From contig NC_088310.1 in NCBI RefSeq assembly GCF_910592395.1, positions 13,215,501 to 13,279,500 of the forward strand: DNA of 64,000 nt, written 5' to 3'. The notes under the pieces were generated by a model, which saw nothing but the letters and a program-made list of their open reading frames with translations, was not told where the DNA came from and did not search any database. Below, one piece after another: positions 1-64,000 of the stretch; the stretch's first letter is position 1; every line of letters starts with the position of its first letter. Made by a program: the position numbers and the translations under genes. The stretch comes from Lineus longissimus. Its lineage: Eukaryota > Nemertea > Pilidiophora > Heteronemertea > Lineidae.

Positions 1-65
1 TTAGTAGCTAGACAAGGTCTGAAGAATTGTTCATCCTGGTAGAAATTCATAGGAATTGGTAAAAG

Positions 66-266
66 CGGTCTAGACAAATCATATTCCGCATAAACTAACT
101 GAGCTGTATACTTAGTGTACATTTCCATGGCATCGCAATACATGGTAAAAACCGTCTAGACAAATCATATTCTGCATAAACTAACTGAGCTGTATATTTA
201 GTGTACATTTCCATGGCATCGCAATACATGGTAAAAACGGTCTAGACAAATCATATTCTGCATATT
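66..266. repeat. 86-bp tandem repeat, about 2.3 copies
   Basis: The block containing GTCTAGACAAATCATATT recurs at 68, 154 and 240, a period of 86 bp. The first two copies differ by only a few bases and the third stops after about 27 bp. No coding potential is seen. Confidence 0.85.
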
Positions 267-472
267 ATCGTCGCCGTTGTGGGGTAATCAAGCGTATGGG
301 CGGTTATATCCGCAATACATGGAGGTTGCAATGTTTATATGGACGTTACCAATTTTATAAGGAGGTTGCAAATTTGGGTGGTTAAATTAAAGACGTTAGA
401 ATTTATGACATTAACACATTTAAGACGTTAGTAATTACATGAATCTGAACTAGCCTATTCTTCTTAATATAG

Positions 473-850
473 TTATATAGGCCTAGGCCTATTGAAATAT
501 CTCGGACACTTACCCATAAGATATTGCATCTGTTCCCTAGGGATATCAAAACGAGGTCTTCCACCGCTAGGCCCTTGCGAAATATTTCTTGGGGGTTTGG
601 CAGCAGCAGTCCCACCGGTGTCACTTTGCTGATCATTGATAAAACCACGTAATACTCTGTGAATTTCAGCAAGAAGGGTCGAAATATTTTCTGTGGTTTC
701 ATTTCCAACACACAAATCAATACTGTCACGCACGACACTTTCTAATCGAAAATCGACAGCATCGTCAATTTCAGATTCATGTTCAATAGCAAATTTGATT
801 TCACCGACGACTCTTTCAATTCTATCACCCAGAACCGAGAATGCATTCAT
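473..850 (-). pseudogene. Fragment resembling N-terminus of integrase-core-domain protein
   Basis: This is an open frame of about 125 codons from an ATG at 850; it stays open upstream to 967. The first ~90 residues are acidic and helical in character. A block near the end, GGRPRFDIPREQMQYL, resembles the helix-turn-helix entry segment found before the integrase core in a large family of animal proteins of transposon origin (pattern GRPRF-I---QL--L). That match is from memory of the family and is not proven. The catalytic core that should follow is missing: the frame drifts into an unrelated tail and stops. The fragment is enclosed by the inverted repeats of the 294-1863 element. It could also be a small unrelated gene. 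Confidence 0.35.
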
Positions 851-1117
851 GTTCTCCAAGCATGCAAGGTATACAATACATATGCACAACGGGGTCGTTG
901 TTGTCGTCGTCGTTTGGTAAACAATGGCCGAACTACTCCCTTCATTTCCGGCACGAGCGCCACCCAACGGCTGTTAAACATACGACGGTATAACACAACG
1001 TCTGTATTAAACCACGTCAGTATAAAACCACGTCTGTTTAACAATACGACCCTAATTCACAATCTCCGTAAATCGCCATGTCTATAATTACTAACGTCTT
1101 AAATTTGTTAATGTTTA

Positions 1118-1751
1118 AGGAATTGAACCCGAGGCGGAGGACCTTGGTTGAGTTACCAAGACACTCGAGGGTGGAGCTAAAATACAGTCCAAACCCGAGC
1201 CGATAGGCGAGGGTTTGGACGAAATTTTAGCTCCACCCGAGAGTGTCTTGGTAACTCAACCAAGGTCCGAAGCCGAGGGTTCAATTTCTATTCTAAAATA
1301 CCTCAAACTTAAAAAGATAGGCCACGAAAATAACTTGAATATGTGCGAATTTGGCAAATTCCATCCATCGCCTGCCCGGAGCGCCGGTAGCGCCGTTGTT
1401 TACATTATGTTACGGCAGCGCGCATAGGAAGTCCGCATCGGCTCACTCAAGTGATGCTAAAATCCGCGCAAATAAGCTATTTGGAGCGTTTTTCTCGGCA
1501 AATATGTGTAGTGCTCATTAAAAAACTTATGGTGGTTGATGCTTCCTTGGCTGATTTGTGTTTGAAGCAGTGTTTTGAGAGCCTCAAACTTCTGAAGTGA
1601 GCTGTGTGCATGGTTTCCACATTTTAGTGCAACCCGAGGGAACTTTGGTAGAGCATCTTGGTTGCGTGTCCAAAACACTCCACTCTCAGAACGAGGCTTA
1701 TGCATTTTCCATTTAAAAGTTGACTTAACGGTACCAAGGTATTTTAGAATA
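1118..1751. mobile_element. Nested insertion with an 80-bp-arm palindrome
   Basis: This segment interrupts the right arm of the surrounding inverted-repeat element. It opens with a near-perfect palindrome (1121-1286, arms of about 80 bp meeting near 1204) in which both arms carry ACCTTGGTTGAGTTACCAAG. A second, shorter inverted repeat pairs 1290-1303 with 1737-1750 (AGGTATTTTAGAAT). The shape is that of a foldback element. No recognisable protein is encoded; the minus-strand frame at 1457-1705 has no family resemblance I can name. Confidence 0.55.
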
Positions 1752-1863
1752 TAAATTCTAACGTCATTAATTTAACCACCCAAATTTGCAACCTCCTTAT
1801 AAAATTGGTAACGTCCATATAAAAATTGCAACCTCCATTTATTGCGGATATAACCGCCCATAC

Positions 1864-3108
1864 TTTTACAAGAAAGTTTATGTCACTGTTCGATTCTGTA
1901 ATGAAAATAGTTTTTGTCGGACACGGAAAGAACAGGAGAAATGTTGAAATAGGCTTACTGGATGCAGTTTTCTTTCTGCCACCTCCCCTCCCCTACTTCA
2001 CCTCCACAATCCTCTGAACATGTTCTACCCTAATCGCCATAAGCGACATACATAAATGAAAAGAAAATTTATATATAAATAGCAGGTAACGAAATGGAGA
2101 TGAAGAAGCGATTAGATCCTTTTTAGTCTTTGTTAGCGAACAAAAAAGCGGTCTAATTATTCCACGATTGGTGACACACTGACACTGAAATAGCCGTTAG
2201 CATGGCTGCTCTAAAATTAGCTGAGATCGTAGGCAGTAATCTTATTCTTTTCTTTTTCTTTGAGTACATGCATTCTAGTTTGGGATTATCCAACTGGAGT
2301 TGCATTGAGATGCAAACTGTATGAATTTCTTAAAGACATTGGATACACCGGATAGCCCTAAGTTATTGACCTAGGCATTGTGGGCACAGCTGAGAGAGAA
2401 ATGTCAAGTTGCAGGAGTAGGTGAGTGAGTGTCCCTTGCAATAATGCGAGCACAGTTCTAACGAGTTAACGAAGAAGATAGTTTGCAGCAATAACAACAT
2501 CATTAAAAGTCGAGGCGATTATTGTCAACAATTTGTCAAAGTCGTGTCGAGTTATATAATGAAAAAAACCTCATAATCCAAAATGGCAACCATGGCCACC
2601 ATTTCGGATGAGTTGCCAATCTTCCTTTAGCCAAGGCCAAAAATGTTACTTGTTTGACATGCGTTTTCAGCTTCCTTACATGAATCACCATTTAAATGTT
2701 AATGAAAACTGATGCATATTTGGCAAGCTTGACCTAATTTCCATTTTGATATAGTCAGGAAATGAGGTACAAATCAATCTAAAACCAGATCAGTGAACAA
2801 ATCACGTAGCTGACGTGATCCCCAGCTTGATTAATGATGCTCTGTATGTAGTCAAGATGACCTAGTGACACGGGGCTGGCTAATGGTAAGTCTGTCTTAG
2901 CACAGACATGATAGAAGTAACTTAGTATCTTGCCTGCAGGAAGCGCTGTTACATACAAAACGGGTGACTAGTGCCATTCTGAACTATCAGAGGTACGCCA
3001 TCCATAACCTAGCTCCCCCCTTGCCATTGAAGATCACAGTGCACCTCACCCAAGTTGATCTAATTCTGCTACATATAGTGGACACTGTGTGTATAACGGT
3101 AATAAATC
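1864..3108. other. Intergenic, nothing recognised
   Basis: No supported gene, RNA or repeat. Open frames here are short and show no family motifs. Confidence 0.5.
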
Positions 3109-4904
3109 GGTAGTTGATAAAACTTGGAATCAGTGAAACCATGTAACCTGTGCTAAACCATGGAATAGTCAGTACTAAACCGTGGAATCACTGTGCAAGT
3201 ACCGCGTGAAATCGGGTGCGTTCCTTCCACAATGTATACCCTTCCAACTGTCAATCTCGTCCCAGCTGACTTTATTGATAGTAATTTGCCAGTAGTTGCA
3301 GAAACCACCTTTTTGTGGAGGATGACGTCATCATGGAATGCATTTGAAATGCGTTGTTGTCGTTAAAAAATAAACTTATATTCATGACGGGCCGCAGTTG
3401 CAAATATCTAATGATTTCTTTTCAATGAAAGCAAAAGAAAGGTTTTGTGATTGTTTTGTATTCCATATACTAAAATAAAACGGTTTTATTAGAAGAATCA
3501 TTTTGTATATATAATGCTCTGATTAAGCTTGGTAGATAGGACAAACATGTGCACAGGAATCACTAAAAAAATGTGTCCGCTTAGAACTGGTGACATCACG
3601 AAAATATCTCTACATCCCTCGATGTGTACATGAAAATGTACGAAATCCCTCACCGTGAAGGAATTCGTTCTCATTTTTCATCCCCAAACCCGGCTAAAAC
3701 CTTCGGTAAAAAACCTTCATCTACGTTTCTTGTCATGGTAAAGATGATGTACGGATAAGTGCCAGCCGGTACTGCATGATGTAGTCAATCTTCTCTGTAT
3801 CACCCTGTATGATCACACCGCTCCGTAGTTCAAATAGGCCCCGTGTGGTGGCGTAGTAAGCGGAGCGCTGATTGGTCCAAATGATGGGTGTGTGGTGGGC
3901 GTGTCGTGACGTGCATGCCCATGGTCTCACTAGCCAGTGCAATGGCCGGGCCTACCTGGCTCCACAAATGGCGCGACGTCATTTCATGCATACCCCTGTT
4001 CAAGTGGCTGTCGACCTTGCAGTATATCACTCTCACACATAAACCTATACATTTCTGAATAGCTTGTCGCTTCTAGAATACATCTGGCCAGCTTTCATTG
4101 TTATCAAGTAATTCAGTCATGAGAACATGGGGGCAGCACAATACATGAGACACCCTGTACATCGATGAAAATTTTGAAAATTTCACCTTGCCGCCTTATA
4201 ACTTGACAATTAACATGGATGGTGAAATAATATTTTTATAAACTTCTACTTATCACCTTGAGAAAGCCAAATAATAACAATTTTAAATTTTGATACCAAA
4301 ATAGGGTGCCGTTGCGGCTTTTCTTTGAGCATTTTGACCGCGAAGTCTCACCTTGAGAACATGTGCACTCTGACAGGAACCAGTTCATGTCAACATCCGA
4401 TTGAGCTATACATAGCACGCGAGGCCTGGTCACTGCGGACGTGCACAGAAGAAGCTGATATTTTCCTCAAATAGTCGTCAGAGCTACCTCTTCACAAAAT
4501 ACCCAGGACACCGACATTTGAACATGCAGCAATAGCGATATTATAGGCTTATCTGTGTCCATGGTAATCGCCTGAGATTGAAGAACTTTTTTCTTAAGGG
4601 GGACCAATGTTGACCTGATCACCACTGGCTAGTGAGACCCATATTTTGGAGATCAGTAATGTACACTGGAGGCGAGGTATGACTGGGTTGTTCTAAAATA
4701 TAGATTGTTGAATCGGAAATGCGACTGATTTCTAAACTATCGTCAAATTCCAATCTGATCATGTAAAAATAAGCTCCAAATATTGATTCGTAACCACCTT
4801 AGGTTCCAATGGTATTATTTCATGTTTTTATGCATTTTTAGGACTGATTCCATGGTTTAGCACAGGTTTCATGGTTTCACTGATTCCAAGTTTTATCAAC
4901 TACC
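3109..4904. mobile_element. Inverted-repeat-flanked element, 1.8 kb
   Basis: A ~60-bp block at 3109-3171 (beginning GGTAGTTGATAAAACTTGG) recurs inverted at 4844-4904, with one or two differences. A partial second copy of its inner part (TAAACC-TGGAAT) follows at 3175-3193. The interior has no convincing ORF. The right end abuts, 3 bp away, the truncated LTR that starts at 4908. No target duplication was recognised, so the class (DNA transposon or foldback) is open. Confidence 0.5.
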
Positions 4905-4907
4905 ATA

Positions 4908-5147
4908 TGTGGTGATCTCGGTCTTGACGGCACCGTTGCTAACTGTTGCGAACTGTTGCTACGCAGGGTGACGTCATCACCGGGTTTGGCGCATCCTCCT
5001 CACGTCGGGCGGTCACGGCAGGGGATTGTTGCAAAATGTATGTACGTTGTTGGAAGAAAAAGACGGAAGGAGAGCGCACGAAATAAAAAAGAGAGACACC
5101 GTATTTGAGCCGTTTTATTACTAGAAGAGGAGCGGAAGATTATTACA
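4908..5147 (+). repeat. LTR, 5' copy of a gypsy-type element (degenerate)
   Basis: Matches the inverted LTR at 11100-12231 and the stand-alone LTR at 32867-33164. Relative to those it lacks the first ~12 nt (TGAAGGGGATGG) and has an internal ~45-nt deletion after the CATCCTCCTC motif. It ends ...ATTATTACA; one base later a primer-binding site begins. Confidence 0.8.
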
Positions 5148-5148
5148 C

Positions 5149-5166
5149 TGGTGTGCAGCGGTGGGA
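5149..5166 (+). other. Primer-binding site, tRNA-Leu-like (degenerate)
   Basis: TGG starts 1 nt after the LTR end. The inverted sister copy (11081-11098) reads TGGTGGCAGCGGTGGGAT, the complement of a typical animal tRNA-Leu 3' end; here one extra T and a base change spoil the match. Confidence 0.6.
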
Positions 5167-5385
5167 TCGAATCTGCGTGAATAATTGTAAGTTAAAACCC
5201 CCAACAAGTTAGAATTCGCCCGTGAGTTGAGCGAACAAAGTCGGAGCGCACTGACACTGTGCCGAGTCAAAGAAGAAGGTTGAAGTCGGTGATTCCCCGT
5301 TTTGATAAATTTAAAATAGTGTGTTATACGCTTTGTGAGGCGCACTAAAGTACACGCTTTGTAGTACATCACGATTTTTAGAAAT

Positions 5386-8163
5386 ATGGATACGATTGTT
5401 GAAATTGATGCTGACACGGGCCGTGAAAGTGAAGCCGATTTCCAATGTGAAGGAGGAATGGAAGTCGGCCGGGGTTTTAGGCGGGAACATGTTCAAAGTC
5501 CCGGCGAAGAGACAACTGCTTCAAGCAGTGCACATCATATCAGTAATGATGGGTTTGCTAGGCCTAAACAAACCAGTGCCAGTAAGCTTACACGAGATAG
5601 TGTTTATTCGTTAGGCATGGGTGAACCAAGTGCAAGCAGGGCTTCTTTGAGTCACTCTTATGAACATGATGCCGCCCTAGGCGTACAGGTACCAGATCAG
5701 ATGTCTTCGTTTTTGGACTGCTTTGCTTCGTTGATGCAAAACACATTAAAGCAGGAGCAGTCAAAACCGCCTACGTCTGCGAAGGTGCAGGCTCCAAAGA
5801 ACTATGCGCCTAACCTTAACTTTAGAATTTGGTTAGAACGGTTCAATTTATATGCGGATCTGGCTAGAATCCCAACATCACAGAGTCGGCAACAATTACT
5901 GTCCAGACTTGAACATCAGGCCTATGTGGCAGTAGCCAATCTTAATCTTAGTGAGGAGATTTCTTATAAGGATTTTACGTCAGCCCTAGAACGGAGGTTC
6001 CACAACACAACCAGGGAGGATTACAAGTGTAGCGCGAAACCTGTCCGAGCGGTAAAGCGTCAGTGATAATGTCCTGGAGACAAAGTCACAACCAAGTCAA
6101 GGCTTTTTATGGGGCAGTAGTTGTCACAACCTTGGGAAATCCAAGGACTCTGGTCCTCCTGATTTGATCTAGTAACCTGACTTCAGGGACATATCCTCTA
6201 TGTCTTCTCATCATTCCAATATGAGAGACTGGGTGAGACTTGGGCAATGTGACCTGCTTTTGGTCACTGATATGAGTCCGGATGAAAACTACTACTAAGC
6301 TATCACAAAAGGGCACAACTACTTCATCTAACTAAATAGTTTTATTATAACTCTCAAAACGCGAATGTCCATGATTTTACAACGGGTACAAAAAGGTTTC
6401 AATCAGATTAAACTAGGTGGTTGATGGCTGGATATAGGCTCATATCCACATCTTCACCATTTATCAAACGGGTCAACAAATCTAAAAGTTCATGGAGGAA
6501 AGCAACCAGGTTTTCCAGTTCAATAAAAGTGCCTATTATGACTAGATCATCAGCATAAACATGCACACTAGGTGCTGAATATTCAGGCATTTTATGACTG
6601 TTACACTTTCCCATAAATTGTATAAAAGTCAGTATATTACTCTGCCCCTTTTGCTGAACAAAAGTAAACAATTCAAATTGCAAATATAATAGAAAGATAT
6701 CTTTAGGGCGCTTACCTGGCTAAATTCTATCAGTATCAGTGTGACCACCTTCAAAGCTGTATTTGAAACTCGACTCACACAACAATCTCAATGCAAGACC
6801 AACATATATGTAACATGTGGCTTGTTCTGCAATGTTGTGCAACTGCAAGCTAGGAGTATGTGACTGGGGTGAATGTCAACTCCGGAGGGCTAGAACCTCC
6901 TGATGCTAGATATGCTAGCACCCGATCTGCTCTCACGCCCAGCTGATTAGGGTCTTATACCGAATCCACGGGGGTCACCCACGGACTACAGACCCTCGAA
7001 ATGATAACAAAACAAACCCGTTTTGAAACATGTGCCAACTTTAGGCCCAAAGTACAAGAGATTCCCAAAAGTCACAGCTTTGAAAATGACACCAAAAGAT
7101 GCTACAGATCTTTATGAAATGAGCCATGTCTTTGAAATAACTTTTACACCAACATTTACCTGATTTAAAACACTTTGCAAAGTTACCACTGGAAAATTCG
7201 TCACTCACAATCCAAAACCATGTGGAGGTCTGACGTCATCAAACATGGGGGACAGCTTTCAGAAAGTCGCAAATCGCAACATAAAAATAGTGAAATACAA
7301 GCGTTCACCAACTTAACAACTTACCAGGAGGCTCTCAATCAATAGATTCCCAATGACAAATGTATCCCTAAAGTTTGACAGTCTAACTTGGCGCAGTTTT
7401 GATGAATATAGACTTCAAACACGAAAATTTGCTCCAGTAAAAATGGTCCGGTTGTATATAAAATCCCGACCTGGAAAACAGGTACTTGCTGCACAGCGGG
7501 TGCATGTAAAATACGGACCCAGGAGTTGTCCTAGACGGAACGAAGAGGTGAAAGACTAATTTTGTTACACAAGCTACAGTTGAGAGCACGTCAACATGGG
7601 TCGACAGAGTCACGGGAAAGCTATTCTGATGCATTGCAGGAGTTAGCACTAAATGCATATCCCAACGGAGGTTTTGAACTGCAACAAGAAATGGCTTTGG
7701 ACCAGTTTTTAATGGGCGTGAAATTGTCCGAGGCATTAAAACAGCAGCTTTTAATGAGTTCGCCAAAGACACTAGAGGAAGCCATAAGAAAGGTGCGACA
7801 GTTGGAGGCCGCCCAGCTACTTTTGAATCAGGGACACAGCACACAGCACACAGCTCAAGAGAGACCAAAGCAAAGGATAGCAAGTGTCGCTTCAAGTTCA
7901 CCATTGGTTCAGCCCCAATCTGAGATGAGCAGGGTGTTAGAACTTCTTCAAAAGATGGAGACCCAAATTAGCTATTTGGAGAAACCTCGTTCACAGCAAT
8001 ACTCCAGGGATGGATCCGGAGACCAGGGTCTCTGCTGGCGGTGCCCCACTGTTGAGTGTTACAATTGTCACAGTTACGGGCACATCTCCAAGTCATGCCC
8101 TAGGAGTTCGGAAAACTCCAACGTGAGGTCGTCAAGGGGCGGACGGACCTCAAACCAGCAGTA
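5386..8163 (+). pseudogene. gag: gag of gypsy-type element, split by a solo-LTR-like insertion
   Basis: The frame begins with ATG at 5386 (MDTIVEIDADTG) about 220 nt after the primer-binding site and runs to 6027, exactly a codon boundary. It resumes in register at 7574 and ends with TAG at 8162-8164. The two halves total about 410 residues. The central part (PNLNFRIWLERFNLYADLA) is the usual gag capsid-like segment, followed by a leucine-rich helical region. A zinc knuckle CYNCHSYGHISKSC (CX2CX4HX4C) lies near the C-terminus. The 1542-bp insertion at 6028-7569 with CAAG on both sides destroys the gene. pol follows in the -1 frame. Confidence 0.85.
6028..7569. mobile_element. Solo-LTR-like insertion inside gag
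   Basis: The insertion starts TGTAGCG and ends TTGTTACA (TG...CA termini, TGTA/TACA inverted ends) and is flanked on both sides by CAAG (6024-6027 and 7570-7573). Removing it restores the gag reading frame exactly. These features fit a solo LTR with a 4-bp target duplication; at 1542 bp it would be a long LTR. No internal gene is convincing, although a minus-strand frame contains a YADD string (see rejected items). Confidence 0.7.
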
Positions 8164-10482
8164 GCTCCAGTTGAAGATAGTGGCCAAGTTGACAGCTTGC
8201 TTGATCAGGATTTCTATGACCCTGCTTTAGATCGCATAGAAATAGGCTCTGCTTTAGGTATGCCACTGCCAACTTTGCCACACTATTTTAAGAAGGGGAA
8301 GGGAGAGGATAACTTGACACCTCAACCACCTCAACCAAAGATATTAGGCATGGTTGACATAACCTTCCAACTTGGATCCTTGGAATTTGAACATCCGACA
8401 GTGGTTGTGGAGAATCTGACTCATGACCGCCTCTTAGGGAGCGATTTCTTTACAACCAATGATTGTGCAATCGATTATAAAACAGCGACGCTGAGGATTG
8501 GTAAGAAGGAAGTACCACTCCGGAATCACCGTGAGGAGCCAAAGGTCTGCCGTATTGTTCTGGGAAAACGAGTAACTATTCCTGCCAATACGGAAATGAT
8601 TATTCCGGGGAAAGTAGCCAAATCACCATCAAAAAGTCATTTGGTACCAGGACTAGTTGAAACAGGATATAACCAGCAAAGATTCACAACAGGAAGATCT
8701 CTGGCGTCTTCGGACCATGGTAAGGTGCCAGTGAGAGTAGCCAATTTCTCGGACAAGCCAGTGACAATACAGTCAAATCGAACAATTGGATGGTTTCATC
8801 CAGTGGAGGAGATCAGTGCTGCTGAGGGACTGGAGCAGTATCGGCGAAAGGATCTGGACTTCAAGCCACCGAAGAAAACAAAACGATCAAGACGCCCGAA
8901 AAAACCAGAGAGTATTTCGCTGGAAATTAAAGTGCCTGTCAGTGAGCAAAAAAAGCCACAGGTTAACATTGCGAACATTAAGACGGTGGATAACTCTGAG
9001 TCTGACAATAATTGCAAGGATAAGTCTTCAATTTCCAGTGAGGTTCCTGATAATGAGGCTGCACAAGCCCGGTTAGAAAAGCTTCTGGAAAAACTGGAGA
9101 TAAAGGATCTTGACATAACCGTGGAACAAAGAGAAGTAGTGACAGATCTTATCGCAAGACATCAATATGTTTTCTCTATGGGAGATTTCGACTTGGGAAA
9201 GACCACTGTCATGCAGCATACCATCGACACAGGAGATGCGGTGCCGATCAAGCAGCGAGCAAGACGTGAACCTCCACATAAGGAACACTTTGTTAAGGAC
9301 ACAGTCAAGGAACTATTCAATCGAGACCTGCTCAAGAAGTCAGATAGCCCTTGGAGCTCTCCGATCGTTCTGGCCAAGAAAGCTGATGGCTCATACAGAT
9401 TATGTGTGGATTACCGGAAACTTAATTCAGTGACAGTCAAATCAGCACAGCCATTAGCTCGAATAGATGATACTCTGAACAAACTTTCTGGAGCCAAGTT
9501 CTTCTCTACTCTAGATTGCGCCAGTGGCTATTGGCAAGTGGGTATGTCACCTGAGGATCAGGCCAAGACATCGTTTGTGACGGGAGTAGACCATTATGAA
9601 TGGAAAGTGATGCCATTTGGTTTAACAGGAGCCCCTGCAACGTTCACACGCATGATGAACACAGTCCTGGGAGGACTGGACTTCTGTTTGGTTTACCTCG
9701 ATGATATCATTGTTCATTCATCCAGTTTTGAAGAACACATGAGTCAGCTGGATCAAGTATTCACACACCTGGAAGCAGCCAATCTGAAGTTAAAACCAAG
9801 CAAGTGTAAACTTTTCCGAGAGATGGTGAAATTCCTTGGCCACATTGTGAACACTGGAGGCATATCAACAGATCCAGAGAAGGTTGAGAAAGTAAAAAAT
9901 TGGCCTACTCCAACTTGTGTGTCAGAAATTCGTTCGTTCATGGGTCTTGCGACGTACTATCAAATGTTTGTCCCAGACTTCGCTCAAATTGCCTCTCCAT
10001 TGCACAATTTGACAAAGAAGGGTGTGCAATTCGCGTGGTCGGAGCAGTGCGAAAAATCTTTTCAGACATTGAAGGAGAAGCTGATAACTTCACCGATACT
10101 GGCCTATCCAGATTTCAGCAAGGACGCCGGATCTTTCATTCTGGATACAGATGCAAGCGATTTTGCCATAGGAGCAGTTTTGTCACAAAGGCAGAGAGAT
10201 GGAACAGAGAAGGTCATAGCCTATGGGAGTAAAAGTCTACAAGGAGGTGAAATGAATTACTGTACAACAAGGAGAGAAATGTTAGCATTTGTTACATTTG
10301 CAGACCACTTCCGGTACTTTCTGCTTGGGAAGCAATTTCACGTGCGGGTAGATAATATGGCATTGAGATGGCTGTTGAACTTCAAGGAACCTTCAGGACA
10401 AATTGCGAGATGGCTAGAAAGGTTAGCAGAGTTTGACTACGTCATCGAACATCGGCCAGGAGTAAAACATGGTAATGCTGAC
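8104..10482 (+). pseudogene. pol: pol of gypsy-type element, lacking integrase
   Basis: The frame is open from 8104 and overlaps gag by about 60 nt in the -1 frame, the usual gag-pol frameshift layout. In order: retropepsin with DSG near 8180 and the later block RLLGSDFFTTNDC; reverse transcriptase with fingers/palm motifs, LDCASGYWQV, and the YLDD catalytic box near 9695-9710; RNase H beginning DTDASDFAIG near 10145 with the later VDNMALRWLL block. The gene breaks at 10479-10482, immediately before the integrase linker, where the sequence switches to an inverted gag. No integrase of this copy remains. The first protease motif is slightly unusual (a residue seems lost after DSG). Confidence 0.88.
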
Positions 10483-10853
10483 TGCTCCTGCTTTAATCTG
10501 TTTTGCATCAACGAAGCAAAGCAGTCCAAAAACGAAGACATCTGATCTGGTACCTGTACGCCTAGGGCGGCATCATGTTCATAAGAGTGACTCAAAGAAG
10601 CCCTGCTTGCACTTGGTTCACCCATGCCTAACGAATGAACACTATCTCGTGTAGGCTTACTGGCACTGGTTTGTTTAGGCCTAGCAAACCCATCATTACT
10701 GATATGATGTGCACTGCTTGAAGCAGCTGTCTCTTCGTCGGGACTTTGAACATGTTCCCGCCTAAAACCCCGGCCGACTTCCATTCCTCCTTCACATTGG
10801 AAATCTCCACTTTCACGGCCCGTGTCAGCATCAATTTCAACAATCGTATCCAT
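10479..10853 (-). pseudogene. gag: Inverted gag 5' fragment of a second copy
   Basis: Reads MDTIVEIDADTGRES from an ATG at 10853, matching the plus-strand gag start at 5386 but with several substitutions and a one-codon deletion, so it comes from a different copy. It ends at the junction with pol; the four bases TGAC (10479-10482) could belong to either parent. Confidence 0.85.
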
Positions 10854-11080
10854 ATTTCTAAAAATCGTGATGTACTACAAAGCGTGTACTTTAGTGCACC
10901 TCACAAAGCGTATAACACACTATTTTAAATTTATCAAAACGGGGAATCACCGACTTCAACCTTCTTCTTTGACTCGGCACAGTGTCAGTGCGCTCCGACT
11001 TTGTTCGCTCAACTCACGGGCGAATTCTAACTTTTTTTTTGGGGGGGGGGGGGTAACTTACAATTATTCACGCAGATTCA

Positions 11081-11098
11081 ATCCCACCGCTGCCACCA
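11081..11098 (-). other. Primer-binding site, complementary to tRNA-Leu 3' end
   Basis: Reads TGGTGGCAGCGGTGGGAT on the minus strand, 1 nt from the LTR end. The complement matches the acceptor stem and CCA of common animal tRNA-Leu sequences. Confidence 0.75.
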
Positions 11099-11099
11099 G

Positions 11100-12231
11100 T
11101 GTAATAATCTTCCGCTCCTCTTCTTGTAATAAATGCCATAAAACGGCTCAAATACGGTGTCTCTCTTTTTTTATTTCGTGCGCTCTCCTTCCGCCTTTTT
11201 TTTCTCCAACCACGTACATACATTTTGCAACAATCCCCTGCCGTGACCGGCTTACTGGACTTTGCGCAATATTTCGCCAAAAAAGTATTCTACGCAACGG
11301 TCCCTAGGTGACTTTTCCTATTCATAATACACATCCTGTCTATCCTAGATCGTGGTTACATGGGGAGTAATCGTTGTAAAATTAGGCCAAACGCAAAGAC
11401 AGTTTACCCGGGTACCACTATGTTTACGATGCGAACAAGCCGTGTAAGTCATTATCAAGCATTTTTTTCATTGAACATTTGCGGGTACAGCGTCACAGGG
11501 AGCAGCATTGAACGGTAAACAGGTTCACATCATATTCAGACAACGGCTTGTAACGGCCATACAGGAAACGATTCGTATCAAAAACCGACGATCACAACTA
11601 TTCGCTTGCTGAAAGTATACATTACGCGCATACATTACATTCAGACAGTTGAGCTTCCAAGCTTTGAGAAATAACAGGTCATGTGCGAATTTGGCATGTA
11701 ATTTTGGTAATTTACGTGAGTACATTTTCAACCCCGAAAAGTGTGATGAAGTTATGCTTTTATTTAGTAAAATCGGTAGGCATGTCCAACAAGACATGTG
11801 TCTCAGCTGCCTGGGTGGGTGTGGGTCATCACTCAAAAGTCGTTCTCTGCAATGCAAGCACTGCGTGTGTGTTTGATTTGTGTATACAATGTACGTTACC
11901 CTCTCTACTTCAAATGAATGAACCTCATAAGGGTTTGATTAATTAATTGTTTGTCGTACCTTCTTCGATCGAGGTCCGAACAAATTTTCAGGCTAGAGTA
12001 CCGGGGTAAACCATAATGGTCGCTCCCCCATTTCGCTCGTTTCGTTTCGTTGCGCAAAGTCCAGTAAGCCGCCGTGACCGCCCGACGTCGCCCGAAGACG
12101 TCGGCTTCATCGACATACGTCACATGAGGAGGATGCGCCAAACCCGGTGATGACGTCACCCTGCGTAGCAACAGTTCGCAACAGTTAGCAACGGTGCCGT
12201 CAAGACCGAGATCACCACACCATCCCCTTCA
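11100..12231 (-). repeat. LTR of the inverted copy, interrupted by a DNA element
   Basis: On the minus strand it begins TGAAGGGGATGGTGTGG at 12231 and ends ATTATTACA at 11100. Without the 822-bp insertion and its duplicated 9 bp the LTR is about 301 bp, close to the 298 bp of the copy at 32867-33164. It includes the segment deleted from the left-hand copy. A T9-G13 homopolymer (11032-11053) lies just downstream of the primer-binding site. Confidence 0.82.
11249..12070. mobile_element. GGCTTACTGG-family DNA element with 9-bp target duplication
   Basis: Terminal inverted repeats of about 21 bp begin GGCTTACTGGACTTTGCGC at both ends. GCCGTGACC flanks both sides (11240-11248 and 12071-12079). 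Its removal restores the LTR. It has no transposase. Nine-base duplications with short inverted repeats fit Mutator-like elements, but the superfamily is an inference. Related ends occur at 59228 and 62879-63600. Confidence 0.82.
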
Positions 12232-12732
12232 AAAATTGGTCAGAGTTACTCTGACAATCAAATTCTTATGGAAACTAAACATGGCAGCGACCACATAGGC
12301 ACTCGGTGATATACTTAGTGATACTTAATATTCTATACAAAATGTAGTGATTCCTACGAAGATTATTTCAAACTAACGGTATCTGTAACCGCACCTCAAT
12401 CTATATACATCGCCTGTACACAATGAACACAATATCTATATCTATAATCCTAAATTACCACCTTACTAACTATTAAACTTACAGTGGTTTACATGACTAG
12501 AATCTACATAATACCATTGCTCAAATAAAAATTCACTTATCTCCTATTATTTACACAAAACTACTTGCAATTAACCCTCCCCAAACAGTACAATTATATA
12601 ATGACTGTAAAATTCAACATGAAGGAATATAATTGTTCAGCAAATTTATAATGACGTAACGAAATGGGCGCCAAAGAGTATCCAATGCGGTACTCCCCTC
12701 CCCTCCCTACAAATCGTCGGGAGAAGGGGTCT
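12232..12732 (-). mobile_element. 3' remnant of older minus-strand gypsy element
   Basis: Removing the Polinton and one copy of its CCGGCC target makes this stretch follow directly on the stop codon of the minus-strand ORF at 31649-32280. A polypurine tract (12693-12708, GGGAGGGGAGGGGAG on the minus strand) lies about 40 nt after that stop, where a retroelement 3' LTR should start. The remaining ~460 bp would be LTR, but I could not fix its ends. AT-rich, no ORF. Confidence 0.55.
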
Positions 12733-12738
12733 CCGGCC

Positions 12739-12930
12739 AGAATATATGTATTGTGGTGCTAGGAATATAGGTATTTTGAAGCTATTTTGACCAAAGACCA
12801 TACAGGTCTTTTGCCCCAAATAAGCCTACAACCCCAAAGAACCAATCCACCACAATACATATATTCTATCATTCATGAGATTCCCAGTGAAGCGTTGCAA
12901 TGAAATGGTCAATGAAATGGTGAGGGAATA
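12739..12930 (+). repeat. Polinton left terminal inverted repeat
   Basis: Matches the right repeat with very few differences; a 12-bp direct duplication (TCAATGAAATGG) makes it longer. It contains an inner palindrome: the first 20 bp (12739-12758) return inverted at 12848-12867, so the end can fold into a hairpin of about 129 nt. Confidence 0.95.
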
Positions 12931-13245
12931 CTAGAGCTCAATGGGTTAATGTAATCATGACTTACTGTATTCCAACAGAAAGTACACGTCAATAGCTTTC
13001 CAAGGATACATCATTGCAAATATCCGTTAAAAAATAGCAGAGAAATGCACCCTTGAAGTTCGCACATCTTGACAGTCCCAGCGTATTCCAATAAATGCTG
13101 TAGGCCTACACGACAGCTGTTACAGTGATTAATCATTGTTGCTTGAATCTATTGAAAATATTGTTGACAGAGTCTGCATGTACATGGTAACATATGTTAT
13201 CAAACAATACTCACGTCCCAAAGTATTACAACGGTCTATTGTTCG

Positions 13246-13350
13246 TTAATGCGTTTATCCGACAGAATTTAGAGAAATTATTTTAACGACGCAAAAATAA
13301 TTTTCAGCGCTGAAAATATTTTCGAAAATTCTGTCGGATAAACGCATTAA
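13246..13350. repeat. Left subterminal 25-bp-arm hairpin
   Basis: Arms 13246-13270 and 13326-13350 are perfectly complementary. The 55-nt loop contains a second palindrome, ATTTTCAGCGCTGAAAAT (13299-13316). The region lies between the left terminal repeat and the first gene and could be a cruciform-forming control or replication site; function is inferred only from position. Confidence 0.8.
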
Positions 13351-13378
13351 GACACAATAGGCCTTTTCATGTCTTTGA

Positions 13379-13477
13379 CAAGCAAAAATAATTAATGACT
13401 GCAACATCTGATATGGCCATTGTAATTTGCAAGCACAAATAATTAATGACTGCAACATCTGATATGGCCATTGTACA
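13379..13477. repeat. 51-bp direct repeat, two copies
   Basis: Two nearly identical units start with CAAGCA-AAATAATTAATG at 13379 and 13430 and share ACATCTGATATGGCCATTGT. They sit just upstream of the first plus-strand gene (13639) and may be an upstream control element. Confidence 0.85.
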
Positions 13478-13638
13478 ACTGAATATTACTATGGTTTAAA
13501 GGCAAATGTTATTCTGTCCATGGAGACATGATGTTAACGTCACACTTTCTCCATCTGGTGAGATTATTCCATTAAAATAAATGGCCTTTTTACTGTCTTC
13601 ATTAACCAAAATTCAAGGAAAAAATTCAAGTAAATTAA

Positions 13639-15030
13639 ATGTATTATCCAATAGCAAATCAACATAAAAGTAAATTCACCTATGACTTCTTTAATTTAGA
13701 AGTAACTGTTAATACTAATAACTTCTTCCGCCTACAAGAAACTAAGATAACACCTGGGTTTTTGAGCCTGAAAAATAAGAAAGACTGTCTGCGACTGGAA
13801 AAGAATCCATTATCGTTTTACCAGAACCAATTTAACATGGCTGTTTGGTTTGCTACAACAGGTTGTGGTATTTCAATAGACGATCACTTGAATCACAGTG
13901 ACCCATTGATAAGGTCAATTTACAGGTTTCATGTTTACTATCAAATATTGAAGATCATGGAGAATCTAGAGATACCAATTCCAGGTGAAAGTGATTTTAA
14001 TGAGACAAACAATAACATTAACCGTAGGAAACTAGGAGGGTTATTGAGTGAATTGGGTTTAAAAGACGAATATGATTTCTCGGTGTTTGAAAATAACGGT
14101 GGTTGGAGGTCATGGAGTGTACCGGATTACAACCCGAACATAACTGATCCCAGATATTACATCAATGATTCTAAAATCAATTTCTTCCTCATGCAAGTTC
14201 ATGAAAATAGAATGCCACCGATGTTCAGTAAAGACTGGGATGCTGGAATGGCTAATTTCAAATATCCAGATATTTTCATCAAGGATCATGTCAGGAGACA
14301 CAAGAATGTATTTGATGTAATTACACAAAATGAATGTCAAACCTATCAACAATTCATGATATTTAAATCAAATGGTTTCTCTAATCCTGGAATAGAGAGG
14401 TTGAATGACACAATAAGAACATATGTTTACTGTATTCTGGGTGCTCAGGCGTTGACCAGAACACCAATAATTGGAGTACCGGGTACAGAATTGGATGCAC
14501 AGAAGGAATTTAACAAACTATTAAAGGACTCGATTAATCAACATCCTGATATTCCCACTTCAATTCAAAGATACCAAAAAGCAGTGAGTGACACTCATAC
14601 AAGACTAGATTATGTAATAGCACCAGGATTGTATGTCATAGGATCAAATATGGTACTCGTTATTGGTAAGCTGGATAACTACAATAATAACATTTTAATA
14701 GCACCAAAAAATGCTAAACCCGGTAAGAATGACATTAACCACAAAAAGACCTTACCACCACCACTGATGGAAGGAAATAGTTCTAAGAAAATAAGAGTTA
14801 AGAGTAGTGTTGGTACTGTCAAGACGGACTTCGTCCTGAGAGCAAAGCTCGAGACCAGTCATAAACCAAAGAGTAATGTTGATACACCAAAAACAACTGA
14901 AACCTCAAAGAATACTCCTACTACTATTAAACTTGACACCAAAGTTGAGAAGGTGGATGATACTCATGAAACAATTAAATTCATGCTTTACTCAGCTGTT
15001 GGTACATTGATTGTTTTTATGGTTAGATAA
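13639..15030 (+). CDS. Conserved Polinton protein of unknown function, 463 aa
   Basis: Starts at an ATG within the context TTAAATG. The middle block (FNMAVWFATTGCGIS, then DPLIRSIYRFHVYYQI) and the C-terminal block (RLDYVIAPGLYVIGSNMVL) match a protein I recall as recurrent in animal Polintons, usually next to the capsid or coiled-coil genes. Its biochemical role is unknown to me. A low-complexity Lys/Thr-rich region follows, then one hydrophobic C-terminal segment (FMLYSAVGTLIVFMV), a likely membrane anchor. A double-hairpin repeat at 14826-14850 encodes part of the Lys/Thr-rich linker (TDFVLRAKLE). No frame damage is seen. It is first in a plus-strand run of five genes. Confidence 0.8.
   Translation: MYYPIANQHKSKFTYDFFNLEVTVNTNNFFRLQETKITPGFLSLKNKKDCLRLEKNPLSFYQNQFNMAVWFATTGCGISIDDHLNHSDPLIRSIYRFHVYYQILKIMENLEIPIPGESDFNETNNNINRRKLGGLLSELGLKDEYDFSVFENNGGWRSWSVPDYNPNITDPRYYINDSKINFFLMQVHENRMPPMFSKDWDAGMANFKYPDIFIKDHVRRHKNVFDVITQNECQTYQQFMIFKSNGFSNPGIERLNDTIRTYVYCILGAQALTRTPIIGVPGTELDAQKEFNKLLKDSINQHPDIPTSIQRYQKAVSDTHTRLDYVIAPGLYVIGSNMVLVIGKLDNYNNNILIAPKNAKPGKNDINHKKTLPPPLMEGNSSKKIRVKSSVGTVKTDFVLRAKLETSHKPKSNVDTPKTTETSKNTPTTIKLDTKVEKVDDTHETIKFMLYSAVGTLIVFMVR
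14826..14850 (+). repeat. Double-hairpin element
   Basis: GGAC-TTC-GTCC, linker TGA, GAGC-AAA-GCTC. Lies in frame inside the 463-aa gene. Confidence 0.85.
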
Positions 15031-15040
15031 ATAAGTAATT

Positions 15041-16640
15041 ATGGCTGAAGGAGGTGAAAATTATGAAATGGATGATTACGATTCACAATCATCATCATCA
15101 TCATCAGGAACTGATAAAGACTGGGATAAATGAAGAAAGTTTATCTTTTATCCAGAATTGGCAGGCACAACATACAACACAGGAGGTGAAGATATCCAAA
15201 TGGATGAGATAGATAATTATCGCATTAGTAATTTGAATGATCCTAATACAGTTGAAACCAATAGAACTTTTCAAGATGACGGCACAACATACAACACAGG
15301 AGGTGAAAATCTTACTACTGAAACTTCATTCAGTACACCAGAAAGAGTAAGAGGTATTGTCCCTGAATTGATGGAAAAGGAGTTAAGTTACGATACAATA
15401 GAGGATAAACTTGATACAGCATTGGGAGGATCAAACTGGAATTATGACAAGAAAAAATTGAGTAATCTTGCACCACACATTAGTTACAAAGGTAACAAAC
15501 TTTATTACGATCCGAAAACAAAGTATGAAGTTGATTTGATTAAAGATAAACTAGAAAACAAAAATTTATTTGACTATCCTAATAAGGATGAAACCATTAT
15601 TACCAAGTTAATTCCTTTAACTAAGGATAATGGAAGCTTCTATGCTGAAGGCACATTAAAGACTAAGTTTGGTACTAGATTTGCTGACATGATTAGAGGT
15701 ATGATTGCACCTGACCCACCAGTAAGTCAACCTACATTAGTAACCCCTGAAACACAGGCATTAATTAATGAGGTAAACAGTTCAAACAAACCAATAGATA
15801 AACTGATAGATTCTAATGATGATGAACTTAAAACACTGGGTTTTACTGAATATGCCTTGAGAGAACTTAGAGGGTTAAAACAGGCTGGTGATGATCTAGC
15901 TGCAGTAAAGAGGGATAAGGACATGCAAATAGAGGAATTAGAAAATAAAACTTCGTAATTTAACAAGAGACTATGTAAAGTCTGTAGAAGAAGATACTAA
16001 AGATAAAGTGGAGTTGAAAAAGCAAATAGATGAACTAAATGACAAATTGCATGAGGAACAGTCAAAGGTATGGAGGTTAGACAATGACAGGGAGTCACAA
16101 ACTAGAAGAATTAAACGTTTAATTGTTGATGTTCTAAAGAAACCAGATTCAACTATTCTTCTGAAGGACAGAATAAAGTTACTTTTTAAGACATATGGTG
16201 TAACCATTAGCGCCATAATAACAGCTGTTGTAATGACATTTACAACTCTAGGTCTTAGTATCAGTAGTGCTTTAAGTGGTGCCACTAAATCTGTAAAACC
16301 AACTCCAGGACCAGGACCATCTCCAGGACCAGACCCAACTCCAGGACCTACACCAGAACCAGGACCAAAACCATCAATACCAGATAAAGTAAAAGAAGGT
16401 CTCAATAAGTTTGCTGAATGGCTAAAAGAACTAGCCAAGAAATCAGCTGCGGCTTTACCGGGAATCATCGGTTCTATCGTATCATTTCTCCTGAAAACAA
16501 TTGGTGCAGTTGTTGGCTTTCTAGCTGAACATCTGATCATAGCAGTTATTGCTATTGTTAGTTCCATAATTTATGGTTTAATTGGGGGTGTTAAAGCCTT
16601 AAAATCACGTAAAACAGTAAAATCACGTAAAAGGTCTTAG
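15041..16640 (+). pseudogene. Polinton coiled-coil/membrane protein, broken by stop and frameshift
   Basis: The first ATG (15041, MAEGGENYEMDDYD) opens a frame that meets TGA at 15131-15133 and then stays open to 15958. A +1 slip at the A-run near 15946-15950 moves the frame, which continues to 16640. Read together these parts form one protein of ~530 residues: acidic N-terminus with TTYNTGGE repeats; a conserved block GSFYAEGTLKTKFGTRFAD; a coiled coil spanning the break; a proline-rich stretch with PGPGP and PTPGP repeats; and hydrophobic C-terminal helices (GIIGSIVSFLLKTIGAVVGFL). The overall plan matches a coiled-coil/transmembrane protein I recall from other Polintons. Role unknown; virion-associated is a guess. 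The remaining fragments may still be expressed separately. Confidence 0.75.
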
Positions 16641-16687
16641 GTGACCTTCTATCAAAACAATGTTTAAAAAATAATTATTATGTAAAT

Positions 16688-17827
16688 ATGAATAAATACA
16701 TCTCATTAAAAGACTATTATTCTAGTGAGTGGAACAATGAGAATCTTAAAGGATACATTCGTCCTAGGGTTATGGATCGAGCAGAGCTCTCAGGACGAAG
16801 TCCGACTAGGACAAAGTCCAGAGAGCAAAGCTCGACTCGAGCAGAGCTCTCAGGACGAAGTCTGACTGAGACAGGCAAAGTAGTCCTGCCAAGAATGAAA
16901 GAATATGACGTCAGTACCAACACTAATGCTCAATTCTGCCGTAATTGTAAAAGGTGGACCCTTTTTGAGTATCAAAAAAACTTGAATTCAGCAAGGTACG
17001 CAGCTAAAACTGTGAAGTATCAATTCTGCACCAATTGCAATTCGACTACTTACGATGATGATTTTAAAACTCTTGAGATCAATATTGACAACAAGACACG
17101 TTACTTTGACAGTATTCTAAGGAAACTTGGATGGAGGCGGCTGTCCGAATCGGCAGTTAAGTATTTAAAGGACTTTGTGGAAGGGTATTTACAGTGCTAC
17201 TTTTCAAGTCACAGAAAATGTCTTAGTAAGCAGAGATATGAAAGTACTCTTCAGTCAGCCCTAAAAATGGGTATTAACACTCTCCCCTCTAAGTTATGTA
17301 ACCAAGGGTTACATGGTGAAGCCATGCTTTTTAAATTTCACTGTGGGGAATATGATTGGTTTCTTGCCATTGAATTTATTAACAGGGCAATTGGTAAACC
17401 GCAATTAACCGATGAGAATATCACTGACCTTAGACTAGTGTACTATGCTTTCCTTAGATTTCTGCATTACTGTGGTGTCAAGGTCACCATTAACTACAAG
17501 GTATTTTTACACCAAGCCTTTAAAACGCTGAAAATTGATTATGTAATATTTACACCTTTTTTAACCAACAAGGAGCGAGTAAATAATTTGGAGAGATTAT
17601 GGTATGATTTCACTCAAAGTATTTTCTTCCAGAATTACAAGGTTGAGAAGGAATATGACCAGGATATTGACAAGCAGTTTGACGTTTTATTGGGTGCTAG
17701 TGCAGGTCGAGACATTAACTGCATCAGTAGTATTAAGTTTACACCAGCCGGACTTCGTCCTGAGAGCATAGCTCGAGCCGGACTTCGTCCTGAGAGCATA
17801 GCTCGAGCTAGTGTTAAGATGCAATAA
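16688..17827 (+). CDS. Uncharacterised 379-aa protein with zinc-ribbon motif
   Basis: I do not recognise a family. After ~75 residues, about 30 of them encoded by three double-hairpin repeats in series (16779-16863, residues like AELSGRSPTR), come two CXXC pairs (CRNC and CTNC, about 25 residues apart), a probable zinc ribbon. The rest is a helical, aromatic-rich domain with KLGWRRLSESAVKYLKDF and HGEAMLFKFHCGEYDWFL. The C-terminus again consists of double-hairpin repeats (17750-17804), encoding two 10-residue units of AGLRPESIAR. The core is therefore bracketed by repeat-derived peptide. It is intact and 48 bp after the preceding gene. Confidence 0.65.
   Translation: MNKYISLKDYYSSEWNNENLKGYIRPRVMDRAELSGRSPTRTKSREQSSTRAELSGRSLTETGKVVLPRMKEYDVSTNTNAQFCRNCKRWTLFEYQKNLNSARYAAKTVKYQFCTNCNSTTYDDDFKTLEINIDNKTRYFDSILRKLGWRRLSESAVKYLKDFVEGYLQCYFSSHRKCLSKQRYESTLQSALKMGINTLPSKLCNQGLHGEAMLFKFHCGEYDWFLAIEFINRAIGKPQLTDENITDLRLVYYAFLRFLHYCGVKVTINYKVFLHQAFKTLKIDYVIFTPFLTNKERVNNLERLWYDFTQSIFFQNYKVEKEYDQDIDKQFDVLLGASAGRDINCISSIKFTPAGLRPESIARAGLRPESIARASVKMQ
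16779..16863 (+). repeat. Three double-hairpin elements in series
   Basis: Units at 16779-16803, 16809-16833 and 16839-16863 in alternating orientation, separated by GACTA and GACTC. The 30-nt step keeps the reading frame. The last base of the third unit is changed. Confidence 0.9.
17750..17804 (+). repeat. Two double-hairpin elements, direct
   Basis: Units at 17750-17774 and 17780-17804, identical, 30-nt period, ending the 379-aa gene. Confidence 0.9.
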
Positions 17828-17878
17828 AGTTGTGAAAACAGCATTTTGCACTTAACAGTCATTTTTCCATAATTTTAA

Positions 17879-18700
17879 ATGAATAATCAGCAAATGAATA
17901 GTCAGACATCTGCAGTGATTGAACAACAGATGAAACAGATTGGTGTTATGAGTCCTGAGAGCTTAGTTCGAGTTGGGGCTTCTAACCAACAGAACACTGG
18001 TAGTTACCAACAAAACAGAACTAACTTTCAACAGAACTGCTCTACAAATCAACAAGTTTCAAACAAGCAGTTGAATAGTTCAAATTTTGTTACTCCCAGT
18101 CAGGGAATAGTTAATCCCAGTCAAGGAATAGTCAATTCTAGTTGCCAACTAGGATCAACCAGCAATCAACAAAATTTGAACTATTTGACTGATAGTGGTC
18201 TTAAAGCCAAACAAGACTTAGAGATTCTAGTTGCAACTGGCAAAAGCAAGGATTTCCTTAATAAACAAATAACTTTTAATGACTTAGATAATATGACTGA
18301 AAAAGAAATCTTAAAACACCATAGAATGTATGAAACAAAGATGGCTGCCAGACTTAATGATTCTTTGGGTAAGACAGTAATTAAAGCTTACACTAAATTA
18401 TCAAGGTGGTTATTACCAATAGATGATGAAGATGATCTTTATCATGATCTTAGAAATGATTATTTGATAACTAACGAGTTGGATAAATGGCTTGGATGGT
18501 TGAGTTTGAGAATGGGTCCATTAACTGCACTTGCTTCAACAACACTTATTACTTTAGGTCATTGTCATGAGGAATCATCTATGAATACATCGAGTATGAC
18601 TGCATCAAATATGAATACACCAAATATGACTGTCTCTGAATGTGACAAACCAATAGATGAAAGTCTAGATATCACAGGTAGTGATGATAAAGAAGACTAA
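17879..18700 (+). CDS. Conserved Polinton protein with Gln/Asn-rich N-terminus, 273 aa
   Basis: Starts at TTAAATG. The first ~105 residues are rich in Gln, Asn and Ser (for example NNQQMNSQT and TPSQGIVNPSQGIVN), prion-like in composition. The remainder holds a conserved block (NDLDNMTEKEILKHHRMYETKMAARLNDSLGKTVI and LSRWLLPI, positions ~140-190) and GPLTALASTTLITLGHC near the C-terminus. This arrangement matches a protein I recall in other Polintons; function unknown. A half double-hairpin (17952-17969) encodes MSPESLVRVG. The acidic, Met/Thr-rich tail is poorly conserved in character. Intact. Confidence 0.7.
   Translation: MNNQQMNSQTSAVIEQQMKQIGVMSPESLVRVGASNQQNTGSYQQNRTNFQQNCSTNQQVSNKQLNSSNFVTPSQGIVNPSQGIVNSSCQLGSTSNQQNLNYLTDSGLKAKQDLEILVATGKSKDFLNKQITFNDLDNMTEKEILKHHRMYETKMAARLNDSLGKTVIKAYTKLSRWLLPIDDEDDLYHDLRNDYLITNELDKWLGWLSLRMGPLTALASTTLITLGHCHEESSMNTSSMTASNMNTPNMTVSECDKPIDESLDITGSDDKED
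17952..17969 (+). repeat. Partial double-hairpin element
   Basis: GTCC, TGA, then GAGC-TTA-GTTC, the second stem using one G-T pair. Inside the 273-aa gene. Confidence 0.6.
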
Positions 18701-18716
18701 ATTAACCTGGTTATGA

Positions 18717-18727
18717 GAACATAGTTC
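18717..18727 (+). repeat. Half double-hairpin element
   Basis: GAAC-ATA-GTTC preceded by TGA, in the 48-bp gap before the next gene. Confidence 0.6.
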
Positions 18728-18748
18728 GAATTAATTTGAGCAAGATAA

Positions 18749-19285
18749 ATGGAACTTGAAACTGTAACTGATACTACTCGAGCTATGCTCTCAGGACAAA
18801 GTCCGACTAGGACTACGTCCAGAGAACAAAGTTCGACTAAAGTTTCAGTGTCTAAGAAACCTCGATCAGAGAAACAATTAGCATGGTCTAGAGAACTGGG
18901 TAGAAGATCTAAGGAATTTAAGAGGATAAAAAACGATAAGACGACATTTAAAGTACAGGACTCCTCACCAAAAAACAGAGTTGTGGAAAAGGAGGAAGAA
19001 GAAGTAGAGGAAGAAGAACCACAATCTCAAAATACTGATGTATCACTGCGTGAATCTAGTAGTAATACTTATGTCTATGTACTAGGTTTAGGTGCCGTTA
19101 TTTTAGCAGCATTCATTATGTTTAAGAAACTTCCTAAAAAAGTAAGTAAAGAGCAGCGATCAGGCTTGAATCGAACTTTGTTCTCTGGACAAAGTCCGAA
19201 TGAAGCAGTCATGAAGGGATCAATTAACCCTCTTGTTAAACCTGTAGTTAAAGAGAAGAAATGTACTATTCCTTTAATGGAATGA
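18749..19285 (+). CDS. Small Polinton membrane protein, 178 aa
   Basis: Starts at TAAATG. A basic segment (SEKQLAWSRELGRRSKEFKRIK) resembles one seen in small Polinton membrane proteins; then an acidic run (KEEEEVEEEEP), one transmembrane helix (YVYVLGLGAVILAAFIMF) and a basic tail. The N-terminus (RAMLSGQSPTRTTSREQS) is encoded by two double-hairpin elements and the tail contains another. The 3' end overlaps by 20 bp the convergent gene ending at 19266. Function unknown; a membrane or virion role is inferred only from the helix. Confidence 0.65.
   Translation: MELETVTDTTRAMLSGQSPTRTTSREQSSTKVSVSKKPRSEKQLAWSRELGRRSKEFKRIKNDKTTFKVQDSSPKNRVVEKEEEEVEEEEPQSQNTDVSLRESSSNTYVYVLGLGAVILAAFIMFKKLPKKVSKEQRSGLNRTLFSGQSPNEAVMKGSINPLVKPVVKEKKCTIPLME
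18780..18834 (+). repeat. Two double-hairpin elements, inverted pair
   Basis: 18780-18804 and 18810-18834, separated by GACTA. The second unit has GAAC-AAA-GTTC in place of GAGC-n3-GCTC, a compensated stem change. Confidence 0.9.
19173..19197 (+). repeat. Double-hairpin element
   Basis: GAAC-TTT-GTTC, TCT, GGAC-AAA-GTCC, in frame near the end of the 178-aa gene. Confidence 0.85.
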
Positions 19286-20279
19286 TCTCATCAGGTGGTC
19301 GAGCTTTGCTCTCAGGACGAAGTCCGTCTAGGACAAAGGCCAGAGAGCAAAGCTCGATTCTTAACTCTAAAGAAACCTCTGTTCCTCTGAAATTAACTAG
19401 CTTACCATTCTCATCAGTGATTTCGAATTTTATGTGATTAGTACACTTATTTATCGTTTTCTTACAATTCGGTTCGTATCGCTGCATTTTTATTTGGTCA
19501 CCATCTTCTACAGGTATGATGCAGAAAATGTTAGATGGTTTATTGTTGTAGAGGGTCTTAGCTTTGTCAACCAAATTAGCTTGCAGGAATAGATATTTCC
19601 TGTAAAAGTTGAGTGGTCTTGTGGAGTAGTATTTTCCTTTCTTGGTGAATTTAGTTTGCTTAAAGCCAAACCACTCATTCACCACTGTGAGCTGTTTTTC
19701 TATCACCTCTCTTATGGTTTTGCTTATTTGAAAACCTTCTGTGTTTCTCTCAATCTTGATTTTTTCATTTTTATCTAACTTGTCTACTTTCAGAGGGTAC
19801 TCTTTATCCTCTGTAAATTCAAGGGTTATGTAATTATTGTTATCACACTAAATTTTCACATGGCTAATTCCAATTTCTTTTATGTATTTTTGCCATACCT
19901 CACAAAACTCACTTAAACTAAAATGTCGAGAGTATGGAAATGTGTATTGAGTAATGGTGTCTTTAGTTGTGGTAGATTCATTTTCCAAATGCCGTTCGCA
20001 AATTTTCATGACTTCCTTTTCAAGTGTATCTGTTTCAAGTCCAGGAGCAAATAATGTCCTACACCATAATTGTTTATCTAAGTGCTCATGTGTTGTAATT
20101 CTGGTTATTTCGACTAGAAATGAGAAAATCCTGACTCCCTCTGGTAGAAAATCACCTGTCCACCATGAATTGTAAAAGGTTATCGATTTCAAAGTAATGG
20201 ATTTTATGTCTAATTGGTCTGTTAAGTAGTACTCAAATTTGGCTTCATTACATTCTTGTTCATTGATTATGAAGTCCAT
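19266..20279 (-). pseudogene. Second single-jelly-roll-like Polinton protein, in-frame TAG
   Basis: One minus-strand frame of 338 codons from ATG 20279 to 19266 is interrupted only by a TAG at 19848-19850. The N-terminal part (FEYYLTDQLDIKSITLKSITFYNSWW) reads as beta-strand-rich. The C-terminal part has a distinctive run: conserved FGFKQTKF, LNFYRKYLFLQANL, FCIIPVEDGDQ, then IKFEITDENGKLVNFRG. The last block resembles the end of the penton-like protein at 28779-29546. I therefore take it for a second single-jelly-roll structural protein, perhaps a vertex or fibre component; that role is inference. The last ~25 residues come from two double-hairpin elements. The TAG may be inactivating, read through, or an assembly error. 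Confidence 0.6.
19301..19355. repeat. Two double-hairpin elements at a convergent gene end
   Basis: Units 19301-19325 and 19331-19355, separated by GTCTA; one stem base is changed in the second. They encode the C-terminus of the minus-strand gene and lie just past the stop of the plus-strand gene. Confidence 0.9.
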
Positions 20280-21045
20280 TTCTATTTAATTCAAGAGATT
20301 TATTGAATTTAATAAATTTTAATCTAATAAATAGAATGACTGATAAGAATCAGAAAATACTTTGCACTACATGTGACAAGTACATATCCTACAATAATAT
20401 GGCTATTCACAGGAGAACCAAAGGTCACTTAAGTAAATTAAATCCGGATTATGTCCCTATTGCTCAACCCCGAGCCTCATCACTGATCCCTAAAACTATG
20501 GATAAGAAACTTGCATTTGAGGAAAATGAGCTAGATGGCATAAAGAAAGTGAGTGGAATAGAAATAGTAAAACAATTTGGAAAGCCTGTAATCACCATTA
20601 GTTTGAAGATTGACAGAGAAGCTAAACAGGTGTATGAATACAGAGATAAATTAGAGGAGGTATTATTTCAACTCAATGATTACCATCACAAAATTAGCAT
20701 ATCAGTATTTGCTCAGTTTGATCGTCAGGGTGAAAGTGTAACACACCCCATACAGTCTCCAATGGAAAGCATAATTTCAAGGAACCAGGCAATTTATGCC
20801 ATAACCAACCAGTTAAACTACATTAAGACACAGATTGAGGAAAGGTACTTTCAAGGTTCTGGACTTACTTTAAATAAAATAGAGTCTTGTAACATGACCA
20901 TCTGTTCTTACAAGAGGTGTAAAGGTGGTCATTACACTAAATTACCATTTAAAACAAAAGCAGTAATAAATGTGGAATCAAATGACAATAAATGTTTTCT
21001 CTGGTCTTTATTGGCCGCTAAATATCTGAAAGAAAATCCAGAGAC

Positions 21046-21132
21046 GGACTTTGTCCTGAGAGCAGAGCTGGAGAGTACATTAAATATTACTACCGATGTG
21101 CTAGAAATGACTTCGTCACGAGAACAGAGTTC
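21046..21132 (+). repeat. Two separate double-hairpin elements in POLB
   Basis: 21046-21070 (GGAC-TTT-GTCC, TGA, GAGC-AGA-GCTG with one decayed base) and 21108-21132 (TGAC-TTC-GTCA, CGA, GAAC-AGA-GTTC). In the second, both stems are changed relative to consensus and both remain paired. Confidence 0.9.
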
Positions 21133-21615
21133 GAAAACTACTGATATCAAAATCAAATCATTTCCTGTATGTATTCAAAAGGATATTCCTAAGATAGAGA
21201 GTGATAATAATCTCAAGATTAATGTGTTCAAGTTAGAGAACGAATGGGCTAAGAGCACCTGTGAGGCAAAACTAGAACCTCTCTACCTGTCCAAGAATTA
21301 TGATGATGATGATGTCATTGATCTGTTGTATTTCAAGGACCATTTCATGTACATAAGAGACATCAATCTTTTCTTCAGGACACTAGCTCATAGAGTGTAT
21401 CTTTGCAGGAGATGCATGAATTACTTTTACAGGAAGTCAACACTAGATAAGCATAAAAAGAAATGTGGAGAACACGATTACTGTAAGATTACTTTGCCTC
21501 CACCTAACAGTAAATGGTCACAAATTAAATTTGAAAAACACTCATTCAAAAATAGAGTTCCGTTTGTGATCTATGCTGATTTCGAAGCGATAAGCACAAC
21601 AGTCAATGATAACTC

Positions 21616-21629
21616 GAGCTCTGCTCTCA
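21616..21629 (+). repeat. Half double-hairpin element in POLB
   Basis: GAGC-TCT-GCTC followed by TCA; the second hairpin is absent. Confidence 0.65.
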
Positions 21630-22802
21630 CAACTCAGACAGATACCACTGTTACCACTAAAAAACTTTTTAAACAAAATGCATCAGCTGTTGGTGTTTAT
21701 GTTCACTCAGACTACACACACCTTTACAATAGCCAGTATGTGTCTCACAGGGGTGCTGATGTTGTAGATGTGTTCTGTAATTGGTTAATCAGGATGGAAG
21801 AACAATTCTCTAATTTATTGAACTGTAACTTTCCTCTAACAATGACAGATGAAGACTGGCATAAATATCAATTAGAAACACATTATTACTATTGTAATCA
21901 ACCTTTGGGATATGACAAGGTCAAGGATCATGATCACTACTGTGGTAGATATCGAGGTGCTGCTCACAACTCGTGTAATTTGAATGAAAAGAAAGCTATG
22001 TTTGTTCCAGTGTTTTTTCACAATCTCAGTAATTACGATTCTCACTTATTTATTAAAGAATTAATGAATAAGCTACCGAAGTACAAGAAACTGAAAATAC
22101 TTGCCATCAGAGGAATACATCTCATTTCAGTTCGGTTGTTTCAGGTTTTTGGACTCGTACAGATTCCTGCAGTCCAGTTTAGACAACATAACCAAATCAA
22201 TGTTGGATGATGATTTTAAAATTACCAGACAGCTGTTCCCAAATACCACTGACTTTAAGCTATTGAGGAAGAAGGGTTCAGTACCTTACTCTTTTTACAC
22301 ATCACATGAAAGCTACAATGTTACTTACCTAGAAAAGTCTATGTTTTTTGACGAATTGAAAAATGAAATGGCACCTGATTCTGCCTATGATGAGGCTAAG
22401 GTAATATGGGATCATTTCAAGATCAGGAATCACGGTGAGTTCATTGACCTCTACCTCAAAACTGATGTGATCCTTTTAGCTGATTTATTTGAGAAATTCA
22501 GGGATGTCAATTTGAACTACTTTCAGATAGATCCATGTCACTGTTACTCGGCACCAGGCCTAACCTGGCAAGCTGGTTTGAAGTACACAGGAATAAACCT
22601 AGAACTACTGACTGATACCAACATCTTACTTACTTTTGAGAAAGCAATACGAGGTGGAATTTCGGGTGTTATGGGAACAAGACATGTCAAGGCAGATGAA
22701 CACCACAAACTACTCTACGTAGACGCAAATAATCTCTACGGCTGGTCCATGATGGAACCTCAACCCTATGGTAGTTTTGAAATGATAGATATTGATCCAC
22801 TC

Positions 22803-22827
22803 GAGCTATGCTCTCAGGACAAAGTCC
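22803..22827 (+). repeat. Double-hairpin element in POLB
   Basis: GAGC-TAT-GCTC, TCA, GGAC-AAA-GTCC, encoding ELCSQDKVR soon after polymerase motif A. Confidence 0.9.
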
Positions 22828-24053
22828 GACTTAACATGAATGTTATCAGTAAAGAGCAGATTATGGCAATTCCAAGTGATAGTGAAGTAGGCTACTTCTT
22901 AGAGGTGGATTTGGAGTATCCAGGAAATATTAAATTTAAGTCAAGGAACTTTCCATTCTGTCCCGAATCTCTCTTTATTGAAGATGATGAATTAAGTCCT
23001 TACCAGAGAGAGTTACTGGGCGATGATAAAAGATCAAATGTAGAGAAACTAATACTAACACAAAAGGATAAAACTAATTACATAGTGCATTACAGAATGC
23101 TACAATTTTACCTCAAGCACGGAATGGTACTTAAGAGGGTTCATTCAGTGATAAGCTTTAAACAATCAAAGTGGTTAGCACCATACATTGATTTTAACAC
23201 TAAAAGACGTATGGATTCTAAGACTGATTTTGAGAAAGACTATTTTAAGCTCATGAATAATGCGTTCTACGGAAAGACTTGTGAGAATGTAAGGAACAGG
23301 GTTGAAATTGAATTTGTATCGGACGGGGAGAGAGCCAGGAATGTAATGGCCAATCCCAGGTTTTCATCGATATGCGTATTTGACGAACATAATGCTGCTA
23401 TTAGCATGAGGAAAACATCAATGAAATTCAACAAACCAATCTACATAGGAGCTTCAGTACTTGAATTGTCTAAATTATTAATGTATGAATTCTATTATGA
23501 AGTTCTTCAACCGCACTTTGGTGAGAAAAATATTGAACTACTGTATCTAGATACAGATTCCTTTGTACTTAACATTAATACTGATGACTTAACTAAAGAC
23601 TTAAAGGAGTTGAAACACTATTTTGACTTCAGTAATTATCCAAAAGATCATACACTCTATGACACCAGTAAGAAGAAGGTACCAGGCTACTTTAAGGATG
23701 AGCTAGGAGGAGTAGAGATGACTGAATTCATTGCCCTGAGAAGTAAGATGTACGCTTACAGAACAAAAGATTACGATTCTAAGAAATTGAAGGGTATTGC
23801 CAAGAATGTAGTAAGGAGAAATATCTCATTTGATGACTATGTTGATTGTCTTGAAAAGAGTAGGTCATTTTACCACAATATGAGACACTTAAGATCAGAT
23901 AAACACCAAATCTATTTGGAAGAAGTTGACAAAAAAAGCCTCAGTCCTTTTGATGACAAGAGGTTCATACTTGAAGATGGAATAAGCACCTTACCATTTG
24001 GAATGTATTATGAAGGCTACATAGATTACAGCGATTCAAACTTCGCTTGAGTC

Positions 24054-24376
24054 GAGCTTTGCTCTCTGGACCTTGTCCTAGTCGGACTTCGTCTTGAGAG
24101 CATAGCTCGAGTTGCAAAAATCATTATTCGGACTTTGTCCTAGTCGAGCTTTGACCTGAGAGCAGAGCTCGATTAAACTAATGAATAGGGTGGTGCTGAT
24201 GGTAGTGCTACTTGGTGAAATTCATCCCTAACACCAAAGTAATGATAATAGTGATAGTGATACACCACATTAGGATTAGGACTATTTAGTCGGACTTCGT
24301 CCTCGGGACCTTGTCCTAGTCCGACTTCGTCTTGAGAGCATAGCTCGAGTCGAACTTTGTTCTCTGGACGTAGTCC
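24054..24376. repeat. Cluster of double-hairpin elements between convergent genes
   Basis: Fills the gap between the POLB stop (24050) and the end of the convergent minus-strand gene (24391). Clear units: 24054-24078, 24084-24108, 24292-24316 (two GGAC-type hairpins), 24322-24346, 24352-24376. A scrambled set lies at 24130-24170. The position could serve transcription termination or 3' end formation for both genes, though this is inference. Confidence 0.9.
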
Positions 24377-24390
24377 GGGTCCTGTTTGAT

Positions 24391-25050
24391 TTACTGAACT
24401 TTTAGTTTTTCTAGCATCTCTGTCTGTGCTAGTTTTTTTCCTTCTTCTAAAAAAGTCTTCTTTAAAGACTCTACATCAACAGCTGAACTTGCCTCCCTTT
24501 GTTTTTTCCTAATGGCATTTTTCATCGAAATGTATTTCTCCTTCTCCTTGAGAATCAAAGTAAACTCATCTGTAGATATGTGAGAATCGGTTTAGGCTTT
24601 ACTAACCAAATCATTGATTGTGTTCAGTTTTGAAATTGCCAACATTCTGATATTCTCATGTTTTTCAATTTTCCTTAGAATATTCTTTTTCTCCCAGCCT
24701 AAGGCTGATGAAATAATGGCACTACCTATTGTTACGCCACCCAAAGCTAAGCCTATCGGTGCCGTGATGACACCAGCTAGAGCGGAAACACCAACAGAGC
24801 CGGCTGCTACGCTAGTTAAATTAAGGAAATGGCTAATGCCAGTAATTACGCTAAATGCTTTTTTGTACTTTGAAAATATCTTTCTTCTAAATTCAATCTC
24901 GCTTTCTAAGAAACTCTTAACCTCACATATTTGTTGTAGTCTGAAAGCCTGAGGGTTACTTTCTGTATGCTTTTCAGACCTTTCATAGTTCAATTGACTT
25001 TCAGAGTTTAAATTACTTAAATCTGGATAAACCTTATTGTCTCCATCCAT
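24391..25050 (-). pseudogene. Polinton hydrophobic/coiled-coil protein with early in-frame TAA
   Basis: Starts at ATTAAATG (25050). The first 152 residues contain a charged helical N-terminal half, a long Gly/Ala/Val-rich hydrophobic stretch (GVSALAGVITAPIGLALGGV) and the block ILRKIEKHENIRMLAISKLNTINDLVSKA. There TAA occurs, but the same frame stays open for about 65 more codons (HIS-DEF-LIL-, then charged coiled coil) to a stop at 24391. The downstream part matches the continuation I expect from related Polinton proteins, so the TAA appears to be a recent nonsense change. Function unknown; membrane-interacting by composition. Confidence 0.7.
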
Positions 25051-25054
25051 TTAA

Positions 25055-25297
25055 TTAGTGGGAATAACTAGAATCAGTTGTTCTAGTGTTTAGTGTTGAT
25101 CCTACAGACACTACAGGTTTTTGAAGTACATTAAATTTTAAAGGTTTTTCTGTCCCAGCAGGCACAGCAGGTTTTAAAGGTTTTTCGGGACCAGACTCCA
25201 ACTTTGACTCTACTTCTGCCTCTAATTCTCTATGAAATCGTTCTAATCTTTCTTTCCAATTACGTGGTCGTTTTGTGTAACCCCAAGTTCTATTCAT
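25055..25297 (-). CDS. Small basic protein, 80 aa
   Basis: Starts at ATTAAATG, 4 bp upstream of the next minus-strand gene. The N-terminal part is Arg/Glu-rich and helical (RNWKERLERFHRELEAEVESKL); the middle has an imperfect duplication (GPEKPLKPAVPAGTEKPLKF). No family is recognised. The tight spacing and start context like its neighbours support a real gene. Confidence 0.5.
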   Translation of the reverse strand: MNRTWGYTKRPRNWKERLERFHRELEAEVESKLESGPEKPLKPAVPAGTEKPLKFNVLQKPVVSVGSTLNTRTTDSSYSH

Positions 25298-25316
25298 TTA
25301 ATTAAGTAAAATAAAA

Positions 25317-26429
25317 TCAATTCACTGCAAAGAGTAAATTTCTTTCAAGTCTATTATTCAACTTAATCATCTCGTTTATGATTTCTGTCTGACTACATAT
25401 GTTAATGTTCTGGTTCATTCTCATGTTATTATTTAAATTCGATAATCTATCAAGCAAAATCATATTTTCATCACGAAGATAATCCCCGAAATGCTGTGAT
25501 ATCACTATTTTCCAATCTGGTATTACATCCTGGTCTCGAAAGACAAACCAGTTTTCACTTCTTATCTTTACCATGAAATCCATTGACCTATCCAATTGAT
25601 CCTTAAATAGTGTGTAGTCTACTTTAGCACTCTTCTGTCTGTTTTCTGTCTTTTCCATTGGTCTAATGTTAAACCAAGCAAAGCACAGTTCAGGTTTATC
25701 TTTGAATTCCTTGATTGGTAAGACATGATCCAACTCTTCTTCTACTATTCGAACTCTGTTCTCGGGACTTTGTCCTATTGGAGATAGACTCCTCTGGTAC
25801 TCTAACCACTGTGAGAAGAAACTGTCTGTACATCCTAGATTGAATGATGAATTACCGGTACACTCTCCCTTAGAAATGCGGTTTAGACCAACTCTAATTT
25901 TGTGTCTGTCTCTATTACCATTTTGGTCAAGGTAATCCTTTTTGTAATATGAATTAAAACATGATCTGCAGTTACCTCTATTTCCGTCTTTACCAAATTC
26001 ACCATCACTTAGTAATTTATTTTCATAACATTTATTACATCCCTTGATTTTACTTGAACCACATTCTTTACAGTAATCAAGTAGTTTATTACGCCTGTTC
26101 TTTTCAAAATTAATTTCAGGTTTCTTTTCACAGCACTTAACACAATAAATTGTAGGTTGATTTTCCATGTTTTGATTCATCATATTATTCTGATTTTCCA
26201 TATTTTGATTTTCCATGTTTTGATTTAAGATAAACTGATTTATCATATTTTGATTTAACATAATCTGATTTATCATATTTTGATTTAACATATTATTTTG
26301 ATGCAAATAATACAAAAACTTCTGAATATTCTGATTCATCATATTATCATAATTCATCATATTATTCTGATTCATCATACCATTTTGATTCATCATACCA
26401 TTTTGATTATCAAATATTGCTCCATCCAT
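25317..26429 (-). CDS. HNH-type nuclease with Met/Asn/Gln-repeat N-terminus, 370 aa
   Basis: Residues ~8-90 are repeats built on MMNQN, NMINQ and NMENQ, extremely rich in Met, Asn and Gln. A cysteine-rich zone follows (CVKC, CKEC, CNKC, CRSC pairs, about residues 95-160), likely zinc-binding. Then comes ELDHVLPIKEF and, after ~10 residues, AWFNIRPMEKTENRQKSAK. This is the layout of HNH endonuclease cores (D-H pair, then N, then a second basic/Asn element) as found in large DNA viruses. The activity is predicted, not shown. One double-hairpin element (25751-25775) lies just before the HNH core. The N-terminus is prion-like in composition. Intact frame. Confidence 0.75.
   Translation of the reverse strand: MDGAIFDNQNGMMNQNGMMNQNNMMNYDNMMNQNIQKFLYYLHQNNMLNQNMINQIMLNQNMINQFILNQNMENQNMENQNNMMNQNMENQPTIYCVKCCEKKPEINFEKNRRNKLLDYCKECGSSKIKGCNKCYENKLLSDGEFGKDGNRGNCRSCFNSYYKKDYLDQNGNRDRHKIRVGLNRISKGECTGNSSFNLGCTDSFFSQWLEYQRSLSPIGQSPENRVRIVEEELDHVLPIKEFKDKPELCFAWFNIRPMEKTENRQKSAKVDYTLFKDQLDRSMDFMVKIRSENWFVFRDQDVIPDWKIVISQHFGDYLRDENMILLDRLSNLNNNMRMNQNINICSQTEIINEMIKLNNRLERNLLFAVN
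25751..25775. repeat. Double-hairpin element in the HNH gene
   Basis: GAAC-TCT-GTTC, TCG, GGAC-TTT-GTCC; in frame. Confidence 0.85.
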
Positions 26430-26475
26430 TTCTTTCTTTATTTAGTAGGACATTTTTTTTTTAATTACGTTTTTC

Positions 26476-26500
26476 GAACTTGTTCTTGTGACTTAAGTCA
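26476..26500. repeat. Double-hairpin element, intergenic variant
   Basis: GAAC-TT-GTTC, TTG, TGAC-TTAA-GTCA: loops are 2 and 4 nt, but the total is still 25 nt and both stems pair. Lies between the integrase stop and the HNH gene start. Confidence 0.7.
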
Positions 26501-26516
26501 CTTTAGAGACTTTATT

Positions 26517-27638
26517 TCATTTCAATGATTTGATATCAGAAACTGGTAACCATTCATTGAACTTATCACTGTAACCCTTCCACTTCACTAATCCGTATTT
26601 CTTGCCTTTACTGGTCTTGTACCTTAGGATTTTCTCGATCTTGTACTCTAGCTGGTCAGGATTAGGAACATAGCTCAATTCCTCTTCATAGAAATATCCT
26701 TGAATTTCTTCTTTGTGGTAATCCTCAAGCTGGTAGACGATAGGGTGAGTAAAGATGATCTGTTTCATTTGGAACACCTCCTCAGTGTAGTTGGGCATGT
26801 AACCTTTACCGAAAATGGACTTGTACTTTGAAATTCTTACACTGTCACCTACTTTGTACTTTGGATCACCAAATGTCTCTTTGAGGTGAAGACGGTAAAG
26901 ATTGTACCACACTGTTCCTTCGTTTTCCATCTTTCTGGCGTCTACAGGTTTCATACCTATTGATGAGTGAAATGTGTTATTGTAGCCGCTGACCAGGTCA
27001 TCCAGAACGTCAATCCACTTGTCAGTCTCCTTAGCGGTGAAATAACGCCACATTTTTTCTTTAAGGGTTCTATTGAATCTCTCTACTACTGCTGCCTTCT
27101 TATCAGATTTTGTGGAGAACCATTCTATGTCATTTTCTGTTAAGAGTTCCTTGAAGTGTTTGTTGTAAAATTCTTTACCGTCATCAAACTGGATTTTCGT
27201 TGGTTTTGCTTCCTCAAATATCACTTTAAATGCATCTCTGATTTCTTCTCCCCTCTTACTCTTAACTGCTAGAGCCCAAGAAAAACGACTAAATAGATCT
27301 ATGACTGTTAAAATGAATCTGTTGCCTTTATTCTTACTCTCGAATTTCTGCATGTCAACCAGATCTGCTTGCCATTGTTGATCGATGTACGATACCATTG
27401 TCTTCCTGAAGGTGAATTTCTTAATGGCCGGTTTGTGTAGTTGGTGAGTTGGTAGTGTTTCTAGAAATTCTTTCACTTCTTTTTGTTTAATAAGTTTTCC
27501 TGAGCTCTGCTCTCGTGACGAAGTCATATCTTCCTTGACCTGTTTCCAGATTTTACTCAAAGAACTGTAAGCCACGGGACTCTCGGGGTTGTAGTACAAA
27601 TCCCTTAGATACTGCTGTGTGTCATCCTTTACATTCAT
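26517..27638 (-). CDS. INT: Polinton retroviral-type integrase with chromodomain, 373 aa
   Basis: Catalyses joining of the element ends to host DNA. The DDE core shows WQADLVDMQKF (first Asp, ~residue 90), KIQFDDGKEFYN (second Asp, ~150) and KKAAVVERFNRTLKEKMW (Glu, ~185). The usual second-Asp motif has Thr-Asp-Lys-Gly; here it reads FDDG, which keeps the Asp. An SH3-like segment follows (KVGDSVRISK). The C-terminal chromodomain (YKIEKILRYKTSKGKKYGLVKWKGY...NEWLP) is typical of Polinton integrases and may read chromatin marks. A double-hairpin element encodes MTSSREQSS near residue 40. The start lies 4 bp from the divergent ATPase start within the palindrome CATTTAAATG. Confidence 0.95.
   Translation of the reverse strand: MNVKDDTQQYLRDLYYNPESPVAYSSLSKIWKQVKEDMTSSREQSSGKLIKQKEVKEFLETLPTHQLHKPAIKKFTFRKTMVSYIDQQWQADLVDMQKFESKNKGNRFILTVIDLFSRFSWALAVKSKRGEEIRDAFKVIFEEAKPTKIQFDDGKEFYNKHFKELLTENDIEWFSTKSDKKAAVVERFNRTLKEKMWRYFTAKETDKWIDVLDDLVSGYNNTFHSSIGMKPVDARKMENEGTVWYNLYRLHLKETFGDPKYKVGDSVRISKYKSIFGKGYMPNYTEEVFQMKQIIFTHPIVYQLEDYHKEEIQGYFYEEELSYVPNPDQLEYKIEKILRYKTSKGKKYGLVKWKGYSDKFNEWLPVSDIKSLK
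27502..27526. repeat. Double-hairpin element in INT
   Basis: GAGC-TCT-GCTC, TCG, TGAC-GAA-GTCA. The second stem is the covarying TGAC/GTCA form. Confidence 0.9.
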
Positions 27639-27642
27639 TTAA

Positions 27643-28263
27643 ATGAGTGAAGTATTTATTTACGAGCCACACAATATGTTAATTTCTGGTGTTACCAATT
27701 GTGGTAAGACATATTTTGCCCTTGACCTCTTAGAAAAGGAGTATCGGCACAAGTTCCAGAACATAGTAATTTTCTGTCCAACATATTTCAACAATAAGAC
27801 ATATGAAAGGAAATGGATTTACCAAGACAAGAACGTCTACATAGTTAATCCCGAAGCTGTGGCCAGTAATTTGGACCTTGTGCTTCAGTTTGCTACTCTG
27901 ACCTTTGCTGGTTCTAACACATTATTCCTCATTGATGACTGTGCTAATTTGAGAGACACAAAAAAGAAGGTGTCCGAGTTATGTAATCTTGCCTTTTCCG
28001 GCAGGCACTACAATCTCACTGTTTGGTTACTAGTTCAGAAGTACAATTCAGTTGTTAAGGACTACAGAGAGAACATAAGAATTTTAGTATTATTTTTTAA
28101 TAAGGATGAATCAGCCATGAAAGATGCCTTAGAAGAAAACAGTGTTATTCCTAAGGAGAAAAGACAGTACTACATAGAAGAACTTAAGATGAAAAAAGGA
28201 TCAAAACTGATCATTAGACTACAACATCCATTTGGATTTACTCTTTCCCATCAAAAATCTTAG
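27643..28263 (+). CDS. ATP: Genome-packaging ATPase (FtsK/A32-like), 206 aa
   Basis: Walker A is ISGVTNCGKTYFA (residues ~14-26) and Walker B is NTLFLIDDCA (~92-101). LAFSGRHYNLTVWLLVQKY follows, the sensor-like region of A32-type packaging ATPases in Polintons, virophages and large DNA viruses. The length is normal for Polintons. It would pump element DNA into capsids. The start TTAAATG shares a 10-bp palindrome with the divergent integrase start, so promoter sequences must lie within the neighbouring coding regions. No damage and no double-hairpin inside; a degenerate hairpin group follows its stop. Confidence 0.94.
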   Translation: MSEVFIYEPHNMLISGVTNCGKTYFALDLLEKEYRHKFQNIVIFCPTYFNNKTYERKWIYQDKNVYIVNPEAVASNLDLVLQFATLTFAGSNTLFLIDDCANLRDTKKKVSELCNLAFSGRHYNLTVWLLVQKYNSVVKDYRENIRILVLFFNKDESAMKDALEENSVIPKEKRQYYIEELKMKKGSKLIIRLQHPFGFTLSHQKS

Positions 28264-28272
28264 TCCCGCTTC

Positions 28273-28318
28273 TGATCATCAGTACTGTGTCCGATCATCA
28301 GGACTGTGTCCGATCAGT
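28273..28318. repeat. Degenerate hairpin repeat at convergent gene end
   Basis: Two copies of GATCATCA followed by a GnAC-TGT-GTCC hairpin (one is a perfect GGAC-TGT-GTCC at 28301-28311), spaced 21 nt apart. Lies between the ATPase stop and the stop of the convergent 152-aa gene, and overlaps the latter's last codons. Confidence 0.6.
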
Positions 28319-28756
28319 GGTCTTAGTCTTTCTAACCCTAGTAAAATAATAAATTATTAACCCTAAACCACTAAGTCCTAGGATAATCCATAGGTACTCG
28401 TATTTCTTCATTTCATCACTAGGTTGGTAATAATCACTTAATTGTGGTCGCTGAGGTAGTACAATAGTTCTTTCTGGATGTAAATGATTGTAAACAGTAA
28501 GTGCTGAATCAGTATTGTTAAAATCAATAGAAGCGTCTCTTTCTCTCTTTAATTCAAGGTTAACGAAGTCAATGGTACTTTTCCTATGCTCATCCCATTC
28601 TGTGGATGCTCTTTGCAATTGCTCTTGAGCTAAATTATGTCTCTTAATTTCAGTCTCATAGCCATTCTTGTCTAGTTTTTTAAAAAGGTAACCGGATCCA
28701 GTGAATGCTAATCCATTGATTATTGCAGATCCAAATAACATACCAATGCCAGCCAT
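28298..28756 (-). CDS. Conserved Polinton protein with C-terminal membrane helix, 152 aa
   Basis: Starts at ATTAAATG. A Gly/Ala-rich N-terminus (GMLFGSAIINGLAFTGSGYLF) is followed by a helical stretch ending in the conserved-looking KRHNLAQEQLQRASTEWDE...DFVNLELKRE, then QLSDYYQPSDEMKKYEY and a transmembrane helix (LWIILGLSGLGLIIYYF). I recall very similar proteins beside the capsid genes of many Polintons. Function unknown; position between ATPase and capsid genes suggests a virion or membrane role. Confidence 0.8.
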   Translation of the reverse strand: MAGIGMLFGSAIINGLAFTGSGYLFKKLDKNGYETEIKRHNLAQEQLQRASTEWDEHRKSTIDFVNLELKRERDASIDFNNTDSALTVYNHLHPERTIVLPQRPQLSDYYQPSDEMKKYEYLWIILGLSGLGLIIYYFTRVRKTKTTDRTQS

Positions 28757-28778
28757 TTAATTTCAACGAATTTTAATT

Positions 28779-29546
28779 TCAATGATATGTCCCTGAGAGC
28801 ATAGCTCGAGTTAATACCAATTGGTACTGTACATTATGACCATTAAGATCGATGATGTCACCTTTTTCATCAGTTAAGCGAATATTCAGCTTATTGAATC
28901 TTGGTTTACAGGGAATTGCTATTGGTTTCTCAAATGTGTATGCTATTAAATCCCCAAAATTAGCTTCCTTTATTGGTATTGTGGTTAGCACATCAGATGC
29001 TTCACCATTACTTAATACACTATTAGATTCGATTATGTCACAGTGGAAAACAAAATGGTTAATTGGTCTAAAATTGATGGGTTTCTCGCTTACAACATCA
29101 TCCTTACTTTTATTGTCTAAAGGGTAAGGCCATTCTGATTTCATGCCAAATAATTCATTACTTTTACCAAGAAAATAGATCTGATAATGCGCCTCATTTT
29201 TTCTCTTTAGGAAGTGTAAGATGGCCTTACCTGTTGGTTCTTCAAGGTCAAATCTGACAGCACCTCGACTCATACTATTTTCTTTCAACTCATCCGCAAA
29301 TACTTTTGAAAAGCTCTGTAGGTCATAGAGACCATCTGGTAGCGTAATCTCTGCCACATCAAACCCCTTAACTTTGATTCGGTTATTCTCCCTGGCTGCA
29401 CTTATGTTGTAGAATGTACAAGGTATTACTGCAAAAGTTAAAGTGATGCTACATGCATCTTGAATTTCAGTCTTGAGATTGACTGTTAAATCACTTGAAC
29501 TCTGATCTGGATAGTCACTTGAATCTATGTTCATTACAGTAACCAT
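28779..29546 (-). CDS. mCP: Minor capsid (penton-like) protein, 255 aa
   Basis: Beta-strand-rich throughout, with the pattern seen in Polinton penton-type proteins: ACSITLTFAVIPCTFYNIS, then ITLPDGLYDLQSFSKVFADEL, SNELFGMKSEWPY, and a closing LNIRLTDEKGDIIDLNGHNVQYQLVL strand pair. It lies in the capsid cluster with MCP (29919-31175) in the same orientation. A single-jelly-roll protein of this kind would occupy the icosahedral vertices. The final residues (RAMLSGTYH) come from a partial double-hairpin element (28789-28807), which supplies the C-terminus. Frame intact; start in context TAAATG. Confidence 0.88.
   Translation of the reverse strand: MVTVMNIDSSDYPDQSSSDLTVNLKTEIQDACSITLTFAVIPCTFYNISAARENNRIKVKGFDVAEITLPDGLYDLQSFSKVFADELKENSMSRGAVRFDLEEPTGKAILHFLKRKNEAHYQIYFLGKSNELFGMKSEWPYPLDNKSKDDVVSEKPINFRPINHFVFHCDIIESNSVLSNGEASDVLTTIPIKEANFGDLIAYTFEKPIAIPCKPRFNKLNIRLTDEKGDIIDLNGHNVQYQLVLTRAMLSGTYH
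28789..28807. repeat. Partial double-hairpin element at mCP 3' end
   Basis: GTCC remnant, CTGA, then GAGC-ATA-GCTC. Encodes the end of the minor capsid protein. Confidence 0.65.
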
Positions 29547-29603
29547 TTACTTAAGCAAATTTTCGTTTTCAAATTTATCTTTTATCAAATAAGTAAATTA
29601 TTC

Positions 29604-29840
29604 TTACTTCATAATATTTCTGGGTAGGATTCCTTGATCGTAAAGGTACTCTAATGTTCCATTACTAATAGCTACAGTTCCGCCCAGATTAAGAATTTCC
29701 TCTAGGTCGGCCTGACTTGGGGGACCAATATTGATTCTCAAGAACCTTTTCAGTAACATAGAGTAACCAATTGTTGTTGATGCCAACAGTAAACTTTGAT
29801 ACAGTGTATTTATGATATCTTTCTTTCCTGGTGTATCCAT
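29604..29840 (-). CDS. Small capsid-cluster protein, 78 aa
   Basis: Starts at ATTAAATG. The N-terminal half has a hydrophobic helix (LYQSLLLASTTIGYSMLLKRFL) and the C-terminal half is mixed (PSQADLEEILNLGGTVAISNGTLEYLYDQGILP). Small membrane-type proteins occur at this place in other Polintons, between MCP and penton genes. No function can be assigned. Confidence 0.6.
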   Translation of the reverse strand: MDTPGKKDIINTLYQSLLLASTTIGYSMLLKRFLRINIGPPSQADLEEILNLGGTVAISNGTLEYLYDQGILPRNIMK

Positions 29841-29897
29841 TTAATTACTTAGAAAATCACTAGTAAAACTCATTTATCTAGTATTCAGTGTTGGAGT

Positions 29898-29908
29898 GAA
29901 CTTTGTTC
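29898..29908. repeat. Half double-hairpin element
   Basis: GAAC-TTT-GTTC, just past the MCP stop codon. Confidence 0.55.
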
Positions 29909-29918
29909 TTGCAGCACC

Positions 29919-31175
29919 TCAGTGCTGGAGTGAAGCAATCTGAGAATTCTGAATGTTAACCTGGGCGTCAGAAACCACGAATATGTGCATTTTGTATGGT
30001 CCCTTTCCAGATTTCTTTGTAATAGATAATTGAATACCATCTTTTGTGTTCTGGAGCTTCTTTCCTGATCCGTGTAGACGATTATCTTCAGAAGTTCTCA
30101 GGTCCAACCATAAACCATAGTGATTAGAATCACCATAGTATTTCTCCATGGTCATGTTACAGTCATAAGTTTTCTTCAAATCTTCAGACATAAAATGTTT
30201 CTTGATCTCCTCCCATTGATCCATCATTCTCATTCCTTCTGGGAACACCTGATTGGCAACACCCTCTATTGTGATCTGCACTTTACTTATGTTAGGGTTT
30301 TCAAACTTCTCTGAATCTCTAGCTCCATCTACATAGTCAGACACAAATAGTAATAATAATCCTTTAATAAACATTCTTGGAAAGTTGATGTTCTCATTAA
30401 TTAGTGTTTCATTAGCAGTAACATTGACTGTCTTAAAATGGTCTACCCAATCATAAAATATTGAGAATCCAGAGTTGTACTTGTTACTCAATTGACTAGC
30501 AATCATTTTGTTGGTTACGGTATCATATTCAAAACAAATATTTTCTAGTTTGTAGCCCATACTTGCTGTGGTTGCGGTAACTATGATCTCTTCCTTTGGT
30601 GCTAATGTGATTTCAATGATAACATCTTCTTGAATTGGAAACTTGTAAAATGGAGCATGATGATGGAATAGTTCAAAATCTAATGGTATTTTGTACTTCT
30701 TGTCAAACACTTTCTTTAAAGTCTTTTCATTAGCTGTTTCTCCAGTGACATCAGCTTCAGCGACTCCTGGTCTTAATTCTCTAAGATTTTCTGATTGAAT
30801 ACCCTGAAAAACTCTATCATTTCTTTCTTCTCCAGTTAGCCACAGATCTTTAAATGTAGAATAATGACTGTATTCGTCAAGGTCAAATATCTGCTCTGTT
30901 CCCCACTTAACCACCATCTTTGAAATCAGGTTTCTACCAAGATTATTTACAACACTATTTTTAGAATCACCAGAAATGGTTACATCAGCAGACAGATAAA
31001 GAGATTTAGGTATAAAGAATGTATTCTCTCGCAATGCCGGTATTCTAACATACAAAGTTTCTTTGGGGTTAGCAGATGATGGGTTATGAGTAATGATATG
31101 ATGCTGCCTCTCAGCTTTTAAACCAAGTGGAATCTTATGTGCCCTTTCGGTATTTAATAAATATCCTGTTGCCAT
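29919..31175 (-). CDS. MCP: Major capsid protein (double jelly-roll), 418 aa
   Basis: The N-terminal third carries the typical sequence of Polinton MCPs: ETLYVRIPALRENTFFIPKSLYLSADV, then NLGRNLISKMVVKWGTEQIFD and FKDLWLTGEERNDRVFQGIQSENLRELR. The second half includes FHHHAPFYKFPIQEDVIIEITLA and NINFPRMFIKGLLLLF. The length is normal for the vertical double-jelly-roll capsid proteins of Polintons. It would form the hexon-like capsomers of an icosahedral particle. Intact; no double-hairpin inside. The start context is not TAAATG, unlike most other genes here. Upstream lies the palindrome group at 31221-31352. Confidence 0.94.
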   Translation of the reverse strand: MATGYLLNTERAHKIPLGLKAERQHHIITHNPSSANPKETLYVRIPALRENTFFIPKSLYLSADVTISGDSKNSVVNNLGRNLISKMVVKWGTEQIFDLDEYSHYSTFKDLWLTGEERNDRVFQGIQSENLRELRPGVAEADVTGETANEKTLKKVFDKKYKIPLDFELFHHHAPFYKFPIQEDVIIEITLAPKEEIIVTATTASMGYKLENICFEYDTVTNKMIASQLSNKYNSGFSIFYDWVDHFKTVNVTANETLINENINFPRMFIKGLLLLFVSDYVDGARDSEKFENPNISKVQITIEGVANQVFPEGMRMMDQWEEIKKHFMSEDLKKTYDCNMTMEKYYGDSNHYGLWLDLRTSEDNRLHGSGKKLQNTKDGIQLSITKKSGKGPYKMHIFVVSDAQVNIQNSQIASLQH

Positions 31176-31220
31176 TTTCTATTTATTTACTAGTAAAATT
31201 ATGTGGACTTTGAAGATCAC

Positions 31221-31352
31221 TCATTTCGCAAACGTAGTAATCAATAAGATTCTCTTAGAAGAGAATAACTAGGTCATTGGATTCTCTTCTAAGAGAATAT
31301 CTAGGTCAGATTGATTGGATTCTCTTAGAAGAGAATCACTTACTGCGAAATG
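31221..31352. repeat. Right subterminal palindrome group
   Basis: Three copies of ATTCTCTT-2nt-AAGAGAAT (31249-31266, 31281-31298, 31319-31336) lie within an outer inverted repeat (TCATTTCGCA near 31221, TGCGAAATGA near 31343). The group sits between the MCP start and the right terminal repeat, so it may hold MCP control or replication signals. Confidence 0.8.
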
Positions 31353-31449
31353 ACTTAATTGGATTTTCCTCGTATTGGCTGGTTTACGAGGTAGTGTTTT
31401 CCCCGTAATACGATCGATATTTTGTTAAAGCTGACAGATTTCTACAGTA

Positions 31450-31629
31450 TATTCCCTCACCATTTCATTGCAACGCTTCACTGGGAATCTCATGAATGAT
31501 AGAATATATGTATTGTGGTGGATTGGTTCTTTGGGGTTGTAGGCTTATTTGGGGCAAAAGACCTGTAAGGTCTTTGGTCAAAATAGCTTCAAAATACCTA
31601 TATTCCTAGCACCACAATACATATATTCT
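31450..31629 (-). repeat. Polinton right terminal inverted repeat
   Basis: Inverted copy of 12739-12930 without the 12-bp duplication, ending CT at 31629. Shows the same internal palindrome. Confidence 0.95.
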
Positions 31630-31648
31630 CCGGCCCATTCGTACTTGA

Positions 31649-32280
31649 TTATTGTCCCCTGACATACTGCACAATCTGCCTCTCGACGGTGGTCCTCCCG
31701 ATCTTGGAGTAGTGGAACTGGTCATGGTCAAATCCGTATCTATTCAGCATCGGATGAGGAATGGACTGGAATCCAACTCGTTGCATCATTCCGTTGAATC
31801 GCAGTGCACGTCTCATCATACCATCACTTCTCGCCACCTTTGGGGACACTGGTAGTTGAAGATGAAAATCGGCGGACACTGCTTCCCAGCGGCATTGTAC
31901 TCCCTAACTCTATCTTGCAGCACACGTACTCGATCTCTAACATCATTAATTTTCAAATCACTGACACCTCTTTCTTTAAGAAACGTGATGACAAGGGTTA
32001 CCACTTCATTAATAGCTTTCATCTGGACATTCCAGCTAGGACGGATCCGGAAAATCAGCATTTTAAATGTTTGGATCATTGCACTGGTGAGAGTGAGTTT
32101 TACGTCGACAACATTTGATGTGGATATTTCTATCAATCGCTCCAATTCAATAAAAGGAATGTCCACCTCCTGACGAAACCGGAGTCTTCGATGAACAAAC
32201 GAATATAGGGCCTTTGTAACTTCAGACTTTGCCTCTTTCACATCATGCGGCAAACCATCTAGATTGATAACGGACTCCAT
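31649..32280 (-). pseudogene. Third ORF of older gypsy element, behind a 3' splice site
   Basis: The frame starts with ATG at 32280, directly after a pyrimidine-rich tract ending in CAG (32281-32305 on the minus strand). It runs to 31816, and a shifted frame continues to the stop at 31649. About 210 residues in all. There is no signal peptide, transmembrane helix or other envelope feature. The C-terminal piece ends FDHDQFHYSKIGRTTVERQI, which resembles the Asp-x-x-His block of SGNH/GDSL hydrolases; that is a weak likeness and no GDS block is seen. It lies 42 nt after the pol stop, in the place of an env-like or accessory ORF. Confidence 0.45.
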
Positions 32281-32322
32281 CTGAAACGATAGGAAAAGAA
32301 AGAAAACGGCCTCATTAGTAAC

Positions 32323-32866
32323 CTACATTGTGACCAAAGCGGCAGAAGCCTCCATCTCTAACAAAGCGTTGAGAGAAGACCAGGGGTTCCATCTTGACCA
32401 ACTATTGATGCTATCCTGACAGCCAAACTTGCGTAGTTTACTGCCTTTCTTCAACCAAATTTTCTTCTTCTTCTTGATGATTTCCTGTTGCATCTGATGA
32501 AGGCTGCAGCAATCAATTCCAAAACGCGCCGGCTTCAAGATGTTCTTGCGGGGTCGTAATGTACGTGTAGACTGCTTCTCTTCATGTTCGATGTCCGAAC
32601 CATCCTCGGAAGAAGGACTATCAGTGAGTTGAGTAGACTTAATAGGGGAAGATTCCAAATCGGACTCCACCTCGTGAGAATCTAATGCAGTTTCTCTTGA
32701 AGTTTTCCCTACTAATCCTATCTCATCCAGCTGCTCCCCATCTTTCCCCGTATGAAATGCTTTCATATTGTTGAGATGAACTACCTTGGAGTGCCTCTTG
32801 GATCCTCCCAGTGGAAATAATTTGAAGTTAACCTCGGACAACTTCTGCAAAACCTCAAATGGTCCA
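32323..32866 (-). pseudogene. pol: C-terminal end of gypsy-type pol (integrase tail)
   Basis: Directly from the LTR junction at 32866 the minus strand reads HGPFEVLQKLSEVNFKL, then SKRHSKVVHLNNMKAFHT, the conserved GPF/Y module that closes gypsy integrases. An acidic, then basic tail follows to a stop at 32323. Everything upstream (protease to integrase core) has been lost at the LTR junction. It does not belong to the intact element at 41-49 kb; sequence and tail differ. Confidence 0.82.
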
Positions 32867-33164
32867 TGAAGGGGATGGTGTGGTGATCTCGGTCTTGACG
32901 GCACCGTTGCTAACTGTTGCGAACTGTTGCTACGCAGGGTGACGTCATCACCGGGTTTGGCGCATCCTCCTCATGTGACGTATGTCGATGAAGCCGACGT
33001 CTTCGGGCGACGTCGGGCGGTCACGGCAGGGGATTGTTGCAAAATGTATGTACGTTGTTGGAAGAAAAAGGCGGAAGGAGAGTGCACGAAATAAAAAAGA
33101 GAGACACCGTATTTGAGCCGTTTTATGGCATTTATTACAAGAAGAGGAGCGGAAGATTATTACA
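32867..33164 (+). repeat. Stand-alone LTR
   Basis: 298 bp, TGAAGGGG...ATTACA, full-length match to the LTR at 11100-12231. The flanks (GTCCA before, CATAT after) do not match, so it is not a simple solo LTR; it marks a rearranged boundary between the gypsy pol fragment and host sequence. Confidence 0.82.
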
Positions 33165-33384
33165 CATATAAATCAACATATGGTGGATCCACATCAAATG
33201 GCCGCTGCGCTGCTATGTCGGCGTATACCGAGAACGCCAAGAACCGTCAAACTCGACAGCAGCTGAAGTCCATCTTCTCGACTCGGGATATTCAGCGCTA
33301 GTTTCTAAGTTCACCTGATGATATCGTGTAGTAATAAGCTCAGAACTCGTTATTGTAAAGGACTTTTGAAAACATGAAACTTAC

Positions 33385-33439
33385 CTGTTAAAAGAAAAAA
33401 GATCAGTGAAGTGATGACCAAAAAGAAGGACTGATCCAT
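33385..33439 (-). CDS. Putative first exon: signal peptide of unknown secreted protein
   Basis: From ATG 33439 the minus strand encodes MDQSFFLVITSLIFFLLT plus one base, then ACAG|GTAAGTT, a strong splice donor at 33384. A Met, short polar start and long hydrophobic core ending before a phase-1 donor is a classic signal-peptide exon. Downstream exons were not established: the ~220 bp before the LTR contain an acceptor-like AG near 33302 with ~30 open codons, but the frame closes and no domain is recognised. The gene may be cut off by the LTR and transposon block at 4.9-33 kb. Confidence 0.4.
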
Positions 33440-35017
33440 CGTAAGGTTAATCTCTCATTCGAGTCTACTGGGTCCATTCCAATTAGAGATCAAATCAAGG
33501 CGTGTTGTTCTCGTTAGAAAACCAAGAGCAGGCTGCATCGCTAGCGAGAGTAGCATATTGTTTTCGCCGATATTGTTTTCCTTTCTGAACCTGGAATGAT
33601 AAGAATGACAGCAAAGCTGCTTTTAGTATCTGTTTCTAACAGACGCCATCTCAGATCTCAATACTTGTGTTAAACGGGGAATACATGTAGCAGAGTGACG
33701 AGACTCCATCGCGATTCAACATGATACTCAAACTATGCTGGAAATGTATACAAGCCGATATTGAAGTGTTTGCAGCCAGTGCACATGATGGTAATCTCTG
33801 ATATGTGGAAAATGTACCAGCTCATTCAACCACTGTTATCAGCATCGCTGAAATAATCCCCTGCAGTTCGTTTTTTTGCAAGACGATACCGCAGGTAGAT
33901 TGAAAGAGGTTACAAAGTAGTAAAACTAGGAAAGGATAAAGGATAAAGTAAGTACCAGTAGCGGCTTTCAGATGGCAAAGAATAAAGCCAGCCACCCCAA
34001 CGCGTGCTATTTCCTCGATAACTTGCATCAAATAAAATTACACGCTTGTTAAATGCCTCTTATCCCAAAAAATGCTGCTCAAAATGAGGAAACATCATCA
34101 GCCCCAAAAAAATGTTGGCTTTGAAAATTTTTCAGAATTTCGAACTTATGAAAAAATTCAACTGGTGAATATGACGCCGCTTTGTCTCTTTCTGTCTGTC
34201 AACCAGGGCACAACAAGTGATGAGACGAATAACTAGTGACGATTGATCATCCTCTCGTAAAGAAAGGGCTAGATTTTCTCCTACCGTGCCTACTGCCCAT
34301 GAAACAAGACTGATGGTAGACGGACTGATTATCATTTAGATTGATAGAAGAAACGAAGAAAGACATCGTTCAGTTGGGAAAATGATGAGGAATGATCACT
34401 ACAACCTACCATCAATCACTTTCGTTTGTTCTGAACGCAACCCGTTATGCTGGTGAAACGTTTTTAATGTCCAAAATGACCCAATGTCTCCCTCGCACAC
34501 AAAGTAGGATAAATGGCAGACGGAATTTGCCAAATTATTCTTGCAATTCATCGTGATATAGAATTAGCAATATCACATTGGGGTAAGTGATGATGAACAC
34601 TGTTCAAAATCAATCATTATCAGCCAGCTCGTATGCTGGTGTAAATGTTACAGAGGTGCTCTCTGTTTGTGTACATGAGTATATATCTCTTGTCTATCGA
34701 TCTGTTTTGCCCTTACATTTAATCATTAGCCTACTCGCCTGTGCGCCTCGAGCTAATACCATGTGTGATTATGTAAGATTTGCTGAGTAGGGTTACGAAA
34801 TGTGCTAATCATGTTTATGTCCACGTCACTGTTGTCATTGGTCACGATCGTTCTGTTGTTAAGTGGGGAGTTCTGGTAAAGCTATCCGTACGGGAAAGAC
34901 CTGTACAGGACATTCTCCCGTTCTCATTACCAAAAGCCTCTGTAGTTTTGTACATCTTGCTAATATTCTGGAACCCAGGATAAATATACATATCATCTTA
35001 ACTACGGATCATACTGA
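33440..35017. other. Intergenic or intronic, nothing recognised
   Basis: No supported exon, RNA or repeat seen; short open frames only. Confidence 0.45.
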
Positions 35018-35452
35018 CCTGGTTGTCTCCATCTTGAAGCTGGGGACCCGGAGGAACCGATTCAAGGTGGACAGGTCGATGACCAGTCTCCACTTCCCCG
35101 ACTTCTTGGGGACCAAGAAGACGTGGCTGTAAAACCCCGGGGAGGAATGGTTGTCCACCAGCCTCACTGCCTGCTTCTTGAGAAGAGACAGGACCTCCGA
35201 TCGAAGGGCAAGCGCCCTAACGGGTCTACTGGCGGGGACACCGGGGTGGGAGTCGACGTCATAGGGGGGGGGGGGGGGGGGGGGACGGGAAAAGTCCAAT
35301 CGGACACCGTGTCGGAGCATATCCGGCACGGGGGAGTCTTTTTGACACCACCGGTCCCAAAAGTCTGCGAAGTGTCGCAGTCTGCCACCCACGACGCCAA
35401 CTGTGGGGGCGCCACCTGGAGGCGCAGGAGGAAGGATAAGAGTCACTTGCAT
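35018..35452 (-). pseudogene. DIRS-type reverse transcriptase, N-terminal part
   Basis: Contains GGRLRHFADFWDRW, a proline run encoded by a 21-G tract, then SEVLSLLKKQAVRLV, GFYSHVFLVPKKSGKWRLVIDLSTLNRFLRVPSFKMET. This order is diagnostic of DIRS1/Ngaro-like RTs (finger region, ending before the catalytic YxDD). Truncated after FKMETT. Confidence 0.88.
35264..35284 (+). repeat. G21 homopolymer
   Basis: Twenty-one consecutive G on the plus strand, coding the polyproline run of the DIRS RT on the minus strand. Length is likely unstable in the genome and in assemblies. Confidence 0.9.
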
Positions 35453-36905
35453 TTGCCCCCGCGACCCTTCTCTTGGAAGGGACGGTTGGGCTGCCCGCCG
35501 CCCCCGCCCCTGCCTGAGGAGCGGTGGCGCTTATTTGAGCGGCGAGCGGGAGCCGCAGCTTCTGCCTGCCCTTGGGGATGAAAGGAGGAGGAGCCACGCG
35601 AGGACGAGGGCCCACGAGGAGCCGACGAACCTCGGGGGCGTCGAGACCCCACCTGTTGTCCCCTGCCCGCGGCCTGTGAATAGGAACGCAGACGGGGGGC
35701 GGCCTGGGGAGTCGAGACTGACTCCATCAGACGATCAGACTGTGCCTGAGCACCCATGGTGTCAGGCAGGGAGTCATGGAACAAGAAAGGGCCGCTCAAT
35801 GGAGCGGTCCTTAATGCCCCCCGCAGAAACTGGGACCTGACCGTGCTCAACCCCCCCGATGAGCAGGTCACGGCGTTTTAGCACGCCGTTAGCTGCCTGC
35901 TTAGCAGTCAGATCGCTGGCATGCTGCAGGGACTGTTGGAGGGACATAGCGAGAATACGCTGTTCCTCCGAGGCATCCGCGGCTAAAGACCTGGTAAGGG
36001 CACACAGAGTCAGGTCGGCGTAAGATAACACCGCCTGGGTCTCCTTAGCCAGGGCCTCGTCATTCTTCGCATCCCTTAAGGCCGAAGAAGAGAGGACCTT
36101 AGGGGGTACCAAACCCGAAAGTTGGATGTCGTCCTTAAGGGGCGACAGTGATACCGGGTCGGTTCCCGACGGTGAGACCCGATAATAATCGGGTCTATAG
36201 GACAGGCTTGGAGGGGAAGCGGTCGTGAATCGCTTCCCAGCCTGAGTCCAGGCACCCGGCCCCGTAGAAGGGAGCGTCGAGACCAGGGCGCGCTGGTGAC
36301 CCCCGCAGGAAGGCGCTGTATCCCTGAGATCCGTATCCAACCGTGTGGAGGCTCTAATCAGGGCCGGAGACGCGGGCAATTCTTGGAAAGCCCGGTCAGG
36401 GACCGCATCCGACTCCTGCTCGAAGGCGTCGCCGAACAAGTCGAACGGCACCTTACCGTGGGCGGGGTTGACCGTCGGGAGAGGACATGTGTCTTGCGGC
36501 ACAAATTGCCGAACAAGAGCGCGCAAGTCGCGCATACCCGCGACAATGGCCGAGTTCTCACCCCCAGAGGGGGGTCAGCCTGAGAGGCCGAAAAAGACTG
36601 TGAGTCGCTAAACTCACAGTCCATCGGCTGATAACTCAAATCAAAAGCCACCGGCCTCTCGGCCAGGCGAGCCGAGGACCTATCATGGAGGTTGAAAGCC
36701 TCCATGCGGTCCGACAGGCTCCTAAGCAACTGCCGTTGCTCCTCCGTGAGAGAGGAAGCAAGAGACAGAGGCTCAGAGCTCAAATCGGACTCCCGTGGGG
36801 CAGACACGGAAGGGGGGGAGGGGGGCATGCCTGATCGGCAGCCACACCCGTCAACCCCGACATACCCGACAGAGCAGGGTGAGTGAGAGGCTGATTAACC
36901 GGCAT
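35443..36905 (-). pseudogene. gag: DIRS-like gag, frameshifted
   Basis: An ATG at 36905 (MPVNQPLTHPALSG) opens the frame. It shifts at a C-rich run near 36815-36825, again near 36560, and again near 35800. Recognisable stretches: LTEEQRQLLRSLSDRMEAF, DLFGDAFEQESD, VLSYADLTLCALTRSLA, then an Arg/Ser/Gly-rich basic tail. The composition and place before the DIRS RT identify it as the structural protein. At least three frame breaks show it is dead. Confidence 0.7.
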
Positions 36906-37457
36906 GTTAAATTAGGCCTTTTTCCAGCCGTCCTTGGAGCGATAACAATTGTTTTTGTTCTAGCAACAAAGAAAAAACTCTTATGAACTTATTCTCTTGG
37001 CATCATTTCTAATACGCACAATCTAATGAGAGCTATTGGGTGACCGAAAGGTGAAGTTAAAGTGCCTATTTGTTTTATAATGAATCCTGAACAGGAAAAA
37101 AGTCATTTTCGCACTTACTGGCTGTTATTTCGGCCGAGTTTTATCAAATCTGAGCTTGGATCTGTGATGAAATATTAAGCGTCCTATATAATCAGTGGGA
37201 GATTGTTCTTGAGAATAATTTCAAAAGTGTCTGGAGGTGCCTTGATCAGTTCGAAGGGCTTCAGGTCAAGGATTTCGTTTGTAAATCAATACGAAAATAT
37301 TCTATTATGATCTCGTGACTCCTTGCGTGGCAAACTACACTTCTAGCCCCCATGATTGGTCAAAAATGGAATATTCCAACCTTTATTAAGAGCTGTGAGG
37401 GCAAAACTTCCCCCATTTCGCATGTGCGGGCAACTTGCGCACACACATTTTGCTGAG

Positions 37458-38130
37458 AAGCAATCGGGATAAAAGGTAGGCCTTATAACTGTTAATTTTC
37501 CGTTTAGTTAGCAGCTCGACTAAAAGTCCTCAGAAACAGACTTAATAACATCCGTCCATTATTTTCTCTTTCAGAGGGATGGTTTATACACAAGTGCCCC
37601 AAAGCCGAGAAACATTATGTTATCGTGAATCAAGGTAGGACCTTCATTTTTATAGTTCTGTCGGCTCAGTATGATTTTGATTCAACAATAATAATCATCT
37701 CTCCTTTGGGAAATGAAATAACATGCGACCCCATATTTCTCTTCCAGCGCCATGCAGATATAAACAGCCCTTGCTGCCCGCCCGATTAAAAGGTAGGCCT
37801 ATTTGGTTACTCACAAGGACACACAAAAATACTGTCTCTACTAAACGAAAGGCTTTTATTTGTTTTTCAACTCATCATATCATTTCTATTTAATTTTCCA
37901 GAATAACATCTCAACAAAATAGACAAGCGCTAAGACTGATTATTTGTACAATGCGACAAGGACACGCTGTACTTAGTCTGTCTCATTACATCAATTCCTG
38001 ATCATGTGAAGTAAAAAGCAAAGAGCACGTCGTTGGAACAAAAGCGTGTGATACATGATCGTAAGCGATATTCTCTGTACAGCAAACTAACGTCAACCCT
38101 CGTTTTTCTCTTTCCAGACAGTTCGACCTG
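37458..38130 (+). other. Series of tiny plus-strand exons (putative)
   Basis: Splice-like signals in order: donor AAAAG|GTAGG at 37475; exon 37575-37634 (60 nt) between TTTCTCTTTCAG and AAG|GTAGG; exon 37748-37792 (45 nt) between TTTCTCTTCCAG and AAAAG|GTAGG; acceptors at 37901 (TTTTCCAG) and 38117 (CTCTTTCCAG). Introns are 99, 113 and 109 nt. The two complete exons are multiples of three and share a phase-1 frame, open across both, reading GWFIHKCPKAEKHYVIVNQ then APCRYKQPLLPARLK. A stop follows at once after the 37901 acceptor in that frame. It may be a small spliced gene or a non-coding transcript; no homology is recognised. Confidence 0.35.
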
Positions 38131-38378
38131 ATGTTTTCTCATACACACACAGTATAGCCTCAATATATCATTCAACGTTTGGAGCGTGACTGTGTACTAC
38201 AACTGTTTCATTCACTAGTGTTTATGACTTCAGGAATTCTAAAGGGAATTACATGTAAGACTGAGTATTTGTAAGTACAATATATGATCATTCATAAAAA
38301 GTATATACAACAACAACTGTATGCCCGTGCACGCGCTGGAAAAAACTTAAGTTTCTTCCATAACCCCCATAAAGCTGA

Positions 38379-40215
38379 ATGAATGATACAATAGTTAGTT
38401 CCATCAAACAGGTTATATTTCACTTTGACCTTATAGAGTCTTCATGTTTTGAAAAATACAAGTTTGAAATCTATCACTTTTCCAAAAAATATTTCCGAAC
38501 AGTTAAAGACGGTTATGTTACGCGACGTTTTACTGACATTTCCTACCGGGTTAGTAAGAAATTACACATTACTTTGCATCTGCGAAAAAATATAGGCGCT
38601 TGGCTTGAAAGCGAAAATTTCAAGAAACTTTATGAACACATTTTGAAAGAAATACATTCTTGTTTGACACCACGGCCGCCAAGACGAAAGCTTAAATTCA
38701 AAGGGAGAATTGTTAATATTCAAGGTAATTTTCCAAGCAGTGCGTTAACTTCTTGTTTTAGACAACGCGACGTACAGTCGCTACTATATTTTATCGAATC
38801 GTTTTTTGCACCCGAGGCAGACAGGGGTGAAGACCGCTTGTTAAATTAGATTCCGAGGCAACGGAAAAGCCGTCCATGCGTGGTCTGAAATTCAGAGACG
38901 CAGGAGCTCATTTTCAGTTTTATACCACTCGATGTACTTTTGTTTTTAGTAAAATTGAGCTTTTTGCGGAGAAAACAAGAATTGTCTTCGAATTCTTGGA
39001 AGAAAATCTGGTTCATCATGAATTGAAATTGCCAACAGACGGGGTCTATCGGATGATCACAGACAAATTCATTTGCTTTTGATGATAACAGAAACATCAT
39101 GACAGAATTGATTGAGGATATCATTGCAAAAATAGTCGCGGCTATAGAGCCATCAGAAGAAAAGTTCATAAGATTTACAAAATGCATTCGAAAAACGCTC
39201 AAACATTTTGACTCGTCAGAACGTCCTTCATGGATGAAGCTGATTAAAATCATCATCGATACTCTGGGCGATTTTACCATTCAAATATCATGTTATCATT
39301 TTTGGAAGTTCGATTAGGGGAGGGGCTAGTCCTTTGAAAGCAGAGGCCAGTTTTAGTATTTCTATTGCCCCAAATGATGTTGTGAAAGTCATGAAAAGTA
39401 GTTTAGAATGCAGTAATGATGAGTATGATAGCGAGGAAGAGAGTGCGATTAAAGCAATTGATGATGGATTCAATAGAACTTCGAATCATATTGAAAACAT
39501 ACTTTCTGAGAACAAAAAACGAAAGGCAAATAGTTGTTTTATTGATGATACAGGCAATGCCATTGCGCACAAAAAAATGTGTTCTATTGAAAATGAGAAC
39601 GAAGAACGCGGCGCTGTTAGCTTGGAAGCCGATTTGAACTTGTCCAGTGACGACGTGGAAACTGCGTCCGAAACCGAATCGGATGGAGTAGCAAGCCGGG
39701 GGGCCGCGGGTGCACATGCAGTCGAAAAATTATCCCTGTCGAGTGGGTCTCTTTTTCCGAAAGCGTATAATGTGGAACAGGATGTTATCACTTTACGTAA
39801 CCAGCTAAACGAACAACTTGCCTTCAATGATATAACCCCCCCAACAAGCTGGAGCTTCCGCTCATGAATGCTGTTCAGGCGATGAAAAAGCCTTCGTAAA
39901 AAGAAATCTTCGTCCAATATTTGAGTCGAAAAAGAATAGATTAAAATATCCTCACATTATTGAAGATTTTGTAAACATTTGTTCTGTCCACGAATAACAA
40001 AAGCTCGCTTTGGAAAAGATAAAACCTTGGGCTGAAAAGTGCGAAAAATACCACAAGGATTTTGGTTTCACGAAAGGCCTCTGTAGACAAACTCATGGCG
40101 CGGGAAGAAAAAGCTGTCGAGACTTTTATTGCGGGCATGAAAAAAAATGAAGAAGCCATGACAAAATTTCACTGTTTCTTCGACCAAAAAAACCACAGCT
40201 TTGCAAAGTTGTAAG
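38379..40215 (+). pseudogene. Decayed intronless coding region of unknown origin
   Basis: Successive plus-strand frames at 38379-38849, 38876-39082, 39099-39317, 39334-39867 and about 40060-40215 abut end to end with only short gaps, as if one long gene acquired stops and frameshifts. The parts read as ordinary protein: VSKKLHITLHLRKNIGAWLE; FYTTRCTFVFSKIELFAEK; EDIIAKIVAAIEPSEEKFIRF; an acidic Ser-rich stretch near 39620-39690; and MAREEKAVETFIAGMKKNEEAM at the end. No family is recognised. The lack of introns suggests a transposon or viral origin, but that is inference. Confidence 0.45.
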
Positions 40216-41102
40216 GGCTGTCTAATGCACTGTTTGCCTGTTTTGACAGAAGCTATCAAACCGTTTAGCGGAAAGCCATGTGGAAAAGGACGTGGGGGCA
40301 AGAAAAAACAATGACTTTTAACGAAAACAGGGAGGAGAAGGGCTCCTTTAAAAACATCTTGCAAGAAGAGCTCCATTCATATCATCTACGATCCGCGTGA
40401 ATACTGTATTCCTTTGAGCGCGAAAAAAAACCCACATCACATACCAGAAAGAATGACACTAGCACAGTATGAATTTTACCTTTACAAAAAACATTTGGCA
40501 AAGAAATACGCAAATAAAACAACCGCGCGCAGCTTAAAACAAACTAACTCTTCGATAGGAAAACAACATTTCTAACGAAACAGACTGTATCGCCCACTTA
40601 ATTATCCTTCCGTGCGGTAACATGCATTTGACAGATATTCCTGCTCCCAATGATAGGCGGTGCCGTAAATTTTAAAGGATCACTGCCGGGATCACTGTTG
40701 CTGTTGTTGTATATATTTTTTTGTAAATGAATTATATAGCCTGTACTTTGAACATATGAATACTGGTATATGAGTGAAAAGCAATCGCTCCTGTTGTCTG
40801 TCTATTAGAAAGGTACATTCTCTTGTTTGTATCATGTAGCAGAGAAGGCAAGAGAGCAGTTGCCCAATGATTTCGCTCATTAGTGATTTTTTTGTGAGCT
40901 GTCGAATCGTTTGTACGACCAACCGTTCTATCATTATTTATCAATATCGTGTCTACAAAACAATATGAAATTTTACGAAATTTATCGGCCACGTGTCTGC
41001 AAAAAGTAAAAGAGCAGAGGCGTTAGTGTATGTGTATTACTATGTACATAAGTATCATCGTGTCTTTCTATTGTATTATCCCGCTGTATGTGTCTATATT
41101 TT
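40216..41102. other. Intergenic, nothing recognised
   Basis: No supported gene or repeat. Confidence 0.45.
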
Positions 41103-42333
41103 TGTAACGGAAGTCGTTATGGGCCTTGCATGGTTAATGGTTATGTCATAATTTTGACCTGGTTTGCTTGGGCCTATAATTTGGTAATCTCCTGAGGTAT
41201 TTTCAAGTGATGATCGTTGGTCTCCTTTGTGTTCTGGGCTAATGATTTTAGCTTCTTTTGTGTGGCTTACTTTGTAATAGGGTTGGTGAATTCTGGCTGT
41301 TACGGCAGGCATTGGTTCGTTGAGATGAGGTAATCTTTCTGTATAAAACTGGGCCCTAGCTTTGATCAGTGTCCATACCTAGCGCGCTTGCTACCAGACG
41401 GGTAGACCTTTTCTTTCTGTGATTTTGCTTGGTTCCTATGGCTGAGTAGAGCCTACATTTTTGTCTCATCTCTCTGAACCGCTGCATGGTGTGACACGCC
41501 CAATCTTCACCATGTATGTCATGTACATGGGAACGTTTGCTGACTTTTGGCTTTTCTTGTGAGTATAAACCCTCAAATTCCGAGTTCCGTATTTCTGCCA
41601 TGTGACCTATAATTTTACCCCCTTCGTGTGCCTCTAGGGCTGGGTTTGTCAATATCCTGTTATGGCCAGACTGACCGGGTTTTCCTGAGGTTTCTTTTAG
41701 TTTGTTTGAGTTGGAACTTTGTGTGAAGAAACTGGGCAAAGTTGCCCACAATTCCTGTCCGACATGTCATGATCATGTCACTTGTTTTATACTGGATTTT
41801 GATAGTGTTTAATCTTGTTCTGACTTCCCTGCTTGGCATAGGTTTTGAGTTACATAATCAGAAAGTGATTCCAGGTGATACAAGTTCTGGGGAATCTTAG
41901 TTCGGAGTGTTCCATGTCTTGGTTGGTGAACTGTTTTGGGCCACCCTGTATAGATTTACATTGGCTTTGGTTCATCTGACTGGTACTTTGATTAATAGGT
42001 GATTTCTCCTCCAATTAGATGTCGTTTTGACAGGGGAATTTAGGCTTCTGGGTTGTTGGTAGAACAAGTGTGGTGAGAAGGAATTTGGGTAACCTGGGGT
42101 CATATCTGGTTGGCCATGCAGTTTATTGGGTTGGATGAATGTGAAGTGAAATCTGGAATCTAGTTTGTTCATAATAAACATATTTGGGTATATTCTAGCG
42201 CTTATAATTTATCGGTCAATGCACACCCCCACAAACTCTGGTTCTCGTCAACGCTGGTGAAGGTTCATTCATTTTGCCAGGGGTTGACGGGAACCCATTA
42301 ACGACAATTCCATTCACAAGGACGGTCGTTACA
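41103..42333 (+). repeat. 5' LTR
   Basis: 1231 bp, TGTAACG to CGTTACA, same length and apparently the same sequence as 48001-49231. Confidence 0.95.
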
Positions 42334-42335
42334 AT

Positions 42336-42353
42336 TGGCACCCGCGTGGTTTT
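42336..42353 (+). other. Primer-binding site
   Basis: TGGCACCCGCGTGG begins 2 nt after the LTR end. The primer tRNA was not identified. Confidence 0.65.
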
Positions 42354-42702
42354 CATTGGCCGGTAATACTTACTAATTGCTATCTATATTTCACTTTTTC
42401 TGCTTCCTGTGAGTTGTCACTGGGTCGTGACACTTGTTGGAGGGGGGAGGTAGCCTGTTTTTGGCTGACGTGTGTTTTTTTTTGTCAAGGTAATATTGCT
42501 GGTTTAAATGTATCATGGGAAACTTTTTGGAATTTCTGGTCAGTCTGGTGTGTCATGCTATGCGGTGGAGATGAGTGGATGAGACAATGTTATTCATTTG
42601 AAGTTTAGATTTAGTTTATTGCACGCTAGGTGTGGATCATCAGGAAAGCTCGGTGAGTGGCCAATTTTTTATTTTTATTTTGATATTTGTGTTAGCTTGA
42701 AC

Positions 42703-43788
42703 ATGGACCCATCTGGACGGGTAGACGAATTCCTGTCGCAGATTGGCACAGCCCTGCAGGGGATGCAGGAGGAGATGACGAATGTGATGGTTGGGCCACC
42801 ACCGCCCGCAACTCCGGGTTCTTCTGGTCGGATGCGTTATTCGACTCCTTATGGGGCAACAGCTGAGTCCGATGACGAGCTGTTCCATAAGAAACCGGTG
42901 GTGCTACCGGATTGGTATAATAACGATGGTAAGACAGATTTCGAAGATTGGGTGGAAAGAGTGCGAATTGTGCAGAGGGTGAACCATTGGTCAGAGGAGC
43001 AGCTAATGAGTTTTGTGCCCTTGCGACTTAAGGACGATGCTTTTCGTGTTTACAAAGACATGCATGATTTTGAGAAATGTAATTTCGATACCTTTTGTGA
43101 AACTTTCAGGCTGCGGGGTTGCCCTGCTGATGTGAAGGTATTCAAGGCCAGACTGGCGGCGCGGCGTAAGCTTGAAACAGAGACTTACGTCCAATTGGCC
43201 GCAGACATCCGTCGTCTGGTCTTGAAGGCCTTTCCATCGGCAGGAGTGGCGATACGGGAAGAGATGGCGGTGGACTACTTTACTCAGGCACTAACCGATA
43301 GGGAAGTTCGGCTCCAGGTCAGGCGGGCCGACTGCGACACCTTGGACGATGCTTTGTCTAGGGCGCTGGCTGAGGAAAGTTTCCAAAGGGCCGAGAAACC
43401 TGGAGAGGCTAGGAAGGGTCCCCAGAAGGTGAACATGACGAGGCCGGGTGTCGCAGACGGACCGTCGGGACCTGGTATGCAGAAGCAGATAGACGCGCTT
43501 TCGAAAAAGCTAAATGACGCGCTGGTTGCTCTCGGTCAGATTAGTACAGCCCCTGGTAGGAGGGCTCGGCATTGTACGTATTGTGGTCGTGATGGTCATG
43601 AGATGGGTTTCTGTTTTAAAAGGAGACGTGACCAAGAACTTGAAGCTCAGCAACAGCAGGGACTGCCCACCCAAGGTAACACAAATCCTCAGTCAGGACC
43701 TTCTCAGGGGCCTCTGGGCCCTGGTTTTCATCCTGGTCCTAATCCTGGACCTAATCCTGGACCTGGTACGGGAAATCCACATTTTTAG
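42703..43788 (+). CDS. gag: gag, 361 aa
   Basis: I chose ATG 42703 (MDPSGRVDEFLSQIG) because the open frame upstream is hydrophobic leader-like sequence without gag character. A capsid-like region (DFEDWVERVRIVQRVNHWSEEQLMSFVPLRL, then YVQLAADIRRLVLKAFP) precedes a basic zone and one zinc knuckle CTYCGRDGHEMGFC (CX2CX4HX4C). The tail is built of PGPNPG repeats. It packages the element RNA into cytoplasmic particles. The stop TAG at 43786-43788 follows TTT within a run of five T, where pol is reached by a -1 shift. Confidence 0.92.
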   Translation: MDPSGRVDEFLSQIGTALQGMQEEMTNVMVGPPPPATPGSSGRMRYSTPYGATAESDDELFHKKPVVLPDWYNNDGKTDFEDWVERVRIVQRVNHWSEEQLMSFVPLRLKDDAFRVYKDMHDFEKCNFDTFCETFRLRGCPADVKVFKARLAARRKLETETYVQLAADIRRLVLKAFPSAGVAIREEMAVDYFTQALTDREVRLQVRRADCDTLDDALSRALAEESFQRAEKPGEARKGPQKVNMTRPGVADGPSGPGMQKQIDALSKKLNDALVALGQISTAPGRRARHCTYCGRDGHEMGFCFKRRRDQELEAQQQQGLPTQGNTNPQSGPSQGPLGPGFHPGPNPGPNPGPGTGNPHF

Positions 43789-46700
43789 ATGGGGCTGGCT
43801 CTTCTGAACTGAACCCTGAGAGGGGTCAGCCTGAGGCTTTTGATTATGTGCGGGGGCAATCTGCACATGTTAGAATTTTGATGCATGGGGTAGAGTTCAT
43901 GGCTGTGCTGGATACAGGTTCAACTTGTACAATTATTTCAGAAGATTTACATCAGAAAATGAATGTGTCTGGTGGGGCGCCTTTGATGCCATATGATATG
44001 GAAATTTTGAATGCATCTGGGGGTACCTTGCCAGTCTTAGGAGAAATTAATGCTAAGTTGGAGTTTCCAGATTTGCCAAGTCCTCGTCCTGGTAGACAGC
44101 ATACTTTTGTAGGGCCAGTGGTAGTTGCCGCTGTGCCTGGGTTGTGTGTCTTGGGGATGGATTTTCTTTCACCAATGAAAGCTTCCCTGGATTTAGGACA
44201 TAGATTGTTGCGATTGTTTTGTGGGTGTGTGCCCATTCATTATAACCAACCTGACTTGGCATTTTCTTGTTACAGGGTTTTTGTCGGGGAGACTACCACC
44301 ATACCACCATCGTCGGAAGTTGTGTTGACTGGGAGAATTAGAAGAAGGGGCGCGCTGCGGTTGCAGGAGGGAATGATGGAAGGTGTGCATCATGGTTTTT
44401 CGTTGTCCGGAAACAGACCATTGGTGGCCAGGTCGGTGGTCTCCGTCGACAAGAACGCTGTACCAGTACGACTGATGAATGTTCACAAGGAACCATACAT
44501 TTTGCAAAAAGGTCAGTGTATTGCTATATTACAACCTTTTGAGTCGCAGCAGGAGACTGATCTCAAGGTTGGTGAAACTGAAGATAAGTTGTCAGAACCT
44601 TTGCAGAAGTTGTATGAAGAGAGTCTTGGTGAACTTGATGAGGCACAGGCCGCTGATTTGTACAAGCTGTTGCTGAAGAATGAACATGTGTTTTCTAAGG
44701 GTGACATGGACTTGGGTCGTACAGATGTAGTCAGACATAGTATAGATACTGGGGATTCTCCTCCTTTGCGAGAACCAGTGCGCCGGTTACCTATTCATAA
44801 GTATGCTGAGGCTGAGAAATGTGTACAGGATATGTTGAAGCAGGGGGTGATTGAGCCTTCAAGCTCTCCTTGGAGAAGTGGGGTAGTATTGGTGAAGAAA
44901 AAAGATGGCAGCACTAGGTTTTGTATTAATTACAAGAAACTGAATTCGGTCACCAAGTTTGACAGTTACCCTTTGCCCAATATTACTGATAACTTAGACG
45001 CTTTGAGAGGGGCCAAGTGGTTTTCAACTCTAGATTTAGCTTCCGCTTATTGGCAATGTGAAATGGATCCTGATTCGGCTGCTAAGACTGCCTTCTCAGT
45101 GGGACGCCATGGGCTATATCAGTTTACTAGGATGCCATTTGGACTTTGTGGGGCCCCAAGTACTTTTGAGCGTTTAATGGAGTTGGTTTTGGCTGGGTTG
45201 CAGTGGGAGATTGCCATAATTTATTTGGATGATGTGGTCATTTTTTCGTCCACATATTCTCAGCATCTTGCAGATATCCAGAAGGTGTTTGACCGTTTGG
45301 GAGCTGCCGGGTTGAAACTGAAGTGTAAGAAGTGTTTGCTGTGTAGACGTGAAGTGGAGTACCTTGGTCATGTGGTTGGTAGGGATGGAGTAATGACATC
45401 TTGGTCCAAGATACAGAAGGTAAAAGAATGGCCGAGGCCTAAAACTGTCACCCAGCTGAAGAGTTTCTTGGGCCTTTGTGCGTATTATCGTCGTTTTGTG
45501 CTAAGGTTTGGGGAGATTGCTACCCCGTTATATAATTTGACAAAGAAACAGGTGGATTGGGTATGGACAGCTGAGTGTGAACGTGCATTTGAATTGTTGA
45601 AGGAAAAGTTGTGTACCGCTCCGGTGTTAGCCTATCCTGATCCAAGGAAAGAGTTTATTTTGGATACGGATGCTAGTGGTCATAGTATCTCTGGAATCTT
45701 AGGACAGGTGAATGAGTCTGGGGGTGAACAAGTTGTGGCTTATGGCAGCCGGGTTTTGTCGAAAGCTGAGAGAAACTACTCTGTCACACGCCGTGAACTG
45801 CTGGCGGTAGTTTATTTCATCAAGCAATTCCGACATTACCTGGTGGGGAAGGAGTTCGTACTGAGAACAGATCATGGTTCCTTACGCTGGCTGTTTAATT
45901 TTAAAGACCCAGAAGGTCAGGTTGCTCGCTGGTTGGAGTATTTGGCTTCATTCCGGTTTAAGATTATGCATAGGCCAGGTGAGAAGCATGTAAATGCGGA
46001 CAGTTTAAGTAGATATCCCCTGGAGGAGGGTGAAGAGCATGAACATTCCATTAGTGAACCAATAAGTGACATTCAAGAATCAATTATAGAGGATCTGAGT
46101 ACCCAGGTGGAAGCTGAGGAATGCACTCGTACATGTAGTTTAGCTAGCCCTGAGTCTGAGTTTTGTCGTGTTTTGAGAATAGATGTTGATGCTCCTGCAG
46201 GTATAGTGGAGGCGCAGAAAGCTGATGGTGACCTAAAGACTGTTCGGAAGTGGTTGGAAGCTGGAGAACGTCCGCCGAAATCGAAGTTGCTCCAGTTCTC
46301 ATTCGCCCTTCGTCGTTGGTGGTCGGTGTTTGGTCAGTTAGAACTGAAGAATGATTTGGTTTACTACAGATGGGAGTCAATGAGAGAGAACAGTAGTGAA
46401 CTTCGTGTAGTGGTTCCTGATAGTATGAAATTAGAAATTTTCCGATTGGGACACTCTGATAACACAGCTGGTCATTTTGGGGTGCATAAAACCCTAAGGC
46501 GTATACGTCAGACTTTCTATTTTACAGGCTTGGATGCGTTTGTGAAGGAGCAGATCAAGAAGTGCAGGACATGTGAGCGGCGTCGTAGTCCGATACCTCA
46601 TAGGCGAGCACCTCTTCAGGACATGTTGGTTTGCAGACCGCTTGATAGGATTGGAATGGACATCGTTGGACCGTTTCCGGCTGGTAAAGATTACAATCGC

Positions 46701-47798
46701 GTGATTTTGGTCGTCCAGGACTATCTGACAAAGTGGGTAGAATTGTATCCTTTACCTTGTCAGGAGGCTGCTGTGGTAGCCAGAGTTTTAGTTGACAATT
46801 TCATCACTAGGTTCGGAATCCCATGGAGCTGGCATTCTGATAAAGGGCCTAATTTTGAGTCGAATCTTATGTCTGAGCTTGCTAAGATTTTAGGAATCTT
46901 GAAAACCCGAACTACGAGTTACCACCCACAAGGTGATGGTTTGGCAGAACGATATATGAGAACACTTTGCACGGCTTTGTCGAAGTTTGTTGATGATCAT
47001 CAGAGAGACTGGGTGGAATACTTGCCAATGATTCAATATGCTTACAATTCTAGCGTCCAGGAGTCCACTGGTTTCACGCCTGCACGGTTGATGTTGGGAC
47101 GAGAGATGGTGACGCCGTTGTCGTTCGTTGCTGGTAGACCACCTGGTGAGCCGTGTGATGACGTTGGTACTTACGCAGAGGATGTTGAGCAGAGAATGAG
47201 GTCGGCTTTTGACATGGTTGAGGAGAGTTTGGGTGCCGCACACAAGAGACAGAAAGTGGTGTACGATTCGAGGAAGCATGGGAAAAAGTTCGAGTTAGGA
47301 GATCGTGTTTGGTTGCATTCGCCGGCGGTCAAGCGTGGATTGAGTCGGAAGTTGCATAAGCCGTGGACTGGACCATTCGTGATAGTGAAAGTGCTATCAG
47401 ACGTGAATTTTAAGATTCAGCTGGAGGGCGGACGCAAATCGTACGTAGTGCATTTCAATAGGCTAAAACCGTGTTACTCAGATCAAGTGGCGCCTGAGCA
47501 GTTGTCTCAGTCAAATACTGAGCAAGCGGCTGCTGCTGTTGAACCGCGTGATGTGACTGTGACTGTTCCAGAATCTGGGAGAGATGTACCAGGAGAAGTG
47601 GAGTGGCAGGATGATGCGATAGACTTTGACCCGGAGGATGTGGAAGTGGAAACCGAGCCTGTGGTTGTTGTGCCTGCGGTCTCGCCAATCCGTACTAGGA
47701 GGGGTCGGAAAATAGAACTGCCATTTCGATTTCGAAATGATTTTGTAATGAGATGCAGAAATTTCAGCCTTTCCAGGGTCAACCTTGAAGGGACGTGA
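43785..47798 (+). CDS. pol: pol polyprotein (protease, RT, RNase H, integrase)
   Basis: Read in the -1 frame relative to gag from the TTTTTA near 43782-43787. Order: protease with VLDTGSTCTI (~43905); reverse transcriptase with VDFCINYKKLN-type fingers, DLASAYWQCEM and YLDD (~45225); RNase H (DTDASGHSI, ~45665; TDHGSLRWLF); integrase zinc domain HX3-4H...CX2C (GHFGVHKTLRRI...KCRTCERR, ~46470-46580), DDE core (MDIVGPFP; WHSDKGPNF; GLAERYMRTL) and C-terminal GPF module (WTGPFVIVKVLSDVNFKI, ~47365). No chromodomain. Roughly 1,335 residues, uninterrupted. Ends 186 bp before the polypurine tract. Confidence 0.95.
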   Translation, partial: LDGAGSSELNPERGQPEAFDYVRGQSAHVRILMHGVEFMAVLDTGSTCTIISEDLHQKMNVSGGAPLMPYDMEILNASGGTLPVLGEINAKLEFPDLPSPRPGRQHTFVGPVVVAAVPGLCVLGMDFLSPMKASLDLGHRLLRLFCGCVPIHYNQPDLAFSCYRVFVGETTTIPPSSEVVLTGRIRRRGALRLQEGMMEGVHHGFSLSGNRPLVARSVVSVDKNAVPVRLMNVHKEPYILQKGQCIAILQPFESQQETDLKVGETEDKLSEPLQKLYEESLGELDEAQAADLYKLLLKNEHVFSKGDMDLGRTDVVRHSIDTGDSPPLREPVRRLPIHKYAEAEKCVQDMLKQGVIEPSSSPWRSGVVLVKKKDGSTRFCINYKKLNSVTKFDSYPLPNITDNLDALRGAKWFSTLDLASAYWQCEMDPDSAAKTAFSVGRHGLYQFTRMPFGLCGAPSTFERLMELVLAGLQWEIAIIYLDDVVIFSSTYSQHLADIQKVFDRLGAAGLKLKCKKCLLCRREVEYLGHVVGRDGVMTSWSKIQKVKEWPRPKTVTQLKSFLGLCAYYRRFVLRFGEIATPLYNLTKKQVDWVWTAECERAFELLKEKLCTAPVLAYPDPRKEFILDTDASGHSISGILGQVNESGGEQVVAYGSRVLSKAERNYSVTRRELLAVVYFIKQFRHYLVGKEFVLRTDHGSLRWLFNFKDPEGQVARWLEYLASFRFKIMHRPGEKHVNADSLSRYPLEEGEEHEHSISEPISDIQESIIEDLSTQVEAEECTRTCSLASPESEFCRVLRIDVDAPAGIVEAQKADGDLKTVRKWLEAGERPPKSKLLQFSFALRRWWSVFGQLELKNDLVYYRWESMRENSSELRVVVPDSMKLEIFRLGHSDNTAGHFGVHKTLRRIRQTFYFTGLDAFVKEQIKKCRTCERRRSPIPHRRAPLQDMLVCRPLDRIGMDIVGPFPAGKDYNRVILVVQDYLTKWVELYPLPCQEAAVVARVLVDNFITRFGIPWSWHSDKGPNFESNLMSELAKILGILKTRTTSYHPQGDGLAERYMRTLCTALSKFVDDHQRDWVEYLPMIQYAYNSSVQESTGFTPARLMLGREMVTPLSFVAGRPPGEPCDDVGTYAEDVEQRMRSAFDMVEESLGAAHKRQKVVYDSRKHGKKFELGDRVWLHSPAVKRGLSRKLHKPWTGPFVIVKVLSDVNFKIQLEGGRKSYVVHFNRLKPCYSDQVAPEQLSQSNTEQAAAAVEPRDVTVTVPESGRDVPGEVEWQDDAIDFDPEDVEVETEPVVVVPAVSPIRTRRGRKIELPFRFRNDFVMRCRNFSLSRVNLEGT

Positions 47799-47983
47799 TG
47801 GAATCATAGTAATTTAGATAATTTCTGTCATTTTCCAGGTTTAGGAGATGAGATGGGAAACTGAAGAGCATATAGTAATTTTTCTGCTTGTTTTCCAGAT
47901 GTGTCGTGATGTTTGGTGACTTTGTATTTGAACATGTTTTGATATTTTGTGCATTTTTGATGTCATGAGGGCATGACATTTTT

Positions 47984-47996
47984 AGAGGGAGGGGGG
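47984..47996 (+). other. Polypurine tract
   Basis: AGAGGGAGGGGGG, four bases before the 3' LTR; primes plus-strand synthesis. Confidence 0.85.
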
Positions 47997-48000
47997 TAGT

Positions 48001-49231
48001 TGTAACGGAAGTCGTTATGGGCCTTGCATGGTTAATGGTTATGTCATAATTTTGACCTGGTTTGCTTGGGCCTATAATTTGGTAATCTCCTGAGGTATTT
48101 TCAAGTGATGATCGTTGGTCTCCTTTGTGTTCTGGGCTAATGATTTTAGCTTCTTTTGTGTGGCTTACTTTGTAATAGGGTTGGTGAATTCTGGCTGTTA
48201 CGGCAGGCATTGGTTCGTTGAGATGAGGTAATCTTTCTGTATAAAACTGGGCCCTAGCTTTGATCAGTGTCCATACCTAGCGCGCTTGCTACCAGACGGG
48301 TAGACCTTTTCTTTCTGTGATTTTGCTTGGTTCCTATGGCTGAGTAGAGCCTACATTTTTGTCTCATCTCTCTGAACCGCTGCATGGTGTGACACGCCCA
48401 ATCTTCACCATGTATGTCATGTACATGGGAACGTTTGCTGACTTTTGGCTTTTCTTGTGAGTATAAACCCTCAAATTCCGAGTTCCGTATTTCTGCCATG
48501 TGACCTATAATTTTACCCCCTTCGTGTGCCTCTAGGGCTGGGTTTGTCAATATCCTGTTATGGCCAGACTGACCGGGTTTTCCTGAGGTTTCTTTTAGTT
48601 TGTTTGAGTTGGAACTTTGTGTGAAGAAACTGGGCAAAGTTGCCCACAATTCCTGTCCGACATGTCATGATCATGTCACTTGTTTTATACTGGATTTTGA
48701 TAGTGTTTAATCTTGTTCTGACTTCCCTGCTTGGCATAGGTTTTGAGTTACATAATCAGAAAGTGATTCCAGGTGATACAAGTTCTGGGGAATCTTAGTT
48801 CGGAGTGTTCCATGTCTTGGTTGGTGAACTGTTTTGGGCCACCCTGTATAGATTTACATTGGCTTTGGTTCATCTGACTGGTACTTTGATTAATAGGTGA
48901 TTTCTCCTCCAATTAGATGTCGTTTTGACAGGGGAATTTAGGCTTCTGGGTTGTTGGTAGAACAAGTGTGGTGAGAAGGAATTTGGGTAACCTGGGGTCA
49001 TATCTGGTTGGCCATGCAGTTTATTGGGTTGGATGAATGTGAAGTGAAATCTGGAATCTAGTTTGTTCATAATAAACATATTTGGGTATATTCTAGCGCT
49101 TATAATTTATCGGTCAATGCACACCCCCACAAACTCTGGTTCTCGTCAACGCTGGTGAAGGTTCATTCATTTTGCCAGGGGTTGACGGGAACCCATTAAC
49201 GACAATTCCATTCACAAGGACGGTCGTTACA
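48001..49231 (+). repeat. 3' LTR
   Basis: 1231 bp, matching 41103-42333. Confidence 0.95.
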
Positions 49232-49646
49232 TTTTCATGCTGCAAAAAAATGTGGCCTAAAAATCAGTTGAAATAAATTGAATTGAATTGTATTGATAGA
49301 CAAACCACAAGGGTGCCGCTAAGTGAAGACACGTTTTGAAATTAAGAAAATATTCGCTGCTAAAATTCCCTTTTTCTCAGTTGTTTATAAGATCATGTTA
49401 GAGATTGCCACTGAGAGTTCCCACTCCAGAGAAGGAGCAACGAAATAAAAAGTGAAAACGAACATGCATGATGCTCTTCAATGTGTCATGTTCAATATTG
49501 CTCTGTCCCTATTTCTCTTCTAGATTTGAAAATGTGTACTTGGAAATTAGAAATAAAAATGTTTCTTCCATATCACAAATACGTCGTACATGTCTTCATG
49601 TGCATGTCAAAATATCCACCCTTCCATCAGGAAAAGGGTGGCGCAA

Positions 49647-50515
49647 GAGAGTTGTCCTGTCCTCCTCTTCCCGCGCTATACGAACCCGGCCACCATGCGA
49701 GACGAAGAGGACATGTACAGTTGCTCGGGAGCTAAACGGACATTGAGGAGACGGGACCCTAAAATGTGGCGACGAGTCGAGGCAATTCGCGTCATAATTT
49801 AAGCTAGGATAAGCAGTCTCTATGCAGAGTCAATGACAAGGATTGCCTAGACACTGATAACGTCCCAGTTATAGCAACAGAATGCTTCAGTAGGCTATTT
49901 GCCCCGAACAGACTTTCCCGATGGTGGATCGGAGAGTTGTCCTGTCCTGCTCTTCCCGCGCTATACGAACCCGGCCACCATGCGAGACAAAGAGGACATG
50001 TACAGGCCTCGTTGCTTTGGAGCTAAACGGACATTGAGGAGACGGGACCCCTAAAATGTGGCGACGAGTCGAGGCAATTCGCGTCATAATTTTAGCTAGG
50101 ATGAGCAGTCTCTATGCAGAGTCAATGACAAGGATTGCCTAGACACTGATAACATCCCAGTTATAGCAACAGAATGCTTCAGTAGGCTATTTGCCCCGAA
50201 CAGACTTTCCCGATGGTGGATCGGAGAGTTGTCCTGTCCTGCTCTTCCCGCGCTATACGAACCCGGCCACCATGCGAGACAAAGAGGACATGTACAGGCC
50301 TCGTTGCTTTGGAGCTAAACGGACATTGAGGAGACGGGACCCCTAAAATGTGGCGACGAGTCGAGGCAATTCGCGTCATAATTTTAGCTAGGATGAGCAG
50401 TCTCTATGCAGAGTCAATGACAAGGATTGCCTAGACACTGATAACATCCCAGTTATAGCAACAGAATGCTTCAGTAGGCTATTTGCCCCGAACAGACTTT
50501 CCCGATGGTGGAGAC
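49647..50515. repeat. 292-bp tandem repeat, three copies
   Basis: Units start with GAGAGTTGTCCTGTCCT at 49647, 49932 and 50224. The first is 285 bp and more divergent; the second and third look identical. GC-richer than the surroundings. Open frames in it are on both strands and are not credible genes. Confidence 0.92.
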
Positions 50516-53500
50516 CCTAATTGATCCACACCCTTCGCTCCGCTCGGCTTGTGACAGCAGCCCGTAAAACCTCAGGAGGAGCGTGAATAAGAGTGCACAT
50601 TAATCTGTGCTCGTTGCGGCATCAGGCTGCTTGTACTCTGCTACGCGACGAATGCACTCCCGTGGATAGCGCAGACGGATAGCGCCGAATTTTTGAGCGC
50701 TTACACGAAGCGCGGAAAAAATTCTTCAAGCACAATATCACGGGAGGGCATTTATCGCGGGCGTCAATGATGCACCTTTCAACGCCCCGGGACCCTCGGA
50801 CTTTGGGCCTCGGATTTCGGGCGTTGAAAGGGACATTATACCTACTACTGCGGGGCAGCCTAATTTGCATAATGGGGTATGTACGTTATAAGCCACAAAT
50901 ACCAACTATTTCCTGCTGTGAATCCATTGGTATCTATTTATAGGTTTCCTCTAACATATCGAACCATAATTTATGTGTTCCAATATTTGATAGGATGGTA
51001 AAAAGGTTGTATAACAAAAGGATGGTATTCATTTGTATTATTTATTTGTTACATTTGTTACATGGCTTTGCAAATCATTTAGGATCCGGATCACGTCCCA
51101 GAAGTTCCAGGATGACATACTTACTAACAAAACTTGGTCAGTCGGACTCGAACTCTCACGTTCGTCGATTTTCTATATTCATAGCTGAACCTGGCGGTGC
51201 ACCCGTCGTCATCAACGAACTCGCAGAGACGAGTGTCTGTAAAACCAACAGATTGATTAGTTAACAACTAAACTATAATTCGGCCGGAATTACGGACCTC
51301 AAGATGTATGTGCACGGGTACACGAATGGTAAAGGACTGCGAATATATGTCCCAACGCCTTCAAAATTCGACTTAAAGAGAAAATGGACGTTTCATTTTT
51401 TTCGGCGTTTGGTGAATGCTTGGCTTAAACCTCATTAACTAACTGTATTCTTCATTAGGTTTTCTAGAAATGCGTGCTTTCAAGAAGTCGGAGATTGTCG
51501 GACTATTGTTGTTTAAATTAGAACAAAGTTAGAGAAACCGCTAAGTAGTCGGAAAAAGCCTCCTACTAATGAGTTCTACTAAAGGATGCGCTATTTGGCC
51601 TCTACTAATACATGTACATGTACATGTACATGTATAGCCATAAACATGTTACTACGCATACTACATGTGGGATTGTAGCTGGTGGTTGACAGAACAAAAT
51701 ATTTTTGCACTTTCTTATGTCAAGGCAATTATAAGCCCCCCTCTTAGGAGGGGCTCTTAAGATACACGTGTGTGCGGGAGTATATAATGAATGATGAGAA
51801 ATAAAGAGACAGTGAGTGCTCTGGGTAGCCAAAGTGTAACTGATATCCAAAGTGACCCAGTTGCTGGCAGATTATAGCCTCGGTTTAGTATACCTGGTTA
51901 GCATAAACTTGGCCGCCCACTGACATAGATTCATGCATAATATGTCCTAGTTTACCTATATTAGGAATGTAAACAATAATAGTGCCATGCATGGAAAGTG
52001 GAGTTTGTCCATCTGAAATGTGCATTGAATTCACTATTGCAGTACAATAAATAAAATCACCCTCTCAACATCCCTAATCCATTGAATCAAGAATATCCAA
52101 ATATCCAAACAATTATTTCATTCCATATTCCTTTTTTGGTCGAAAAATATAAGTCAAAGTAAGGGTCACTGAATGAATATAGGCCTACAAAGGTGAAACA
52201 TTGATAATCCAAAAGAAGTAAGAATATAATCCACCAAAGGAACAACAAAATAAGTTTAACCTGTTCAGAAGAACTGGAACCAGGAAAGATGTAACAAAAT
52301 TGACAAGGCAGGAAGCACTTGATCTTCACCACCACGTGTTTCATCATGGTTACTGTGGTCAATATGCTAATGAGCGGCTGATAATGAGCTGGACAAGCAA
52401 CATCAAAAATGTGATAGCCACTTCGTTGATGACCAGAAAGGGTGTAAATTGTACTCATTCACTACAGTAAGACATGGTCAACACCATGGAATTGACCTTC
52501 TGCACTTGAAGTATCAGAAACAAAATCTATCCCTATTACAAGATCAAAGGAATATGCCGCCTTGCAAACAAGCAGCCTGCTGAGTTTGAGAAATTATAGC
52601 AGACAAGTGTATAAACAAATTAACCCAAATGTGTGTAATTAATCAAGCAGAAAGGTCCCTGTACCAGGCTGTATCATGATACCATACACAAGTTGACCAC
52701 CAAGAATGTTATTGACAGTTTAGTTGAGGGGGAGGGGGCTGTGCTGGGTGGACTCCAGCCATTCATAAGCCTCATACATCAAGGGGTGTGCATATTCATT
52801 GAGAAAAGTGGTTGAATTCCACAGCCAAGATGTCAATCAAAGGTCTCCCATCAATGGTCTCTTGTTTTAGACATAGAAACTTTTTCTATCCCAATTAGAA
52901 GTTGGGGGTGGGGTGTGTGTTGGACAGTACTCACAATGAAATGCATTTTATGCTCTCAAAAGTGCTTAAATGGAATACATGTTGCATTAGGATTGTAGTG
53001 TGGTATGTATCTAACAATATTAAGCATGTTTATTGAGGTAAAAAAAGATTTGGGCTGTGTCAGAGTCATTTCAAATAATGACCCCAGCAATCAAAGCACT
53101 ATCTGAGATCATAGTGCATTGAAACTGGAATGCACTAGATAGTACACAAACTAGGTCAATCCAGAACGAGGCTGACTTTGGCCTATTTTGTATAAGTTTT
53201 GACCCAGGTTGTACACTGAGGGTAACTATTGTATATCCTACAAACAATTTTTTTTGGTTTTTTTCTGAATTAACTCCGTTGAGTTTACCGATTTCTCCGC
53301 GATCTTCCGGTGGTGGTTGCTATCCCATTGGTTGAAATTAATTTAAATTAAATTTAAATTAATTTAAATCTTCATGGGAATTCGCTACATCATATGCCTA
53401 AGAAATTGGCCAATTATATTAATATTTTTATTAGAGAAATATCCGTCCTAAATAATGACAGAAAAGGGTGGTTTATTTCAATTTTGTGTCGACATGGTTG

Positions 53501-54120
53501 AGGTCACGTGACATAAAAACAAAACAATCGCACACACCCGTCCAAAAAAGGCACTTTAAGAAAAACAAATACGTTTTTCCAGCTTAAAACCACACTGACG
53601 ACTAAGTTATTTTGGTCTACTGCCCAAATCTGAAGTATCAAAATGAATCACAAACTAGAACTAGCGCTATTTAGCTATAGTTGCGTGAAAAATTCGGGTG
53701 AGCGACATTCTGCACCCTAGCGGCCAATGATGAAACTACTTTCAGCCGTCTGCTCAGGTCTCGTTAGGGAGTTTTTCCCAAATGTACGCGATGATGACGT
53801 AACATCTATTTTAAAATGCATTTCCAAAGTGAATTCATGAGGACAACCCATTTGTGTCGTATATCACTGGAAACGCCCGATTCCCGTGAATAAGGATAGT
53901 GACAATGTATTACATTACCAAAACAATAATGTGTCGGAAGGAACTATGGATGGTCCCAACATGGGGGGGTTGGGGGGGGGGTTGGGGGTTTCCCCTCCAG
54001 TGTACCGGGTAAAAACGTTACGCTATCGTAGGGGGGTTCGGGGGTGCTCCCCCGACCTAAAGGGGGGCTCACCAAGTCCTTGACTTTACATATTAAGTTT
54101 GTACATGTACGACAACTTAC
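50516..54120. other. Non-coding, possible integrin intron or 3' flank
   Basis: Contains a short hairpin (TTTCAACGCCC near 50777 with its complement near 50820), a (CATGTA)n microsatellite at 51611-51634 and G-rich runs near 53965-54065. No transmembrane or cytoplasmic integrin exon was recognised. Confidence 0.4.
53965..54069 (+). repeat. G-run cluster, potential quadruplex
   Basis: Runs of 5 to 10 G separated by TT (53965-53990) and further G6/G5 runs to 54067. Lies just downstream of the last recognised integrin exon, C-rich in its transcript. Confidence 0.6.
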
Positions 54121-54268
54121 CGGGGCTGGCGACAACATCATCGGTGAGATGAATGTATGATTGCTGGTCCCGGCGTATATTGCTACATTCAACCTGATTC
54201 AAGGGACCTGTACCAAACACGTAACATCGCACGTAGTCCTTCAACTCGTCACATCGCCCTGGACAGTT
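54121..54268 (-). CDS. Integrin-type exon: beta-tail start
   Basis: Acceptor TTATTTGCAG, donor CCCG|GTAAGT. Reads NCPGRCDELKDYVRCYVFG...VECSNI, like the start of the integrin beta-tail domain. Phase 1 out. Confidence 0.8.
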
Positions 54269-57200
54269 CTGCAAATAATATTTTGAACTGAGATTTCTTA
54301 TCAATTTTAGATGTGTTATCGTAGACTACAACACGGAGTAATTTTATTGTTTAATTAGTCCTTCGACCCTATACGTAGTATCCTGTCACAGCATGTAATG
54401 CGTTTCGTCGTCCAATTTTGGCAAATCTGGGCTATAGCAGAAACTTTGGAAAGCGATGAATTTACCTATATCTAGATCTCCTTATCATCTGAAAACGATC
54501 GCAGTTTATTTTGGAAGTCTGACAAACCGTTATTTTCCTAGGTATAATTAAGCCAATACCTTTACCCTCCATGCATAGTCTTAAACGCTCGAACAGGACT
54601 AGGTCCTCGTCAATTTGAAGGACGTACTTTAAGAGAGGCATATTTTCTCATACATGTCCATCGTGTCATTTAATGTCGACATTGACGTGATATTTAAACA
54701 GTTCGTTTGAACGATAAACTCGGCTCCAGCTATTATGATATCATCTGGATATAGCAAAACAAAGACGGCGTAAAATACTTATCAGTTGTTAAGCTGACAG
54801 TGAATGTAGCGGTTTTCAATTTCCCAAATATCTCAGTCACAATTCATAGTCAGGTTCAGAGAGAAACAATTACTTTTCGACAGGGTAACACAGAGAAACA
54901 TGTAATTTGTGTTTCTGGCATTCCGCAAGCAAGGGAACAGTTAGAAATGGTGATACTAGAAAACATCACACCTGTATAACAAACAACGAAAACTGGACAA
55001 ATGTCCTAATTTGAGTTACAACAGATTTGCCGATTATTTTTAAAGCTACCTGTACTTACACGACAGTCATCGCAAGTGGGTCCCGAGTAGTAGGTATCCA
55101 ATGTGCAGCTGCAACTTCCACATTGGCATAAGCCTCGCCCGCTACATATCATCTAAAAAAAAACGTGCTTTGATTCACACCCTTTTTTGCCAGCTTGCTT
55201 CAAAAGTTTACTCTCAGTAGAGTTGAATATTTCATTACCCGAGATGCACACTACTTACGCGAAGGGAAGGGCAATCACTGTATGGTTAGTAATTTGCATA
55301 TCCGTTTGAAATGTTCAGTGTTTCGTTCATTGTCAAATTGAATTTATTGCAATTCGACTTGATGAACAATGCCGAAGTAAAACCCGTACGGAGTATTACC
55401 AGTCCACGTTTTTGTTTCGTTACTTTAATGTCGGTCACTTTGTTGAATGAGTAGAATCAGCAAATTTCCAAGAAGACCTACCCCTGTTGAAGAAGACCTA
55501 CAAGGTTCCGGGTCCTCCTTGCAATCGCAGACTTTCCCACTAAATCCAGGCTCACAAATGCATTCACCACACACGCACTTCCCAATCCCAGGGCCTGTGA
55601 AAAGAATGGAAAATGTATATCGACACAGAACAAATATTTTCATATTTTGAAAATAACCGTTTGGCATATTACCGAAAACAGCGATTGAGAGGCATTTCCA
55701 AATAGTGTATACTTTCCATTGTTCCGTTGATAGAACAAATTAATTGTGGTTTTAAAAACTGACCACCACTAGTAGCCCCGTAATTGAAGTCATTGATTGT
55801 TTGGATGAGTTACATACGAAATCAATCGACCTCAGAGCTGCTTCGAAACAAGATGGCCGATTCAGACCTTTGCAATTGCCAAATAATAAAATGAAACGTC
55901 GCACTGTTATCAAGTGCATATGATGCTGAAGCACGGAGCCATCCTAAAGTTTGTTTTACGTTTGACTTCACTCGTCCATGCAGCTCTCGTTCCTCGCTCG
56001 TAAAGCGGACATGACCTTACATGTCTTTCCATTATTTTATGAAACACCTGATACGAACTGGTCGGATTGGACCTTGTGCACTATTTTCCAAGCGCCTTTA
56101 ATCGGGGTTTCCCTACTTCCGGTAAACCCCTGGTGGCATCCAAAAAAAACCTGTTTTATTGGTTATTGATAATATCAGTGATGTCACAAGAAAAAAGAAT
56201 GTGATATATCCTATTACCATAATGATAAACATGACGACCTCAATCTGGGTATTACATGAATCTCAATCTACATTGTAAGCCTTGGCTCAATTCTCGTCGC
56301 TAATCTTGGTCCCAAGTCACCGTGATCAAGAAGATGCATGGAGCATTAAACCATTTTTTTTCTATTTCATAACATTTTACACATACTAGTGTATCAATGA
56401 AAAAATAATTGAAGTCTTTATCGCATGATTATGGTGAATTAAGTGCAATAAAAACGTGTTGCAAGATCAATAAATACGTCGTGGAATTGTATGTAAGTGA
56501 TACTATCTTCATTCGGAGATGCCAGAAATCGAAGATCAAAATTCGCGACAAGAATAAATATAATTAGTATGTCATTGTCAAGTACCATTATTTGTGTATC
56601 AGATAAGGAAAGTACTTGAATTCAAAATTAATTGGTAGGCGTATATGGATATAGAAAAACAATAGTGACGTACACGCAATGACCAAATAGACGGGTTATA
56701 GGCTAGGTCATATAGGTCATCAACGCATCAGGAAACATACGTATGAATGTTATTCGGGAAAGCAAATGATGCGATGCCCTGACTAAACGAGGTTGAATAC
56801 TAGTGGGCGAGAGCTGCAACCGATCCATTATCGAAACTACAAAAAAAAATTGCGGATCTTTAAGAAATCGATTTGCAGAAATATTTTTGGGATTAGAAAG
56901 ATCAAAAGAATTGCAATCAAAATGTTTACTAAATCGTGAAGTTACTTTTTCAGAAATGAAGAGGAGCGATAATAGACGAGTTTCCTTTCTTACCCCCGCA
57001 CTGTTCGAACGTCCTAGGATGACGATCACATGACGCATCGTCACATTGACAGTAATTGCCCTGGTACTTCCTTCCCTGCGGCCAATACCTATCCACTGGG
57101 TTGCAGAGGCATTCGCCACACACACACTGTCCATGACCAGAGCAAATGCTCTCATTCGCCGATCTAAAGACAGTATTGAAGTAAAAAGTCAATTTAGTAA

Positions 57201-60200
57201 GATGTAGATCACACTGCCCAATTGTATACAGATTCAGTTGCCAACACTGCACGCCAGTTAGAACTGCAATTCTGGCCATAGATGGACTTGCCAGTCACCA
57301 TCCATCAACTTGATTTAGTAAGTTTTGGCTCGACCACCCTGATCAATGCCCGTCAATTTACTTGCATTGTAACTCTACGAATTACGACCTTTGCATTTTT
57401 AGATTGGAATCTTGGTTGATCTTTTCATCACGATTTGCCTTCTTTACAATAAAAAAACCTTCTCACATAAATGTTTATCATGAATTTAGATTACACATGA
57501 AATTAACTTTATTTAGCTGAATGAATAATTTCTAGAACATAGCAAAAAGACTAATTATCGTCGGGAGTAAATAACGTAGGAGGGAAGTACTCCAAGACCA
57601 AGGTGGCACTATTCAAACACAGTTTTGGAAAAATGACAACTGCATTTTATCTTGCTGGGAAGTTCATTAACATCCAAATTGTTTTGATAGCATGGCAACT
57701 ACCATGATGTTTTGACTGATTACTCAAAAACACGGCGTCAATGATGATTTAGTTGATTTTTTCCGCCTCATATAGAGAGTAAACCCGGAAGTGGTTCCTC
57801 TCAGGAATAAAATTCGCTCTGAGCAGGTCAATATCCGGGGCGAATGTCAACTCGTCTTCAGGGGAAATACAATGCGCGCGAGTTGCAGCGCTGCCTGCGT
57901 CACGTGATTCTTTGTTGTTAGACGAGACGCCGACGGACAGTATGAATGACGTAGTCCGACATTCGACGATGGGACACATTTTCAACAATAAAAAAAAGAC
58001 ACCTGGGATCGGGTTATATTTCCAAAAGTCATAGCGAGAATGCGAGGGAGTCGGCGCAAAACTGCCAAAAATGCAAATACATTTAGCACAAATCCGGTAG
58101 TAGTCGCCAGTTCCTGCATGTTGGCCTCAAAGGAGTTGGCGTCATGAAAAAATCTGAGATGCACTGTCTAGTTAGGATTTGTAGCCACCATTTGTGAGTT
58201 TCTCGTGAATTTGTAAAATTAGATACTGAATTATAATTAGGTCACTTTAAACATGTGCACCATATCTGCAATTTTCAGACTATATAAGTGCTTCGCAATT
58301 ACATGTTCCACAAGGAAATTGTTAACTGCTTGATAACTCTCTCGTTTTTTGGTTTCAAAGTATGTTGTCGCAAATGTAAATGAAAAATGTTGGTCAAAAT
58401 GTACAACCTATTCTGTCGATAATAAAATTGCGGCTCAGTGTTTAACGAGTAAAAATAAAGTAACGATAGTCATAATATGGAGACTACGACGAATGACTTG
58501 GACCAACAATATGTCAAAGTTTTAGTTATGATGCAAAGTTGGTATCTGCCAAAATAGTAGAACCTGTAAAACCTGTTGATTACCGCTTGTGATCTAACCT
58601 TTCAAACGTGGATCGATCTTACCTCGTACACTGCGCGTTAGCCTCTTCTGGATTGAGCACCGTGCTATCACATTCACAGTACTGCCCGTAATTTCCCTCG
58701 CCACAATGACAAACTCCACATTCCTCGTCGAAACGATTACAGCGTGGGCTGCGAGGAATCTACACAATGTAAAATAATCATGACGTGCACTTGGATTCAA
58801 GTGAATGTGATCATAAGGGCGTGTAGCTAGCTTTTTGGTCGGGGGGGGGGGGGAATTGACTCTTTTTAGAATTGGCAAAAATCATCGTCAAAAACACATT
58901 TTTCATTCATCTTTTTGGAGCATTTGATTTGCGCCACTCCCATTGACCGCCGCATTCGCCATCGAGGTCTAGCGGGGTCTATATTTGATGCAAATCATGA
59001 TTGAAGAATCTCATTTCGTTTGAAAGACTCTAAGAACGCATTTTTTCTAACTTAATTCCCCAACTTTGCTTCTTGCTCAGGACGACACGCCCCGGCTCGG
59101 TAAGAGAAGGCCTGCCTGGTTTTCGGAATCCTAGGAAAATGATTATCCTCGGGTGGATTGAGTGTTTTAAACATGTGAATAATCTCTATTGCTAGCACAT
59201 TAGTGACTTGGACATACACGACCAGAAGGCTTACTGGACTTCGCGCAAAGAAAGCAGAGACAAGACCACAATTGATGTTTTAAGCCTTTTAGCAGTTAAA
59301 TTGTCATGTTTGACCGCGACGCATCAAATACTGCGTTGGGTTGTGAATCTGAAATTTAGATTATGTTATTCCGGACAGTCGGGCAAGTAAATGGTGAAAA
59401 ATAAACTGGTAGTTGACCACGGCAATTTTTTGATAATCGACAAATTAGACAGACTTTGATATTTCCACTCTTTTCAGCCAACTGGCAGAAAAAACTCAAA
59501 ACACGCCCCCTATTACCCAATTAGCAAAATTCGAAATTAATTTTTTCATCAAATAATTTCTTTATATCTGTAGACTTGCCACATCAAATATTTTTTCAAT
59601 ACCTCTCCAAATATGTACTTGAGAGTTAAAAACATGCACTCGTCTAATTGATAGGCCTCGACCCTCCAACCTATGAATATTCATTAGTGGTCTTGTCTCA
59701 GCAGAGACAAGACCACAATTGATTTTTTAAGCCTTTTAGCAGTTAAATTGTCAATGTTTGACCGCGACGCATCAACAAACGCGTCAAGTAGTGAAACTGA
59801 AATTCGGATATGATATACGGGTTAGTCTTGCGAGTAACTGGTGCGATGGAAATTGGTGATTGACCACGGAAATTTTTTTATAATCGACAAATTAGACAGA
59901 CTTTGATATTTCCACTGTTTTCAGCCAACTGGCAGAAAAAACTCAAAACACGCCCCCTATTACCCAATTAGCAAAATTCGAAATTAATTTTTTCATCAAA
60001 TAATTTCTTTATATCTGTAGACTTGCCACAGCAAATATTTTTTCAATACCTCTCCAAATATGTACTTGAGAGTAAAAAACATGCACTCGTCTAATTGATA
60101 GGCCTCGACCCTCCAACCTATGAATATTCATTAGTGGTCTTGTCTCAATGAAGGTACATTTCAGGGGTTAACATTTTGAGATTTTTTTCAAACTAATGTA

Positions 60201-61898
60201 GATGACATCCCACAACTCTCCAACAAAGGAAAGTCATATCTGGACATTTTTGGAGAAATGAGAGACATTTCAAAGAGTGGTACAACTGTGCCAAAGCGAA
60301 GAAAGAGGACAAAATCGACAAAAAGTCATGATTTTGCAGCCAACAGCACCAAATTCAAAGACCTGCCCTGGCCAGAATAAGCAAGCTATGGAGCTGAAAA
60401 TTTAGGATGTGATTTAGGAATATATTTGCTGCTTAGGGCACAACTTTCAGAATCAAGGCCTAAGTAGTTTCAAAGAAATTACAAAATGAATGGCAACACA
60501 ACAAGACTTGTAAAAATGAAACCGAACTTAGACCGGGGTCAGGTTGACTCTTATTTGGGTCAAATTAAGTTTTTTTCTCATTATTTTAGCTTGTTTTGAC
60601 CTTAAATCATCAGCAATACAATATTCTAAATGAATTAGAGTGATTTGAGCACATTCAAATTTTTCACTATATTGACCCAAAATGTAGTGTAAATAGAGAC
60701 AAGACCACAATTGATTTTTTAAGCCTTTTAGCAGTTAAATTGTCAATGTTTGACCGCGACGCATCAACAAACGCGTCAAGTAGTGAAACTGAAATTCGGA
60801 TATGATATACGGGTTAGTCTTGCGAGTAACTGGTGCGATGGAAATTGGTGATTGACCACGGAAATTTTTTTATAATCGACAAATTAGACAGACTTTGATA
60901 TTTCCACTGTTTTCAGCCAACTGGCAGAAAAAACTCAAAACACGCCCCCTATTACCCAATTAGCAAAATTCGAAATTAATTTTTTCATCAAATAATTTCT
61001 TTATATCTGTAGACTTGCCACAGCAAATATTTTTTCAATACCTCTCCAAATATGTACTTGAGAGTAAAAAACATGCACTCGTCTAATTGATAGGCCTCGA
61101 CCCTCCAACCTATGAATATTCATTAGTGGTCTTGTCTCAGCAACGAGCGAAATTGGGGAGCGACCATTACTTTTGACCCCGCCATTTTGTCTTCCTAAAA
61201 TAAACTTTGGGCTAATACGGCCACAGAATAGCCGTACCTCCATATTGTGGATGATTTAATGCTTGGCCATGCGTTTGATTCTTGGGATTAACTCCTCAAG
61301 CATGTAAGCCATGGGTTTGAATTTATATATTTACTCCTCAATGTGATGGTGTAGTGCGTTGGTCATAGGTACAATTCTTGATAGTTACTCCTCAATTGGG
61401 TGGTGTAGTGCTCCGGTCATGGGTTCGATTTTGATTTACTCTTTAATCTGGTGCGGGTCTCAGCCCCCCTGTTTACCTCAATATGTAATATACCTTACAT
61501 TCGTCGCGCTGGCGCCACCTATCCATCCACATGTCACAAGATAATAGTCCCAGTGATTTGCACTTGTAGCCCCTCTATTTATGACCATAGCAGCAATATA
61601 TGGACAGTATAGTAGAGTAAAGGCATGCAGTAACCGTACACTGATGAAATATGGTACTTACATTATGGTATCTTCTCAAAATTTTAAAACTAGGGCAGCT
61701 TCCCGAAACAAGCTGTGTCAGTGATCCGCAACGTGGCTTGTCATAGTCAATATGACTACACCATCTACACTGGCTCGCAGCTGCGAAGCATTCACGACAC
61801 GTAAGCTGTTGGTTGCAATCTTCATCGCCAAGGATGATCTGGAGACAAATTACCAATAATGCAAGGAATAAAATCGCTGTAGGCTGACCGAACAGCAT
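54121..61898 (-). CDS. Integrin-beta-type gene: PSI, I-EGF 1-4 and beta-tail, no beta-I domain
   Basis: Six exons can be joined with correct GT-AG sites and matching phases: 61662-61898, 58623-58759, 56994-57163, 55482-55594, 55060-55152, 54121-54268 (phase 1 at its end, so more exons must follow). The protein starts with a signal peptide (MLFGQPTAILFLALLVICLQ) and a PSI domain (CNQQLTCRECFAAASQCRWC). Four I-EGF modules and the start of the beta-tail follow, aligning well with the leg of integrin beta subunits. The hybrid and beta-I (ligand/MIDAS) domains, some 350 residues, are missing. The 2.9-kb intron where they should be holds only repeats, yet the exon phases (0/0) match. It may encode a short integrin-beta-like secreted or membrane protein, or be a deleted gene. 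Transmembrane and tail exons were not found. Confidence 0.75.
55060..55152 (-). CDS. Integrin-type exon: I-EGF 4
   Basis: Acceptor TTTTTTTTTAG, donor CGT|GTAAGT. 31 codons, MICSGRGLCQCGSCSC...SGPTCDDCR. Confidence 0.88.
55482..55594 (-). CDS. Integrin-type exon: I-EGF 3
   Basis: Acceptor TTTTCACAG, donor GGG|GTAGGT. Reads GIGKCVCGECICEPGFSG and CDCKEDPEPC; phases 1 in, 0 out. Confidence 0.85.
56994..57163 (-). CDS. Integrin-type exon: I-EGF 2
   Basis: Acceptor TGTCTTTAG, donor GGG|GTAAG. Reads SICSGHGQCVCGECLC...GNYCQCDDASCDRH; phases 2 in, 1 out. Confidence 0.88.
58623..58759 (-). CDS. Integrin-type exon: I-EGF 1
   Basis: Acceptor TTGTGTAG, donor GAG|GTAAGA. Reads IPRSPRCNRFDEECGVCHC...YGQYCEC, matching integrin beta I-EGF1 except that the preceding CxCxC segment is absent. 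Confidence 0.85.
59257..59699 (+). mobile_element. 443-bp element with 13-bp inverted ends, copy 1
   Basis: Ends GAGACAAGACCAC and GTGGTCTTGTCTC; AGCA on both sides. Diverges moderately from copies 2 and 3. No ORF. Confidence 0.8.
59704..60146 (+). mobile_element. 443-bp element, copy 2
   Basis: Same ends, separated from copy 1 only by AGCA. Appears identical to copy 3. Confidence 0.8.
60147..60695. other. 549-bp spacer between identical repeats
   Basis: AT-rich, without recognisable coding content. With copies 2 and 3 on either side and AGCA outside, the unit has the shape of a small terminal-repeat element. Confidence 0.5.
60696..61138 (+). mobile_element. 443-bp element, copy 3
   Basis: Same ends; AGCA follows at 61139-61142. 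Confidence 0.8.
61662..61898 (-). CDS. Integrin-type exon 1: signal peptide and PSI domain
   Basis: 79 codons from ATG 61898; an in-frame ATG at 61952 would only lengthen the leader. Donor AAT|GTAAGTACC, phase 0. Cysteine spacing fits PSI. Confidence 0.85.
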
Positions 61899-62696
61899 CT
61901 TGCCATCAACAGAACTAAAATCCGATTCAAATTCAGAGAGATTTTGACACACGACCTACATTTCAATCAACTGCGCTGACTTAATCGGGATGCGGAACAA
62001 TGCACCGTCCTACCAGAAAGTAAATCTCCACCGTTTTATGTAACAGACGTCCAAAAATGTTGTTATTTTATTTCAGTTCTTTTTCACAATTTATTGGTGA
62101 ACTATGATGCAAAAATAGGTAGTTTAGCTTTAATTACGAAATTCCTGCTCAATTCTTCATTTTGAAGATTTATTTGAGCTCGCTCCTTGCAATTGCTATT
62201 TTCAGACAGCTGGTGACCTTTGAGAACTCCAATCATGGTCAGCAATACAGCCGGTCAAGATTTATATGAATGAGGCCATTCAACACAATTGAAAAGTCAC
62301 GATTTAATACAATTACATAAAGTTTGAGTAGTGGGTTGTTCTGGCGCTGCTGACATGCATGCATAAAAACCCTAACGGCCAATTTAGAAAACAGAAAACG
62401 CCCGTCCGCCATGTTTTGAACAACCGATCACCCATTTTTTAAACGCCCTCGATCAGATATGATAGCATATCAGCAGTCGGAGTGGCGCTGCCGTATTCAC
62501 CAACTAAGCACTGGATGTGGAGCACAGATATGAGCATCAGATCATAATCTTACAAAAAGTTGTCATTGCGACCATTGTTTAAAATCGAATGCCACCACAT
62601 CAGACAGTTCCTGAGTTTCCTCGGGAAACTGTTTTGCATCTTTTAAACTTGAAGAATAGCTGCGTGTATGGCAAACCGTGTGTCCAATTATTACGA

Positions 62697-62868
62697 AAAC
62701 CTGGTTTTCTTCTTTAAAAAGGCAGTTATTCAATGAAACTAGGTTTTTATGGAAGAAGCATAGGTTTATTATGAAAAACACGTTTTCCTGATCAAAAACC
62801 AGTTTTTTTGCAAGAAAACTATGTTTTTTAAAAATCAAACCTATGCGTCTAAAATGAAAACCTATTGT
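62697..62868. repeat. AT-rich imperfect repeat zone, left of element
   Basis: Irregular repeats of AAACCTA/TAGGTTT type; a ~38-bp stretch starting TCAATGAAA (62728) recurs at 63660 on the other side of the inserted element. Probably one decayed minisatellite cut by the insertion. Confidence 0.5.
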
Positions 62869-62878
62869 CGTAAAAAGA

Positions 62879-63600
62879 GGCTTACTGGAAAAAACGGTAT
62901 GATGGTTCTGCCTTGATTTCAGCGGAACGTACCATTGATTAGTTGGGACCATTCAATATTTTTTGCCTAGTAGGTAGCTTAATGTAATATCACGGTGTGC
63001 GCGTTTTTTTAATGGATTCACTACAAGTACAGGGATTATGATTGAAATGTGTATGAAGACCCAATGAAGACCAGGTTCACTACCTCCGCCGACGCTAAAA
63101 TATGTCTGCAGCCGGACCATTGACAATGTACTTCGTTATTTTAGGAGTAGCACGTGCACATTCTAATGCGGCAGAGATAATCATAACTCATTGGGGGTGG
63201 ACATTTTCCTGGCATATTGAACAAAGAAGCCGGTAAATGGACTCATCTTTCCGGTGATGTAACAAAGATTGTCCACAGTGCTCCGTCTGTAGTTGGAAAA
63301 AACAGACGAATCCTGCAAGAGCCAATGGCTAGCGGAGATGGGGAAAACGAAAAAAAGGAAACAGACACTAAATTTGTAATTAGCCGAGTCGGATTCGAAA
63401 TCGGGTCCTCTGCACCAATGCAGGCGTGCGAACCACTAGGCTACGTCATACGTCCCGGCAATATCTCCAACGCGCCCCCTTTTATACTACGATGAAACCA
63501 ATATAACAAAATTTGGCCGCAAATTACCCACATTAATACTAAAATAATGAAGGGTCCCTATTCCGCTGAAAGCGGAACCATACTGTGTTTCCAGTAAGCC
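62879..63600. mobile_element. GGCTTACTGG-family DNA element, 722 bp, 9-bp target duplication
   Basis: GGCTTACTGG at the left and its complement at the right are followed inward by imperfect inverted similarity (GGAA...CAGCGGAA). GTAAAAAGA flanks both ends (62870-62878 and 63601-63609). Shares only the terminal ~12 bp with the 11249 element but the same duplication length, so both are probably mobilised by one transposase. Contains a pol III-like promoter pair. Confidence 0.82.
63391..63443 (-). promoter_or_regulatory. tRNA-like pol III A and B boxes
   Basis: On the minus strand TAGCCTAGTGG (63433-63443) fits the A-box TRGCNNARYNGG and GATTTCGAATCC (63391-63402) is close to the B-box GGTTCGANTCC, about 31 nt apart. 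This is a tRNA-derived or SINE-like head within the 62879-63600 element. A complete tRNA fold is not present. Confidence 0.5.
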
Positions 63601-64000
63601 GTAAAAAGACGAGGTTATAGTAAAACCGATTTTTTTTTCTTTCAAAGAAGAATTTTTTTCAATGAAATTAGGTTTTTATGGAAGAAAACACAGTTTTTAT
63701 CTTTTTTGAAACTTGAATTGATTTTGAAGAGAGAACAGGAAACCTATACTTTTTCGAAGAAGACTAAGTTGTTTTTAAAAAGTTCGAACCCGCTCAAGAA
63801 ATTTTATTCTCAGTTTTTCTTTACACGAGAGCGTCTCTGTGACCTGTCTCGTCAATGAACTTGTTCCTTGTGCAGTCAAGTGAGACCCCAGTCGCTGGGT
63901 GTCTATCATGTTTCAAGAGCAGTTGGTCGTTTGACGGTCGGGCCTTGTGTTTTCTAACTTGGCCGTTAGGGCTTTTAGACGTTTAGACTTTTAGACGAAA

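Follow-up and report, generated by a model that had tools for sequence, protein, structure and literature searches.

Host element

The window (the whole 64-kb stretch of DNA that was analyzed) appears eukaryotic and probably derives from an animal. It carries a Polinton, a virus-like transposon of approximately 19 kb (18.9 kb) with intact ends, flanked on both sides by a 6-bp repeat (5′-CCGGCC-3′). The rest of the window comprises about 45 kb, and the ORFs flanking the Polinton are, to judge from their motifs, presumably of the gypsy type. The following parts of the Polinton are referred to below:

12739..31629, no strand: Polinton with 171-bp TIRs (12739–12909 and 31459–31629; 99.4%); ends AGAATATATG
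25317..26429, minus strand: ORF370, C-terminal part similar to endonuclease VII (phrog_1035, 4.4e-7), a speculative candidate mobilizer
26517..27638, minus strand: Polinton integrase (rve + chromo), hosting one of the units described below

A sequence search of the PDB with the C-terminal part of ORF370 gave no match at E 10, and its structure prediction was too poor for use (mean pLDDT 38.5). A Pfam scan of 18 Polinton ORFs at E 0.1 named no HUH transposase.

Number and distribution of the double-hairpin units

Dispersed through the Polinton is a family of short double hairpins with the consensus 5′-M GGAC n3 GTCC nGA GAGC n3 GCTC G-3′ (M = C or A; about 27 bp). Scanning of the window with a scoring matrix built from 15 units revealed 22 full units of at least 21.5 bits and eight further matches of at least 8 bits, including four decayed units (17945, 18703, 21616 and 28783; 16.4–20.1 bits). 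Four matrix matches lie outside the Polinton (45851 at 16.4 bits, 7832 at 14.6 bits and two below 10 bits); the top score in the reversed window, used as a control, was 13.1 bits. Unit 26476 brings the total to 23 full units, but was left out of the 22-unit alignment, the covariation count and the first flank test (22 units). The preliminary description, which had reported about 22 full units plus halves, is thus borne out. The units are:

14825..14851, plus: isolated, ORF463; flanks AGA/AGA, 4th base also C/C
16778..16864, no strand: three-unit array (− + −), placed in frame close to the ORF379 N-terminus; RAELSGRSPTRTKSREQSSTRAELSGRS
17749..17805, plus: two tandem units, C-terminus of ORF379; period 30; flanks AGC/AGC/AGC; AGLRPESIARAGLRPESIARA
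18779..18835, no strand: inverted pair (− +), ORF178; flanks ACTA/ACTA (+ unit) and AGT/AGT (− unit)
19172..19198, minus: isolated, ORF178; flanks ATT/ATT (oriented); folds as a single long hairpin
19300..19356, no strand: inverted pair (− +), toward the end of ORF193; flanks mismatched
21045..21071, plus: isolated, PolB N-terminal frame (TDFVLRAELE); flanks AGA/AGA; PolB relatives lack the unit
21107..21133, plus: isolated, PolB N-terminal frame (MTSSREQSS); flanks GAA/AAA (2/3); PolB relatives lack the unit
22802..22828, minus: isolated, PolB C-terminal frame (ELCSQDKVRL); flanks AGT/AGT; within a 15-residue gap relative to P0124
24053..24109, no strand: inverted pair (− +) between the convergent PolB and ORF152 genes
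24129..24171, plus: compound of D hairpin 24130 and hybrid unit 24146; flanks of 24146 AGT/ATT
24291..24377, no strand: array of three units (− + −), intergenic; two D hairpins in the first unit
25750..25776, minus: isolated, ORF370 (GQSPENRVRI); flanks AAT/AAT, 4th base also A/A
26475..26501, minus: isolated, intergenic; 26 nt in length despite loops of 2 and 4 nt; flanks AAA/AAA
27501..27527, minus: isolated, integrase (MTSSREQSS); flanks GAT/GGA, mismatched; 9 residues net relative to P0001
17945..17969, plus: decayed, ORF273; E hairpin left
18703..18727, plus: diverged, intergenic; stems TAAC/GTTA and GAAC/GTTC
21616..21640, minus: decayed, PolB N-terminal frame; E hairpin left
28783..28807, plus: decayed, last codons of a minor-capsid-like ORF; E hairpin left

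Exact 4-3-4/3/4-3-4 double hairpins occur 18 times in the window, 17 of them inside the Polinton, compared with a mean of 0.58 (maximum 3) in 50 first-order Markov randomizations of the Polinton. Exact half-units (GGACn3GTCC or GAGCn3GCTC) number 35 within 12739–31629, none to the left and one (54596) to the right; the corresponding randomizations (n = 50, first-order Markov) contained a mean of 0.1 and at most one. A chance origin of the units is therefore rejected by the half-unit, double-hairpin and matrix counts. Within the window the units are all but confined to the Polinton; none had been noticed in the remainder, which contains half-unit 54596 and the four weaker matrix matches. The units were also correctly described as GC-richer than their AT-rich host element (0.530 for the 23 units versus 0.357 for the Polinton). 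Exact matching of the unit patterns gave no hit in viral contigs or in genome contigs. Membership of an RNA family was rejected, as Rfam yielded no match at the gathering threshold, and ARAGORN found no tRNA.

Stems, loops and folding

Both stems are fully Watson-Crick in 16 of 22 units (18703 excluded), and every GAAC/GTTC and TGAC/GTCA variant listed previously was confirmed. Covariation affects three of the eight stem pairs (8 of 144 cells) with a score matched by none of 500 shuffles, while the count of further pair types was not raised relative to shuffles (495/500); G-U occupies one of 144 cells. The stems do covary, although only a few events underlie this. The loops, said to vary freely, proved to be restricted: in D-to-E orientation, the D loops of the 22 units are TTC (10), TTT (5), AAA (3), TAC (2) and AAG (2); 19 of the 22 carry AnA as the E loop. 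Flipped D loops are present in five of 22 units and flipped E loops in two. DNA hairpin copying accounts for these, and for the single G-U cell, no less well than selection on RNA. Thus, the proposal that selection or copying acts on a folded RNA or single strand keeps its covariation, but selection on folded RNA is not upheld, since the events are few, one cell is G-U and some loops are flipped, all of which DNA hairpin copying would produce.

When five stretches were folded as DNA and compared with shuffles, three were more stable (z −3.2, −4.2 and −3.9); 14825–14851 (z −0.99) and the tandem pair 17746–17809 (z −1.05) did not exceed the shuffles. Comparison of the left end of each unit with its inverted right end gave 3–10 matches of 12 (median 6; 23 units), a weak inverted-repeat symmetry between the two hairpins that is suggestive only.

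Flanking direct repeats

In a scan of lags 24–39 across 22 units, 67 of 88 flank positions matched at lag 30, compared with 6–35 of 88 at the other 15 lags. An exact 3-bp flank repeat accompanies 15 of the 22 units; of the others, 21108, 24146 and 24352 match at two of three positions and 16779, 19301, 19331 and 27502 at one. In a 4-bp permutation test corrected for the choice of offset, 0 of 1000 permutations were as high for all 22 units, in which array members have flanks in common and are not independent; for the seven isolated units alone p was 0.002. With 26476 added and the offsets fixed beforehand by the 22-unit test, the eight isolated units showed an NN match in seven (null mean 1.75, exact permutation p 0.0006) and an exact ANN direct repeat in six (null mean 1.12, exact permutation p 0.0002). 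The four decayed or diverged units (17945, 18703, 21616 and 28783) entered none of these statistics. Direct repeats that fit a target-site duplication of the kind used to recognize MITEs and DNA transposons are seen, as ANN/ANN, in 6/8 isolated units of the one Polinton copy read. The repeat may be 2, 3 or 4 bp long, because its first A hardly varies on either side and so tells little. The units are best modelled as a 27-bp element accompanied by a 3-bp ANN duplication, which together add 10 codons net; this reading suits the inserted stretch better than the 25 nt originally given, and the arrays have a 30-nt period.

Units within reading frames

Sixteen of 22 units lie within ORFs, with no enrichment there (coding fraction 0.919), in both orientations and in five of the six orientation/phase combinations, which rules out selection for any single peptide; the Polinton has eleven in-frame coding sites. 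A TGA linker occurs in none of the four units placed in the sole phase where it would be a stop, compared with 9 of the 12 remaining coding units (Fisher p 0.019), and the coding units are therefore probably translated. As these are stop-free in frame, translational bypassing is unneeded. Eleven of the 16 coding units fall in ORF463, ORF379, ORF178 and ORF193, whose coding status is taken from the open frame alone; we know of no relative of these four.

Relatives lacking the inserts

Both PolB N-terminal inserts (21045 and 21107) are missing in all seven relatives that span the stretch. In an alignment of the C-terminal part of PolB with one relative (P0124, 61% identical), the largest gap coincides with the unit at 22802..22828, although it comprises 15 residues and not 10. 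The integrase relative P0001 (93–94% identical) has 9 residues fewer at 27502; since this sequence, labelled partial, starts exactly where the insert lies, the empty state depends on a single residue. Moreover, this linker holds different additional residues in 11 of 27 integrase relatives, so that a change in its length is no peculiarity of the unit. In all, PolB and integrase relatives lack the extra residues at four units, although the linker is variable anyway in the integrase.

In viral contigs, the integrase, integrase-alignment and capsid queries confirmed no relative, and the PolB alignment detected one distant locus (29% identity) without units; in genome contigs, the integrase alignment confirmed no relative. 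The unit-encoded peptide region used as a query gave five candidates and no match at E 10. Among 167 proteins, the best score for unit-encoded peptides was 32, equal to that of the reversed-sequence null (32), and peptide evidence from P0015, a Lineus longissimus Polinton-type integrase, is therefore only suggestive: 24 and 15 of 3000 shuffles scored as high as its two candidate stretches, which were picked after being seen, and one of eight control linkers (P0016) came close (34 of 3000).

Origin of the units

We consider it probable (roughly 0.7) that the units derive from a very short (about 27 bp) mobile DNA element, copies of which were inserted into the Polinton. To judge from one Polinton copy, the units appear to have entered singly, in many cases within frames that stayed unbroken. 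This interpretation draws directly on the family itself, its near-confinement within the window, the lag-30 repeats, the placement in ORFs in several phases and the residues absent from relatives at four units; the lag-30 repeats and the relatives lacking the extra residues lend added support to the mobility suggested at the outset. Copies would enter at staggered sites, generating a 3-bp direct repeat, mostly ANN. Each insertion would add a net 30 bp (ten codons), and therefore copies inside genes would be read through as ten tolerated residues. The copied form may be a hairpin strand, snap-back copying between stem arms could give paired stem changes and flipped loops, and the arrays may have arisen by insertion adjoining older copies. 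The target might, speculatively, be opened by a staggered cutter, either the Polinton-encoded endonuclease VII-like ORF370 or a host enzyme. The Polinton integrase is disfavored as mobilizer because the repeat bordering the Polinton itself is 6 bp long. To our knowledge, the unit ends match no transposase family, and an element of 27 bp offers very little length for a two-ended transposition complex. More tentatively, and with less than even confidence, the family may be seen as a reading-frame-compatible 27-bp micro-transposon specialized on the virus-like Polinton, which it parasitizes, and spreading as DNA hairpins via staggered cuts, perhaps those of the Polinton's own endonuclease VII-like enzyme.

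An unlikely alternative is that short palindromes spread as a non-mobile by-product of replication, through template switching and gene conversion without dedicated insertion machinery. Flipped loops, mixed hairpins (24146 and 24292) and compensatory stems are marks of such a process, and the units are all but restricted to one element in the window; however, a constant 30-nt lag with 2–4 bp flank repeats at unrelated sites resembles staggered insertion; template switching would probably yield a variety of lengths.

It is rather improbable that the units serve the Polinton as cis-signals (marking transcript ends, RNA processing or packaging) under selection on folded RNA or DNA and are scattered by repeated recruitment. 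Such signals would account for the covarying stem pairs, the six units crowded between the convergent PolB and ORF152 genes, those at gene ends (17750, 19301 and 28783) and the stability, above that of shuffles, of the one inverted pair that was folded (z −4.2), but not for the lag-30 flank repeats; the majority of units sit within ORFs, several of them close to N-termini or in linkers in mid-gene, Rfam gave no match at the gathering threshold, and the compared PolB and integrase relatives lack units.

We likewise give little credence to a repeat dispersed throughout the host genome that hit the Polinton by happenstance. The other host DNA sampled amounts to only 45 kb, and P0015 possibly contains family peptides, but that protein is itself a Polinton-type integrase, and exact half-units number one in the 45 kb versus 35 in 18.9 kb.

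Low-complexity peptide coding that is palindromic in DNA by accident, which the ten-residue periodic peptides of ORF379 and ORF178 might evoke, is refuted by the differing peptides from five orientation/phase combinations and by the 7 of 23 units outside ORFs.

Comparison with known elements

The resemblance to mobile mitochondrial double hairpins pointed out earlier is confirmed as regards a dispersed double-hairpin family, and our literature search found no such elements reported in Polintons. The closest known kinds are yeast mitochondrial GC clusters, Allomyces double-hairpin elements and Rickettsia palindromic elements. The last are bacterial, about 100–150 bp long and inserted in frame inside ORFs; the 27-bp Polinton units share this placement but are shorter and lie in a window that looks eukaryotic. 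MITEs are likewise short, with direct target repeats, and recall the weak inverted-repeat symmetry between the hairpins of a unit; however, the 27-bp units have no interior, and their ends match at 3–10 of 12 positions (median 6).

Yeast GC clusters (e.g. GC42), as described in PMC4478555, are short GC-rich palindromes in AT-rich DNA with loops more variable than stems, which merge and shuffle; the four most abundant are 32–42 nt long and mostly intergenic. The Polinton units share the palindromic GC-rich character, the AT-rich surroundings and the steadier stems, and a 2–3 bp direct repeat beside the palindrome (6/8 isolated units, 15/22 overall). In contrast, they are 27 bp long, reside in a Polinton and lie mostly in ORFs, and the cluster sequences of Table 1 in that source look different by eye.

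According to PMC2800124, copies of hairpin-forming repeats in mitochondria of the sponge Vaceletia differ by few complementary substitutions, fungal mitochondrial double-hairpin elements stay in transcripts, and those of Allomyces reportedly lack flanking duplications. Like the Polinton units, Allomyces elements occur scattered in numerous copies, each made of two short hairpins side by side; unlike them, they are described there without the flanking repeats that the units show at lag 30, and both they and the sponge repeats are mitochondrial, whereas the units reside in a Polinton flanked by presumably gypsy-type ORFs. Bacterial REPs, mobilized by RAYT transposases, resemble the units as palindromes of 20–40 bp. 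They form dimers and arrays, some inside genes (PMC3733652). REPs carry a GTAG end tag and depend on an HUH tyrosine transposase; by eye, the 23 units show no GTAG-type tag, and the 18 Polinton ORFs scanned include none named as such a transposase.

Mitochondria and bacteria are known to harbor mobile hairpins measuring a few dozen bp. With its fixed net length, its short target repeat and eleven coding sites kept in frame, the present family would offer a virus-linked, probably nuclear case in which empty and filled sites could reveal the mechanism still sought for those hairpins. The family would show a virus-like element tolerating repeated insertion into nearly fully coding DNA and, if the micro-transposon interpretation is true, would be among the smallest mobile elements proposed for the eukaryotic nucleus.

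The Polinton and its surroundings

The hairpin units lie within a single Polinton:

12739–31629: Polinton, bounded by a 6-bp repeat (CCGGCC); 171-bp terminal inverted repeats (99.4% identity), with ends AGAATATATG

Pfam analysis revealed rve and chromo domains in the integrase of this element, as well as an A32-type ATPase among its genes. The DNA polymerase (PolB), identified from its relatives and not by Pfam, is encoded in two overlapping frames (20303–22210 and 22101–24050), which were read and searched as separate pieces; given this split, the polymerase of this Polinton copy may be broken. The minor and major capsid-like ORFs are placed as such genes usually are. Only the major capsid ORF gave a Pfam match, a weak one that does not reach the curated cut-off (Capsid_N, E 0.012); the name of the minor one is presumed from position.

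The closest named animal match of the integrase is the L. longissimus protein P0015 (77%). A closer match (94%), P0001, probably a contaminant, is labeled Bartonella and comes from a contig of 1226 bp. P0001 and two other Polinton-type proteins (P0121 and P0123), found under the labels Bartonella, Candidatus Omnitrophica and Sulfurimonas, probably represent eukaryotic DNA within prokaryote records.

The Polinton is flanked by ORFs that we take, from their motifs, to be of the gypsy type. Two direct repeats (41102–42333 and 48000–49231; 1232 bp, 100% identical), enclosing long gypsy-type ORFs (42583–47798), are part of a recently inserted LTR element. The inverted repeats located beyond the Polinton ends (12071–12231/32867–33027 and 11099–11249/33018–33165), parts of which also match stretches of 4908–5763, are another dispersed repeat, which is present to the left and to the right of the insertion. 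Region 59253–61142 contains a sequence of about 445–450 bp in three direct copies (starting at 59253, 59700 and 60695; 92–100% alike).

A dispersed family of double hairpins

The preliminary description of a double-hairpin family dispersed through the Polinton was borne out by the analysis. Exact half-units, i.e. single D (GGACn3GTCC) or E (GAGCn3GCTC) hairpins, number 35 in the Polinton and one in the remainder of the window. A position matrix identified 22 full units (approximately 27 nt; D and E joined by a 3-nt linker), named by their start positions, from 14826 to 27502, with the D-to-E consensus GGACTTCGTCCTGAGAGCAnAGCTCG (n = 22). Unit 26476, whose loops measure 2 and 4 nt while the total length is unchanged, raises the number to 23. 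Eight of these are isolated, 14 are spaced at 30 nt in six groups of two or three (an inverted pair is present in five of the six groups), and the remaining one (24146) is part of a compound at 24129–24171. Decayed or diverged copies were also detected with the matrix:

17945: decayed or diverged copy
18703: decayed or diverged copy
21616: decayed or diverged copy
28783: decayed or diverged copy

Region 28265–28330 is a short tandem repeat with a period of about 19 nt (GATCATCAGGACTGTGTCC); it contains a D-like palindrome, yet does not qualify as a family unit.

The family is real and unusual, and the best interpretation is that a tiny mobile hairpin element has made many insertions into one Polinton.

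Probable insertion marks in the flanks

The left 4-nt flanks of the 22 units agreed with the bases 30 nt further downstream at 67 of 88 positions, and no other lag in the range 24–39 gave more than 35/88. The informative matches are those at positions −3 and −2 (17/22 and 18/22 units, respectively; column-shuffle p below 0.001), as opposed to position −4, where nearly all units have A in both flanks, and position −1, where the left flank has C or A and the match is weak (12/22, p 0.14). The 3-bp flanks are exactly alike in 15 of the 22 units and not exactly alike in seven.

Since array members have flanks in common, the isolated units provide a fair test. For seven of them, the best 4-bp offset gave 23/28 matches (p 0.002 after offset correction). 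With 26476 included, flank bases of the form NN, ANN and all four bases were repeated on either side in 7/8, 6/8 and 3/8 units, compared to null means of 1.75, 1.12 and 0.5 (exact permutation p 0.0006, 0.0002 and 0.006, respectively). We read these flanks as an element of 27 bp plus a duplication of 3 bp; a division into 28+2 or 26+4 is also admissible, and the net gain is 30 whichever applies. Unit 27502 is a misfit: its flanks are GAT and GGA, and its gain relative to P0001 is 9 residues, a weak comparison because P0001 starts exactly at the insert site.

Stems, loops and folding

Covariation was examined using 18 distinct rows (144 stem cells) from the 22-unit alignment. The cells pair in 95.8% of cases, and three of the eight pairs show two-sided changes (8 cells). 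The covariation score was reached by none of 500 shuffles (0.190, versus 0.009–0.084 for slid structures), although, as the tool itself warns, kinship among rows alone can surpass shuffles. Further pair types did not exceed shuffles (495/500 as high). The double changes are of few types: four distinct rows, representing five units, have GAAC/GTTC for GAGC/GCTC, two have TGAC/GTCA for GGAC/GTCC, and in 24292 the E position is taken by a D hairpin. Units 21108 and 27502 are alike up to the last base except for the E stem pair, which suggests that the GAAC/GTTC-type change arose, or was exchanged, more than once.

The stem covariation proposed in the preliminary description was recovered; its interpretation as RNA folding was not established. 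The single G-U cell is little for an RNA under selection. Moreover, D loops (AAA, AAG) are reverse-complemented in 5/22 units and E loops (TCT) in 2/22, and 24146 and 24292 contain mixed hairpins. Such loop flips between kept stems, together with hairpin swaps, fit copying inside DNA hairpins.

DNA folding of unit 14825–14851 (−4.1 kcal/mol, z −0.99) and tandem pair 17746–17809 (z −1.05) was no better than that of shuffles. Folding of region 19172–19198 gave a single hairpin of greater length (−5.7, z −3.2), and that of the inverted pair 18776–18839 a strong hairpin (−14, z −4.2); the triple 24285–24380 folds well (z −3.9). Between the left half of a unit and its inverted right half, 3–10 of 12 positions match (median 6; best in 19173), a suggestive resemblance; the two hairpins of a unit may be diverged copies of one.

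Units inside genes

Sixteen of the 22 units lie within ORFs, which is no enrichment (the coding fraction of 13639–31175 is 0.919). Five of them have a host gene for which a domain or relatives are recognised (PolB, integrase and ORF370, a minus-strand ORF at 25317–26429), and 11 are in ORFs without a known relative, which are taken to be coding on the basis of the open frame. With respect to the gene, the units occur in + phase 0 (4), + phase 1 (4), + phase 2 (2), − phase 0 (2) and − phase 1 (4); the one remaining combination is represented by the decayed copy 21616 alone. A TGA linker is present in none of the four units in the phase where it would create a stop, compared to 9/12 of the other coding units (Fisher p 0.019). 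This points to the coding units probably being translated, modest evidence because two of the four belong to one TGAC/CGA subfamily.

The PolB stretches TDFVLRAEL and MTSSREQSS are without counterpart in all seven spanning relatives (8 aligned). In the alignment of PolB with P0124, a relative of its C-terminal part (640 columns, 61% identity), the biggest gap (15 residues; ten expected) is at unit 22803. The integrase linker hosting a unit is variable by nature: extra residues are absent from 16/27 relatives and present in 11/27, in which they are of other sequence, P0015 perhaps excepted. Neither the ATPase nor the major capsid ORF contains a unit. Insertions in variable places are the pattern that would be expected if random insertions survive selectively. 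The nearest known in-frame parallel is provided by the Rickettsia palindromic elements.

Known systems and candidate mobilisers

The titles and abstract openings among the matches listed in a literature search, which included few subscription papers, mention no such elements in Polintons. Yeast GC clusters have AG or ACT repeats as flanks and are shuffled through merging (PMC4478555), and Allomyces elements reportedly lack flanking duplications (PMC2800124).

The C-terminal part of ORF370 matches endonuclease VII (phrog_1035, E 4.4e-7). The T4 endonuclease VII cuts cruciforms and branched DNA. ORF370 gave a single unrelated weak match in Pfam and none in a PDB sequence search, and its predicted structure was unusable; judged from its sequence, it is a candidate mobiliser, no more. 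Host enzymes are equally possible mobilisers. The Polinton integrase acting in its usual way is disfavored, because the Polinton's own repeat is 6 bp.

Possible traces of the family beyond this Polinton copy

Exact unit matches were absent from viral and prokaryote contigs. P0015 contains GHRPDGHSPESIAM near the same integrase linker, plus a C-terminal tail with FELCDKVRL. Both stretches are similar to peptides encoded by units (scores equalled in 24 and 15 of 3000 shuffles, respectively), but a blind scan of 167 proteins for such peptides did not single out P0015. If the P0015 peptides are real, the family predates this Polinton copy.
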